A stretch of DNA of 64,000 bases. Origin: Hyperoplus lanceolatus (Eukaryota; Chordata; Actinopteri; Uranoscopiformes; Ammodytidae). Shown here one piece after another: positions 1-64,000 of this stretch (position 1 is the first letter of the stretch; each line of letters starts with the position of its first letter). The position numbers and the translations under genes are program-made. A model generated the notes under the pieces. It made no database searches. It saw only the letters and a list, made by a program, of their open reading frames with translations, and was not told the origin of the DNA. Location of the stretch: the NCBI GenBank assembly GCA_026929865.2, contig CM049404.1:31081001-31145000 (forward strand), read 5' to 3'.

Positions 1-39
1 GCATTATCATATCACATACACTCACACACAGATCTTTAC

Positions 40-463
40 CTGCTGACAAAAACACACACGCTGCTGCAACCACTGCAAGACAAACAGTTTTATCAACATA
101 AATAAAAAAAGAACCTCAGAGTATACTACGAATAAAAACACACTAAAATGACGATTGCAAAGTATTTGTGTTGTAACTTAATCCAAGTGCAAATTGATGT
201 GGTATCCAAGCAGAGTCAATAAAATACACTTTATTAGAAATATTTCATATATATAAGTAGGATAGTCATGAGAATGATGAACTGAATTATAGACCACAGA
301 GTTGAAAAGTTTTAGCTAAAGCTTAAGTTTTCATTCCAAACTACTATAAAGTTTGGATGAAAACGTATACACTTAGAGATTCCTGGATGTGAGTAAAGCC
401 TTTCTCTATTTAAGAAGTAGTTGTGTACTCACACAGTGCGGAGCTGAGTCTGAGCCCGAGCAT
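40..463 (-). CDS. L-rhamnose-binding lectin, 5' end only (signal peptide exons); gene continues off the left edge
   Basis: Two coding exons are visible: 433-463 (ATG at 461-463, donor GTGAGT) and 40-72 (acceptor TTGCAG, donor GTAAAG). They join in phase 1 and read MLGLRLSSAL followed by LVAAACVFLSA, a typical signal peptide. The exon pair, its phases and its flanks are close copies of the first two exons of the complete RBL gene at 7324-14194, so this is a tandem paralogue whose SUEL domains lie outside the window. RBLs are secreted, disulphide-rich lectins that bind rhamnose or galactose on microbes and egg surfaces. Only the leader is visible, so domain number and integrity are unknown. The identification rests on similarity to the neighbouring gene. 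Confidence 0.75.
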
Positions 464-528
464 GGTGGTTGAAGTTCTGCTGGTAGGTGAACGGAGAGAC
501 TGATGGTGTTGGGATATGCCTCGCCTCA

Positions 529-536
529 TATTTATA
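529..536 (-). promoter_or_regulatory. TATA box of the left-edge RBL gene
   Basis: Reads TATAAATA on the minus strand, about 66 bases upstream of the ATG at 463. The same motif at the same spacing precedes the second minus-strand RBL gene. Confidence 0.6.
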
Positions 537-714
537 CATTTCTGATGTGACACAAAGTCACGATGACTCTCCTGGACAAAACCTGATATTCCTGATCTGG
601 TTTTTTGGCAAAACAAACCGGACGTCCGTCATGTGGGCTGCTTGAGTAACTTTTCCCATCCACGATGGGTAAGAAAACCAAGAAGGGGTCGCCCCAACCG
701 GCCTCTGCTTATGC

Positions 715-785
715 CAGGGGTGTCAAACTCATCAAAATGAGAATCACACTAAAGGGCCAGACATGTAGTTGACTTCTTTCAAATC

Positions 786-816
<31 letters not shown>

Positions 817-1040
817 ATGAATATATTGTACATAACCTGCATACATGGATACGGGGGTGCTCCACTGGACATTTTTGAGTGTCAACAAACGCTCAAATTC
901 CATTCTATATTGCTTTCCAATATTTATCCTCCTCAATTGTTTAAAAGAAAAATAAATATATTTTTTGAGTCCCTATATGGATATGCGGGCTGGATCAAAG
1001 AATGAAAGGGTCCGGATTCGGCCTTGAGTTTGACACGTGT
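715..1040. mobile_element. hAT-like MITE (CAGGGGTGTCAAACTC ends)
   Basis: A 326-base element starts CAGGGGTGTCAAACTCA and ends with the imperfect inverse TGAGTTTGACACGTGT. It is flanked by the direct repeat CTTATGC (708-714 and 1041-1047). Terminal sequence and a 7-8 base target duplication fit a non-autonomous hAT transposon. It has no coding capacity and contains an A-rich run at about 786-813. Confidence 0.75.
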
Positions 1041-1047
1041 CTTATGC

Positions 1048-2600
1048 TATCGAGGCTAGCGGTGAGGAGGCTAGCAGCAGCTAGTGAAGTGCCATCTAGT
1101 ATTTAGTAACCAACTCTCATCTGAACTAGACATACTGAGCAGCGTTGAAGGATCATTCCACAGAGAGTGTGATTGACAGGACAAACATACAGTCACAATG
1201 ACACTATTAATGGTAGAGTTTAACTAAGAACGCTTTCTCATTTTTCAGGTTTGTTTTGTGTAATGTAGGATTAACTCACTTTGTCACATCATCAGGTCAC
1301 GTTGCCCTCATCTCTCACTCTCACATGGCATCTTTGTTTAAACCCAGTTACGTGCAGTAGTCTGGGTAGGCAGGGCAGGAAGTGCTTATTCTGACAGATC
1401 CAGTAAAAAAAATTAAAACATTTATTTAATAAACTTCTATTTGTATTATTTCTGTTAAAGCAGCTATGAGTAACATTTAAATATCTTTTAAACAGCCTCA
1501 TGTTTCCTCTGGTAATCATAAATTACCTTTAACAGCAAACGAGACCATCAGTGCAAAGAAATAAGTTTTTATATAGTTTTTATTACTGCTTTTGGTCTGG
1601 TCACACACCCAGTCCGATTTTCGGTTCGCTCGTGCAGGCTCTATGTTCACATATCTGTATTGGTCGCAGATTTCAGTGTGGCGCAGCAACGTGAATTGAG
1701 AAGCCTATCCCTCCAGGTGAGGGAAGGGGAGCGGGAGCCTTGTTCTATGAACCATCAAAGAAAAAAAAGAAAATGCAAAGAAGAAAAGCTAAAAGGGAGA
1801 GTGAGTGAGAGTGGTAGACGGGCGGGAGGGCGTTGCCAAACAACGTAAACATAATTTCACGCAGCGAAACTAGACTGCAGTGTTTACTCCTAAATGAATG
1901 AGCGGTTGGTACTAAAACAAAGTTTAATTTGCCTCACCATCATCAGATGACCATTATTCATCTGAAATAGTCATTATTTACAACAACATTAACACATTAC
2001 CTAATCGTGATCCATACTAACTGCCGTCTCTCGTTCATTCGCTTTCTGTGAGGACACGGAATCTTTCAGCTCCGTGAGAGAGAGTAGTTAGGTGACACTG
2101 CATCAACTCATTGCAATCAGGTGTGTGTAGCACTGACTGGCATTAGTTGATGCTGTGTCACTAACCACTCTCACAGAACCGAAAAGAGTCCGGTGCCCAC
2201 ACACTTTCAACACACGGACATGCACTATATTGCTTCCTGATCATTTGAATCTCGCACGTCCGACACGAGCTAGAAAACAGCTTCACGACAGCTGGCGTCG
2301 TAAAAATACTACCGCTTTTGTCCAAAGGGGCCGCCAACGGACAAAGTTACTCGTAGTGGCTTTAATTCTTGTGATTTTTATATGTAATCCGCGATTACTA
2401 AACGTTTTGATGAGAAAGGTGGCAGTTAGTAAGTTACGTCAAAATAAGCAGTGCCTTTGAGGCCTATTCATTGTGGACGGCAAGCAGAAAAATAAGAGAG
2501 GAGAGAGATAGAGAAAAAGGGAGGAAAGTATTTGAAATTGGCTTTGCGTGCCTGTTTGTTGTTTATTGTTTTTGATTAAACAATATATAGGTTTAGAGCA
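1048..2600. other. Intergenic, no gene seen; repeat-derived with an inverted repeat
   Basis: No exon, splice pattern or protein family is recognised. About 1135-1290 matches part of the segmental unit that recurs downstream. About 2085-2175 holds an imperfect palindrome (GTTAGGTGACAC against GTGTCACTAAC). About 2275-2340 resembles the interior of the MITE seen at 22802-23040. Short open frames here look incidental. Confidence 0.5.
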
Positions 2601-2609
2601 ATCTGGCAC

Positions 2610-5600
2610 GTCACTGCTTAAACCTTACACCACAGTTACAAAATTAGACATTTAAATGATAATTCATCATTTCAGAGCGTTAACATTCTTGTATGAAAAT
2701 TGACTAGGGTCTTGACATTGACAGAAACATGTTCCTATTGTCCAAAACCAAAATCCTCATATTCTCCGTCCAGTAAACAAACCAAAAAAAAATACTCGTC
2801 ATCCTCACACTCGCCTGACAACAGAGACACAACATCTGACTGCTGGGAAACAGCAAATGGACTAAAAGTAAATGTCAAGGATTAGGAAGTTTTACAAACC
2901 ACAAGACCAAGTACATCCGTAAGAACATTCCAGAGAGACAGTATGATTGACAGGACAAACCTACAGAGACAATGACACTATTACTGGTAGAGTTTGACTT
3001 TGAACACTTTCTCATGTTTCAAGAATTTTTTTGTGTAATGTAGGATTAAGTCACTTTCAACGATACGGTTGAATAATCCACCACATGGCATCACTGAGGT
3101 CCCAGCACCATTGTCCTTGTTTATATGTATTGCTCAATTTCAAGAATATGTGAGAAAAACTAAAGTAAATCAACTTATTTTGATAATATTTTTTTCTATA
3201 CTGTAGCCTTTTCATTTTTACAATTTTCCGAGGCCAAGGTGCTGTCTGAACAGAAGTCTTTTCAGTGTGATGGAAGATTCATGACAATTGACCAGGGTCT
3301 TGACATTAATAGAAACTAGGGCTGTCAAATTAACGCGTTAATTTCGATTAATTAATCACAGAAAAATTAACGCGATTAAAAAATTAACCAGATTAATCCA
3401 CTTCTATAATCCCTTTACCCGTCAAAAGTGTCGTAGTGCACCACAGACACAGCCCGCGGGGTGAAAGGGAGAAAAGTAAAGAGAGAAGCAGGGGCGAGGG
3501 CTCTATAGACGGTTTAATAAGCATGAAGGTAGGAAGACATCTTAATTTATTCTCCCAGCCAGTGTCTGTGCATTATTGATTTAGTGGGTGCAACAATGTA
3601 GGCTAGGTTCAAACATCTCATCTCTCAATCTTTCTCCCCGTGTCTCAATTGTGTTTGCTAGCTGTCTCGCGTCCCTAAACGTGTGTGCGTGTGTGTCGCG
3701 TGTGGTGTCTCTCAATATTTTTGCCTATGAGTACGACGATGGTGAATGAATCGGCATAACATCTGTGGAGTGCAGCGCTGTCTGTTGTGGAGACAGAAGT
3801 TACGAGAGACGGAGAGAGAGAGGGGGGGGGGGAGAGAGAGACTGCGGCATACGCTGTTAATAAACAGGTATAAAGGTCATAGATGCGAGTTTTTCACGAG
3901 TGTATTATTAATTTTTTTTTACTTAACCTAATAAAACATGTTCCTATTGTCCAAAACCAAAAACCTCATCTATACTCTGTCCAGTGCATCAACCAAAACA
4001 AATACTTGTCATCCTCACAGTCGCCTGACAACAGAGACACAACATCTGGCTGCTGGCAAACAGCAAATTAAGTGAATGTCAAGGATGAGGAAGGTTATAA
4101 ACCACTAGAAGTTCATCATAAGGATCATTCCACAGACAGGGCCCGCTTCACCAGTAGATTAGCCTTTAACTGGTCCCTTGTGTATTTTCACTGGCCGAGC
4201 AGCCAAAGAATATAAAGTTTTTCTGAATTTTGGTGATTACTATATGTACAGCATTGAATTTCCCTTTAGATTTGTTTTTTTTTTCTTTTAGTTTATGAGA
4301 TGAAATGTTGATATATTACAAATGTTATACAGTTAACCATGTTGTATTTTACAAAAACGCACAAACAGTGACTGGCCAATCAACTTGCCCTGCATTGATT
4401 GACAGGACAAACATACAAGCACAATGACACGTTTATTGGTAGAGTTTAACTTCGAACGCTTTCTCATGTTTCAAGTATTTTTTGTGTATTGTAGGATTAA
4501 CTCACTTTCAACGATACGGTTGAATAATCCACCACATGGCATCACTGAGGTGCCCATTCCAAACTGACACTATCACAGCCTCCCAGGACCATTGTCCTTG
4601 TTTATACGTTATGCTCAATTTCAAGAATATGCAAGAAAAATTAAAGTGAATCAACTTATTTAGATTTATTTTATATAGTGTAGCCTATTCATTTTTACAA
4701 TTTTCGTGATGGAAGATTAATGAGTTACATAACGATTTCTTATATTCTGCACTTATTTTGCACGTAAACAACAGGAAGAGGATGTGAAAGTACATTAATG
4801 TTTTTTGTTGTTTTTTAATTATTATTTTTAGGCATTTTTAATGCTGCTTTATTTATAGTGCAGAGAGACAGAGATTAAATGGGGTACAGAGGGGAATGTC
4901 ATGCAGAGAGAACCCCCCCAAGTCATTACTGTTAACAGAAATATTCAAGAAAATATTATCGACCTCTAATTTCCTACACGCCTCATGTTTTTGCAGTCAG
5001 GTAAATGTCAGGAATAGAGACACTCCCCAATCAGAACAAAATATCCCATGTCTGGTTCGTGAAGCTGTGCTCTCATAAAATAAACCCAGTACAAAAAATA
5101 ACTGAAGGTTTTTTTAAAGACGTGCCTTGCATTTCTACGCAATTCTGAGAATAGTTCATTTATTGAGCTCCTCCTATTGTCCAGAACTGTCCTTTTGTCA
5201 AAATAAATTTCATTCATAACTTTTGCATTTCTTTCTGATACATATGGACCCTACTGTATTATGGGGATCTCCCTGAAACCTTAACTGATCCAAGGCTAAA
5301 CCATCACATTTGATATAGTTGGTAATACATAAAATAAAATAAAAATTACCCTTGAATTATATAATGAAATTGACTTTCAGATTGTTTTGGATTCGATAAT
5401 TTCTCTGTTTAACACCCACAACGTTTAGAGTTGATTTCTACAAAACAAACTGTCCACTCTTTATTGTAGACTGTTGTTAGTAAAACAGTGTTATAGCTAC
5501 AGCTGATATAATACATACCACAACACGTAATTTACAGCTTCTGGAGTGACAAAAGATTCACTATGAAAAAGGTGAGCTTAGAGCTACATAATACTATACA

Positions 5601-5700
5601 GTTTAACAGCACCATCGTGTGTTGAAATGAAGCTTAGCAAAAAGTTCAATAAGGAAGACAGATATTCTGCACCGCGTATTCAGACTCCTACCTGAAAATC
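2610..5700. repeat. Segmentally duplicated non-coding unit, two tandem copies with insertions
   Basis: 2615-3310 and 3935-4740 are diverged copies of the same sequence (shared: GTTCCTATTGTCCAAAACC, the stretch ending in AACAGCAAAT, and GATTGACAGGACAAAC). Related copies lie at 15040-15412, 18960-19740 and 27720-28500. The second copy here seems to continue to about 5700, because it shares further blocks with 19690-20240 and 27500-27530. An hAT element (3317-3935) sits between the copies and a SINE-like tail interrupts the second at about 4800-4920. No coding exon is seen. The unit lies upstream of lectin genes and probably spread with them. Confidence 0.65.
3317..3935. mobile_element. hAT-like element, right end not recognisable
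   Basis: Begins TAGGGCTGTCAAATTAACG followed by the AT-rich palindromic run typical of vertebrate hAT MITEs with this end. It interrupts the segmental unit: sequence before it (GACATTAATAGAAAC) resumes after it (ATGTTCCTATTG). The matching right terminus AGCCCTA is not present, so the right border is approximate. It contains a GA-rich microsatellite around 3808-3842. Confidence 0.5.
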
Positions 5701-7180
5701 GAGGTCTCATTCAATTTTTTTATACATTAATATGACGATTAATGATAGCATAGTTCCGGAATATATTTACCATGTGTTCCAATCCCCATACTTTCTGCTA
5801 TTTAGTATGGTAGAAAAAATATTTCCCAAGTGTATGCCTACTGCATGCTAACTAGATTCTTTTTTATGGTCAAATGTAGTAAGTAGAATAAAAAAAATAA
5901 AGTATTTAATTTGGAACGCAGCCTCTAAGTAAATCTGCTGACATCAAATTGAGCCTAGAATGTATTATGGAAGTCCAATGTTTACTTCGAGCAGGGGGAA
6001 TTATTGAGGCTAGACATGTAGTTTAAAAGTTTTACCTGGGCCATACATGAGAAATACTGAGGTCAAGGGATCCAAATTACTCCAGGGAAATGTCATCAAA
6101 TTAAAGCCATTTTGAAAAAAAAAAATTATGAATCCAATAAATGTTTTGTATTTAAAGAAGCACACCACCACTTTCACATTCTGGATTTTTGGCCAATGGA
6201 ATAGGGGTATACAGTAGGTTTACAGAAGTGGCACATTGCTACGGTCTTCTTAGCACTTGGAAAAAACATTTATTATTACTTAAAGGTGCACTGTGCAGTT
6301 TCTGGAATAGTTTTGTAAACCAAACTGTGGGCCCTGCTGCTGTAAACAACAACAGTGAAACACTAACTTTTCAGGAAGCTTTCAAACTTCAAACAGTGTT
6401 CGAGGATAATCATTTTCCTGTGAGTACATTTTCATTTTCACTTATCTGACAGACCCAAAAATACATAGTGCACCTTTAATTGTTCAAACTGTTATATAGG
6501 GATATTTCAGAGAAGGGGTGTGAAGCAGGATTTAATGCGGTATAAATTTATTTTTACTTTCGAATAAAGATGCAATTTCAGCTGATTTACATTAGGAGTA
6601 AGAATGCAAAACAACATTTTGGAATAAAATTTGAATTGACCCAAAGTTATTACCAGGAAATAAAAAGACGGAAGAGAAAATTAACACATTTAAGTAAAAT
6701 GTAGATAATCTGTACTTGGCTTCAATACACTGCATAGCTTTCTCATAAAATGTAATTGACTATTTATCCCACACGTTACTTGTTAATGATTGATACTTAT
6801 TATGAGCGGATATATGCATATTGCAGTAATATTGTGATTTCAGCCGGCAAATGGACCTGCAAGAGAACAGACAAAATATAAAATTTAGACAAATAATTGA
6901 AGCAACTTGTGGCACAAAATATTTGTTCCAACAGAAGCAAATGTGATCTTGTTATCTGACTTATTAGTGTTTTTTATAAAAGGTGGAGTCAGTGATTCTA
7001 GAGAATGCTTGTTGTCAAAATCAGAGTGCATCTCCTCACAATAGCTATCCGTACCCTTACTGTGTGTGCTGAAAAAACAATTCTGTATTTATACACAGCC
7101 TAGGCTGATGAAAAAATTGTTTGAATAGCTGAAGATTTGAAGGAGTTAAAGTGAGCCAACAGAAACGCAATAATAATAAA
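5701..7180. other. Intergenic, AT-rich, no gene seen
   Basis: Apart from the TTAA-flanked MITE at 6284-6475, no gene is visible. About 6980-7070 resembles the MITE found in the last introns of the plus-strand RBL genes (near 42850 and 50210). The 3' end of the minus-strand RBL transcript probably lies at the right of this stretch. Confidence 0.45.
6284..6475. mobile_element. TTAA-flanked MITE
   Basis: TTAA at 6280-6283 and 6476-6479 bracket a 192-base element with inverted ends AGGTGCACTGTGCAG and TACATAGTGCACCT. TTAA duplication suggests mobilisation by a piggyBac- or Kolobok-type transposase. It has no coding capacity. Confidence 0.7.
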
Positions 7181-7184
7181 ATGG

Positions 7185-7190
7185 TTTAAT
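7185..7190 (-). terminator. Candidate poly(A) signal of the three-domain RBL gene
   Basis: ATTAAA on the minus strand about 134 bases past the stop codon at 7324. A canonical AATAAA on the same strand lies farther off at 6547-6552. Choice between them is uncertain. Confidence 0.35.
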
Positions 7191-7323
7191 AATAAAGATT
7201 TGAATAGCTGTAGACTAATTATCTCTGAATTACTGCTTAGTTTCTGTATAATGGGCTTCATCTTCCTGTGCACATTAGCTTTTCCACAGCGGAGTGAAAC
7301 AGCTCAGACTCACCTTCAAGCTA

Positions 7324-7752
7324 CTAAATGCATGTGTATTTCACATTCAGGTACTTGTAAGTGCCGTAGCAGGGGTCTCCAAACACTGAGTTGGTCGCTC
7401 TGATGTAACACGAGTTCCTCCCATTACAGCTGTAGATAAAGAATGTGATATTGAGGTTTGAATGCATGTTTAATCTGGGTGTTTTTAGTATTTAAAAAAG
7501 ACTAGTGAACTTTACATGTTCGCCACTTTGCTTGTGGGAGCTGAGCAGCCAGTGTTTCGGATCTGAGACCAAGGTCTTCCAGCAGCACATGTGGTTCGGT
7601 CTGTGCGGCCGTAAACAGCACTTTGGACGGATATAACCCGTCCTCTAACTGATACAATACATTGGAGAGGCAGAGAGGAGAGCAATTTAGTTAATGTAGG
7701 TTTGAGATATTAAGAGTGTTTATCACTGAATGTCCCTAAACATGTACAGTAT

Positions 7753-7798
<46 letters not shown>

Positions 7799-8962
7799 CA
7801 CTCACCGGCCACTTTATTAGGTACACCTGTTCAATTGCTTATAAAAACAAAAAGTTAATCTTCCAGTCAAATGGCCGCAACTCAATGCATTTAGGCATGT
7901 AGACGTGGTCAAGACAACATGCTGAAGTATAAACCAGGCATCAGAATTGGGAAGAAAGAGGATTTAAGCGACTTTTAACGTGGCATGGTTGATGGTGCAA
8001 GGCAGGATGGATCCATGCTTTCATGTTGTTTACGCCAAATTCTGACCCTACCATCTGACTTTCGCAACTGAAATCGAGACTCATCAGACCAGGGAAACTT
8101 TTCCAATCTTTTATTGTCCAATTTTGGTGAGCCTGTGCGAATTGTAGCCTCAGTTTCCTGTTCTTAGATGACAGGAGTGGCACCCGGTGGGGTCTTCTGC
8201 TGCTGTAGCCCATCTCCTTCAAGGTTGGTCGTGTTTTGCGTTCAGAGATGGTATTCTGAATACCCTGATTATAACAAAATTTTATTTGAGTTACTGTTGC
8301 CTTTCTATCATCTCAAACCAGTATGCCCATCCTCCTCTGACCTCTGACATCAACAAGGCATTTTCGTTCACACAAATGCCGCTCACTTGATATTTTTTCT
8401 TTTTCGGGCCATTCTCTGTAAACCCTAGAGATGGTTTAGAATGAAAATCCCAGCAGTTTCTGAAATACATAGACCATCCCTTCTGGCACCATCAACATTC
8501 CCATTTTCAAAGTCACTTAAACCCCCTTTCTTCCCCATTCCCTGATGCTCCGTGCAGCATTTTAACTTCAATAAGTTGTCCTGACCAGGTCTACATGCTT
8601 AAATGCATTGAGTTGCTGCCATGTGATTGTCTGATAAGTTATATGTGTTATTTTTTCCCCCCATCTACGATTTTAGAAAAAATGTTACCGCTGTACCTGA
8701 ACCTTAACTTAAATGTTTTTTGTTCCATGTGCTACACAGGCTTACACACACACACTTTGGACACTTGACACACACACACACACACACACACCCAGACCAC
8801 AGACACAAAAACCCCCTTTCTTCCCCATTCTGATGCTTGTTTTAACTTCAATAAGTTGTCCTGTCCAGGTCTACAGCTTAAATGCTTGGTTGCTCCAGTG
8901 ATTGTCTGATAAGTTATATGTGTTAACAAGAAAATGTACCGCTGTACCTAATAAAGTGGCCG

Positions 8963-9006
<44 letters not shown>

Positions 9007-12000
9007 TACATATAAAATGAATAAAATAAATTGTGATCCTACCACAATTCAGGTGTGCCACCTTCCCCTCACATGTCACACTGCAAGCTGTCGAAATGCC
9101 TTGATTGAAATTTTGGACATCAGAGTTATTAAACTATGGAGACTCATTTTTATATTTGCATCACAGCTTTTCCTGCCCACCTATTTTACACAACATGAAA
9201 CTTCCCTTTGCACATCTGGGCCACAGATTTTTTTAAATTATTTTTTAGACTAAAAAAACAGGGGCCTTTAATCTAGTTACCTTGACATTTGTAAACCACA
9301 TTCAGGTACTTGTAAGTGCCGCCACAGGGGTCTCCAAACACTGAGTTGGTCGCTCTGATGGAACAGGTGTTTCTCCCGTTACAGCTGTGGATAAAGAGTG
9401 ATGTTAGTGAGGCTTGAATGCATGTTTAATCTGTTTTTAGTATTTAAAAAAGACTGGCGAACTTTACATGTTCGCCACTTTGCTTGTGGGAGCTGAGCAG
9501 CCAGTGTTTCGGATCTGAGACCAAGGTCTTCCAGCAGAACATGTGGTTCGGTCTGTGCGGCCGTAAACAGCACTTTGGACGGATATAACCCGTCCTCTAA
9601 CTGAAACAATACATTGGAGAGGCAGAGAGGAGAGCAATTTAGTTAATGTAGGTTTGAGATATTATAATGAGTGTTTATCAGTGAATGTCCCAAAACATAT
9701 ACAGTTGTGTGTGTGTATATACACACTGTGTGTACATACACTCACCGGCCCCTTTATTAGGTACACCGGTTCAATTTCTTGTTAACACATAACTAATCAG
9801 CCAATCACATGGCAGCAACTCAATGCATTTAAGCATGTAGACCTGGACAGAACAATGTGTTAAAGTTCAAACCGAGCAACAGAATGGGGAAGAAAGGGGG
9901 TTGAAGTGACTTTGAACATGGCAATGTTGATGGTGCCAGAAGGGCTGGTCTGAGTTTTTTCCAGAAACTGCTGAGCTATTGGGATTTTCACACACAACCA
10001 CCTCTACTTTACAGAGAATGGTCCGAAAAAGGAAAAAATATCCAGTCTGCGGCAGTTGTGTGGACGAAAATGCCTGGCAACAGTTACTCAAATAACCACT
10101 CGTTACAATAAGGTGCAGAATACCATCTCTGAACGCAAAACACGACCAACCTTGAAAGAGAAAGGCTACAGCAGCATTAGACCCCATCGGGTGCCACTCC
10201 TGTCAGCTAAAAACAGGAAACTAAGGCTACAATTCACACAGGATCACCAATATTGGACAATAGAAGATTGGAAAAATCTTGCCTGGTCTGATGAGTATCG
10301 ATTTCAGTTGCGACATTCAGATGGTAAGGTCAGAATTTGGCGTAGACAACATGAAAGTATGGATCCATCCTGCCGTGCACCATCAACCATGCCATGTTCA
10401 AAGTCACCTAAACCCCCTTTCTTCCCCATTCTGATGCTCGGATTGAATTTCAGCACACGCTTGACCACGTCTACATGCCTAAATGCATTGAGTTGCTGCC
10501 ATCTGCTAATTAGCTATTTGTTTTTACAAGCAATAGAACAGGTGTACCTAATAAAGTGGCCGGTAGTATACACACACACAAAAATAGAATAAATAAAAGA
10601 AATTGTGATCCTACCACAACTCAGGCGTGCCACCTTCCCCTCACATGTCACACTGCGATCTGTCAAAATACATTTATTTGAAATTTTGGAAATCAGAGTT
10701 AATAAACTATGGATAGAATTTTTTTTATTTGCATCACTGCTTTTCCTGCCCACTTATTTTACACAACATTAAACTTCCTTTTTGCACATTTGGACCACAG
10801 ATAATATTTAGTCTGAACAAGACAAACAAGCAGAGCTACTTACCTTCACATGTGTATTTCACCTTCAGGTACTTGTAAGTGCCGACACAGGGGTCTCCAA
10901 ACTCTGAGTTGGTCGCTCTGATGGCACAGGTGTTTCTCCCGTTACAGCTGTGGATAAAGAGTGATGTTAGTGAGGCTTGAATGCAAATTTAATCTGGGTG
11001 TTTTTAGTATTTAAAAAAGACTGGGGAACTTTACATGTTAGCCACTTTGCCAGCATTCCTTGAGCAGCGGGTGTTTCGGATCTGAGACCAAGGTCTTCCA
11101 GCAGCACATGTGGTTCGGTCTGTGCGGCCGTACACAGCACTTTGGACGGATATAACCTGTCCTCCACCTGAAACAATAAGTTGGAGAGGAATGTATTCAA
11201 TACAGGTTTGAGATATTATAATGAGTGTCTATCAGTGAATATCTGATAAATTAATGGACTTTGCGAAGTTGGATACATACACACAGTGGCCCTCATTTAT
11301 CAATCTTGCGTAGACCAGAAAAATGGGTGTAAGTACATTTCCACGCAAATCTCGTCATTTATCAATATGGACGTGAGCGTAAGATACGCTCAAATCCCAC
11401 GCCAGCTCTCAGCTCGTGTACGCAATTTTGTAAACAGCATGGACTCGCAGTGCAGGCTGTGCCGGGTAGCCGATGACTTTGTTGGACAATTATAAGAAGA
11501 TAATACAAATGCAGTGTTTGCTCAGACCGAAATAAAGATATTAATCACTTAAAAGTGTGCAGCTTATGGTGTGAAACTGAGTAGGAGAGCTGATTCAATA
11601 GTGCACACACCGGCCACTTAGGAGCGCTGCATGGGACTGCATAAGGGCAGTTATCTCCATCTGGAGCTGCTGGGGGGACACTGAGGCACGGGGGCTGCAT
11701 TCATTCAAAATGTTAGCCACAGTATTAAATATGTAGTAGACATACACTGCTCTTTATGATAAAAATACACGGCACAACATTCAGCTTAACATTTTATTTA
11801 TTTGACGCACTTGTCATTGATCGCTTAACCGAGCGATTTATTTCCACCGTTAACCGGCACGTTTTTCGACCTGCTGGTGGAGCAGGACAGTGGGCGCTCT
11901 CACAGCTGATCGTTGCCGGGTCGGCTTGTGCAGCTGACCGCCGGGCTGACCACTCCTGCTGTCATACAGTAAAACGCAAAATGTGTTATTTTTAGTTTTT

Positions 12001-12803
12001 AAAACCCTTTTGAGTAGTGCTATCTAAAAGGGCCAATACATTCTAATCATTCAAATCTCTGCAGACGTGTATTTCATTTATGGGGACCATTATCGGACAG
12101 TTGGTGGTCTGTTTCTCCTCTACTACTTAGGCTATATTATACCCGCACCCTCAGTTGGTTGCATTTCAGAACAGCAACACGCTTTTTTTAGTGGTGATGT
12201 TTGAGTCAGACCACTTTTTCTTCATCTATGTAAAGAAATGGCGACATATAATTGTATATGCTGTTTTATAGCATTTGAGCGATAGCCTACTGATGTAAAC
12301 CTAAAATGCAAAATCCTCAGCTGGAGATCGTTTTGTCAACACCAACGCTGTTGACTGCAGCAGTTATTTCCTTCCTAACTGCTGCCTTCTGTCGTTCTTT
12401 GATGCCGCTTGTAATGCTCCGAAATGAAACTATTTTTTTTCTACTTTCGCTGTTATTCTGTCAATTTCTACTTCAGATAAATTCCTCTTCTGTGCCGTAA
12501 TTCGCATATCCATGTCGTAAAACCTCTGGGCGAGGCCTCTAAACTGAGAAAATATAGGGGCGTGGTACGATCGTTTTCAGCCGCCGCATTTATCAATAAT
12601 GGACTGGCGTACGCTGAGATTGGCGAGATACGACTGTTTGATAAATATCACGCGACACCTGGCGTAGGGAGGTATTTGCGCCAGAATCTGCACCAGTTTC
12701 CACGCAAAATTGATAAATGAGGGCCAATGTGATATATATATATCTATATATATCTATATCTATATATATCTATATCTATATATATCTATATATATCTATA
12801 TCT

Positions 12804-12867
<64 letters not shown>

Positions 12868-14194
12868 GAAATTGTGATCTTACCACAATTCAGGCGTGCC
12901 ACATGTCCCTCACATGTCACACTTTGAACTGTCAAATCAAGGATGGAGAGAAATAATAATAACATTAAATATTAATATTAAATTATAATAATTAAAAGGT
13001 AAAAACATCTTTAGGTTTTCTTTATTAGGAGTTTGATACATTAACTCAGTTAATCAGTGTGGATGTGGTTTGATAAGATTAAATAAACAATGAACAAAAC
13101 AAACATACAATAGACTGTCACACTATATGAAATGTATTAATAGCTCAGAATGGGATTCTTCTGTGTAATTATCTTAGATCAAAATTACTTATTTTTTATA
13201 AGACAAAACACACCTTGATCATACACATTAACACTAACTCACTCATGTTCAAAATAGTATTTTGATTAAAAGGTATTCGGCTGAATAATATTCATTGCAC
13301 AAAAAAACTCAAACAGAAAAGGAGACAGGTTGTGAAATAGAAACATTGGTCTTATTAGAAGGTTTTTTTCCCCTTTTCAAATAAGAAGTTCAAACGCATA
13401 CTTCTACTAACTAAGTTCCCTTCGTGTTAGTACATTCAGAGAGTACGTCCATCACTGTAGACATTACAAGTAAAACCATCCTGTTCTGAAGGCAGCTACA
13501 AAAATATATATTTATGAAGATTAAAGATATGGATAAATACTGTATACCATTTATTTGCCCATCTGGGCTGTTTATATAATTGCAAATTGGGTCAAGCAAG
13601 CTTTGTTTAAATGCACTTCAGTTGCAAATAATACAATCTCTAGATTAATGTGAATAGTTTTGACTAAATTATTTGTGAACATTTCAGATGATGCATTATA
13701 AATCAGCATTATCATATCTCACACACAGATATTTACCTGCTGTCAAAAACACACACACTGCTGCAAGCACTGCAAGACAAACATCCCAGTTAGATATTTA
13801 TCAACAAAAAACAGAACATTCAAGGGGGTATACTACAAATCAAAACTAAATTAAATTAATTGCCAAATATCTGTAACTTTAAATTAATCCGAAGTGTAAA
13901 GTTATCTGTCCTATCAAAGCAGAGCAATTGAAATACACTTTATTAGAAATACAGTATATCATACATTATATAATTTTAAGAGTCATAAAATAAACTATTA
14001 TTATAGTATAGAGTTATAGTATATTAACTTAAAATTAAGTTTACATTCCACTTGTTAGAGTTTGAATGACAACTTCTACATTTTACACTAGTTAAAAATC
14101 CACTTCTACAAATTCCTAGATGTATAAAGCCTTACTCTATTTAAGAAGTAGTTGTGTACTCACACAGTGCGGAGCTGAGTCTGGGCCAGAGCAT
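7324..14194 (-). CDS. L-rhamnose-binding lectin with three SUEL domains
   Basis: Eleven coding exons in transcription order: 14164-14194, 13737-13769, 12884-12928, 11035-11167, 10844-10947, 10615-10659, 9468-9600, 9281-9384, 9043-9087, 7516-7648, 7324-7429 (912 bases, 303 residues, no stop). A signal peptide of about 21 residues ([21 protein letters not shown]) is followed by three SUEL domains at about 22-115, 116-209 and 210-303. Each is coded by three exons of 45, 133 and about 104 bases and carries eight cysteines, a YGR motif ([11 protein letters not shown]) and DPCxGTYKYL. Three-domain RBLs are known in salmonids. They are secreted calcium-independent lectins for rhamnose or galactose used in innate defence and in eggs. 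Function is inferred from family. Introns carry a Tc1-like element in domains 2 and 3 and another inverted-repeat element in domain 1. All splice sites are GT-AG. Confidence 0.88.
7750..7796. repeat. (TG)n microsatellite
   Basis: Pure TG run abutting the left end of a Tc1-like element. Matching CA runs flank the right end at about 8962-9005, so this position seems to expand readily. Confidence 0.9.
7797..8966. mobile_element. Degenerate Tc1-like element, copy in RBL domain 3 intron
   Basis: Inverted ends: CTCACCGGCCACTTTATTAG on the left and CTAATAAAGTGGCCGG on the right, the ends of a fish Tc1-like family. Remnants of transposase coding (similar to [20 protein letters not shown]) read on the minus strand within 7941-8222. 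The element is strongly decayed, and an internal (CA)n plus a partial repeat of the 3' region at 8810-8960 show rearrangement. It sits at the same place in the lectin intron as the copy at 9735-10569, but its interior is in the opposite orientation. Confidence 0.75.
9735..10569 (+). mobile_element. Degenerate Tc1-like element, copy in RBL domain 2 intron
   Basis: The same terminal repeats as the element at 7797-8966 bracket about 830 bases. A decayed transposase reads on the plus strand around 10056-10400 (contains [20 protein letters not shown] and [10 protein letters not shown], the region of the first catalytic Asp). The C-terminal catalytic part is absent, so it cannot be autonomous. Target position matches that in the domain 3 intron. 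Confidence 0.8.
11287..12726. mobile_element. Non-coding inverted-repeat DNA element, 1.44 kb, family uncertain
   Basis: Ends are TGGCCCTCATTTATCAAT and its inverse ATTGATAAATGAGGGCCA. Subterminal motifs (TTTCCACGCAAA, ATTTATCAATA) recur in both halves. No clear target duplication is seen (flanks ACACAG and ATGTGA) and no transposase is recognised. It lies in the first domain's intron of the three-domain RBL gene. Most likely a non-autonomous DNA transposon. Confidence 0.7.
12729..12862. repeat. (TA/TATC)n microsatellite
   Basis: Alternating TATATC and TA units between the right end of the inverted-repeat element and the lectin exon at 12884-12928. Any open frame through it is a repeat artefact. 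Confidence 0.9.
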
Positions 14195-14259
14195 GGTGGT
14201 TGAACTTCTGCTGGTAGGTGAACGGAGAGACTGATGGTGTTGGGATCTGTCGCGCCGCA

Positions 14260-14267
14260 TATTTATA
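14260..14267 (-). promoter_or_regulatory. TATA box of the three-domain RBL gene
   Basis: TATAAATA on the minus strand, about 66 bases upstream of the ATG at 14194. The surrounding 150 bases are nearly the same as the promoter of the left-edge paralogue (about 420-600), so both genes probably share expression control. Confidence 0.65.
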
Positions 14268-14344
14268 CATTTCTGATGTGACACAAAGTCATGATGACAC
14301 ACTTGGACAAATCCTGATATTCCTGTTCTAGTTCATGAAGCCGT

Positions 14345-15410
14345 GGTTTTTTGGTTTTATGTTCAGAACACATTAGCCCTTTGCCTATGTCCTAGACATA
14401 GTGTGAATTAATAATTGGCTTGAATGCTGAAATAATTAATTGCGTTTTTTGAAAAACCTGGAAATTTGTGTGAAAGAAGAACCTTTAGTCATCCTGTTGA
14501 ATTGTTTTGGCTCTTAAAATTGCTTCTCCTAAGCCTTAGCTTCAAAAATGCAGGGGAAAACTGATAAAACACAGCAGGAAGTGCAAAAAACATGACCTCA
14601 GTATACCGTAACATACCGTAGTGAGCGCAAGTTTTAGATTGTCGCCATAGCTTCCATGGAAAGAAAGCTGTTTCCTTCAGTAAAAAAAAAGACAGGTATT
14701 ACGGTAATGGGTGATGTCCTTAGTGTTTTACCTAGTGCTGATTGGTTGATTTCATTTCACAAACATTGATAGCAAAGCAGATTCAACCAATAGCGCAAAG
14801 AGTCAAGCACGATGGGCTGGCTGGGGGATGTGTTGCAAGGCTCGCTTCACGTGTTGTTTTCTAAGGATGTAAGGGACGGATAGTAACGCAAGAACATACT
14901 TTGTTTGAGAGCATGTTTTTATTTTATTTCTCAGACGTATTTTCGCAGAGATATTCATAAAAATATGCACACATATGCAAGCTAGGACTCCAGAGGGTTT
15001 TAATATCTCACTCTCACTCCTCTGTTTACAGGAAGCACACAGACCTGGCAAATCTGCTTAAACTTTACACCTCAGAAACAAAATTAGAAATTTAAATGAA
15101 AATCTTTTCAGAGCGTAACAAGTTAGTATGACAATTAAGTAGGTTCATGAAATTGCTAAAAACACGTTCCTATTGTACCTCTCCAGTGCACCAACAGTCG
15201 CGTGACAACAAAGACACAACATCTGACAGCTGGGAAACAGCAAATGAACTGACAGTAAATGTCAAGGATGAGGAAGTTTTACAAACCACAAGACCAATTT
15301 CATCCATAAGAACATTCCACAGAGACAGTATGATTGACAGGACACACCTACAGAGACAATGACACTATTACTGGAAGAGTTTAATTAAGAACACTTCCTC
15401 ATGTTTTAGG
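14345..15410. other. Intergenic between divergent lectin groups; carries a copy of the segmental unit
   Basis: 14345-15040 has no recognised gene. 15040-15410 is a copy of the segmental unit also seen at 2615-3060 (shared GACAACAAAGACACAACATC and GATTGACAGGACA blocks), cut at 15412 by a Tc1-like element and resuming at 16994. Confidence 0.5.
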
Positions 15411-15412
15411 TA

Positions 15413-16993
15413 CAGTGGAGGAAATAAGTATTTGATCCCCCCACTGAATTTGTAAGTTTGCCCACTTACAATTAAATGAGCGGTCTATAATTTTAATGAT
15501 AGGTTTATTTTAACAGTGCAAGACAGAATATCAAAAAGAAAATCCAGAAAATCACGCTAAATAAAATATATTAATTTTTTTCCATTTCATTGAGGGAAAT
15601 AAGTATTTGATCCCCTATCAAAGCATCGCTTAGTACTTGGTGGAGAAACCCTTGTTGGCAAGTACAGAGGTCAGACGTTTCTTGTAGTTAATGACCAGGT
15701 TTGCACACATCTCAGGAGGAATTTTGGACCACTCCTCTTTGCAGATCCTCTCCAAATCTTTGAGGTTTTGAGGCTGTCGCTTGGCAACTCGAAGCTTCAG
15801 TTCCCTCCACAGATTTCCGATGGGATTAAGGTCTGGAGACTGGCTAGGCCACTCCATGACCTTAATGTGCTTCATCTTGAGCCACTTTGTTGCCTTTGCT
15901 GTATGTTTTGGGTCATTGTCATGCTGGAAGACCCATCCACGACCCATGTTTAGTGACTGAGGGAAGGAGGTTGTCAGCCAGGATTTCACGGTACATGGCC
16001 CCATCCATCTTTCCCTCGATGCGGTGAAGTCGACCTGTCCCCTTAGAAGAGAAACACCCCCAAAGCATAATGCTTCAACCTCCATGCTTGACGGTGGGGA
16101 TGGTGCTCTTGGGGTTATACTCAGCATTCCTCTTCCTCCAAACACAGTGTGTTGAATTAATACCAAATAGCTCAATCTTTGTTTCATCTGACCACATCAC
16201 CTTCTCCCAAGCATTCTCTGAGTCGTTAAGGTGTTCATTGGCAAACTTCAGACGGGCCTGGACATGTGCCTTCTTGAGCAGGGGGACCTTACGGGCGCTG
16301 CAGGATTTTAAGCCATTACGGCGCAGTGTGTTACCTATTGTTTTCTTGGTGACTGTGGTCCCAGCTGCCTTGGGATCATTAACAAGCTCCTGCCTTGTAG
16401 TTCTGGGCTGAACGTTCTCATTATCATTGAGACCCCACGAGGTGAGATCTCGCCTGGAGCCCCAGACCGAGGGAGATTGATGGTCATTTTGTGCTACTTC
16501 CATTTTCTAATAATCGCACCAACAGTTGTCTCCTTCTCACCCAGCTTCTCGCCAATGGTCTTGTAGCCCATTCCGGCCTTGTGCAGGTCTACAATCGTGT
16601 CCCTGATGTCCTTAGACAGCTCTTTGGTCTTGCCCATGATTGAGAGGTTGTAGTCTGATTTATTCTGTGGACAGGTGTCTTTTATAGAGTTAACGACAGG
16701 TGTCTTTTATAGAGGTAACAAGTTGAGATCAGGAGAACTTTCTTAAAGTGAAAGGACTGTTCTGTGGGAGCCAGCATCCTTTATTGTTGGTAGGGGATCA
16801 AATACTTATTTCCCTCAATGAAATGCAAAATAATTTATATTTTTTTTTTTTGTGATTTTCTGGATTTTCTTTTTGATATTCTGTCTATCACTGTTCAAAT
16901 AAACCTACCATTAAAGTTATAGAACGCTCATTTCATTGTAGGTGGGCAAACTTACAAAATCAATGGGGGATCAAATACTTATTTCCTCCACTG
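15413..16993 (-). mobile_element. Tc1-like transposon with decayed transposase
   Basis: Long inverted ends beginning CAGTGGAGGAAATAAGTATT, with TA target duplications at 15411-15412 and 16994-16995. It is 1581 bases, near full length for Tc1. The transposase reads on the minus strand in two overlapping frames: 16503-16075 (contains TTVTKKTIGNTLRR and [11 protein letters not shown] with the first catalytic Asp) and 16187-15630 (contains [18 protein letters not shown] with the second Asp, and [10 protein letters not shown]). At least one frameshift separates them. In the last motif Gly replaces the catalytic Glu of the usual NPIENLW, so the enzyme is inactive on two counts. Confidence 0.92.
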
Positions 16994-17116
16994 TATGTAA
17001 TGTAGGTTGACCCACTTTCAACAACACTGCTAAATAATCCAAGACTGTTTCTTTGATTATGTAATTTGTGATCTCATAATACTATATACAGCACCATGTG
17101 TGTTGAACTGAGTGTA

Positions 17117-18786
17117 CAGGGGTTGACACTAAGGTTTCAAATGCACTTGCCCATAGGGCAAGTACAGGTAATGTTTTACTTGCCCGAATGTTGTGTTCAC
17201 TTGCCAAAAAAAAACTGTTAAACAATGATATATACAGTATAGGCTAATTGAATTATACATTTTAGCGATCTCTTATCTCTTAAATGCAAACACTACTTAC
17301 TAGTCTCATCTCATGACCACATAAAACGAACAACAATTCATATAAGCCTAGATATCATGACATCACAGTACACCAGCGCTTGGTCCTGCTGCAGCATCGT
17401 GAAAGGGCCTCTTTTTGCCATGCACCTTGCCCAGGGGCTCAGAAAACTCAGTCTAGCTCAGAGTCAAGCTGAATGTTAGCTTCCACAGAAAAATGTTACT
17501 TATTTAAAACGGTCACATTGTGCCAAAAAGTGATCGTGTGCCATAAAATTATTAAAGTCCACCATGTTAAAGCTATTGCCCAGTTATACTGTAAGTAAGG
17601 AGGGGGATCATTAATTTCTATTCATATTGATACCATTATAAAGACTCCACAATCCAAATCTTTATCGACACCTTTCTATTATTTTGTTTAAAGAGAAATG
17701 GTATTATTGCTTTAATTGCTTATAAGATGAGCAGAGCTCTGGATAGGACTTTAAGCGGGTCATAATTCCATATTCAGGCCTACTATTTAGTTTATATTGC
17801 TGGGAAAACAAGTTTTTTACCCAAACTGGAGGCTATTATTCAAGCTTCTCTCGAAAAACTCAAATTTCTTATTTTCTTGATGTTACATTTGAACACATCA
17901 TGATGTCATTTTATTGACCTTTGCCTAATAATCATTTTACTGAGCCGACCTGAACACATCACATTTGAACCGTTTGCGATTTTCTTTAGCTAACTAGGTC
18001 TTATCCTGCAGATTTTAATATGGATTTAAAAACTATCCGATTTTTTAACTGCGGGACTTGTCACTAGCTACAGTCTCTCGTTTGTTGATCACCGCTACAT
18101 TGAATGAATCATGAGACGGTGCGGAGCCCGTCTGCAGCGGCAGCGGCTCAGCAGACAAGAGTTTTTTTTTTTTTTGGAGACGGAGCGGGTGGAAGGAGTT
18201 TCTTCAAGACAGTCGAAGGTAGAACACTTTTACAGTCCATGATGCGGTCCAGTGATGGAATAATACGCTGAAGTAGGCCTAATTAGATGAAGATGACCCG
18301 ACTCGATATTTAAAATTACATAATGTGCCCTACTGGACTCCATAGTGGTATCGATAAGCTCAAACGTTATTGATTTCTGGGTTTTGAATATAGCGGAACC
18401 AGGTCCGTAGGATAGAGCCGGCTTTCGGAACGTAGACAGCGAAACTGTGCGCACACAGGCTGTGTGTGTGTGTGTGTGTGTGTGTGTAGTGTGTGTGTGA
18501 GAGAGAGAGAGAGAGATAGAGAGATCGAGTGCGAAAGAGCGACCGTGATGCTGCTGGCTGCCGCGCGCAGCTGCTCAATTGTGAATATAGCCGATCTATT
18601 TTTTGTGTGAGTTAGCGGGAAAAAAATGTTTTGCAGACTGTAAAACACATGAATAAATAGCCCAGACTACAGACAAACCCTCTAAAATCCACTTGCCCGT
18701 CCGGGCAACCAAGAAGCAATCTCAACTTGCCCAAACATTATTTTCAGTTGCCCCGGGCAAGCGGGCACCGTTAGTGTCAACCACTG
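17117..18786. mobile_element. hAT-like element, 5-base target duplication, empty site known
   Basis: Ends CAGGGGTTGACACTAA and TTAGTGTCAACCACTG, flanked by GTGTA at 17112-17116 and 18787-18791. The uninterrupted site is present at about 27537 (CTGAGTGTAGTGTATG), which proves the borders. It carries subterminal repeats of ACTTGCCC/GGGCAAGT near both ends and no recognised transposase, so it is probably non-autonomous. A (TG)n/(GA)n microsatellite lies at 18463-18522. Confidence 0.85.
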
Positions 18787-20740
18787 GTGTAGTATATGTG
18801 TTATAGACTTTATTTGGAATTCACAGCTCCATCAGATCAGATAACATTAACAAGCAGAAGAATATACCTACTTTTACAACAGTTTACAGTATATTACTTT
18901 ATAGAAGAGATTAATATGTATGAGAATAAAAGAGAAATTAAAATGGTTTTACCTTCTTAATATCTCCCTGTTTAAAGGAGGCACACAAACCTGGCAAATC
19001 TGCTTAAACCTTACACCTCAGAAACAAAATTAGAAATTTAAATGACAATCATTGCAGAGCGTTAAACAGCAAGTATAACAATTAACTAGGGTCCTAACAT
19101 TGACAGAAAGACGTTCCAATTGTCCAAAACCAAAAACATCATCTATACTCTGGAAGTGCACCAACCATAAAAAAGTAATTATGTCATCCTCACAGTCGCC
19201 TGTCAATAGAGACCCAACCTCCACAAGTGGAATAACAGCAAATGAACAAGGATGAGGAAGTTTTTTAATGGGACAATGGCACCATTATTGGTAGACAAGA
19301 TCATCCTTAAGATAATTCCAGAGACAGTATGGTTCACAGGACAAACATACAGGGACAATGGCTCCATTATTGGTACTTAAAACACTTCCTCATGTGAAAT
19401 GTAGGTTTCAACAATACTGTTAAATAAGCCACCACATGGCATCACTGAGGTGCCGATTTTTAATTCCCAACTGACACTATCACAGCCTCACAGGACAATT
19501 GTTCTTGTTTATTTGTTAAGCTCAATCGAAAGAATATGCAAGAATAAGTACATCAACTTATTTGATTATTCTTTTTTTTTGTCATGTACTGTGAACCTAT
19601 ACATCTTTTTAAATGTTATAGATGTTTTCAGTGTGATGGAAAATGCATGATCCTAATAACAGATCTGATACGTCTCATATTTTTCACTTACGTAAACAGG
19701 AAGAGGATGTGAAGGTACATTACTGTAAACAGAAATATACGAAAACAATTCCGTGCTGGTACTTCCTACACGCTTCATGTTTTTGCAATCAAGGTAAATA
19801 TCAGGAATAGAAACACTACACAATCAGCTCTCTAAACCTAGTAAAACAAACTAACTGACTTTTTCAACACATGGCTTGAATTTCTATTTGTATTTATTAG
19901 TTTAGTTGTCAGAAACCATGCAGAAGAAGAACATTGTTCTCACAGAGAAAATATGCTTTGAATCAGAGTGTAGAAACTTGTTTAAAAAAGGGTTAAGGGC
20001 CCTCTGTCCTGCACCTACTATTGTCTCATCCCATTAGCCCGCAAAAATCGTAAACTTCGAATTACCATCTTAACTCGTAGCTTTTCAAGTTCATACATCA
20101 CCTGTGCCTCCTTTTAGCTTTAAAAATTGTCTAGAACCTCCATTTTTAATGTTTTCAAAACCAACTGCCAGCACATGCTAAAAAAGAGAAACCTGCCACT
20201 TGATATTTCATATCGACACAACTACAAAGTTATGGAGTGACAAACGATTCAAACACTGAAGGAAACAGCTAAAAATACAGAGGGAGGCCCTCGTACCTGA
20301 CCCATTTCTATCCAGTTACACCTGACACATCAGTCATGCAATACTCTCTTCTTATAACAGTTCACTCCATAAGTCACTTCTAAAAATAAGTGACCTACAC
20401 ATTACTGAAATAAATAAGTATAAAATGTACAAAATAAAATATCACATAGAGCTTTAGTCAATGTGCAGAACTGACAGAATATCTAGTATTTGCTGACATC
20501 GAACATGGAGGAAACAAACCTTTATCTGATGGTGTTCCCACGATATGATAGCAGGATGTGTTTTTTTATTTCTCTCTCTTTCCGTGAGCTGGATATATCT
20601 TTCACCCCATCTTCTCATTGACACGTTCTTTCACATGAGGGGGGGGGGGGGTGGGGGTGGGGGGTAGTCCTTCAGGTAATATGCCTGGCCCTACCCAACT
20701 GGGTTTAAGATCCGCCTGGCTCTGCGTGATACTACTAAAG

Positions 20741-20820
20741 TATATAAAGACACATTTCCCTTCCCTAAGACATACAGCTGTTCCCTCAACCTCTCTGCAT
20801 CGGACATCACAGCAGCAAAG
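20741..20820 (+). promoter_or_regulatory. C-type lectin TATA box and 5' UTR exon
   Basis: TATATAAAG at 20741-20749, then a 5' UTR exon ending at 20820 with donor GTAACA. The coding start follows 109 bases later, directly after an acceptor (TTTCAACAG, ATG at 20930). An untranslated first exon followed by a leader exon is conserved in the duplicate at 30009-30088. Confidence 0.7.
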
Positions 20821-20929
20821 GTAACATTGAATAGGTTAACTACTTTCAGATTTCACTTCAAATTCTATTTTGGCATGGAGTGGCTTTAGTAAAAATACGA
20901 CCAACAATTACAAGACTTTTTTTCAACAG

Positions 20930-23900
20930 ATGACATCAGCGTTCCACTTTGCATTCTTCCTCTGTTTGACCAGTGGACTGTTGATTTCAGGAAATGTAAG
21001 TGTATTTTTTCTTTTAATTAACTAAAATAAAACAATGGATGCCGAAACAAAAAAATCCTTAACAATTTTGTATGTGTTTATATTCACAGAGGTCCAGCGA
21101 GATCATTGACACCCCTTCAGGTTAGTAGGCAAACCATGTGCAATTACAGCTTTCTTAGGTAACACTTTACAATAAGGGTACATTAATTAACTGTGAGTTA
21201 ATTCTTAGTTAAAGGTGCTTTGTGCTTCAGGCCCTTGCCTCTTTAATGATAAATTATATTTGGAATGGTAAACACCCTCGGTTACGGAAAGCTTTTCTTC
21301 AAAGACCCAAACAAACAGGTGGAATGGCCCTCCCTAATTTCCAATACTATTACTGGGCTGCTAATATCCGTTCTTTAGTGTATTGGGTGCATTTTCACCT
21401 TGACGACTCAGCCCCAGTCTGGGTAACAATGGAGTCCAGCGCTATTAGCCCATTGTCTCTATCTGCCCTCTTAAGCGCCGCACTTCCACTCTCTTCGGCT
21501 ATCCCCAACAGTAGTCCCGTGATTAAGCACTCCCTTCGAATCTGGACCCAATTTAGGAAGAATTTTGGAATGCAGAATTTTTCACTTTTCAGCCCAATTG
21601 CAGCTAATCATTTGTTTACTCCCTCGACGGTGGATGGTGCATTCAAGATCTGGCATAAAAAAGGCTTAAAATGCATCGGTGATTTATTTATTAATGATCT
21701 ATTTGCTAGTTTTTCTCAATTGACAAAACACTTTGGTATCGAAAAGACAAATTTTTCCCGATTTCTGCACATCAGGCATTTTACGCAGAAGTTAATTCCC
21801 CAATTCCCTTATAAACCGCCAGCCAATCATGTCGATTTGTTTCTTTCTGTAAACCCCACATTAAAAGGCTCAATTTCTGTGTTTTTCAACCTTATTTCGA
21901 AGTTGCATAGCCCCTCATTAGCAGCTATAAGAACCCTGTGGGAGCAGGACCTAGGTTCTGCCTTCACAGATCACATGTGGGATTCAGTCCTGGATCGGAT
22001 ACACTCTACCTCCATGTGCGCCCGACATGCTCTTGTGCAATTTAAAGTAGTACATCGTATCCACATATCTAAAACTAAATTAGATCGTATGTTCCCCGAT
22101 GTAGACCCGACCTGTGATAGCTGTAAGAGGGCACCGGCATCACTCTTTCACATGTACTGGTTGTGTCCCACCTTGACTGAGTTCTGGACATCAGTTTTTC
22201 AAACAATTTCTGAAGTACTTCAGCATCAAATTGAGCCGAACCCTTTCACTGAAATTTTTGGCATCGCTCCCAATTCAGGCTTGCCTAAAGTGAAGCTAAA
22301 GGTACTGGCCTTCACCTCTTTACTTGCTCGTAGGGCTATCTTACTTAAATGGAAAGATCCTGCTCCTCCTTCCCACTCACATTGGATTAGAGACATTATG
22401 TCATGTATGAATCTGGAGAAAATTTGTTGCACTACCCAGGGATCTGAGACTAAATTTCATAAAATATGGCGCCCCTTCCTAAACTATTTTAAGAAACCGA
22501 CCACAATAATTGAAGAGTAGCTACCCCCTCCCCTCTTTTATTTGATTAAATTTTATTTCTTTGTGTTTTTTGTTTCATATTGGTTGTTTGTTTTGTTTCT
22601 TGAAGTGCGTGTTTCGTTTCTGCCATTTTTTGCATTATGTATTGTTTGGGATTGTTTGTGGTTGGGTGTGGTGGTGGGATGTGGGTGGGGTGTGTTCTGG
22701 GGAGAAAAAGGGGGAAAAGTTTATAACCCTTGTGCTACAGTTGCTTGCAACTATGTAATTTAATAATAAAAAAACCTTTGAAAAAAAAATTAAAATAAAA
22801 AAAAGGTGCTTTGTGCTTGTTAATTCTAGCACCCCCTTTGGACAAAAGCGGTTGTGTTTTTACTACGCCAGCTGTAGTTCCTCAGGGAGCGTACCCATGA
22901 CAAAGGCCTCAGGAAAAACTAAACAAAAATAGCATTCTTTGCACTGATGGTCTCATTTCCCGTTACAAGTCATTTATGATCGTCAGAGGAAAAATTACTG
23001 TTATTGATATATTTAAGTTCCTCGTAACACCTTTAATGCTCAAAAAGCATTAAGTAAGCATTAACTATCCTTTTATAACTTATTAATTAATGCTTGATTA
23101 GCATTGACTAACCCTTAAAGGTGCAGTGTGTAATATGACATCATCAAGAAAGTTCTACAAAGTTCTAGAATGCAACACTCCCTGGGTAACCCCAACCCTG
23201 TTGGCCTTCAAGGACAAGAACAATTCTAAATTTTAAACAATGCACCTGATGACATTCCAACTATGACACTTTCAAGATGGCGGCACTAGGCCTTGGTCCA
23301 AAATATGCAGAAATATGGACATATATGAGACCCTTTCTAAGGGAATAAAAAATTATAAAAAAAAAATGTTTCAGCTATTATGCACTAAATTAATTATAAT
23401 TACTTTCTAAAAAATCTGCTAGGAAATAAAACCCAAAATTCTACACACTGCAGGTTTAACTAACAGTTAATGTACCCCTAATTTAAAGTGTTGCCTTTTT
23501 TATTTAGTTGGTTACTGGTCATCTATTCTTTGCATTAACATTGTTGTTTTTTATGGTTGGTTAGCATGCTGTCCTTCTGGTTGGAGTCAGCATGGATCTC
23601 GCTGTTTCATTGTTCAAACCAGTTCCAAGACCATGGATGCTGCAGAGGTACGTAGTGTATCACTTTCTACTGTATAGGTCTGTCATGATCATCATGTGTT
23701 GAGCCTTTAAGAGCCTGTTGGCATTTTGCTCTCCCCCTTCATCTCATTCTCTCAGGGCTTGAATAATATTTTTTTTACTGTCTACCCTATCAGCTCACTT
23801 GCATTGATCTTGGTGGGAACCTGGCCTCAATCCACAATCAAGAGGAACACAATTTTGTTAGGAGTCTGGTTTTCCAAAGCATTAACTCACATCCACGCAC

Positions 23901-24939
23901 CTGGATTGGGTTATTCGATGCAATAAAGGTGAGAAATTTTAAACGGACTTGTGGTAGTTCAACCAAGTATGAGTAACTTGTTGCTACGAGAAAAAAAATA
24001 AGTTATCTCAAAATGATATCGCCTCGTAATTTAACCATTTGAAAAATTTGCCCCAATCTTTTGGCAAATCAGTGATCTTTGATTGGGGCAGTAATTTAGT
24101 ATTTCTTCCAGGAGGGACGTTGGATGTGGACTGACGGCACAAGGGCTGACTTCTTACCCTGGGCTCCTGGGCAGCCTGACAACGGGAGCGGAACAGAACA
24201 CTGTGGACATATTAACTTCAGAGGTAAAATGATTATGTCATGACTTCCTGAGGGTATTATGAATTGAAAAGAAACAAGCATACTTGAAAAATTGTGTCAT
24301 ACTGTACTGCTCGAAATAATTATGCAGGGCTCTAGACTAACTTCTTCACTGTTTATTCATTTTACTTTATTTTCTAAACAATTATAAAAAGTAAGAGGGG
24401 GTAGGACCAGAAAAGTTTTTTTTAACTTCTTCCTATCCCTATTGAACATGAACTATATTATTTGAGTTATGTATTTGTTGTTTAGGATCCCATTTGTTTG
24501 GTTTTTTTTATTTATTATTCTCCTTTTTTATTGCTCAATTGTTTTATTTATGTTTGTATTATTATTTTTTTAACCATGTTCAATAAAGACTAATAATAAT
24601 AGCACTGGTTTGGTGGCACAAGCTCATTATTTGGTGGCATGCATGTTGGATCAGTCTCTGATGATTTTCACATTGATTTACCGTGTGTTTTTGAATCCAG
24701 CCTTCAATGGGTTGATGATTTTGGTTCTTGATTTCCACTTTGGTTCATGCGCTTGTCCTAATTTGACTTAATAACTATCAGAGACATTGAAATGCATAGT
24801 CTGATTGGCTGAACAAGACATTTACTGTTGACCTTTTAGCATTTGCACTCAGTGATTTTTTCTTCCTACAGGAAAACCCCAGTGGAATGATGACCAATGT
24901 CACAATAAGAAACCTTTTGTTTGTGCCAGGAGAAAGTGA
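20930..24939 (+). CDS. Secreted C-type lectin, single CTLD, QPD/WND type
   Basis: Six coding exons: 20930-20995, 21090-21120, 23565-23647, 23794-23928, 24112-24223, 24872-24939 (495 bases, 164 residues). Signal peptide is about residues 1-22 ([16 protein letters not shown]...). After a short linker the CTLD spans about 34-164, with cysteines at 34, 35, 46, 63, 136, 152 and 160, WIGL at 97-100, QPD at 126-128 and WND at 147-149. QPD usually predicts galactose preference, and QPD with WND indicates an intact calcium site. The size and layout match small soluble fish lectins (ladderlectin, nattectin, and the type II antifreeze relatives), which act in mucus or plasma against microbes. Ice binding cannot be told from sequence. 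The second coding intron holds a LINE and two MITEs. Phases are consistent throughout. Confidence 0.88.
21228..22801 (+). mobile_element. 5'-truncated L1/Tx1-type LINE, young insertion
   Basis: Bounded by a perfect 17-base target duplication AAAGGTGCTTTGTGCTT (21211-21227 and 22802-22818) and ending in an A-rich tail. An open frame through 22520 codes the C-terminal part of ORF2 past the reverse transcriptase, ending with a cysteine-containing segment (CDSCKRAPASLFHMYWLCP, then FW) characteristic of the L1/Tx1 group. The frame has no stop from the truncation point to its own end, about 430 residues. It is inserted in sense in the C-type lectin intron, inside a TTAA-type MITE. Confidence 0.85.
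22802..23036. mobile_element. TTAA-flanked MITE split by the LINE
   Basis: The MITE begins right after TTAA near 21209 (AAGGTGCTTTGTGC) and ends CGTAACACCT before TTAA at about 23036. The LINE separates its first bases from the rest. A related copy lies at about 58150-58385 (shared blocks TAGCATTCTTTGCACTGATG and ACCCATGACAAAGGC). Confidence 0.6.
23119..23455. mobile_element. TTAA-flanked MITE (AGGTGCAGTGTGTA ends)
   Basis: TTAA at 23115-23118 and 23456-23459 bracket inverted ends AGGTGCAGTGTGTA and TACACACTGCAGGT. The same family is present in reverse orientation at 60661-61025 in the acetyl-CoA synthetase gene. Confidence 0.8.
24396..24602 (+). mobile_element. Possible LINE 3' tail
   Basis: A segment ending CCATGTTCAATAAAGAC followed by TAATAATAATA repeats, a style of 3' end common to truncated fish LINEs. 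No coding part remains. Family not determined. Confidence 0.35.
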
Positions 24940-25044
24940 AGCCTCCAGACATCTGCAACCACATTAACCATTACAATGTCACTTCCACCACGATAATGTA
25001 ACTGTGATGTCACTAAACTTGTTCTAATGATTCACTTGCTAAAA

Positions 25045-25139
25045 AATAAATTGCTTCCTAATCCAATTCCCCTGTAATCAGTAAACAATATCACTCTCTT
25101 GATTTTTCTTTAAATGTAACTAAACCGGAAATCAATAAA
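25045..25139 (+). terminator. Poly(A) signals of the C-type lectin gene
   Basis: AATAAA at 25045-25050 and again at 25134-25139, 106 and 195 bases past the stop. An A-rich run follows at 25150. Either could be used. Confidence 0.6.
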
Positions 25140-25159
25140 TCTCAATCAATGCAAAAAAA

Positions 25160-25701
25160 AGAAAAAAATGCATAGTGTGTTATTGTGATGGAATCCTCCA
25201 TTTTACCACGAGACCTGAACATTATCATACAGAGTGTTGTGAAATGAAGTAGCTGATTACACACCAAGATAAAGCGGACATGCGATTTAAAGCTTACCGT
25301 GTGAACAATGCATTTCACCACAGGTTTTATCAGAATCGCCTTGTGGGCTCAGGTGACACATCAAACAATAATCCAAATTTTGCATCAGATGGTTACATTT
25401 CTCCCAACACAATCTGCAGCTAATTTCAATTCAGGCTCAAACTCAATATTACTTAAATCTTTAAAAGGGAGAACACATGTCATGACTGAACACAAAAGTC
25501 CAATAATAAAGGATGCAAGATGTACTGATAAGACCAAAAAATTACTGTTATTATTCAGCTTTTCAGAGGACAAGATATTCAAACAGAATTGTAGTTATCA
25601 TTTTGTCAAGTCAACGGTGTTGCTCGTTAGTCATATGTGCAGCTATTTCAGCCAGTAAGGGAGACAGTATGAGCAGTATAAAAACTTGAAGAATTGTGAC
25701 G

Positions 25702-25751
<50 letters not shown>

Positions 25752-27460
25752 CACCGATATGTTTACACAGCCTTGAGGGGAACAGGGAATTGTTATGAAT
25801 GATAAAAATCAAATGCTACTGGTAGGTAAGGAAACTGTTATTATTCCTGTAATTTTGCCTTCCTAATTCTTGCCCTATTAATCCTCTTGTGACCCCTCAG
25901 ATTGACTCCCATAAGCCTAAACAACCAAACGCCGCTGTATAATGTGGTTAAAACTGGCTTAACTGTCTGCTCCTTGCATTGATTTATCGGTGTTAATAAT
26001 CTTAAAATATACTATGCACAAGAGGCACTTTTGATTATAATACCTCTGTCATACCACTTTGCATTAGGCCAACCCCCCAACTGTGATAGAATAAGCAGCC
26101 TGTCTACTCAAGTCTGATTGGCTGGAGGGTTTCCATTAACTTTTGATATACTGACACCTATGGAACTCCTCAAGTACTTCCAGTTTAACAATCTGTTCAC
26201 TGTTCCAAATTAATGCACTGCAGCCTGTTTTTCAAGATGAGTAACCATAGCAGCAGGACATAGACATATCCTTTGTTTACAAGTTGACGAGCCCAATAGC
26301 CCATGACTGTAACATTAAAAAGACACAATAGCATAAAACCAGTCAGCCTAATGTTGAAAAATATAATGCTAATTGGTTTATTGTTTTCTTCATGAAATGA
26401 TCATGCTAATAAAAAGATAGCATACAAGAATGGTATATAACCCTACTGGTAAATTGAAGACCATTATTTAAAGTTTGGATGGCAAGTTTTGGATCCTAAT
26501 GAAACCTGAATTCAAAATCCATCCACCTAGATAAATTAAATTAAAAAGTCTGAATATCTTATTTCCAATAGTAGGTGTGGTTCTTCAGTGCAATATCCCC
26601 TTGAGCACCACATGATGGCACTCCTATCACACGAGCTGTAAGAAGCACACACGGTACTAATGACAGTACTAAAATAAAGTGCTCAACTATCTAATGTTAA
26701 GCAAGGGTTATATCATGAGTAGGTGAGTAAGTCACGTGTTTGATTTGAAAATGTTAGTGACTTGCCTTTTAGCCACTACTGCCCTGTTTCACTGTCCAAC
26801 TGAGTTTACTGGTATCAATCCACTATCTCAGTCACTCAGGCTGCAGCCCAATGATACAAATGTTTGAAAGTTATTTTCTTTGTAAAATTTGTTACTGATT
26901 TGGGGATAATGACATGGCTGATTGGCCAGCTAAGACATGTTGTATAACATACAGGCCAATTGACAACTGGTCGCATCCAACGGTTCAGGCCCCCACTTTG
27001 TCCATTAATTCCTGATAATGGATGACACCTTGCATGGCATTATCCCTCACTGCCAACAACTCTGCATCTTTAAGAACTGAACCAGTAAACTCAGAGTTCT
27101 CAGACCCAGTCAATAACTTGCTTCTTGATAAAAGATCAATGATGTCAGTTTTAGTGAAGCCAGGTAACCAAAAGGTATCTACAAATTTGAGTCAAAAGCC
27201 AAACTTAGGGATAAGTAAGATAAATTCAGAGGATAAAATGAAATAACAATTTACACTGGATTTAGATTTTTAAAATGCTACTTTTCTGCAAATCAGTTCT
27301 GAACAGCACAACTACATTTAATTCATGTTTGAGTTATGTTAGAAAAAAAATACATCAATGCAAGGTTTCCAATTTAGTAAGTACTCCTACAGAAAACGAA
27401 CAGTCTGATACAATAGTCCTGCAACAAACCCCTTCACAAAGGTTAAAAAGTTCAGTTTCT
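25160..27460. other. Intergenic, no gene seen; (CA)n at 25707-25751
   Basis: AT-rich DNA between the C-type lectin gene and the second copy of its upstream region. No exon chain, RNA gene or recognisable transposon was found. Two adjacent open frames at 27022-27246 and 27275-27487 match nothing I recognise. Confidence 0.5.
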
Positions 27461-28705
27461 GTTAAGACTGTTTCTTTGATTATGTAGTTTGTGATCTCAT
27501 AATACTATATACAGCACCATCGTGTGTTGAACTGAGTGTAGTGTATGTGTTATAGACTTTATTTGGAATTCACAGCTCCATCAGATCAGATAACATTAAC
27601 AAGCAGAAGAATATACCTACTTTTACAACAGTTTACAGTATATTACTTTATAGAAGAGATTAATATGTATGAGAATAAAAGAGAAATTAAAATGGTTTTA
27701 CCTTCTTAATATCTCCCTGTTTAAAGGAGGCACACAAACCTGGCAAATCTGCTTAAACCTTACACCTCAGAAACAAAATTAGAAATTTAAATGACAACCA
27801 TTGCAGAGCGTTAAACAGCAAGTATAACAATTAACTAGGGTCCTAACATTGACAGAAAGACGTTCCAATTGTCCAAAACCAAAAACATCATCTATACTCT
27901 GTGAAGTGCACCAACCATAAAAAAGTAATTATGTCATCCTCACAGTCACCTGTCAATAGAGACCCAACCTCCACAAGAGGAATAACAGCAAATTAACAAG
28001 GATGAGGAAGTTTTTTAATGGGACAATGGCACCATTATTGGTAGACAAGATCATCCTTAAGATAATTCCAGAGACAGTATGGTTCACAGGACAAACATAC
28101 AGGGACAATGGCTCCATTATTGGTACTTAAAACACTTCCTCATGTGAAATGTAGTTTTCAACAATACTTCTAAATAAGCCACCACATGGCATCACTGAGC
28201 TGCCGATTTTTAATTCCCAACTGACACTATCACAGCCTCACATGCCAATTGTTCTTGTTTATTTGTTAAGCTCAATCGAAAGAATATGCAAGAATAATTC
28301 AAGTACATCAACTTATTTGATTATTATTTTTTTTGTTATGTACTGTGAACGTATACATCTTTTTAAATGTTATAGATTTTTTCAGTGTGATGGAAAATGC
28401 ATGATCCTAATAACAGATCTGATACGACTCATATTTTTCACTTACGTAAACAGGAAGAGGATGTGAAGGTACATTACTGTAAACAGAAATATACGAAAAC
28501 AATTCCCGTGCTGGTACTTCCCACAGGGAAGGGAGGCCCTCGTACCTGACCCATTTCTATCCAGTTACACCTGGCACATCAGTCATGCAATACTCTCTTC
28601 TTATAACAGTTCACTCCATAAGTCACTTCTAAAAATAAGTAACCTACACATTACTGAAATAAATAAGTATAAAATGTACAAAATAAAATATCACATAGAG
28701 CTTTA

Positions 28706-29725
28706 GGGTGTATTCACACTTGGAAAGTCCGCTAGTTCACTTGCTTTGGTCCAGACCAAATAGCGTTTAGATTTTTTTTGTTTGGTGTGGTCCACTTTCA
28801 TATTGCCCCTTTTGCAAGTGAACCAGCATTACGAAGCAAAACCACACGTGATCTGAGGTCATTCATTCATTGGACAGACATTCTGGGGTGGAGAGAAACA
28901 GGAAGCACGAATTTAAAACTGCGAAATATATATCATTGATATAATATGGGGTTAAAAATAATAAAATGGCCTACATCTAACCTATAAATAAAGAGGAAAA
29001 ACATCGGATTATTGTTGTTTCATATGGTTATAATATGTAGCCCTATGTCAATGCCACGTTATGTGGCGTGTAACCTACAATGTGAAACATCATTTTTACT
29101 GTAGTGTTGGTGCCGGACGCGCATCACGCGAGAAGAATAGGCTCAAGCTGACACTCAGCTGATTAAGCTGTGTATCAGCTGGGTCGGCGCAGTTCAGCTC
29201 CAAACTGACACGGGGTATTGACGGTCCGTACATGGGAAGCAAAATAAAAACACACATTTCTTGCGCAGCGTGAACCTGTTGGCACTGTGCGGGAGACGCT
29301 CCCCTCTCCTTCATCTGATCGCTGAACACATTCAGCATGTTTATGCGTCCTCTCGATCAAATGTAATATTGTTCTGGGCTCCCGGTCAAACCACAACGTA
29401 TCGTCCTAATAATGGCGACAACAACACTTTCCCATAATGTGAAACTGACGGCTATTTATTAAAAAAGAAAAGAAAGAAAAGGCACAGTGCCTCCTGCATT
29501 TGGGTCGGATCGAGTCCGGACAAATTCACACCACAAACGAACTGCAGCAGAGTGCGTTTGGAAACGCACCGAGACTACCTCTTCAGCTGGGTCTCGGAGC
29601 GTTTGTTTGGTCCGCCCCCGAGTGCGATTGCTGTATTCACACCTGCCTGAAAGATGCGCACCGAAGGCAGAAGTGCATCTGAGTTCGTTTCAACCGAACT
29701 AAACACGGCATGTGTGAATACACCC
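28706..29725. mobile_element. Harbinger-like non-autonomous element
   Basis: Inverted ends GGGTGTATTCACAC and GTGTGAATACACCC are flanked by TTA (28703-28705 and 29726-29728). The empty site is present in copy 1 at about 20452-20460 (GAGCTTTAGTCAATG). A 3-base TTA duplication fits PIF/Harbinger. No transposase is recognised in its 1020 bases. Confidence 0.8.
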
Positions 29726-30008
29726 TTAGTCAATGTGCAGAACTGACAGACTATCTAGTATTTGCTGACATCGAACTTGGAGGAAACAAACCTTTATCTG
29801 ATGGTGTTCCCACGATATGATAGCAGGATGTGTTTTTTATTTCTCTCTATTTCCGTGAGCTGGATATATCTTTCACCCCATCTTCTCATTGACACGTTCT
29901 TTCACATGAGGGGAGGGGATGGGGGTGGGGTGTGGCTCTTCAGGTAATATGCCTGGCCCTATCCATCTGAGTTTAAGATCCGCCTGGCTCTGCGTGATAC
30001 TACTAAAG

Positions 30009-30088
30009 TATATAAAGACACATTTCCCTTCCCTAAGACATACAGCTGTTCTCTCAACCTCTCTGCATTGGACATCACAGCAGCAAAG
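30009..30088 (+). promoter_or_regulatory. Duplicated C-type lectin TATA box and 5' UTR exon, now upstream of an RBL
   Basis: TATATAAAG at 30009-30017 and a 5' UTR exon ending at 30088 (donor GTAACA), almost identical to 20741-20820. This probably drives the gene at 30198-43317. Confidence 0.65.
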
Positions 30089-30197
30089 GTAACATTGAAT
30101 AGGTTAACTACTTTCAGATTTCACTTCAAATTCAATTTAGGCATGACGTGGATTTAGTAAAAGTACGACCACAAATTACAAGACTTTTTTTCAACAG

Positions 30198-33100
30198 ATG
30201 ACATCAGCGTTCCACTTTGCATTCTTCCTCTGTTTGACCAGTGGACTGTTGATTTCAGGAACTGTAAGTGCTATTTTTCTTTTAAGTAATTAACAGTTTG
30301 TTTAAAAAAATGTTGCTCAAAACTACCTTAAGACCTATGTGCACAGCATGTTGCTAACAACATTTATGAAAGGTTGATACTTCCAAAATGCTGGGCGTTT
30401 ATCCACTAGGATCAGACATGACCAAATGTAATGTTGTTATTTCAGTAAAACTTTAAAAAGATTTGTTGGTTCATTGAACACAATTATCACAATTTGTTAT
30501 TATTTATTTGTGTATATGGTTATGTTCACAGCAGTCCAGCGGGATTATTGGCCCCTACTCAGGTTGGTGGTTTATGCATGCATGTTATTTGTTCAATTAC
30601 ATCCAATGGCAGAAGTTCATACAGAAAACATTACATCTGATCTGCTCGATTACCTAAGTGCAAACCAAAGAAAGCAGGGAACAAACACACAATTAAAAAT
30701 GGTGTTGTCTCCATGGGTGTTTATACTGAGCTGCACTAGATAATAATAACCCTCTGACATATTGAATGTATTTACTGTTTTGTTATGTTTGTTATGCGTA
30801 TATTTAGCATGGAGCCGACTGTGAACATTTCACTGCAATGTATTGTGTATGTGACAAATAAAATCTGAATCTGAAACAATATTTTTGTGTAAGCTGAAAC
30901 ACAGTTTGACAGATGTATCTTTTTCAGTGCTGGCCGTGACCTGCTTGCTCCTGACAGTAGGTGAATATATAGTGCATTAAAATGCTTACATACCGTATAT
31001 AATTATTCCTTGAACATATTTCAACTTATATGTTCAATTCTGTTTTTCTAGACGTTTCCACAGAGAAAGTTATCACCTGTGACAACGGGGCCAATGTTCA
31101 ACATCTAAGCTGTGGTAAGAGTCAATACTTTACTCAACAAACAGTACATTGAAGGTTTGAAGACCTAAATTAATGGTTTCAATCAATGTCAAGATTACTC
31201 TAGAAACTAACATTTATTTTGGTTGATCATAAGGTGTATGTAAAGGTGTAGGATCAGAGCTGAGGCTGGGATAATGAAAGGGACGACATTGACCAAAACA
31301 TTACTTAGCTGATGTGCAGAAAATAGTGTTTAAATATTAGATTTTATAACAGAAACAACAATAGGAATTATAGCAGTGTTTCCCCTACCATACCAACCCC
31401 CCGCCAGGCCAACAGCAGCCTGACTTTAATTTTTAATTTTAATTTTTTATTCCGTAATAATAATTTGCGAGCGTCTGCGCGGTACTGTCGGTCTATCCCC
31501 CGTGTGCGCCTGTCTTTACAACCTCTCGTTTGATCATCCCATCAGCTGATCTGTGTGTCTGCTTGTGTGTGTGTGTGTGTGTGTGTCTACGCACGGCGGG
31601 CGCGATGCGCGTGTGCATTCGGTGCGCACTTGTTAAACACGGAAGCCAATGAGCAGGAGCATGACTAGCAAGCAAACGTTGAACTAGTGGCGAAAATAAA
31701 ACCAGCGCCTGCTCTATGGATATATTAAGGACTCAGTAACAGGGACGTTGAACAGGAAAAAGTGCTGAGCAAAACTTAGAAAGTTAAAATCGCTTGGCAA
31801 CACAACCAATCTGTATCAACAGCAGAGACAGCGCTGAAAAAAACGGCATGCACACGTTTCAGTAAGTTTACAGAAGTGCCACACTGCTACTGCCTTTGAC
31901 ATTCTCAGAAAAGCATTAATTTATTTTCAAGGGACATATTAATTTATTGTTTTAACTGTTAAGTTATCTTGAAAACAGCAGACTATTGTAGGCCTTCAAG
32001 CTTTATTTATTTGTATTTTCAATGCTACTTTATTTTTATGTTTAAAATTGAGAAATAGGCTAGATGAAATATAATGGTCGGAATAGGGAATTTGCCTTAT
32101 GTAGCACACATGTTGATAGGCTAATTAGTCCAGGCATTATATAACTTGACCTCTCAAAAATTGCAACAGAAACCATTTCAACTGTTTTTGACTCATGAAT
32201 ATGTAATTAATAACATACTAAAAGTCTTAAGGAATCCAAGTGGTGGAAAGTTATTTTCTAAGGGGTTTCTTAACCATACCTTTTCTGTCAATTTTCGGCT
32301 TCCTAAAGTACTGTTTTATGGTAGAGGGGATATGTGCAAAATTGTTAACCTTTTCAGAAAAGCTTGAAACTTGGTACACTTATATAGTTTGGGGCTCTGA
32401 ACATTTTCAGATATTAAGCCATTGCAAAATCGAATCATGGTTGCCATGGCGACCATTTTACTTTCCGCCATAGCCTAATTATGCATTTTTCATCATAACT
32501 CCTGAACCAAACATAATACCACATAACTAGTGATGTCTAACCCTATGTTTTCATGGTCAGGGATTACTATGATACCACATACAACATCAAAAACAGTTAA
32601 GGTTGGGCGCCCTTAACTCAGTTGGTAGGGCTTCCCCCCCGGGCCGGGCCCAGCAGCAGATCCGGGTCCCTCTCTGCCCCATTTCACCTCTGTCTCTCTG
32701 CACTATCAATAAAGCATAACAATGCCCAAAAAATATCTAAAAAAACAACAAAAAAAAAAAAAGAGTTAAGGTCAATAGTTAAGGGTGAATCCAATGTTTT
32801 TCCAAAAATATAAGCCCAGAATCCAAAAACATCGCTGTGACTTTACAATTGGGGCCTATGTTGCATAAACATTGTGCATCAAGTTTTAATTGTGTTCTCT
32901 AACAAAGACATAGGCTTAAAGGTATGTAAAATACTATAACAATATAAAAAAAACACAAATATTTGTGAATGCTAAACTGGCACAAATTAACATACATTGT
33001 TGCACTGATAAACATACATTTTAATATGAAAGTATTTTGGTGCACAGAAGAACTACTAATCCAAAGTGCAGCCAGAGCAGTACTAATGCAATGTGAAAGG

Positions 33101-36100
33101 GGTAAATCAATACCATGCATACCATGACTATGCATTGCCCTCTGACCCCCTCTGGAGTGTGGTAACTTGAGAAAGGATATGTGAAAAGACATATTTCAAT
33201 GTAGCCTTTTGTAATTGACTAATAAAAAAACTCAACTTAGTATTCAGATTGACTTTTACGTAGGGCTGCCCCCTGAAAGTCGATGATTCGAATCATCAGT
33301 CATGAACCCCCGCAGCCGACGCAGATTCTTCAAGTCGAACCATCGTCTTTTTTTTTTCAGTCAGTGTCCATTATATTAGAAGAGAAAATAAGAGCAAAAC
33401 ACTGACGTTATCATGCCAGGGCAATAGGTGGCGGTAATGTGTCACGTCACGTCAAACGCCATAGAAGAAGAGTGGTGAAAACTAAACAGGAAATGGCAAA
33501 AGAAAAAACCAAAGCAGATGTATACGTTTGCGCTGTGCAAATTGCACACCATATATGCCTGTTGATTCTGCTCTGCTATGTGCTGTAATAAAGATAGGTC
33601 GCCTTGGAAACAATTAAGCCCCTGTAGACCGCGAGCATCTCGTCTTTTTTAATCACCATTCTCTGCAGCTGTCACCGGCTCTGTGTTGTTTCTCTCTCAC
33701 GGGCTCGCCGAGGCTCAGGCACTCTCGCGCTTCAGCCGCGCTCCAACTCCCCGGTTCACTCGTAAACTGTTTTTTAAAATATATCCAACCTGGAGGTTGT
33801 TTATTTTAAGCTCCATTTTCGGTGGTCTTAAAGTCTGTTTTCAACTGTTTTCGGGTTGACGGTTGGTCAAATATCTCACTCCAATGCACTTTTCTGATTG
33901 ACAAATAGTATCACGAATAGTCGAATCTCTGGTTTGAACAGGCAGATCCGATTCGACTGAGAAAATTCCGAGTCGGGGACAGCCCTACTTTTACGTTTAT
34001 TTAATAGTTGTATGAAGCATTGGAGCAAGTTTTCTCAAACATAGTCTGGTTTTCCTCATCATCTTTCTCATCATCATCTCCAACCTGAGATGATTTTGCA
34101 CCCTTCTTGAATGTAGTTTGTCCATCCATGCTAACCAAAATGGTGTTTCTGATGGCTTTTGCCATAGAAAGGTGCGAGACACTGCACAAGCTTGGATCCA
34201 AGCAGTAATTATGTCTTTCTAATATTTTTTTTCTACATTAGATTTGGAGAGACAGAGTTAAAATGGGGCAAAGAGGGGAAGACGTGCAGAAAACTTAACC
34301 AGGCTGGATTTGAACCCGGGTCCTCTGCGGCATAACCACTGTGCCATGAGCACCCCCTGTAATTGTGTCTTTCTTGGAGATAGTTCAGAACTGTGTGCAT
34401 TGTTAACTTCAGCACAAACTGGCATGAAGTGAAGCCATGTCAGATGTTGCAGCCATGTCATACCTTGCAATCTTGTGATGCCACCACTGGTTTTCATACT
34501 GTCATTAGAACCTGCTCAAGATCCATGGACATGCCAGCCCATAGGCGATCACTCCACATGGAATCCCCCTACAGATCTCTGGTTAATATCTGGATGGTGC
34601 TAATGGACCAGTGTTGGGAAAGTTCTTTTTCTACGTGAACTAGTTCAAAGTTCAGTTCACACCCTTTAAAATGAACTAGTTCAGTTCATAGTTCATAATT
34701 CAAAATTATGAACTAAGTTCACAGTTCAAAAATTAACTAGTTCATAGTTTTTTTTTTTTAATATGTTGCTGCAGGCTATTATTTTTCTAAATAATTGCCA
34801 CATTACCAACCACAGACAGAAATTATTTCAATGACATTCAGTCCACACTAGAAACCAGCTGCAGCTTTTCCCCTACAGTATATTCTCAAAAACATGAGGA
34901 AAAAGTTGCTGTTTGATGGTCTTTTTAAAGAGGACCTATGATGCTTTTTGACTTTTATGACCTATAAACGTTGTTATGATGATTCATAGTCATGCTTAAC
35001 CATACTAAATTATCAAATAATGACTTACATGCATTTCGACATATTCCCTGCTGACCGTCTGGGGTGTCTGTGCAGAGCACTAAACACTATTCTAGCCAGT
35101 CGAGAAGTCACGTCTTCAAACCGGTCTACCCTTTCATAATTTGTGACGTCGCATAAAACTTTGTGACGTCTACACGCGGATGTTTCCATGTATGATAATG
35201 CTGTCACTTCCCTGTTCGCGTCTGCCTCGCGCCCTTATAGGTCCATGCTCGCGCTTCCCGCCACTGAAAGTGTTCCGGAAGGAAGGTAACCAATCACAAC
35301 GGAGTGGGGTTTGCAGGAGGGGGGGGCGGGAGATGGCCGAAGCACAGGCGGAGGGAGCCGAAGCACACACACTCAAGTGTTGACAGGATGTGCTGGATCG
35401 CCAAAATAAGAGAAAGAGCTTCCCGAAAATCTACATAGTTTTTTGTGATGTGATTCGTGTCAGGTTGCTCTATAGCAGTGTAAAACAAGAAATTAAGACC
35501 AGAAAAGTAGCATAATAGGTCCTCTTTAATGAAGAATTATTCTAACAAAAACGGTTAAGGTGCAAAAGTTTTTCCATTTTTATAATTTTCCAAACCTGGA
35601 AACAATTCACATGAAATGTCATTCAAATAAAGCAACACTGGAAAAATATACCAGGCAGGTTCTACAAACAAATTACAACTTAAAATAGTAAAACCCTCAA
35701 GGAGACCATTCTAAACTGCAGTGTAGGGCCTACTGTTAACAACAAAGTCCAGAAGATGTGTTGACATAATTATTAACACAAACCCAATCGGAAGTAGGTA
35801 ACAATCATACGAAGGAGAGGTAGAGCCTGAGGCTAGGTCCATGGCCTGAGTAAGTGCTGCTGCATTCATTTGTTTTTGTTTTTTTCCCGCGGTGTTTCGC
35901 ATTTTGATGACGCAGCGGTGTTGAGTCGCTGTGGTGGCATGTGTTGCCAGATTGGGTGTTTTTCAGCTACATATTAAGGGCTGTTTACGATGTCTTATAG
36001 CGGGGGGTTTCTATGGAAACCTGGCACTGGATGAACGATTGAACGACTGTAAGAGTGCCGTTCACAAACGCCAGAATCAGCGCGTTCGCAAAAACGTTCA

Positions 36101-39100
36101 TGAGGCAGAAAAACATACGTTCAGTTCACGTTCGCCCCCAATATGAACGAGTTCATGAACGATCGTTCATTGAACGCGTTCAGGCACAACACTGTAATGG
36201 ACCTTGCACATCCTCTGCACACAGGCCTGCCCACACAATTGGCTGGGCCCCTGAAAACCTGTTTGTAGACTCAGGAAAATTACAGAGTAACTAGCCTGTT
36301 CTGTTTATAAGAATGTAGAAGAACTACAAAAGGTACCCAACCTGTTTTTTCATGGGGTCCAAATACTTTTCACAACCACACCCAGACACAAGTAGCAGGT
36401 AGGCCTAGATGTGTTTTCCGTGAGCAGGAACGACTCAGGAAATATAATCCAGACAAAACTGTTTAATATCAAAACCCAATCTTGTCACCATTTGGCACAC
36501 AAAGGGTTTATAGGATGGATTATGTTTGAAACAGTTACACTCCGCTGTGCTCAATCTGAAACATTTTGAACATTTCTGCTTTTCTACTGCTTTTTAAATG
36601 GCCTTAAGCGGCTCTGTGTAAACACCCAACTTTGAATAGATATTGAATAGTTTGCAATGTGGCGAGGCTATGAAAGCTGTTTGTGTTGCTTTAGATATCG
36701 GCACTAGCAACGCACGTGGACATGTTTTTTTCTTTCTCATTTCCTGTAAGCGTTGGATCTCATGACGTTTTTCAAGTTAATTCAAAGAGTTCTTCATACC
36801 TCCAGTCAAATTGTTCTTCTTTAGTATCCACTAAAGCAATCTAAAAGTTTTCACAATTTGCACGTTTTCTATACTACTAGTTTCTGGTATAAGATACATT
36901 TACACTAATTGACTGCACCAAATATTGCACTCTTTTGTATTTCTGCACATGACAATTAATCATTTGAAATATTTTGGTGTTATTGTTGAAATAAATAACG
37001 CTTAAAAATCAACATCAACAACAAATTCTTCACACAAAAAAGAAAAAAAGGCGGTTCTCTACATGAATAACCAAACCAACCTACCCTTCAAAACTATAAA
37101 GTTGGCCTATATTTGGTTGCAACATTTAGGCTTAGTTCATTCTGCTCTCATCACTGCAAAACTACTGAAAACATTACTGAAATCATTACAAAAAAGTTCT
37201 TAATCTTTGAACACAAATCTGTTCTTTCAGTTATTTCCAACTTCTTTGTGCCTTGTATCTTTCTTTGCATTAAGAACTTTTTAAGGTCTATTTAAATTTT
37301 AAATTTTTAGAAACAATACAGAAAGCAGGACCTTGGTGGTTACAATGATTAAAACAGGATGATGCTGCTCGTCAGCTTCATTGTGGTATCACTCGGCTGG
37401 TTGGTCAATTGGCCAGGTTTCTGAAAAACTGGTCAGACCTGGCTGGCCGTGTCAACCTGAAGACTTATGTCAAAGCCTTTAAAAGTTATAGTCACCAAAG
37501 GGAAATTCTTTTTCACAAAAATGTACTTTATGAGAACAGATAATTTAAACCTATTTGTAGACTCAGGACAATGACAGAGTAACTAGCCTGTCCTGTTTAT
37601 AAGAATGTAGAAGAACTACAAAAGGTACCCAACCTGTTTTTTCATGGGGTCCAAATACTTTTCACAACCACACCCAGACACAAGTAGCTTTTCTACTGCT
37701 TTTTAAATGACCTTAAGCGGAGCCGCGGCTCTGTGTAAACACCCAACTTTGAATAGATATTGACATAAATATCTAAAAATCTAAAAATAAAGGTTATCTA
37801 GGTAGGTTCTTGGCTTCCAAAGACCATGGGCCCCCCCAAGTGGCTGGGCCCTAGAAAGCTTTCACACTGTCTACCCCTTATGGGCGGCCCTGTCTGCACA
37901 TACTGTAGATGTGAGCTGATTTTGTGTAGAGATGATGCCCTGATACTGCCATGAAAGGAAGCATTTCTGATATTGTTTCAAGGTGAAGTTCCCAATTCTC
38001 AGAAACTTGCAAAATATGTCTACCAATGGATTTTAAGGATTCAGTTTTGCATTTGAGAAGTAAGTCTTATTCTGAGAATCACATCAGAATGACAAGCCTT
38101 CTCTGCAGACATCGTCTATCAGCTTTGCATATATTGCAGCAACTTAATTGACACCAGAGTTTTATAAACGATCTCCAGCAGGTATCATCTGCTGATGACA
38201 TCTCTTCATCATAGTATTTTGGATCTCCTTGCAGCTAATGGGGAGTTACAACAAGTGCAGCAGGCAGAATCAGGCAATTAAGGACTCTTTCAATGCAAAT
38301 CCCATCCAAACATCTTCCCTGTCATAATGTGCACAACGGCTGCATAAAAAATCATTATCACTTCCTCTTCCCAGCATCAACCATAACATGCCCAATGGAC
38401 CCCAACAACTCATATCAGTGTGGAAGCCCCCAAGTCACTAACCTCTGGCTCAGCTGCTTTCATAAGAAAATGCCTTCCACCAGTGGTTGATAAAATGTGA
38501 TGATTGGGGTGGAATTGTGGCAGTGGGCATGTTCACATAGGAACTTACATGCGGAGTAGATGCATGTAGGGTCACTACGTCTCATATCAACCAATGGGGT
38601 AAACACAAAGGATGTTTACCCCGGGTGATTGCCATGCTGTGCAAATTGCATCATACTAGACCATGCTGGCCTTTGTGAGACAAACAGGATGGCAGTTTTC
38701 CATATGAGTTCCAGGTCTGCAGTCGGGTCATATGGTTCTGATCTCTCTCTCTAACTAATAAAGGCAAAAATTACCCAAAAATAACTTGACATTGTTATCT
38801 TGAAAACGTTTAATACATTTATGGCAAGAAAATTAAATCAAATGAATATTATGACTTCATAGTTAATCATTTATTTGCACATGCATTGTACCATATCTCT
38901 TGTTAAACAAAGTTGTCGGTTGATATGGACAGTAATGAACGATTTATGTGGATATCAGAAAAGAATGTATGTATAAAAAAAAAAAAACATTGGATTCACC
39001 CTTAACTATTGACCGCGCATACTCTTTATCAGCTCTTACCACCGGGCCTAAAAAAAAATTCTAGGGGAAACACTGTATAGGTTGTACTTAGGGCCGTCTG

Positions 39101-42100
39101 GAATAATTTGAATATTCTATTCGTTTGTTAGGTTAGTAGTCAAACATCAATTATAAAAGTAAAACAATTAAAAACTCTTTGGGACTTTTAGGGCACACAT
39201 GGCATTCGTACAGTCCCCAAGCACGATTGATGGCTAAAGTGTAGTTAATTTGACCAGTGTGAGTGCTCTGTTCCGTGCTCAAGCACTGTAAAGATCCTAG
39301 GCCAGGGGTCGGCAACCCGTGGCTCCAGAGCCACGTGTGGCTCTTTCATCCTTCTGTTGTGGCTCCCTGTGACTTTGGAAAATAAATAATGAGTATTTTA
39401 TTAAAATTTAATTTAATTTTAGTTTGTTCATTTTAAAATATAATTATGAATTTGAAGATTATGATAAACTTGTAACATTAAAATAAAAAGTTTTTAATAT
39501 TTTTATCGCGGCCCCGAGAGCAGTCGCTGGAGACAGGGGAACCACGGCGCACTGCGTTGCGGTGCTATGAGAATCATAGACAGCCGCTCCTCTTGGACTC
39601 GGTCCAAGACTTGGGGAATCAGAGGGACAGGTGGGAACGCATACAGGAGTGTGTTCGGCCATGGTCTGTGAGCGAACGCATCCACCCCGAGCGGGGGATT
39701 GTCCTTCGCGCTGAGAGAGAACCACAGCGCGCGTGTGTTCTCCCGTGTGGAGAATAGGTCGACTCCCGCCTTCCCAAACTTGCTCCATATCTGACTGATC
39801 AGATCGTGGTGCAGAGTCCAGTCTCCTGGTCGGGGTCCCCCCCTCGACATTATGTCTGCCCCTCTGTATAGGACACCGGGGATGTACACTGCTCTGATGG
39901 AGAGCAAGTGTGTGTGCGTCCAGCATAACAGCCGTCTCGCTATGCTCAGCAGCTGTGCCGAGCGCACGCCCCCTTGGCGATTGATGTATGCTGCTGTCGC
40001 CTTGTTGTCCGTGCGAATCATTACATGTTGATTCGTTAACATTGGGGCAAAGTGTTGGATTACTTTCCACACAGTGAGTAACTCCAATGCGTTCATATGC
40101 ATGATCATGGGGGCAGGCCAAACGCCGCCCACTAGTGAGACTCGCATGTTCCTCCCCAGCCCGACAGAGATGCATCCGTGAACACTGAGATGTGTGACGT
40201 TGTATTCGAATACTTGTTTGGAAAAATCAACGGGTATTTCAAGTCTATAAAAGAGTATTTGGACAAAGCCCTAGTTATAATAGCATTTCGGTTTCCAATG
40301 TCCAAACTGTTAAAATAAATAATAAATAATGTTTTTTTTTCTTACTTTTATTCCCTGCTGCAGATAGTGGCGTGATCAGTGTCCAGGGAGCTCTGTATGG
40401 ACGTGCAGACAGCCAGACCTGCAGTGAGGGAAGACCTCCACAACAGCTTACCAACACACAGTGCTCTCAGCAGGGCACGGTGGATGTCCTCAGGAGAAGG
40501 TATATCTGTAAAATACAAAACATCAACATTTTAGGATACATGTACTACGGATGGGCCCGAGTAGTGAATTCCTAGATCGAGGAATCGCATTTTTTTTATC
40601 TAGATTTTTATTCGGAACGCATCCGTCTGCTGTAATACTGTTTAACCTACCGTATGTTTACTGCTTATTGCTAAAAAACAAAAGTAAGACCTCATAGTAA
40701 ATACAAGCAGCGAGTAAGTAAATTAAATAGTATAATTCAAATAAATATATCAGTGTTCATGAACGTTAGTGGCAGCCACCATTCATGCATTTCCGATATA
40801 CGCTCGCTACAAAGGGCGTCTGGGCTGCAGAGAGCAGCGCCATTAGAAGTCATTGAAGCTTTTGGTGCGAGTCCACAGTAAAAAAAGAAAAAGTCTGAAA
40901 TAAGCCACGGAAAAAAATCCTGGTCGGCCAATATTGGTATCTGCAGGTTAGACTCTTTGTTTACATTGCAACCCCTATTAATTTTTCTACAATTATTACT
41001 GCACACGAAGATATAATATTGATTGAGAATCTCACATGAGACCAAGATTACACGCTAAAAAGGTAATGAGCGCAAAATGCAATGTAAAAAGTAATATTTA
41101 GTTTCTGGCTGCTAACAAATCTGGCTGGCTGGTACCTTTTTTTTCCATCTACCAGCCACCTTGGCTGGTAAGCCAAAAAGCCTGGTTGTACCTTTTAAAG
41201 TAAAATGCATCAATCGGATGCACTTTGAGAGGAAAACTCAACTGTGTCTTACGTCAGCTGTTTAGTACTATTTTCTGGAATAATTCGGAGACACTGAGTC
41301 ACATAAATTCGAAGCTTTTGTAGAAAAAGTTGTTTTGTATTTAAATATTTGTTGTTTGAATATAAATAATAATTTACTATGAAAAATCAAATATTCATAA
41401 AAAATGAGTACAGGCCATTTCCTCTGATTGTAGATGGTTATTGCTGTCTTTATGTCTTTTGTAGGTGCGATGGCAAGAGAGTGTGCGAACTAAACACAGC
41501 AATCGTCCCAACCTCGGATCCCTGCTTTGGCATCTATAAATATTTGGAGACCACCTACACCTGCATCCCAGCAAGTCAGTCTGCATGAAATGACTATTAG
41601 CGGTTTATCAAAAGCAAAGCTTATAGACTTTTTGAGGGAATAGAGGGCTTGAAAGTTCAAAACTATCGTAGCAGGGACAAGCCCGAGTAGTGAATTCCAA
41701 AATTGAGGGATCGCATTGATTCTTTGTGATTTTCTCGCCATGGCCTGGTTCACAGCTGCGTCTAGCGACACAGAAAACAACTTACACACTTCCGATCGTC
41801 TCTTGAGGCTTGTAAATGAAACTCTTAATGGAATCAAATCCAGTACAGACGAGTATGCAGAAAATAGAAAGAACATCTGAGAGCTACTGTGACTGATTAG
41901 AAAGAACATGTTACCAGCTGGCTAGCGTGTCAGAAGTAATATTGTAATATACAATAGCTAAAGACACACATTATATTTTAATAGAGATATGTCTAAAATT
42001 ATTTATTTTACTTCAACAGTTCACCGTGTTATATGCTACGACTCTTCGGCAAACCTTATTTGTGGTAAGGTCATTGTAAAATAATAATACAAAATAACAA

Positions 42101-43317
42101 AATATTTAATTATATATTCATTGCATTTCAACACTTATTTAATATTGTAATTTTCAGATGACGGGCAGGTTATCTTTGTGTACGGTGCTGATTATGGACG
42201 TCGTGATCGAACCACGTGCTCTTACAAGCGTCCGGCCTCTCAGATCCACAATGTCGACTGCTATAACCCCACCAGCACAGTGGCTAAAAGGTACAATCGC
42301 CCTCTCTTTGTTGATTTTAACATCATGTTGTGAATTGTATATGTGAAATTGATGGTCCAGAATACTAGTTTGTACAATATTAGCTACAAGTTGAACTGAT
42401 TGCTGATAACGTCTCTCAATGACCCAGATGTCATATGTCTCAGTTCAAATTTAAGTCTGTGTTCACTCACATCTATCTGCATCCACAGGTGTAACGGGAA
42501 AAATAGCTGTTCTATCAGCGTGACCACTTCAGTGTTTCCAGACCCCTGTGTTGGCACTTACAAATACCTGGAGTTGGCCTACACATGTCAATGTAAGTAT
42601 CTTAAAGGCCCCATCAGGCTGTTTCACTTCACAAAAGCTAATCTGTAATCATATTGTTAAAGGGAAGTGGTAAAGAAGCACTTATCTAGAGATATTTCTA
42701 TATAACGCTGCAAATACTGTAATAAAAAAAAGCCAATCCTCAGTAAATTGAAAAGTAGTCCGTAAAGTGCAGCCACATTCGTATACATTATTTTAAAAAG
42801 ATTGTCATTTTTTATGCTTATTAGACAGTTTGGAGAGAGAGTTGAATTAAAGGTGTCAGCGATTCAGGGGCGCCCTTAGCTCAGTTGGTAGGGCGTCCCC
42901 CCCGGGCCGGGCCCAGCAGCAGACCCGGGTTCGATTCCCGCCCGCGGCCGATCTCTGCATGTCACTCCCCTCTCTGCCCCATTTCACCTCTGTCTCTCTG
43001 CACTATCAATAAAGCATAAAAATGCCAAAAAAAATCTAAAAAAAAAAAAAAAAAAAAATGTGTCAGCGATTCTGCAGAATGCTTGTTGTCAAAATCAGTG
43101 AATATCTCCTCAAGATCTGCTACCTGTCCAACCGTCCGCACTGTGTGTGTTGATGATTTTGACAACATGATTTTAACAATCATTCTACAAAATCGCTGAC
43201 TCCACCTTTTATTGTAGTTAATAACAATTATTCAACTATTTCAATTAAGTTATAGTAAATGGATATTTAATTTTCTGACATGAATATGTTATTTGTTCTT
43301 TTTCAGATCCTGTTTGA
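30198..43317 (+). CDS. Two-domain L-rhamnose-binding lectin with a C-type-lectin-derived leader (putative chimera)
   Basis: Predicted exons: 30198-30263, 30532-30562, 30928-30960, 31052-31114, 40364-40499, 41465-41574, 42020-42064, 42158-42290, 42489-42592, 43307-43317 (732 bases, 243 residues, open). The first two exons copy the leader of the C-type lectin at 20930 ([10 protein letters not shown]... then [10 protein letters not shown]). The third is the second signal-peptide exon of RBL genes ([11 protein letters not shown]). Then come two SUEL domains at about 44-146 and 147-240, each with eight cysteines, YGR ([22 protein letters not shown]) and DPC with G and YKYL motifs, ending YPV. No RBL first exon like that of the gene at 46830 was found upstream. 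The join is phase 1 to phase 1. The RBL exons are secure; the leader assignment is inference. The first domain intron is 9.2 kb of nested transposons. Confidence 0.72.
30737..30893 (+). mobile_element. LINE 3' tail fragment
   Basis: Ends GTATGTGACAAATAAAATC followed by TGAATCTGAA, a 3' end common to truncated fish non-LTR elements. Homology to the other plus-strand RBL gene begins just after it (AAACACAGTTTGACAG), so the fragment marks the breakpoint between C-type-lectin-derived and RBL-derived sequence. Confidence 0.5.
32604..32763 (+). mobile_element. tRNA-derived SINE
   Basis: Starts GGGCGCCCTTAACTCAGTTG, a tRNA-like head with an A box, and ends CACTATCAATAAAGCATAA plus A-rich tail. Flanked by AGTTAAGGT (32595-32603 and 32764-32772). 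Same family as 42866-43059 and 57843-57990. It lacks part of the B-box region present at 42866. Confidence 0.8.
33261..33987. mobile_element. hAT-like MITE, 8-base target duplication
   Basis: Ends TAGGGCTGCCCCC and GGGGACAGCCCTA, flanked by CTTTTACG at 33253-33260 and 33988-33995. Both halves carry GATTCGAAT-like motifs. It is 727 bases with no coding capacity. Confidence 0.85.
34221..34359 (-). mobile_element. tRNA-derived SINE
   Basis: On the minus strand it reads GGTGCTCATGGCACAGTGG ... GGTTCAAATCC, the A and B boxes of a tRNA-like promoter. Flanked by TAATTATGTCTTTCT (34206-34220) and TAATTGTGTCTTTCT (34360-34374), one mismatch. Confidence 0.8.
34609..36194. mobile_element. hAT-like element, 1.6 kb, containing a MITE
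   Basis: Ends CAGTGTTGGGAAAGTTC and GGCACAACACTG with the 8-base duplication TAATGGAC (34601-34608 and 36195-36202). Repeated GTTCA/TGAAC motifs fill both ends. Removing the MITE at 34929-35525 leaves about 1 kb of non-coding DNA. Confidence 0.85.
34929..35525. mobile_element. TTAA-flanked MITE nested in an hAT element
   Basis: TTAA at 34925-34928 and 35526-35529, with inverted ends AGAGGACCTATGATGC and GCATAATAGGTCCTCT. It must be younger than the hAT element at 34609-36194 that contains it. Confidence 0.85.
36261..37761. repeat. Direct repeat pair with an internal deletion
   Basis: 36261-36650 and 37553-37761 are direct copies. The second lacks the part corresponding to about 36397-36574 and has GAGCCGCG inserted near 37720. 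The remaining 36.2-39.07 kb inside the large hAT element is AT-rich without a recognised gene. Confidence 0.7.
39303..39490. mobile_element. hAT fragment (CAGGGGTCGGCAACC end)
   Basis: A left terminus of the vertebrate hAT type beginning CAGGGGTCGGCAACCCGTGG. No matching right end is seen, so only a fragment remains, abutting a DIRS fossil. Confidence 0.55.
39503..40180 (-). mobile_element. DIRS-type retrotransposon fossil (fragment)
   Basis: A minus-strand segment similar to the RNase H region and following segment of the fish DIRS group (contains [17 protein letters not shown] and [15 protein letters not shown]). Only this internal portion is present. Termini, the rest of the polymerase and the tyrosine recombinase part are not seen. 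It is a truncated, non-functional fossil of modest age inside an RBL intron. Confidence 0.75.
42850..43212. mobile_element. MITE in the last RBL intron, interrupted by a SINE
   Basis: Ends AAAGGTGTCAGCGATT and AATCGCTGACTCCACCTTTT. The same MITE occupies the same intron of the gene at 46830 (about 50213-51620), so it predates that duplication. A relative lies at about 6980-7070. Confidence 0.65.
42866..43059 (+). mobile_element. tRNA-derived SINE, empty site in the paralogue
   Basis: tRNA-like head (GCGCCCTTAGCTCAGTTGG, GGTTCGATTCC) and tail CACTATCAATAAAGCATAA plus poly(A). Flanked by a perfect 13-base duplication GTGTCAGCGATTC (42853-42865 and 43060-43072). The paralogous intron at about 50213 has a single uninterrupted copy. 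Confidence 0.92.
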
Positions 43318-43722
43318 TCACAACTGAAATCACAATATTCTTTCAAGTGACTAAAATTTATTCTCAAATCATAAAAACGTCACATCAATGTGACAATTGA
43401 AGCATTGACTGTATTAATTTTATTTTTCTTAATTATCCATGATCTAATTCAAGTTTAAAATGCATTTTTCTCATTATTTTCTGAAACTGAATTTCTGTAA
43501 TATGTTGTTTTGAGTTTTAAAGCATTCCTCTGCTTACACAGCACATGACTTGCCTATGCGTTAGAAAAGCACGAATACACTTGCCTTTCTATGGGCAGAA
43601 ATATGTTTCACTAGAACCTGAATTTGAATTGCTCAACTTGAATTTGAAATTATTAATACATCAATTCAAATTGCTCTTACTTGAATCCTGTTTGATCATA
43701 TTGAAATCACAATATTCTTTCT

Positions 43723-43863
43723 AATAAATAATACTTAATCTCAAAATCATAAAAATTTGTTTTATTTTGATTGATTTTCTGTAATATTTAGTTGAGTTTT
43801 AAAGCATTACTCTGCTTATGCACAGCACATGACTTGCCTCTGTGTTTGACAAGCACAAATAAA
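43723..43863 (+). terminator. Poly(A) signals of the chimeric RBL gene
   Basis: AATAAA at 43723-43728 and 43858-43863. The second lies in a repeated copy of the terminal exon region. Equivalent signals follow the gene at 46830 (52120-52125, 52249-52254). Confidence 0.5.
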
Positions 43864-43869
43864 CTTGTT

Positions 43870-46680
43870 TTTCATATCTGGCCTTGTCTGAATGAAGCAC
43901 AATTATATATGGAAGTGGTTTTTTTAGACATTTTGGGTGTTTTGTATGATTTTGATGAGGATTTTATAATTGAATGGCAAAGTCAAGGCCATACTGGTAA
44001 GTGTAGGAAGGATAAACTTACATTATATACTCACAATTATATACTGCAACAATAGCTTTGTGAAGTGGGTGTAAAGTATAAATAAAAAATTTAAAATTGA
44101 TTAGTTGTCACATAACGACCCCTCTCCAAGTATTTAAAAGGGAAATCAAAAAGTTTAAGACCTATATATGAGGTAGTTCAATACTTTGCAGTGAAATGCA
44201 ATACTATTGAAATCTTGTTAAGTTTATCAAACTTAAATAATATATTTTATTTAAATTGATAAATATGCCTAACTATTTGCAGATGCTTTCTATCATGCAA
44301 GTTACACAACATACTTAATTAGAAATATGTTGTGGATTTGTGTTTACAGGGGCTTTAAAGAAAGATTTCACATTGTTAAATCCAATTTTAACTTCCAGCA
44401 TGAAACATTCATTTTTGTAAAAAAAAAAAAACACAACATATAGATGGGCAGCAAATGGAAGAAAACAATTGAATAAATGAATGGATAAACATAATAAATA
44501 GTTTCATAATTCTATTTTTTTTTTAGTTTTCAACACTCTGAACTACTTGCTTTATATCTGGGTCAAAGACAACAAACAGAATCTGCTAAATAAAGTCCAC
44601 CAAAATGATGAACTATAGAAAGTCAAAGTGATGGTGTCACAGTGGATCAGTGTGGAGTCAAATGTGAAAAAAGCAATATTCAATAGGCTCATAATCATAC
44701 ATACTGGTTAATAATATATAAAACATATTTCTTTGCATCTATCTTTCACATCACTTAATAGATATAAATATATATAAATCACTTTAAGTATATTTGTTTA
44801 TGTTCTGTTTTATGCATGTACACATGCATTTTATAGTATGGCACAATTTGTCATATTTGTTGTTCTTATTGTTTTATATATGAAGTAATTTATTTAGTTT
44901 GTTATGATTCTATGTAGTTTGTTGTGTTATTAAATATGTATTTTGTGTCGTGTTGCGGCATATTTTGTGGGAAATAAGGCGTAAATAATTAAAGATTGAT
45001 TTAACGTAGACTGTAAAACCTGCATAGAAGTTGCATTTCCATCCCCTGTTTACATTTTACAACATTCAATGCAAAATGGTTGATGCCCCACATAGGCAGA
45101 GCTGGGTGGATTGCATTTTAGAGTGACCTTAATAGATGACTGTGTTGCGGTGGCAGGAGGCAAGGAGCTTTTAACTTTCTGTGTTTTGCTCTTGCAAACT
45201 ATTTTAGTCAGTTCCAAATCCGACTTCTCGAGACCGAAGTGTTTCCAGAAAAACAATAGTTTTACCTTTCTGCTCAAACAAATGCTTTCTTTCTATCATC
45301 TTCTAGAACACTTTGAATGGCCTTGTGTTTGAATTGTGCTATATAAATAAACTTGCCTTGCCTAGAAAAAATGTTAAGCATCTAACAAAATGCACCGTTG
45401 CTCCATCAACATAGTGGATGGATTCCAGCCTTTACAAGACCTTCACCATTACTAAGCCCAAGAGTATAACGTTACTTAAGTTGTTTTGTTGCTTATACAT
45501 GTTTATCAATAATTCAGCAGTATTTGTTCTACATACTAAAAATAAAATGTTATACAAACATGTTTTCAATAAATTAATGTATTTTTATTCTTACCTTTGG
45601 ATGAGCTTCTTTCTTGAATTTGTGCCTCAATTTTGAAAGTCCTTAAAGTCCGTTGAACTTACAAAAGCAGCGGGGCTCATAGCCATCAGTGACCGCACTG
45701 TACAGTCACATAATCCGTCAAAATAAATGTTTATCTCTGAGAAAGATATGTTTCTTCTAAAACCTATGATCTATGATGAATGGACAGAAAATTATGAATT
45801 TTCCTATCGCGGTTTGTGGTTAAGATACCTACTTCACCGGTGGGAATATGAAGGTGTAGTGAACTCTGAGATCCTATGTAGTATAAATGTGCAAACATTT
45901 TAGAAATCGGTTGATCCTAGCCTGAGAAAAGGCAGAAAGAGTGTTTTATGATCTCACTGTCTAACCCTACATTTTACTGATGTGACATCACTTCAGTAAA
46001 AATGTAGGGTTATGATTAACAGGACAACTAGGCCAAGGGAAGACTGAGGAAAGACTGAGGGAACAAAAACCTCATTCAGTATATTATAATAGCGATTTTA
46101 TAATAATAGAATGCCGGTTCCGTATGGGTGAAGTATTCCTTTAATGTCTGTCAGGTGGTTGCTCTATTGTCTCAAATTAGGGCTGCTCGATATGCAAAAA
46201 TCAAATCAAAACAAGCTGGGGACCTTGGTGGATAGACGGTTCTATTTTATATTGCCCTTAATAGATGACTGTGTTGCGGTGGCAAGAGGCAAGGTGCTTT
46301 TCACTTTCTGTGTTTTGATCTTGCAAACTATTTTAGTCAGTTCCACATCAAACTCCTTGAAACCAAAGTGTTTCCAGAAAAACAATAGTTTTTTTAGTCT
46401 TTCTATCATCTTCTAGAAAAATGCACCGTGGCTTAATCAACACTATTTTGGTTGTCTGATTATACATTATTATTATTATTATGTATCTAAATTTATCAGC
46501 AGAGCAAATGACATGTTTGGGGCCTGTTGATGTTTAAGGAAGCAAATAGAGAGATAAATATCCCTAAACAAAGGTTAAGGTCCACACTGAGTGCTCTTTG
46601 GAAATACCCTTCCAGTGAGAATAATAAAAAAAAAAGTGTTTTCCATTTGATAGTGTTGAAAGATTTAGTAAATCATTATC
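43870..46680. repeat. Spacer between plus-strand RBL genes, duplicated downstream
   Basis: 43880-44180 matches 52280-52560, and 45005-45090 plus 45590-45690 match 52815-52910 plus 52960-53040, so the 3' flanks of the two RBL genes are duplicates. Inside, 45128-45260 and 46255-46400 are also copies of each other (shared ATAGATGACTGTGTTGCGG). No separate gene is seen. Confidence 0.65.
45824..46140. mobile_element. TTAA-flanked MITE related to 55594-55846
   Basis: TTAA at 45820-45823 and 46141-46144. Its left half (GGGAATATGAAGGTGTAGTG onward) is nearly the same as the left arm of the hairpin MITE at 55594, but the right half differs and contains its own palindrome around CCCTACATTTTACTGA. Confidence 0.6.
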
Positions 46681-46829
46681 TTCTCTAGTTTGCTTTACCC
46701 AATACGTGAGCTGGGCATGAGCCAGCAGGTAAATCAATGTGTACAAACCTCGACCCAAAAGAATAAATACAGATACATAATACTGAGTCCCTCCAGCCAG
46801 TCGCACAGTTATCCTGCTACGAACACACC

Positions 46830-49800
46830 ATGCTTTGTTTCAGCCTTCGCAGCAGCACACTGCGTGAGTACACCATCTGACCGATGACTGGAATGATAAT
46901 TACTTAGTTTATATAAATGCTTCTTTGAATTTTTTTTCTTGTTGATGAAGTCAAGTAGCTTTTTTTTATTTTTTATATCTGTTTAAATGTTTAGGGTGCT
47001 GGATAGAGTGACATATGATTTGAATGTGTTTCAATCTGTTTTTTTGTGATTTGAAGGATAAATGTAGAAGTTATTATTATGGTGTCAGTGTGATTCTTCT
47101 GGGTAACTTGAAGTTAAAGATTTTCTAAGTACTTCTTGTTAATTCACAGGACACTACAACATTTGTAGTCTAAAACACAGTTTGACAGTGATGTGTTTTT
47201 TTTTAGTGCTGGCCGCAACCTGCTTGCTTGTGACAGCAGGTAAATATATTGAGCATTATGCTTACATTTATGCCTTGAACACATTTCAACTTATACATTC
47301 ATATCTGTTTTTTTAGACACTTCCACAGGGAAAGTTATCACCTGTGAAAGCAACGACAATGTTCACCGTCTAAGCTGTGGTAAGAGTCAATACTTTACTC
47401 AACAAACAGTACATTGAAGGTTTGAAGACCTAAATTAATGGTTTCAATCAATGTCAAGATTACTCCACAAACTGACATTTATTTTGTTTGACCGTGCAGT
47501 GTGTATGTAAAGGTGTATGATCAGAGCTCTGAGGCTGGGATAATGAAGGGGAAGACATTGACCAAAACATTACTTAGCTGAATAATTTGAATATATAATA
47601 TATATAAGTTAGGTTAGTATTCAATGCAATTTTTTTTTATGCAACAAAGCTTGTCATTTACGGAGCACTCACACTTGGCATTTGTACCCTGCTCAAGTAA
47701 GATTGACAGCTAAAGTCTAGTTTGTTTCACCAGTGTGAGTGCTCTGTTCCATGCTCACTTCCTTGCCCTAGGCAGAGTTAAGGCTTTTTCCGTGCAATTA
47801 ATTCGCTCATTAATAATAATTATTTTAAATTTTTTCGAACAGAGTTCTATTTTTCTAAAGACATCACTTCCGATAGTCAGATGCGTCAAAATTCACATTC
47901 CAAATTATTCGCATTTTTGTGCCGTTTATTCACGATGTATCTGGTGTGCAAGAGCCTTTAGGAACAGGTGTGCTTTGGCACGGTACAGATGCTTATGAGC
48001 CGACACAAACACACAAATATAGTATTTCAACACTCGTTTTGAAAAACCAACGGGTATTGGAAGTCTGTAAAATGGTATTTGGGACAGCCCTAGTTATAAA
48101 AGCTATTCCATTTTCTATTATCCACTCGAATAATATAAAATTATATAAGCAATAATGTTGTTTTTTCTTACTTTTTTTCCCTGCTGAAACAGATAGTGGC
48201 GTGATCAGTGTCCAGGCAGCTCTGTATGGACGTGCAGACAGCCAGACCTGCAGTGAGGGCAGACCTCCACAACAGCTTACCAACACACAGTGCTCTCAGC
48301 AGGGCACGGTGGATGTCCTCAGGAGAAGGTATATCTGGAAAAATACAAAACATCAACATTAGTAGCAAATAATAATCATGATAAAAAATCTGATGTTAAT
48401 TAAAAAATGTTATAGTCGATTTTCTCAGATTATAGGGTTGTGCTCTCCTGGCACAGAAAAGAGTCAATGTACATGGTTCTTGCTGTTCGAATATATTCAT
48501 GTCTCCTGTAGGTGCGATGGCAAGAGAGTGTGCGAACTAAACACAGCCATCGTCCAAACCACAGATCCCTGCCCTGGCACATATAAATATTTGGAGACCA
48601 CCTACATCTGCAACCCAGCAAGTCAGTCACATGTCTGCATGAAATGACCGTTGACAATTTATCAATAGCAAAGCTTAAAGACTTTTGAGGGAAAAGAGGG
48701 ATGGAAAGTTCAAAACGCAGTAAACCATCGTAGTTTCTCAGATCTGTTGCAGTTATTGAATTGTACCAATATGTCTTTGAAAGGTGCAGTATGTAGAAAT
48801 TATTTTAAGTTTCACAAGAGACAACCGTACCTTCTGAAATTATTTGGAAGGGAGGTGTTAAGGGAGAGTTGTAATCTAGAATTTCACCACTAGAAATAAA
48901 TATTAAATACTATTTAATATTACTATATTAGTGGTTTGAATGGAATGAAATGCAGTATAGACAAGTATGAAGAATATCTGAGAGCTACTGTGACTGATTA
49001 GCATGATGTTCCTAGCTGGCTAGCATGTTAGAAGTAAGCTATCCTAGTGAGCATTTCCCATGTAACCCTAGCACAAAACGTTTAATCATGACAAGTTAAA
49101 TTTGGAGACTTTACTTTAGAAAAATATTTCATTTCAAACCTTATTGACATTATGATTACCCATATTTTTCAAGCACTTGAACTCACCCAGCGTGGTAAGT
49201 TAAATTTGAATAGAGGAATATCAAATCTAATATATGATTAATTTTTCTTCAACAGTTCGCCAAGTTATATGCGAGCACTCTTTGGCAAACCTTTTTTGTG
49301 GTAAGGTATTTGTACAATTATATATATATTTTTTTTTTAATCTATAATTGCATTTCGACTGTTATTTAATATCATAATCGTTCATGTTTGTCAGATGACG
49401 GGCAGGTTATCTTTGTGTACGGCGCCGATTATGGACGCCGTGACCGAACCACGTGCTCTTACAAGCGTCCGGCCTCTCAGATCCAAAATGTCGACTGCTA
49501 TAACCCAACCAGCAAAGTGGCTGAAAGGTACAGCCACCCTCTCCTTTGTTGATTTTAACTTCATGTTGTTTATTGAGGAAGTAAAAGTCCATACTACTGG
49601 AATTGTACAATTGTACTCAAATGACTTAACCAAAGGGTGCTGTACTATGGCTGACCCTGCGCAATGATGTCACCCGTTTGGAGTGTGATTTCTAGAGAGG
49701 GGAATCACGGGATATGCTAAAAAATACAAATTTCCATGTAGCTTTGTGTTAAATGACAATCAACACAAATTCACTAACTAAATATGTCTTTGTGCACATC

Positions 49801-51719
49801 TTAAGACTTTAATGTTCCCTCACATCCGTCTGCATCCACAGCTGTAACGGGAAAAATAGCTGTATCATCAATTCAATCAACTCAGTGTTTGGAGACCCCT
49901 GTAGAGGCACCTTGAAATACCTGGAGGTGGCCTACACATGTCAATGTAAGTAGCTCAAAGGCCCCATCAGGCTGTTTCACTTTACACAAGTGAATCTGTA
50001 ATCATATTGTTAAAGGGAAGTGGTAAAGAAACACTAATATAGAGATATTTCTATATAACGCTGCAAATACTGTAATAAAAAAACAGGCACTCCTCAGTAA
50101 ATTGAAAAGCATTCAGTGAAGTGAGGCCACATTCGTATACATTACTTTTAAAAGATTTTGGTATTTTTTATGCTTATTAGACAGTTTGGAGAGACAGAGT
50201 TGAATTAAAAAGGTGTCAGCGATTCTGCAGAATGCTTGTTGTCAAAATCAGTGAATATCTCCTCAAGATCTGGGGCCTGTTTCAGGTAGCTGGTTTTGAG
50301 GCAACCCAGAGTTTGTTTGCTCTGAGGTGGTGGAAACTCTGGGTGTTCCGTTTGAGGTAGCAGGTTCAGCGCAACCGAGGGTCAGTTACTGCGGCAACAT
50401 ACGCTGTGGGTCTAACCTGCTTGGGAGGTGGTTAGTCCTACCCTGAGTTTGTTTTCACTTTACGCTGCAGCTCGATGAAGAAAGAGTGTATGTCACGCCC
50501 TGTACAGTTTGAAGCAAAATCACTACATAGAAATCTCCATCGGGAATTTTTATCATTTCCTGATGATTTTACGTTTGACCGATCATTTATCTGATCAGTA
50601 GCCTTGTTCTCAGCCCTCGGTCCGTTCATATGGCGGCCACCTTACACATCGTGACATGCTCTACATTCAGATTAATAAACTTATTTGTATTGTATGTTTT
50701 TTAACGTATGTGCCACTGAACAGATTTATGTCAGGTGGATTCATGTCACGCTGCGGCTGCACGCAATCGTTACAGTTCACTTCTGCGATCCTAAAGTCAC
50801 AGACGAGCCTCGTTAAATAGCCTAATATGAATATAAAAATTATCTGGTAATAAATCAATCAGGCTCTTCAATGGAAACTGTCACCTAATGTGTCTTGACG
50901 TTAATGTCTTTCACTCCCCATTTAAAAGAAGCGACAGTCTGTTCTGTTTACTGCACAGTAGGCTATTAGGCTATAGCATGCCAACATATTATAGAGCAAA
51001 TATAAAACACTGTCAGCAATGCTGTGCCGTGCCAGCTTTATTACTTTACAGCTGATATGCGTAACTTTTTAAAATAGACTATGGCTTCTCATACGGAAGC
51101 GAAATGATTCTCTTGACAAAAAATGTTTGCTCTGTTTTTTTCTGAATTGCCGAGGAGATAAGATCAGAGTTATGAGACAATATCCCGTTAATTCTTCTCC
51201 ATAGGCTACCATAAGCTCATTCGTTAATATTTCTAACTCTAGTGGGGGGAGCGGAGATTTCTTTTTTTCTTTTTTGAGAAGTGGAGAAGTGGGAGGATCA
51301 AGCATTTGTTTCTTCTGTTTCCATGGTGAATCATGTTATCAGCGATCCATTGACGATGGCTTATACGCACATGCTCCACCCAGAGTGAACACGCTCAGAG
51401 TTGATAAACCCAACGCTGATCCACTGTTCTGAAACCGAAAACCCAGAGTTACCCCCAACCCTGCGCCCTGAGTTTACCAACTCAGAGCGCAGGATTAAAC
51501 CCAGAGTATGTAAAACCAGCTACCTGAAATAGGCCCCTGCTACCTTTCCAACCGTCCGCACTGTGTGTGTTGATGATTTTGACAACAAGCATTCAACAAA
51601 ATCGCTGTCTCCACGTTTTAATGTAGTTAATAACAATTATTCAACTATTTCAATGAAGTTATAGTAAATGGATATTTAATTTTCTGACATGAATTTGTTC
51701 TTTTTCAGATCCCGTTTGA
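46830..51719 (+). CDS. L-rhamnose-binding lectin with two SUEL domains
   Basis: Nine coding exons: 46830-46863, 47207-47239, 47317-47379, 48193-48328, 48512-48621, 49257-49301, 49395-49527, 49842-49945, 51709-51719 (669 bases, 222 residues, open). Signal peptide [11 protein letters not shown] plus [15 protein letters not shown] domains at about 23-125 and 126-219 with eight cysteines each, YGR motifs ([22 protein letters not shown]) and a YPV tail. Domain 1 has [10 protein letters not shown]. Domain 2 reads [10 protein letters not shown], with Leu in place of the usual Tyr. Exon sizes and phases match the gene at 30198 from its third exon on, and both are tandem duplicates. A weak TATA-like GAATAAATACA lies about 68 bases upstream of the ATG. 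Expected to be secreted and to bind rhamnose or galactose; specificity is inferred from family only. Confidence 0.88.
50273..51536. mobile_element. Inverted-repeat DNA element with 3-base target duplication
   Basis: Ends GGGCCTGTTTCAGGTAGC and GCTACCTGAAATAGGCCC, flanked by CTG (50270-50272 and 51537-51539). The empty site is in the paralogue at about 43119 (AGATCTGCTACCTG). It is 1264 bases without recognised transposase. A 3-base duplication suggests a Harbinger-like family, though CTG is not the usual TWA. Confidence 0.8.
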
Positions 51720-52625
51720 TCGCATTGAAATCACAATATTCTTTTAAGTGACTAACATTTATTCTCAAATCATAAAAATGTCACCTCAATAATCAAGAAA
51801 CCAATTATTCATTTAGTTTAAAATTATTCATGATCAAATTCAAGTTTAAAATACTTTTTTTTTCCATTATTTTCCAATACCGAATTGACTTCTGTAATAT
51901 GTTGTTTTGAGTTTTAAAGCATTCCACTGCTTATACAGCACATGACTTGCCTCTGTGTTAGAAAAGCAAAAATACACTTGCCTTTCTATGGGCAGAAATA
52001 TGTTTCACTAGAACCTGAATTTGAATTGCTCAACTTGAATTTGAAATTATTAATACATCAATTCAAATTGCTCTTACTTGAATCCTGTTTGATCATATTG
52101 AAATCACAATATTCTTTCTAATAAATAATACTTCTCAAAATCATAAAAATTTCTTTTATTTTCTGATACTGAATTGATTTTCTTGAGTTATAAAGCATTA
52201 CTCTGCTTATGCACAGCACATGACTTGCCTCTGTGTTTGACAGGCACAAATAAACTTGCCTTTCCTGGTCTGGCCTTGTCTTAATGAAGCACAATTGTAT
52301 ATGAATGTGGTTTATTTAGACATTTCTGGTGTTTTGTATGATTTTGATGAGGATTTGAAAATGTAATGGCAAATTCAAGAGTAGGAATAGATGGATAAAC
52401 TTACATTATCACAATGATACTGTAACAATAGCTTTGTGAAGTGGGTGCACAGTCTTACTAAAAAAATCTAAAAATGATTAGTTATTGTCACATAACGACC
52501 CCTATCCAAGTATTTAAAAGGGAACTCAAAAAGTTTAAAACCTATGTAAGGTACTTCAATACTTTGCAGTGAAATTCAATATTTCTTGTTTTGAGGTAAT
52601 ATAGGCTAATGCTTTTAAGACTTAA

Positions 52626-52790
52626 TTTTTTTTTTTTTTTTTTTTTTTTATTTTTTTTTTTATTATTTTTTTTTTTTATAATTTTTTTTTTTACCCCCCC
52701 CTAAAATAAATTATTAAATTTTTTTTTTTCCTTTTTTTTTTTTAAAGGGGGGGGGTGGGGTAAAATTTAAAATTTTTTAAATACACGCAC
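52626..52790. repeat. Low-complexity homopolymer tract
   Basis: Long runs of T broken by A, then runs of C, T and G, then A/T. The irregular mix of homopolymers looks like collapsed or error-prone assembly of a simple repeat rather than a natural feature. Confidence 0.6.
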
Positions 52791-53049
52791 CTTTAACGGT
52801 AATAATTTATGATTTATTGAAAATAGACTGTAAAACCTCCATAGAAGTTGCTTGTCCATTTCCTGTTTACATTTTCCAACACTAAATGTAAAATGGTTGA
52901 TGCCCCACACAAGGCCTACTTATATTTTTTCACAAGAAAACGCCAATGACTAAGCACAGGCCTTACCTTTAGAGAAGCATCTTTCGTGACTGTTTGCGTC
53001 CTCAGAGTCCGTTGAACTTGTATAGCAGCAGCGGGGCTTCGCAGCTAGC

Positions 53050-55590
53050 ATTCTCCAGTGGCAAACAAACCTCTTTCTCTGCTATTGAGGGGGAATCCGC
53101 ACTCATAGGAATAAGAAAGATGTGTTTTTCTTCCAAAACACCCGTCCAAAAATTGTCCTTTTTCAGTTCTATGAAAACTCCGGAGAGGTTTCAATCCTGT
53201 CGCTGACCAACGGCTGCCAGAAATGGTCCCACCGCCATCGCCATCTTTGTTATTCTCCGTCAAAATAACATTCGCGCCACCTCCTTTCTTCTCCATCAAG
53301 CTGGACTGATATTTTATTTTTCTCATCACTGTCAGTGTCATTCATAGAAAAATTTAAAAAAATGTCACCAGCCAAACAGTAAATTGGTCCTTATGCCTAT
53401 AAACATTTTGGACATAATGTACCGTGAAGTTACCATTGTCTTGCTTTGCCGCTGATGCTGATGGCGATTGGATTGACGGTTGGCGGTCAGACTATTACGT
53501 TAGCTTATCTAGCCAGCGCAAACTAGTTTGCTATGCCAAACAAATAAAGAAAACGTTGATATATTATTGCTACTAAAGGTAGTTTATGTCCAAATACGTC
53601 CACGGTAAAAAGCTAAAACTGTGGGGTACCTTTTGTAGTGACCCATTAACGACTGCAGAACAGGTGTTGTGCCGAATTCCCACTCCCCCGCAGGATCCCA
53701 CTCCCCTACGCGATTCTTAGGCTTTGAGGAAACTGTTAGTAGGCTATTTCATTCATGTTTCATCAAAATATAAGTTATGTTGTGCTGCACTAAATAGACG
53801 TACTTTGGAGCTGCACTTGAAAAACGATGTTGATGTCGATGTTGTGCTACACTGTCCTATTATCCAAATGAGGGTAATATGTGAATTATGTTGAAGTTGC
53901 GACTGCTGTTATGTCACTGTCTAGTAAAAGCGAGAATCCACATTCTGTGTATTAAAACTAGGTTTGTACTAATCATTTTTAGTAGAACTATTCACTTCTG
54001 CATTCTTGAGAAATTACGATTTGTGAGGCCTACTTGCTGTTATAGGCTATACTTCACGCGTAGGGGAGTGGGATCAAAAACTGCGCCCGCGTAGGGTCAC
54101 ACATTCTGACAGGTCAACAACTTTCGGTGCAACACCGGGTTTACTAAGGTTATTCCCATGGACATTTAAAGAAAGGTTTAGGTTATTCCTAAACTCCGCA
54201 CTCGTTTCTGATTCGGCAGGTGAAAGTTTTAGGGAAAGTTAACTTGCAGTGCTTATAATATATATATATATAGCTCTGGAAAAAATTAAGAGACCAGTCT
54301 GGATTTTTTCTTAAATCTTCATCTCCACATAACTTTTTAAAAATGCTCTTAATGACAGAAAATGTATTGGAATTTGGTCGAAATGTAGTTTATATTATAA
54401 AACAAAAACGTTCATTCTACTCAAACATATGCCTGTTAATGGTAAAACGAGAGACACTGAACATTTGGAGTGGTCTCTTAATTTTTTCCAGAGCTGTATG
54501 AATATTTTTTAGCAGCTCTTCAAGCCTTTATCTGACCCACATTATCCCAGAGGCTAAATACTATTTAAAAAACGGTTTATGATTTAGGAAACAATAGTGG
54601 AAATGCTGACATATTAAATATATGTATTTATTGCAATGCCACAAGCAATTCTGCAACATCATTTCAAATAATAATGATCAAATGTGTTTAAAATCAAAAC
54701 TATACAAATTGCCATCATTATTATTACTGGTCCTTGTATTACATTGTACAGCTTTATTATTCTTTCATCTCTACCATTACCTACAATAAACGTAAAAATA
54801 ACAAAAGGAAACAGCAATAGGCCTATATTAAATCGAAAAATGTATGAAAAAGTTCATCCCTTGTGTTGTGTGTAAATAAACTCTAGACAGGTTTTTTTTT
54901 TTAAATGGACAGCCAGTGATAGAAAGACGAGAGGCAGTAGTCATATTGTTTACTGTCATCACATACACATTGATACAAACAGGAGAATTAAACCAACACA
55001 GAGAAAAACAAACAGCAAAATGCTCTTCAACCAAGATATACAGACACAAAAAGAAAACATTCGATACAATTGTTAGCTTTTAGGCACCCAACTCCAATGT
55101 TACTTTCAGGTTGGCACATAGAGACACAAGCAAATAAAAAGATATTAATGAAAAACTTTATGCATCCTTCTTCAAATCCTTCTCACAATGGGAAACTTCA
55201 TAGAAAACGTTAAAGCCTTTAAAGAACCTTTAGGTCGGATGTATCACTCATTTTGAAGAAGTTTTTATGTTGTGAAATGTTGTATGTTATGTTGTATTTT
55301 CTCCTGCCAATGACGTTTTTATTCTTTACCGAGCGCCAGCTTTGATAAACAGACTTCAACATGTATTGTTTTTTTTTATAAGAACAGTATCATGATCCAC
55401 ACTTCCCTGCTTCATATGCAAAGAAGAGACTGTAGCTGAATGTCTTCTCCCAAAAAAAAAAAAGTGATTTCACTAAATTCAAATCAAACATAATTACAGC
55501 CATTAGGGATTCAACTTTGGTACCTTATTTTAGTCAGAGACAACAGAATAAAGTCACTTAAACATGAGACATTTTTTTCCCTTTTCAACT
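53050..55590. other. Intergenic between RBL cluster and acetyl-CoA synthetase, no gene seen
   Basis: No exon chain recognised. A GC-richer patch at 53050-53340 has an open minus-strand frame of 98 codons without family resemblance. The only clear element is the short Tc1-type MITE at 54273-54496. Confidence 0.45.
54273..54496. mobile_element. Short Tc1/mariner-type MITE
   Basis: Ends AGCTCTGGAAAAAATTAAG and CTTAATTTTTTCCAGAGCTG flanked by TA. It is 224 bases, non-coding, with inverted ends typical of a fish Tc1 subgroup. Confidence 0.75.
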
Positions 55591-55593
55591 TAA

Positions 55594-55846
55594 AGACCTC
55601 CTTCACCAGTGGGAATATGAAGGTGTATTGAACTCTGAGATCCTATGTAGTATAAATGTGCAAACATTTTAGAAATCGGTTCATCCTAGCCTGAGAAAAG
55701 GCAGAAAGAGTGTTTTATGGTCTCACTGTCTAACCGTACATTTTGCACAGTTGTGATGTCACGATTTCTAAAATGTTTGCACATTTATACTACATAGGAT
55801 CTCAGAGTTCAATACACCTTCATATTCCAACTGGTGAAGTAGGTCT
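55594..55846. mobile_element. TTAA-flanked hairpin MITE with long arms
   Basis: TTAA at 55590-55593 and 55847-55850. Arms of about 85 bases are almost perfectly complementary (for example GAGATCCTATGTAGTATAAA against TTTATACTACATAGGATCTC), with a loop of about 80 bases. Confidence 0.85.
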
Positions 55847-55859
55847 TTAAGAACTGCAG

Positions 55860-55905
55860 CTGCGTTTGGGGGGCTTTTTGTGAGAGGAGCCGACTGGCCG
55901 TTTAT

Positions 55906-55939
<34 letters not shown>

Positions 55940-57170
55940 CTACACTTTTACCAGTTTCTTAACAGACTAGCCAAAAAGCTGGATCAATTCCCTGCAACTT
56001 AAAAAAAGAATAGACAACAATACCTAGCACGCAGATACACAAACAAAAATACCCAACAAATCTTATGTTGGAATTTCTTAAAAAATTACGGAAAAATTAC
56101 AATTAGAAATGGAAATAATAGCTAATACAAAGGATGCGCTTACTCAGATTGTGTTAATCGTCGGTGTACGTAACAGTACCATGGCAACGAGCGAGGGGAA
56201 GAGACGACTTGTTGTTACAGGGCAGTTAAAAGGTAGCACGTCACAACAGCCTTATTCCAACTCATTGACAGGACTCTGTTGAAGTGCTATAATGCATAAG
56301 TTTTGACCCGACACAAAGTTGATTATTAAGCCCATAAGCTCCACAAAACTCTCTCTGTATTTCTCAGCATGGCAGAGTTTACAAACTGGTGTCTCCCCCC
56401 CCCGCCGACACTGGTGCAGGAGCTCAGAAAAATCCCACAAAGAGCCCAAAAAATGTTGCAGTTGTTGACTCTCCTGCAAAGAAAAAACCTGGATGTACAA
56501 TCCATGCGCCATCACCTAAGGCTTACTTTATGTAGATGTTGTCATTACTTAGAATTCCTCATGGGGGTGACAGAAGTTACGCACTATAGCTTTAAGCTGC
56601 AGACATTTGAAATCATCGGATAAACCAAGTGAAGTGTCACCAACACAGTTCAACTGCAGTACGGTCTTCCACAGCAAACAACCTCTTTTTAACATTAATC
56701 CCAAGAGAGACTTGTACTTACTGTGTTAAAGCTATAGTGCGTAACTTCTGTCGCCCCCATTAAGGAATTCTTAGTAATTAAAACAAACACTGTTGCTGCA
56801 TCTTCATGTGTCAGGCAGATAGGTTTAATCAACTTTGTGTCAACTGATTTGGAGATCGCTCAAATTACCGACATAACCGACATTCCCCTTAACATGAAAA
56901 AGTTACACACTATAGCTTTAAATATCAGTAATACCCGCTATGGAAATGGTAAATAACAACCAGTTACTAGACAGTTGGGGGTCATGTTAAATGCAGACTC
57001 TGCTGCATGTTACTTTACAAGAGCTAAAGGTTGTTTATCATAACAAGACCTAGTTCATGGCATTTCTTCTTCTTCTCCTCCTCCTCCTCCTCCTCCTCCT
57101 CCTTCTTCTTCTTATTCTGTGGTGGTGTTTATGGCGGTATTCAGAGCCTCCCCATGAGGTTCCTGGGAGG
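55860..57170. other. Downstream flank of acetyl-CoA synthetase with MITEs, no gene seen
   Basis: A TTAA-flanked MITE lies at 56730-56917 (ends AGCTATAGTGCGTAAC and GTTACACACTATAGCT). A related right end occurs at 56575-56595. A (CTC/CTT)n tract lies at 57067-57113. The 3' UTR of the minus-strand gene probably covers part of this. Confidence 0.5.
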
Positions 57171-57175
57171 GCAGT

Positions 57176-57398
57176 TCACACCGCCATGCTGCATCTGTTC
57201 TGGAAGAGTTGTTCCACCACCGATGAGTCGGCCAGCGTGGAGATATCCCCGAGGTCCCGCTCGTCACAGGCGATTTTGCGGAGAACCCGTCGCATGATTT
57301 TACCTGCAGAAAGAGTGGTTGATTGAATGATTAGGTAAATTATTTTAGGAACGGAGTATTTCTGCACTGTGGTATTCTTATTTCGTACACAAATTTCG

Positions 57399-57432
<34 letters not shown>

Positions 57433-59230
57433 ATTTTTTAACTCATAGATATCATTATGAAACTTTGCCAGTTGATGGAAAGATGTCTAGATGTTGGAAA
57501 AAGCCACAGTTAAAATCTATATTCAATTTTTAGTGTAAAACAATACTATGCACAGGTCTTAAAAAATGCTTAAAAATTTCTACGTAAGTTATTTTCACAT
57601 ATTTGTGTCAGTTTCTGTCCTTTAACAAATTAGAACTGCATTTTTCCGACCTTATCAATAACTAAAACTTTCTGTCAATGTTGCATCTTTACCCGATCGT
57701 GTCTTGGGGAGTCCTGGAGCGTCCTGGATGTAGTCTGGTGTTGCTAGGGCGCCAATCTTCTCCCGTACTGTCAACACAAAATAAATAAATTATTAAATTA
57801 TTAAAAAACACATTAGAGTTGTCAATGAAAAGGCCTTAGCTCCGGGGCGCCCTTAGCTCAGTAGGTTGGGTTAGATTCCAGCCCGCGGTCGTTCTCTGCA
57901 TGTCACTCCCCTCTCTGCCCCGTTTCAACTCTGTCTCTACACTGTCAATAAAGCATAAAAATGCCAAAAAAATATATATAAAAAAAAAAAGGCCTTAGCT
58001 CTGACACAACTACATAAACCTTTAGGAGTAATAGTTTTAGAAAACCATCATTTAAGTATATTTTATTTTATCCATTTATATCTGCAAACGTGATCAATCC
58101 CCCCCTCCTTTTTTTTCCCCAACGAGAACAATACAAAAATAAACAGTCCAAAACTCTCCCATTAACGCACCCAAACATCTTTGGAAAAAAGCGGTAGTGT
58201 TTTTACCACGCCAGCTGTTGTTGTTCCTGGGTGAGCTTATACCCATGACAAAGGCATTAAGAAACACTATATAAAAATAGCATTCTTTGCACTGATGGTC
58301 TCGTTTACTGTTACATGTAATTTATGATCAGAGGAAAAAATTAGAATGTTTCCGAAATAATTAAAAGTTCCTCGTAGCAACATCCTTTTTAAACACTTTT
58401 TTTTTAACCTTTATTTATACAAGTAAATCCCATTGAGACCGGAGACTCTTTTACAAGGGAGAACTGTTTACCCATTTACACGTTACCATTCACACACACA
58501 TTCATACAACGATAGCTGGCTAACTATCGACATTCACACGAGGCAAGGTGGGTGAAGTGTCTTGCCCAAAGACACAACATCCATGACACAAGTGGCAGGG
58601 AGGGGATCGAAACCGCCAACCCTTCGATCATTGGCCGACCCACTCTACCACCTGAGACACAGTCGCCCCCAATCCTTTCTGTGTGTATTTACCAACCTTT
58701 TTTCCTGAGTTCTGCCTCGATGGTGCGGTTATACTTCACTCCGTCGGTGAGCGTAACGAAGCAGTAGAGACTTTCCCCTTTAACCGGGTGAGGTCGCCCC
58801 ACTACAGCGGCTTCTGCTACAGCCTCATGCTCCACTAAGGCAGACTCCACCTCCGCTGTGCTCAGTAAGTGACCTGGAAATGAGAGAATACACGTTATTG
58901 ATATAGCATTACAGATGAAAATATAAGATAAATATACCTCTTTTTTTTTTTTGCATTTTGCATTTTTTTTTGCATTTTTTAAATTAGTTATATTTGCGAA
59001 AGTATCTGCGAAAACTGGGGTGTCAAAATCTCAAGTTAGTAAGAAATCGATTGAAATTACGTCACGATTGCGACCGCTGAATAAAAATGTTCATAGAAAA
59101 ATGGTCCTTTAAAGTGAAGAAAGTCGTTACCATTGGAAACACTGATTTTTTTATTGATACTCCCAAAACATTTTTACTTTAAAATAGGAAGGAAAAAGAA
59201 AAGTTGTTGTGGATCAGGCAAGTTTTTTAT

Positions 59231-59293
<63 letters not shown>

Positions 59294-60036
59294 GCATTTG
59301 CAAACCTTATATAGACAGTAGTGTACAGAGTTGAAATGTGGAGACAGAGAGAGAGAGAAAGAGAGAGAGAGACACAGAGAGAGAGAGAGAGAGAGAGAGA
59401 GGGGTGATGAAGTTTTTACCTGACACGTTGAGCATGTCGTCTATCCTCCCGGTGATCCAATGGTAGCCATCTTTGTCCCTACGGCAACCTGGAAATGATA
59501 AAAATAATGAATTAAAATAGAAAATAAAGTTTAAGGTTTTGTAGATATAAAACTTCCAGCACAATTAAGCATCAGTGCATAGCACGACTTAAACTTAAAG
59601 GAGGGGATGTGATTTCTTTCAAACTTCAAATAAATAGTTTTAGGTTTAAAAATTATTACAAATATTAAAACATTTAGTGAAAAAAGAAAAGGAGACACTA
59701 CAGCAGTCCAAGAAATGGATTCATTCTTATCTGAAATGATAAATCAAACTAAATTTAAAAAATAACAAAATATAAGGAAAGAAAGCAGGAGAAAGCTAAA
59801 ATAAAAAGTATATTGTGATATATTTGATGTGGTGTCCGTCTCACCGTCTCCTGTGACGTAGTATCCGGGGAACTTCTTAAAGTACGTGTTTTCAAACCTC
59901 TGAGCGTTTCCGTAGATTGTCCTCATCACACCGGGCCACGGCTGCTTGAACACCTGTCAATCACAACCACAACATGCGTTTTTAACATATAAACAGTAAA
60001 CAAACAATAGTAAGAATATGTTTGTTTTTTTTTAAA

Positions 60037-60079
<43 letters not shown>

Positions 60080-60101
60080 GTCATTTTCAAGCTTTATTTG
60101 A

Positions 60102-60140
<39 letters not shown>

Positions 60141-63100
60141 ATCTGCAGTAAAGGTCCACGGGTCAGATTTGAACCCGTGACCACTGCAACGAAGGCCGGA
60201 GCCAATATGGTACACACTCTATCCACTACGCCACAGGAGCAGCCTAGTAAGAATATGTTTAATAAAAAATAAAAAAAGTATAAAAGTGTTTTGAAAAAAA
60301 AATATATTTACATTTAAATTAAATTGATATAAATAAGTAAAAGTCTGTCCTAATTGTAGCCGACTGCATGGCATGTTAACTAGATACTGTTTATGGTCAG
60401 GTGTAGTATGTAGAATAGATAAAGAAAGAGTATGAGATTTGGAACGCAGGGCAATGTGTTGATAGGACTGACCAGGTATCCTTCACTGGGCCCCTCCAGC
60501 TCCTCTCCAGACTCATTCAAGATGGCGGGAACCACGCCAAAGAACGGGAACGTCTATTAGGACCGAGAGAAAGACAAATTAGGGGTTTTCCTTCATAACA
60601 TTTGATGTGTAAATACATTTGTTGAAGCTGTTTATGTAAAAAAAATAAATAAATACTTAAAGCTGCAGTGTGTAGAATTTTGGGTTTTATTTCCTAGCAG
60701 ATTTTGTAGAAAGTAATTATAATATCCATAAGTACATTTAATTTAGTGCATAATAGCTGAACATTTTTTTTTTTAATTATTATTTTTTCCCTTAGAAAGG
60801 ATCTCATGTATGTCCATATTCCTGCATATTTTGGACCAAGGCCTAGTGCCGCCATCTTGAAAGTGTCATGGTTGGAATGTCATCAGGAGCATTGTTTAAA
60901 ATTTATAATTGTTCTTGTCCTTGAAGGCCACTGTAGCTTCTGTTATTATTCGAAAGGGGTGGGGTTACCCAGGGAGCGTTGCATTCTAGAACTTTCTTGA
61001 TGATGTCATATTACACACTGCACCTTTAACAAAGAATAAGTATATTAGACCACAAGATGAACAGGAGCCCGACGCGAGCGGAGGGCTCTTGTTCACTTGT
61101 CGGTCTTTATTTCTCGGAGTGACCGTTCGCTTACATTATCCCGCTTATTACATGGCTACAAACTAAATTAATCAATCAATGTGAGGCAAAATATTGATTA
61201 AAGCAAGATTTATTCAAATAAATACATAAAAACAGTCCGCTGTGGTCGGAATTCCCAGAACGTCCTTCCTAGCAACGGTAACTAGGCTATTTGTAGTGTA
61301 TGTTGAATTGCACGTTTCCGTTGATGGTGAAGTTAGACAGAGAAAAAGGGACGTCATGCGGGACATTAAATGTCACGTCTCTGGTTTCCTCCTGCTGTGG
61401 TGCTGCAGCGGGCACATCTGTGAACACATAGTTTACTGTTAGGCTACAACTTGTAAAGCAATAACGATATGAGACTACTATCTGTTTAAAGAGAGCGGCT
61501 AACCTGATCTGTTGTCGTTTCCCGATATGATATTGCTCCACTTCTCCCGGTCTGTGCTGCTGGGCGTCCAGTAGCTCTTCAAGCTGCTCTCACACCTGTG
61601 TCCCGTTACTGACATAATCTCCCTGCTCCCGAGGCCAGCCTGAGAGAGGAGCTGGACAGCGGTGCTCCTCAAGCTGTGGTTGGTGTAGCGTGTAGTCCGG
61701 CGGCCACGCTGATTTTAGGCAACATCTGCCCGAGGAAGTTGTGCCCCATCGGCTCAAGAGAATACCACACTTGCTGTGTGTTGAGTAGCAGCTGATCTTT
61801 CTTTAGCGGGTGAAGGTAAAAGGCCGTGGCATCAGGGGGGCAGAGGGACAAATATTTTTTAAAACTGGCAACGGGGCAATTGGGATTTCCCGGCTCTGCT
61901 GATATGTATCCTCTGTTGTTTTGCTGGCAAGGGTCCCTTGAATCTTTATGATTTTTCGTTTCTGCGTTGTGGGAGAGCGTGACGTATTCGTTGCCCTTCT
62001 CATCTGTTTTTAAGTCGAAGGAATTCCGTGTCAGCTCTCTATTTCCCTCACGTCCGCGTCTTGCCAGGTGGAGTTGTACATCGAACCACACTTTGCGGAC
62101 AAGTCCGATCGCTGTGTTAGATGACAACACTTCAGAGCCCCTGAGTTTCTGCAGGTCGGCTTGTGACAGGGCGGGATGGTGCTGGCTGACATCCTTTCCA
62201 GTTTTGCGATTTTTTTAACTACTGATTTAAAGACTACGTTACTGGACTTGAATGATTGCGAATTAATAATGTCATGATTTGAAAAGTAACGGCATATCCC
62301 AGCCCTCAGGGCAATGTAACTGGCTACAGAGTAGCTGTTGCGTCACTTTTTGTACAGACGGGTAGAAAGCCCGCAGGAGGCTGTTTAGGTGTTCCGCCCC
62401 GTACGCTTCAAGGTTTTTTGACCCATCGTTTTCATTAAGCCAATCTTTGAAGGTAGTCATGGCCCATGCCGTATTTCTTTTAGTGTTGATTTCTGCCGAT
62501 CTTCCTCTACCTGGTTCGTTCTTGTTCGTCCAGCTGCTTGTGTCGTTTGTGTCTCTGCTTTTCTGGTGACTCTTTCTCCCTCAGCCAAGTCTCCAATGTG
62601 CCGTTCTCTCCGAAAATATTGAAATTTAGTTTAGGAAACAATTCCATTTTAAATAAAAGTGAATAACCTAGCCTATTTCCAAAACGTCAACGGAGGTTGA
62701 GATGGTTGTGAAGACGCTGGTCAGAACGTCACTATAGCTACAATATTTCCTATTCATAGCAACGGTCACCCTTGACAGCGGTCTGCTAGCTGGAAATAAC
62801 AGACCTGTAGAATGCTGTGATTTACATAGGATTCTCAAAGTGCCATGTAATAATACATTTTATTCTGCCTCTAGCTCTTCACAAAAAAATTCTACAGGTG
62901 TTTTAACGTAAAAAAAGTATAAATAAAGTTTCTAACAAATGTTGCACTTCATGAATTTCTGTCATTTACTACATTTGTTTAAATAAAATAAATAAAAATT
63001 GAATGTGTAACTTTTTGTAATTGCAGCGCTCTGTTTTGTAATCTTCACTATTGGTTGAATGAACAAAATAATCTAAATGGTCACAATGTGTATTCTATCG

Positions 63101-63755
63101 CTGGTTTGCAAGTGTGCAGGGTCAAACAGCTTTTTAAGAGTAAAATTCAAGCACTTTTATAGCACTTTAAGTAAAAAGTTTCAAATGTTCAAGGACCCTG
63201 AACGTTTATACTCATTCTGTCCATGTAAGATTTTGTTTTTGCATTTTCTTTGTACTTACGATAGATAAGAACTACTGTGTCTCCCACAAAAAACAACAAA
63301 ATCACACCTGTGTCTATCTATTGATGATTAGAATGATTTGACCCACCATTACCTATATGATACTGCCCCCTTGTGGCATGGTGTAGCAACACTCAAAATG
63401 ACACAACATTTATAACATAAAATATATTAAAAAATGGCAATTTGTGCATTTTATTTACTCACAGCAGATCCAGGTTTCATCGGTGTGGCAGCAGGTAAAG
63501 GGGTCAACACATGTCCACCCTGAACAGCAAGAAAGACATCAAGTTACAACGGTTTCTATTTATTATAATGTTTATTAGTATAGAAATAAATGATCTCATA
63601 TACTTATATAGAAAATGTTCACTTCTGACACACCCAAAGTTACATAGTGCACCTTTAAAGTGTTATCTTTTGAAACAATCCAGTTTGTATAGAATGTTGT
63701 CCTTTTTTTTTGTCCATGAGCAAAATAATCAATCATCTCTAACACTAGATGGACG

Positions 63756-63799
<44 letters not shown>

Positions 63800-63800
63800 C

Positions 63801-63841
<41 letters not shown>

Positions 63842-64000
63842 AAGGGAGGGACGGTGGGAGGTAGGGAAGGAGGGATAGGGACAGACAGACACACACACAC
63901 ACACACACTTACCGTCTCAGTCTGCCAGAATGTGTCTACAATGGGGCAGCGTTTCTCTCCCACCACGTTGTAGTACCAGTGCCAGGCCTCGGGGTTGATG
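57176..64000 (-). CDS. acss2: Acetyl-CoA synthetase, C-terminal part (last eight coding exons)
   Basis: Exons in transcription order: 63913-64000 (cut by the window), 63463-63519, 60473-60553, 59845-59953, 59420-59488, 58697-58873, 57693-57767, 57176-57303, about 260 residues, open. The enzyme makes acetyl-CoA from acetate, ATP and CoA in cytosol and nucleus. Visible family features: DTFWQTET with GGHVLTPLP (AMP binding), [52 protein letters not shown] (hinge and CoA region) and [17 protein letters not shown] with the conserved catalytic lysine, split across the last intron. The C-terminus ([20 protein letters not shown]) fits ACSS2 rather than mitochondrial ACSS1. The N-terminal half lies beyond the window. 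Splice phases agree throughout. Introns hold SINEs, a MITE, microsatellites and a Crypton remnant. Confidence 0.95.
57843..57990 (+). mobile_element. tRNA-derived SINE in acss2 intron
   Basis: Head GGCGCCCTTAGCTCAGTAGG and tail CAATAAAGCATAAAAATGCC, flanked by AAGGCCTTAGCTC on both sides. Same family as 42866-43059, shortened in the tRNA-like part. Confidence 0.8.
58391..58671 (-). mobile_element. tRNA-derived SINE in acss2 intron
   Basis: On the minus strand it starts GGGGGCGACTGTGTCTCAGG with B-box-like GGTTTCGATCC and ends in a poly(A) tail (T-run at 58397-58405). Flanked by ATCCTTTTT (58382-58390) and ATCCTTTCT (58672-58680). Its head lies 26 bases from the exon at 58697. Confidence 0.8.
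59235..59401. repeat. (AT)n and (GA)n microsatellites
   Basis: (TA)n at 59235-59288 and GA-rich repeats at 59340-59401, ending 19 bases before the acss2 exon at 59420 on its donor side. Similar runs lie at 57399-57426 (CT), 60046-60075 and 60104-60127 (GA), and 63757-63910 (GACA, GA, CA). Confidence 0.9.
60024..60244 (-). mobile_element. tRNA-derived SINE in acss2 intron
   Basis: On the minus strand the head reads GCTCCTGTGGCGTAGTGGAT and GGTTCAAATCTG, A and B boxes of a tRNA-like promoter. It is flanked by a perfect 16-base duplication TAGTAAGAATATGTTT (60008-60023 and 60245-60260). GA repeats have expanded inside it. Confidence 0.88.
60661..61025. mobile_element. TTAA-flanked MITE in acss2 intron
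   Basis: TTAA at 60657-60660 and 61026-61029. Ends AGCTGCAGTGTGTAG and TACACACTGCACCT. Same family as 23119-23455, opposite orientation. Confidence 0.82.
61050..62460 (-). mobile_element. Crypton-type transposon remnant (tyrosine recombinase) in acss2 intron
   Basis: Minus-strand coding remnants resemble the tyrosine-recombinase-like (DUF3504, KIAA1958/ZMYM-type) proteins of vertebrate Cryptons. 62460-62272 gives an N-terminal segment ([13 protein letters not shown]...). 62130-61669 gives the core ([17 protein letters not shown], then [19 protein letters not shown]). A TNHSLRST motif, the expected HxxR box, follows at about 61685-61660 in a different frame, so the gene is broken. Element ends are not defined. 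A hairpin at 61059-61094 may mark the 3' side. Confidence 0.7.

Follow-up and report, generated by a model that had tools for sequence, protein, structure and literature searches.

Can a rhamnose-binding lectin (RBL) gene that has no start of its own be read from the promoter and leader of a neighbouring C-type lectin (CTL) gene? This question is raised by a 64,000-nucleotide stretch of the Hyperoplus lanceolatus genome (C10:31081001-31145000, hereafter the window, in whose coordinates positions are given unless C10 is named; the genome comprises 807 Mb in 527 contigs), where the 5′ exons of a CTL gene (CTL2) are followed on the plus strand by a run of RBL exons (RBL1). An intact relative of each half lies on the same strand of the window. 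CTL1 (20457-24940), the paralogue of the gene that donated the 5′ end, has its CTLD exons, a 164-aa open frame with AG/GT splice sites and a Pfam match to Lectin_C. RBL2 (46830-51719), the paralogue of RBL1, is complete: it has nine exons, among them an exon 1 of its own (46830-46863), a coding sequence of 669 nt (222 aa and a stop), AG/GT at every splice site and a Pfam match to SUEL_Lectin. The exon models of CTL1, RBL2 and the fused coding sequence used below are working models whose splice sites were checked for AG and GT.

RBL1 has no recognised start exon of its own

According to an earlier note on this DNA, RBL2 possesses a first exon for which no equivalent precedes position 30928. A genome-wide DNA search bears this out: with RBL2 exon 1 and its promoter as query (46700-47400), no second copy was found among the best candidates scored in the 807-Mb genome. 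Apart from its own locus in RBL2, the query matched RBL1 alone, where the match sets in at query base 465 (47164); since the search leaves out common words and scores its best candidates only, it may miss a 34-nt exon that has diverged strongly. Searches by tblastn with short signal pieces for RBL first exons returned mostly chance matches beyond the exons of RBL1, RBL2 and a third gene, RBL3 (C10 6.18 Mb, loci L051/L053), and in RBL3 the roughly 560 bases before exon 2 showed no evident exon 1.

The snakehead lectin (SHL) gene has been described with nine exons and a signal peptide split across exons 1 and 2 (PMC3269628). Because exons 2-9 are all present in RBL1, this published plan indicates that exactly exon 1 is missing, and it is also the reason why we take RBL2 exon 1 to be of the ancestral kind. 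There is no methionine in RBL1 exons 2-9, nor any in-frame ATG between the nearest upstream stop (30852) and exon 2. With exon 1 missing as well, RBL1 is dead unless a foreign exon upstream provides the ATG for an ordinary RBL protein.

One conceivable supplier is a first exon of another kind, upstream of 30928 and unrecognised by us, from which RBL1 would be expressed. A scan for stretches running from an ATG to a phase 1 donor (donor score of at least 4 out of 7) gave two candidates in 30264-30927 and 21 in 25200-30197. These densities, 3.0 and 4.2 per kb, are roughly double the 1.7 per kb of a comparison stretch at 53000-64000, which holds 19 candidates. The donors of CTL2 and RBL1 score only 4 to 6 on this scale, so the scan cannot separate true from chance exons. 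However, no candidate in 25200-30927 scores 6 or more, none in 30264-30927 reaches 5, and the DNA search found no second copy of RBL2 exon 1, so that we regard a separate start exon as unlikely.

A near-identical CTL 5′ end lies directly upstream

The start exon that can be recognised upstream is that of CTL2. Its 5′ end consists of a putative TATA box (TATATAAA, 30009-30016) with the same sequence as in CTL1, a putative 5′ UTR exon with an unmapped start (30040-30088, donor gtaaca, corresponding to CTL1 20771-20819), a leader exon ending in phase 0 (30198-30263) and a linker exon ending in phase 1 at the donor gttggt (30532-30562), all on the plus strand. Counted over ungapped aligned bases, CTL2 and CTL1 agree at 298 of 310 positions in the proximal promoter, 46 of 48 in the UTR exon, 101 of 109 in the UTR intron and 65 of 66 in the leader; farther upstream, two distal blocks match at 970/987 and 175/177 bases. 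The leader has 28 matches genome-wide, including both copies in the window. The linker exons diverge more than the leaders do: the CTL2 linker, a homologue of CTL1 21090-21120 (77% over the surrounding 61-bp block), matches it at 22 of 31 bases ungapped, or 25 of 28 when three gaps are allowed. Intron 1 of CTL2 retains sequence that is common to CTL paralogues elsewhere and absent from CTL1. It is possible that gene conversion of the 5′ end, acting on an older CTL pair, explains this pattern of similarity.

In secreted C-type lectins (Lectin_C) a CTLD follows such a 5′ end. CTL2 resembles them in promoter, UTR, leader and linker, which are as in CTL1, but no CTLD exon was found after it: a tblastn search with the CTL1 protein over the window, the 8 kb preceding it and the 20 kb following it detected no CTLD exon beyond those of CTL1, and apart from CTL1 and the leader of CTL2 every match had an E value of 1.2 or worse. 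A genome search with PF00059 (132 matches, with the best 150 of 366 candidates scored) was discarded as a test for a CTLD near CTL2, as it misses even CTL1; it is uninformative in the window because the CTLD of CTL1 is split over exons. The previous description of CTL2 as a segmental duplicate of a CTL 5′ region that ends without a CTLD thus stands as far as the near-identical promoter and leader and the tblastn result are concerned, but mere truncation of a CTL1 copy does not account for CTL2, which differs from CTL1 in intron 1 and linker.

The region upstream of CTL2 also carries an insert of about 1 kb (28707-29717) that is absent from CTL1; it ends in GGGTGTATTCACAC and GTGTGAATACACCC with TTA on both sides and looks to us like a Harbinger-type element. 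The CTL upstream block recurs at 2614-5034, 15017-15404, 18783-19770 and 27531-28525, with 67-97% identity. In CTL1, intron 2 holds a 2.3-kb insert (21158-23495) with the ends GGTAACACTTTA and TAAAGTGTTGCC, which by eye seems to contain a LINE-like coding stretch.

A fused reading frame with two possible products

RBL1 (30928-43317) proved to be the next set of exons downstream of the CTL2 leader and linker on the same strand, as had been reported. It begins with exon 2 (30928-30960), a 33-nt exon of phase 1-1 that encodes the second half of the original signal peptide and is 84.8% identical to RBL2 exon 2 (47207-47239). In the spliced model, and by comparison with RBL2, it continues with exon 3 (31052-31114), where CRD1 starts, exon 4 (40364-40499), exon 5 (41465-41574), exon 6 (42020-42064), where CRD2 starts, exon 7 (42158-42290) and exon 8 (42489-42592), and the spliced model ends with exon 9 (43307-43317), which contains the stop codon. 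The CTL linker meets both exon 2 and exon 3 in phase 1, and the coding sequence rebuilt from leader, linker and eight RBL exons comprises 732 nt (243 aa and a stop), in agreement with the phase 1 junction and the 243 codons claimed before. When exon 2 is left out, the frame stays open for 232 aa and a stop. All acceptors of the joined model are AG (10/10) and all donors GT (9/9); on a crude scale of up to 7 that separates true from chance donors poorly, the linker donor scores 5 and the nine remaining donors in CTL2 and RBL1 range from 4 to 6. The anatomy of a chimeric gene is therefore present: two unrelated genes contribute exons that share a strand, have compatible phases and read in one open frame. 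The length of that frame was dropped as support for the fusion: matching phases already entail it, and the 243 open codons are no independent evidence.

The joined protein contains two SUEL_Lectin stretches (PF02140; E = 3e-37), as does RBL2. Among PDB sequences, of which 12 distinct ones matched the RBL part at E values up to 0.001, CSL2 aligned over 191 residues (E = 1.9e-75), followed by CSL3 (E = 7.7e-47); we take both to be chum salmon lectins. Since the alignment begins at residue 2 of the CSL2 chain, the mature lectin would start near KVITC and be complete without the CTL-derived part. As for the binding of L-rhamnose or D-galactose expected of an RBL, the YGR and DPC motifs are present, but CRD2 has FPDPC where RBL2 and RBL3 have FGDPC. 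The predicted mature product is thus an ordinary CSL2-like RBL with two CRDs, in which only the promoter and the signal peptide would be new. Compared with the fish lectins CSL2, CSL3 and SHL, RBL1 is alike in its two SUEL_Lectin domains and in exons 2-9 of the nine-exon plan (PMC3269628), but it lacks exon 1 with the 5′ UTR and the start of the signal, and its recognised upstream start exon comes from a C-type lectin gene.

The two forms differ at the N-terminus. Exon 2 gives the 243-aa form a second hydrophobic stretch after the CTL signal and an extra cysteine, while the 232-aa form has one hydrophobic stretch. A normal mature N-terminus would therefore require either skipping of exon 2 or further trimming, and we would expect the 232-aa form to be secreted better.

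A young LINE fragment lies at the junction

Between the linker and RBL1 exon 2 lies the 3′ fragment of a LINE in sense orientation (30745-30875). Of 47 candidates in the genome, 40 matches were scored, namely the fragment in the window and 39 other copies, two of which are identical to it across 131 bp. The LINE tail could be read side by side in five of six fetched copies, the sixth (L058) being without the anchor word. Homology between RBL1 and RBL2 is firm from 30888, 12 bases past the LINE 3′ end at 30875. The earlier note had placed the start of this homology at about 30895, just after a LINE tail; the position moves to 30888. An extension of the homology to the exact LINE edge (30876-30887) was rejected, as 890 of 5000 random 14-mers scored as well.

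No target-site duplication of the LINE was seen, the longest exact word common to both flanks being 5 bp. The 181 bp between linker and LINE could not be traced to CTL intron 2 or to the DNA upstream of RBL2. They scored 26.5 against CTL1 (shuffle mean 20.8, maximum 36.5) and 34.5 against the region upstream of RBL2 (shuffle mean 37.7). Against the CTL-related loci L004, L005, L007 and L008 the scores stayed under the 95% shuffle level, and against L003 the score slightly exceeded it (46.5 versus 41.5, maximum 51).

The absence of differences in 131 bp sets an upper bound of 2.3% on private change in the fragment (rule of three). Over nine segments of non-coding sequence, RBL1 and RBL2 differ at 133 of 1334 aligned bases (3.2 to 18.3% per segment). 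Given these two values, the loss of exon 1, if it is tied to the LINE, would be younger than the RBL duplication.

The fragment also brings a poly(A) signal into the critical intron, with AATAAA at 30857 in sense and the T/GT-rich stretch TTTTTGTGT 20 bases on, which could shorten transcripts. In the extreme case the CTL2 promoter would fire and every transcript would end here, leaving a short RNA of leader and linker and no RBL1. Sense orientation and the downstream T/GT-rich stretch speak for such an early end, but splicing often overrides a poly(A) signal that lies within an intron, and the first two acceptors of RBL1 follow, by position, 65 and 189 bases past the signal. We consider this outcome very improbable.

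Proposed origin by a LINE-linked deletion

A LINE that is truncated at its 5′ end, carries no visible target-site duplication and lies no more than 12 bases from the edge of homology suggests either an insertion accompanied by deletion of target sequence or a recombination between two LINEs. Insertion with target deletion is depicted in a review of target-primed reverse transcription (PMC2881922). The junction at RBL1 resembles the non-LTR insertions shown there in its 5′-truncated element, in the missing duplication and in the loss of adjacent sequence, but differs in that the size of the deletion is not measurable and that LINE-LINE recombination would look identical.

The account that we favour, tentatively and at slightly less than an even chance when taken as a whole, is as follows. 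Of two RBL genes in tandem, RBL1 would have been the upstream one, and a recent deletion joined to the LINE fragment (30745-30875) would have taken, as judged against the paralogue RBL2, its promoter, exon 1 and most of intron 1. This would have left the promoter, UTR, leader and linker of the neighbouring CTL gene, whose CTLD exons are missing, directly upstream. The RBL exons would then be transcribed from the CTL promoter, with the linker spliced either to RBL exon 2 (243 aa) or to exon 3 (232 aa), and a CTL signal peptide would lead to the secretion of an ordinary RBL with two CRDs. The anatomy, the phases, the outcome of the genome-wide search for exon 1, the likeness of the LINE to other copies and the 12-base distance of firm homology from it are observed; that a LINE insertion or a LINE-LINE recombination caused the deletion, and that the chimera is transcribed, spliced and secreted, is inferred. 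A narrower version, in which the very young deletion made a working chimera, its RBL being expressed in the tissues and induced in immunity like a CTL and skipping RBL exon 2 to leave the CTL signal peptide as the only one before the mature lectin, is less likely than not, though a serious candidate.

The new lectin had previously been attributed to exon shuffling. Order, phases, the lack of an own exon 1 and the lack of a CTLD all agree with that proposal, but neighbouring lectin genes were probably brought together by a LINE-linked deletion and not by the landing of a duplicate, and the mature part would be an ordinary CSL2-like RBL. We also rejected the view that RBL1 is the truncated end of a tandem duplication: the upstream copy keeps its left flank, and a copy without exon 1 should accordingly lie downstream. 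As a tandem duplication would truncate the 5′ end of the downstream copy and not that of RBL1, a later deletion fits better. Compared with the earlier proposal, the likely LINE-linked mechanism and the relative age are new, and the "new lectin" would shrink to an exchange of promoter and leader on an ordinary RBL.

Among known systems, the chimeras of Drosophila yakuba described by Rogers et al. 2017 (PMC5460883) likewise have a gene body set behind a neighbouring gene's promoter and 5′ exons, and a change of expression is expected. They arose by tandem duplication with regulatory exon shuffling; RBL1 instead has a LINE fragment at the junction and is better explained by deletion. Among the papers listed in a literature search, mostly of papers open without subscription, no report of a CTL-led RBL appeared; a single paper, on rotifers, mentions both rhamnose-binding lectins and a chimeric gene. 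If RBL1 is transcribed, it would be a simple and recent case of a retrotransposon-linked deletion putting an immune effector under the promoter of another immune gene, and its steps are traceable since this genome also contains intact paralogues of both lectins and relatives of the LINE. If it is not transcribed, the locus would be a fresh pseudogene that automatic annotation could merge into a false chimeric model.

Coding constraint and the pseudogene alternative

Over exons 2-9, RBL1 and RBL2 differ at 66 of 635 bases without a single indel, whereas their nine non-coding segments, which were picked because they can be aligned, contain 29 gap events in 1334 aligned bases (coding versus non-coding, Fisher P = 2e-5). 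Exons 2-8 are of equal length in RBL1, RBL2 and RBL3. Between RBL1 and RBL2, dN is 0.105 and dS 0.141 (ratio 0.74), with a ratio of 1.29 in CRD1 and 0.62 in CRD2. From these data it can be inferred that both copies stayed in frame for most of their history. As the loss of exon 1 appears recent, the counts say little about RBL1 after that event. With RBL3 as outgroup (exons 2-8), the RBL1 lineage received 4 synonymous and 23 non-synonymous changes and the RBL2 lineage 8 and 16; in this polarisation 51 changes were assigned and 14 were not, codons with several changes blur the counts, and two listed steps cross a stop. In CRD2, exon 8 (42489-42592) of RBL1 reads FPDPC where RBL2 and RBL3 read FGDPC, a change that we take to adjoin a conserved RBL motif. 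The 23:4 excess of non-synonymous changes on the RBL1 branch, together with FPDPC, would fit relaxed constraint.

The same excess speaks for a rival reading, in which RBL1 would be a recent pseudogene that lost its promoter and exon 1 without any productive replacement, next to a CTL2 5′ end that is a separate dead remnant and shares phase 1 with it by chance. Phase 1 is common in genes for secreted proteins, which makes the phase match weak evidence for a functional join. The LINE shows 0 differences over 131 bp from two other copies, and if the deletion is equally young, even a gene that has lost its function should still have an intact frame. On the other hand, promoter, UTR exon and leader of CTL2 are nearly those of the intact CTL1, so that transcription into RBL1 is plausible, and every splice site of the joined model is AG or GT. 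Weighing these points, we regard a pseudogene as a serious possibility, albeit one that we would not expect to be the true state of the locus, and keep the LINE-linked deletion with transcription from the CTL promoter as the preferred reading.

Further features of the RBL genes

RBL exon 4 (40364-40499 in RBL1, 48193-48328 in RBL2) is 98.5% identical between the two genes, compared with 83.6% for the preceding intron and 79.8% for exon 8, and identity is 96.8% over the 31 bases that align past the end of exon 4. This near-identity suggests local gene conversion or strong constraint. Intron 3 of RBL1 (31115-40363) measures 9.2 kb against 0.8 kb in RBL2 and is mostly unmatched in the RBL2 intron; the excess probably consists of transposon inserts. 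Additional RBL exons lie on the opposite strand at 7318-11243 and at C10 31077-31080 kb, in repeated and inverted blocks, and two of the Pfam matches among them cross a stop. These opposite-strand exons suggest that the locus is part of a larger, mixed lectin cluster.
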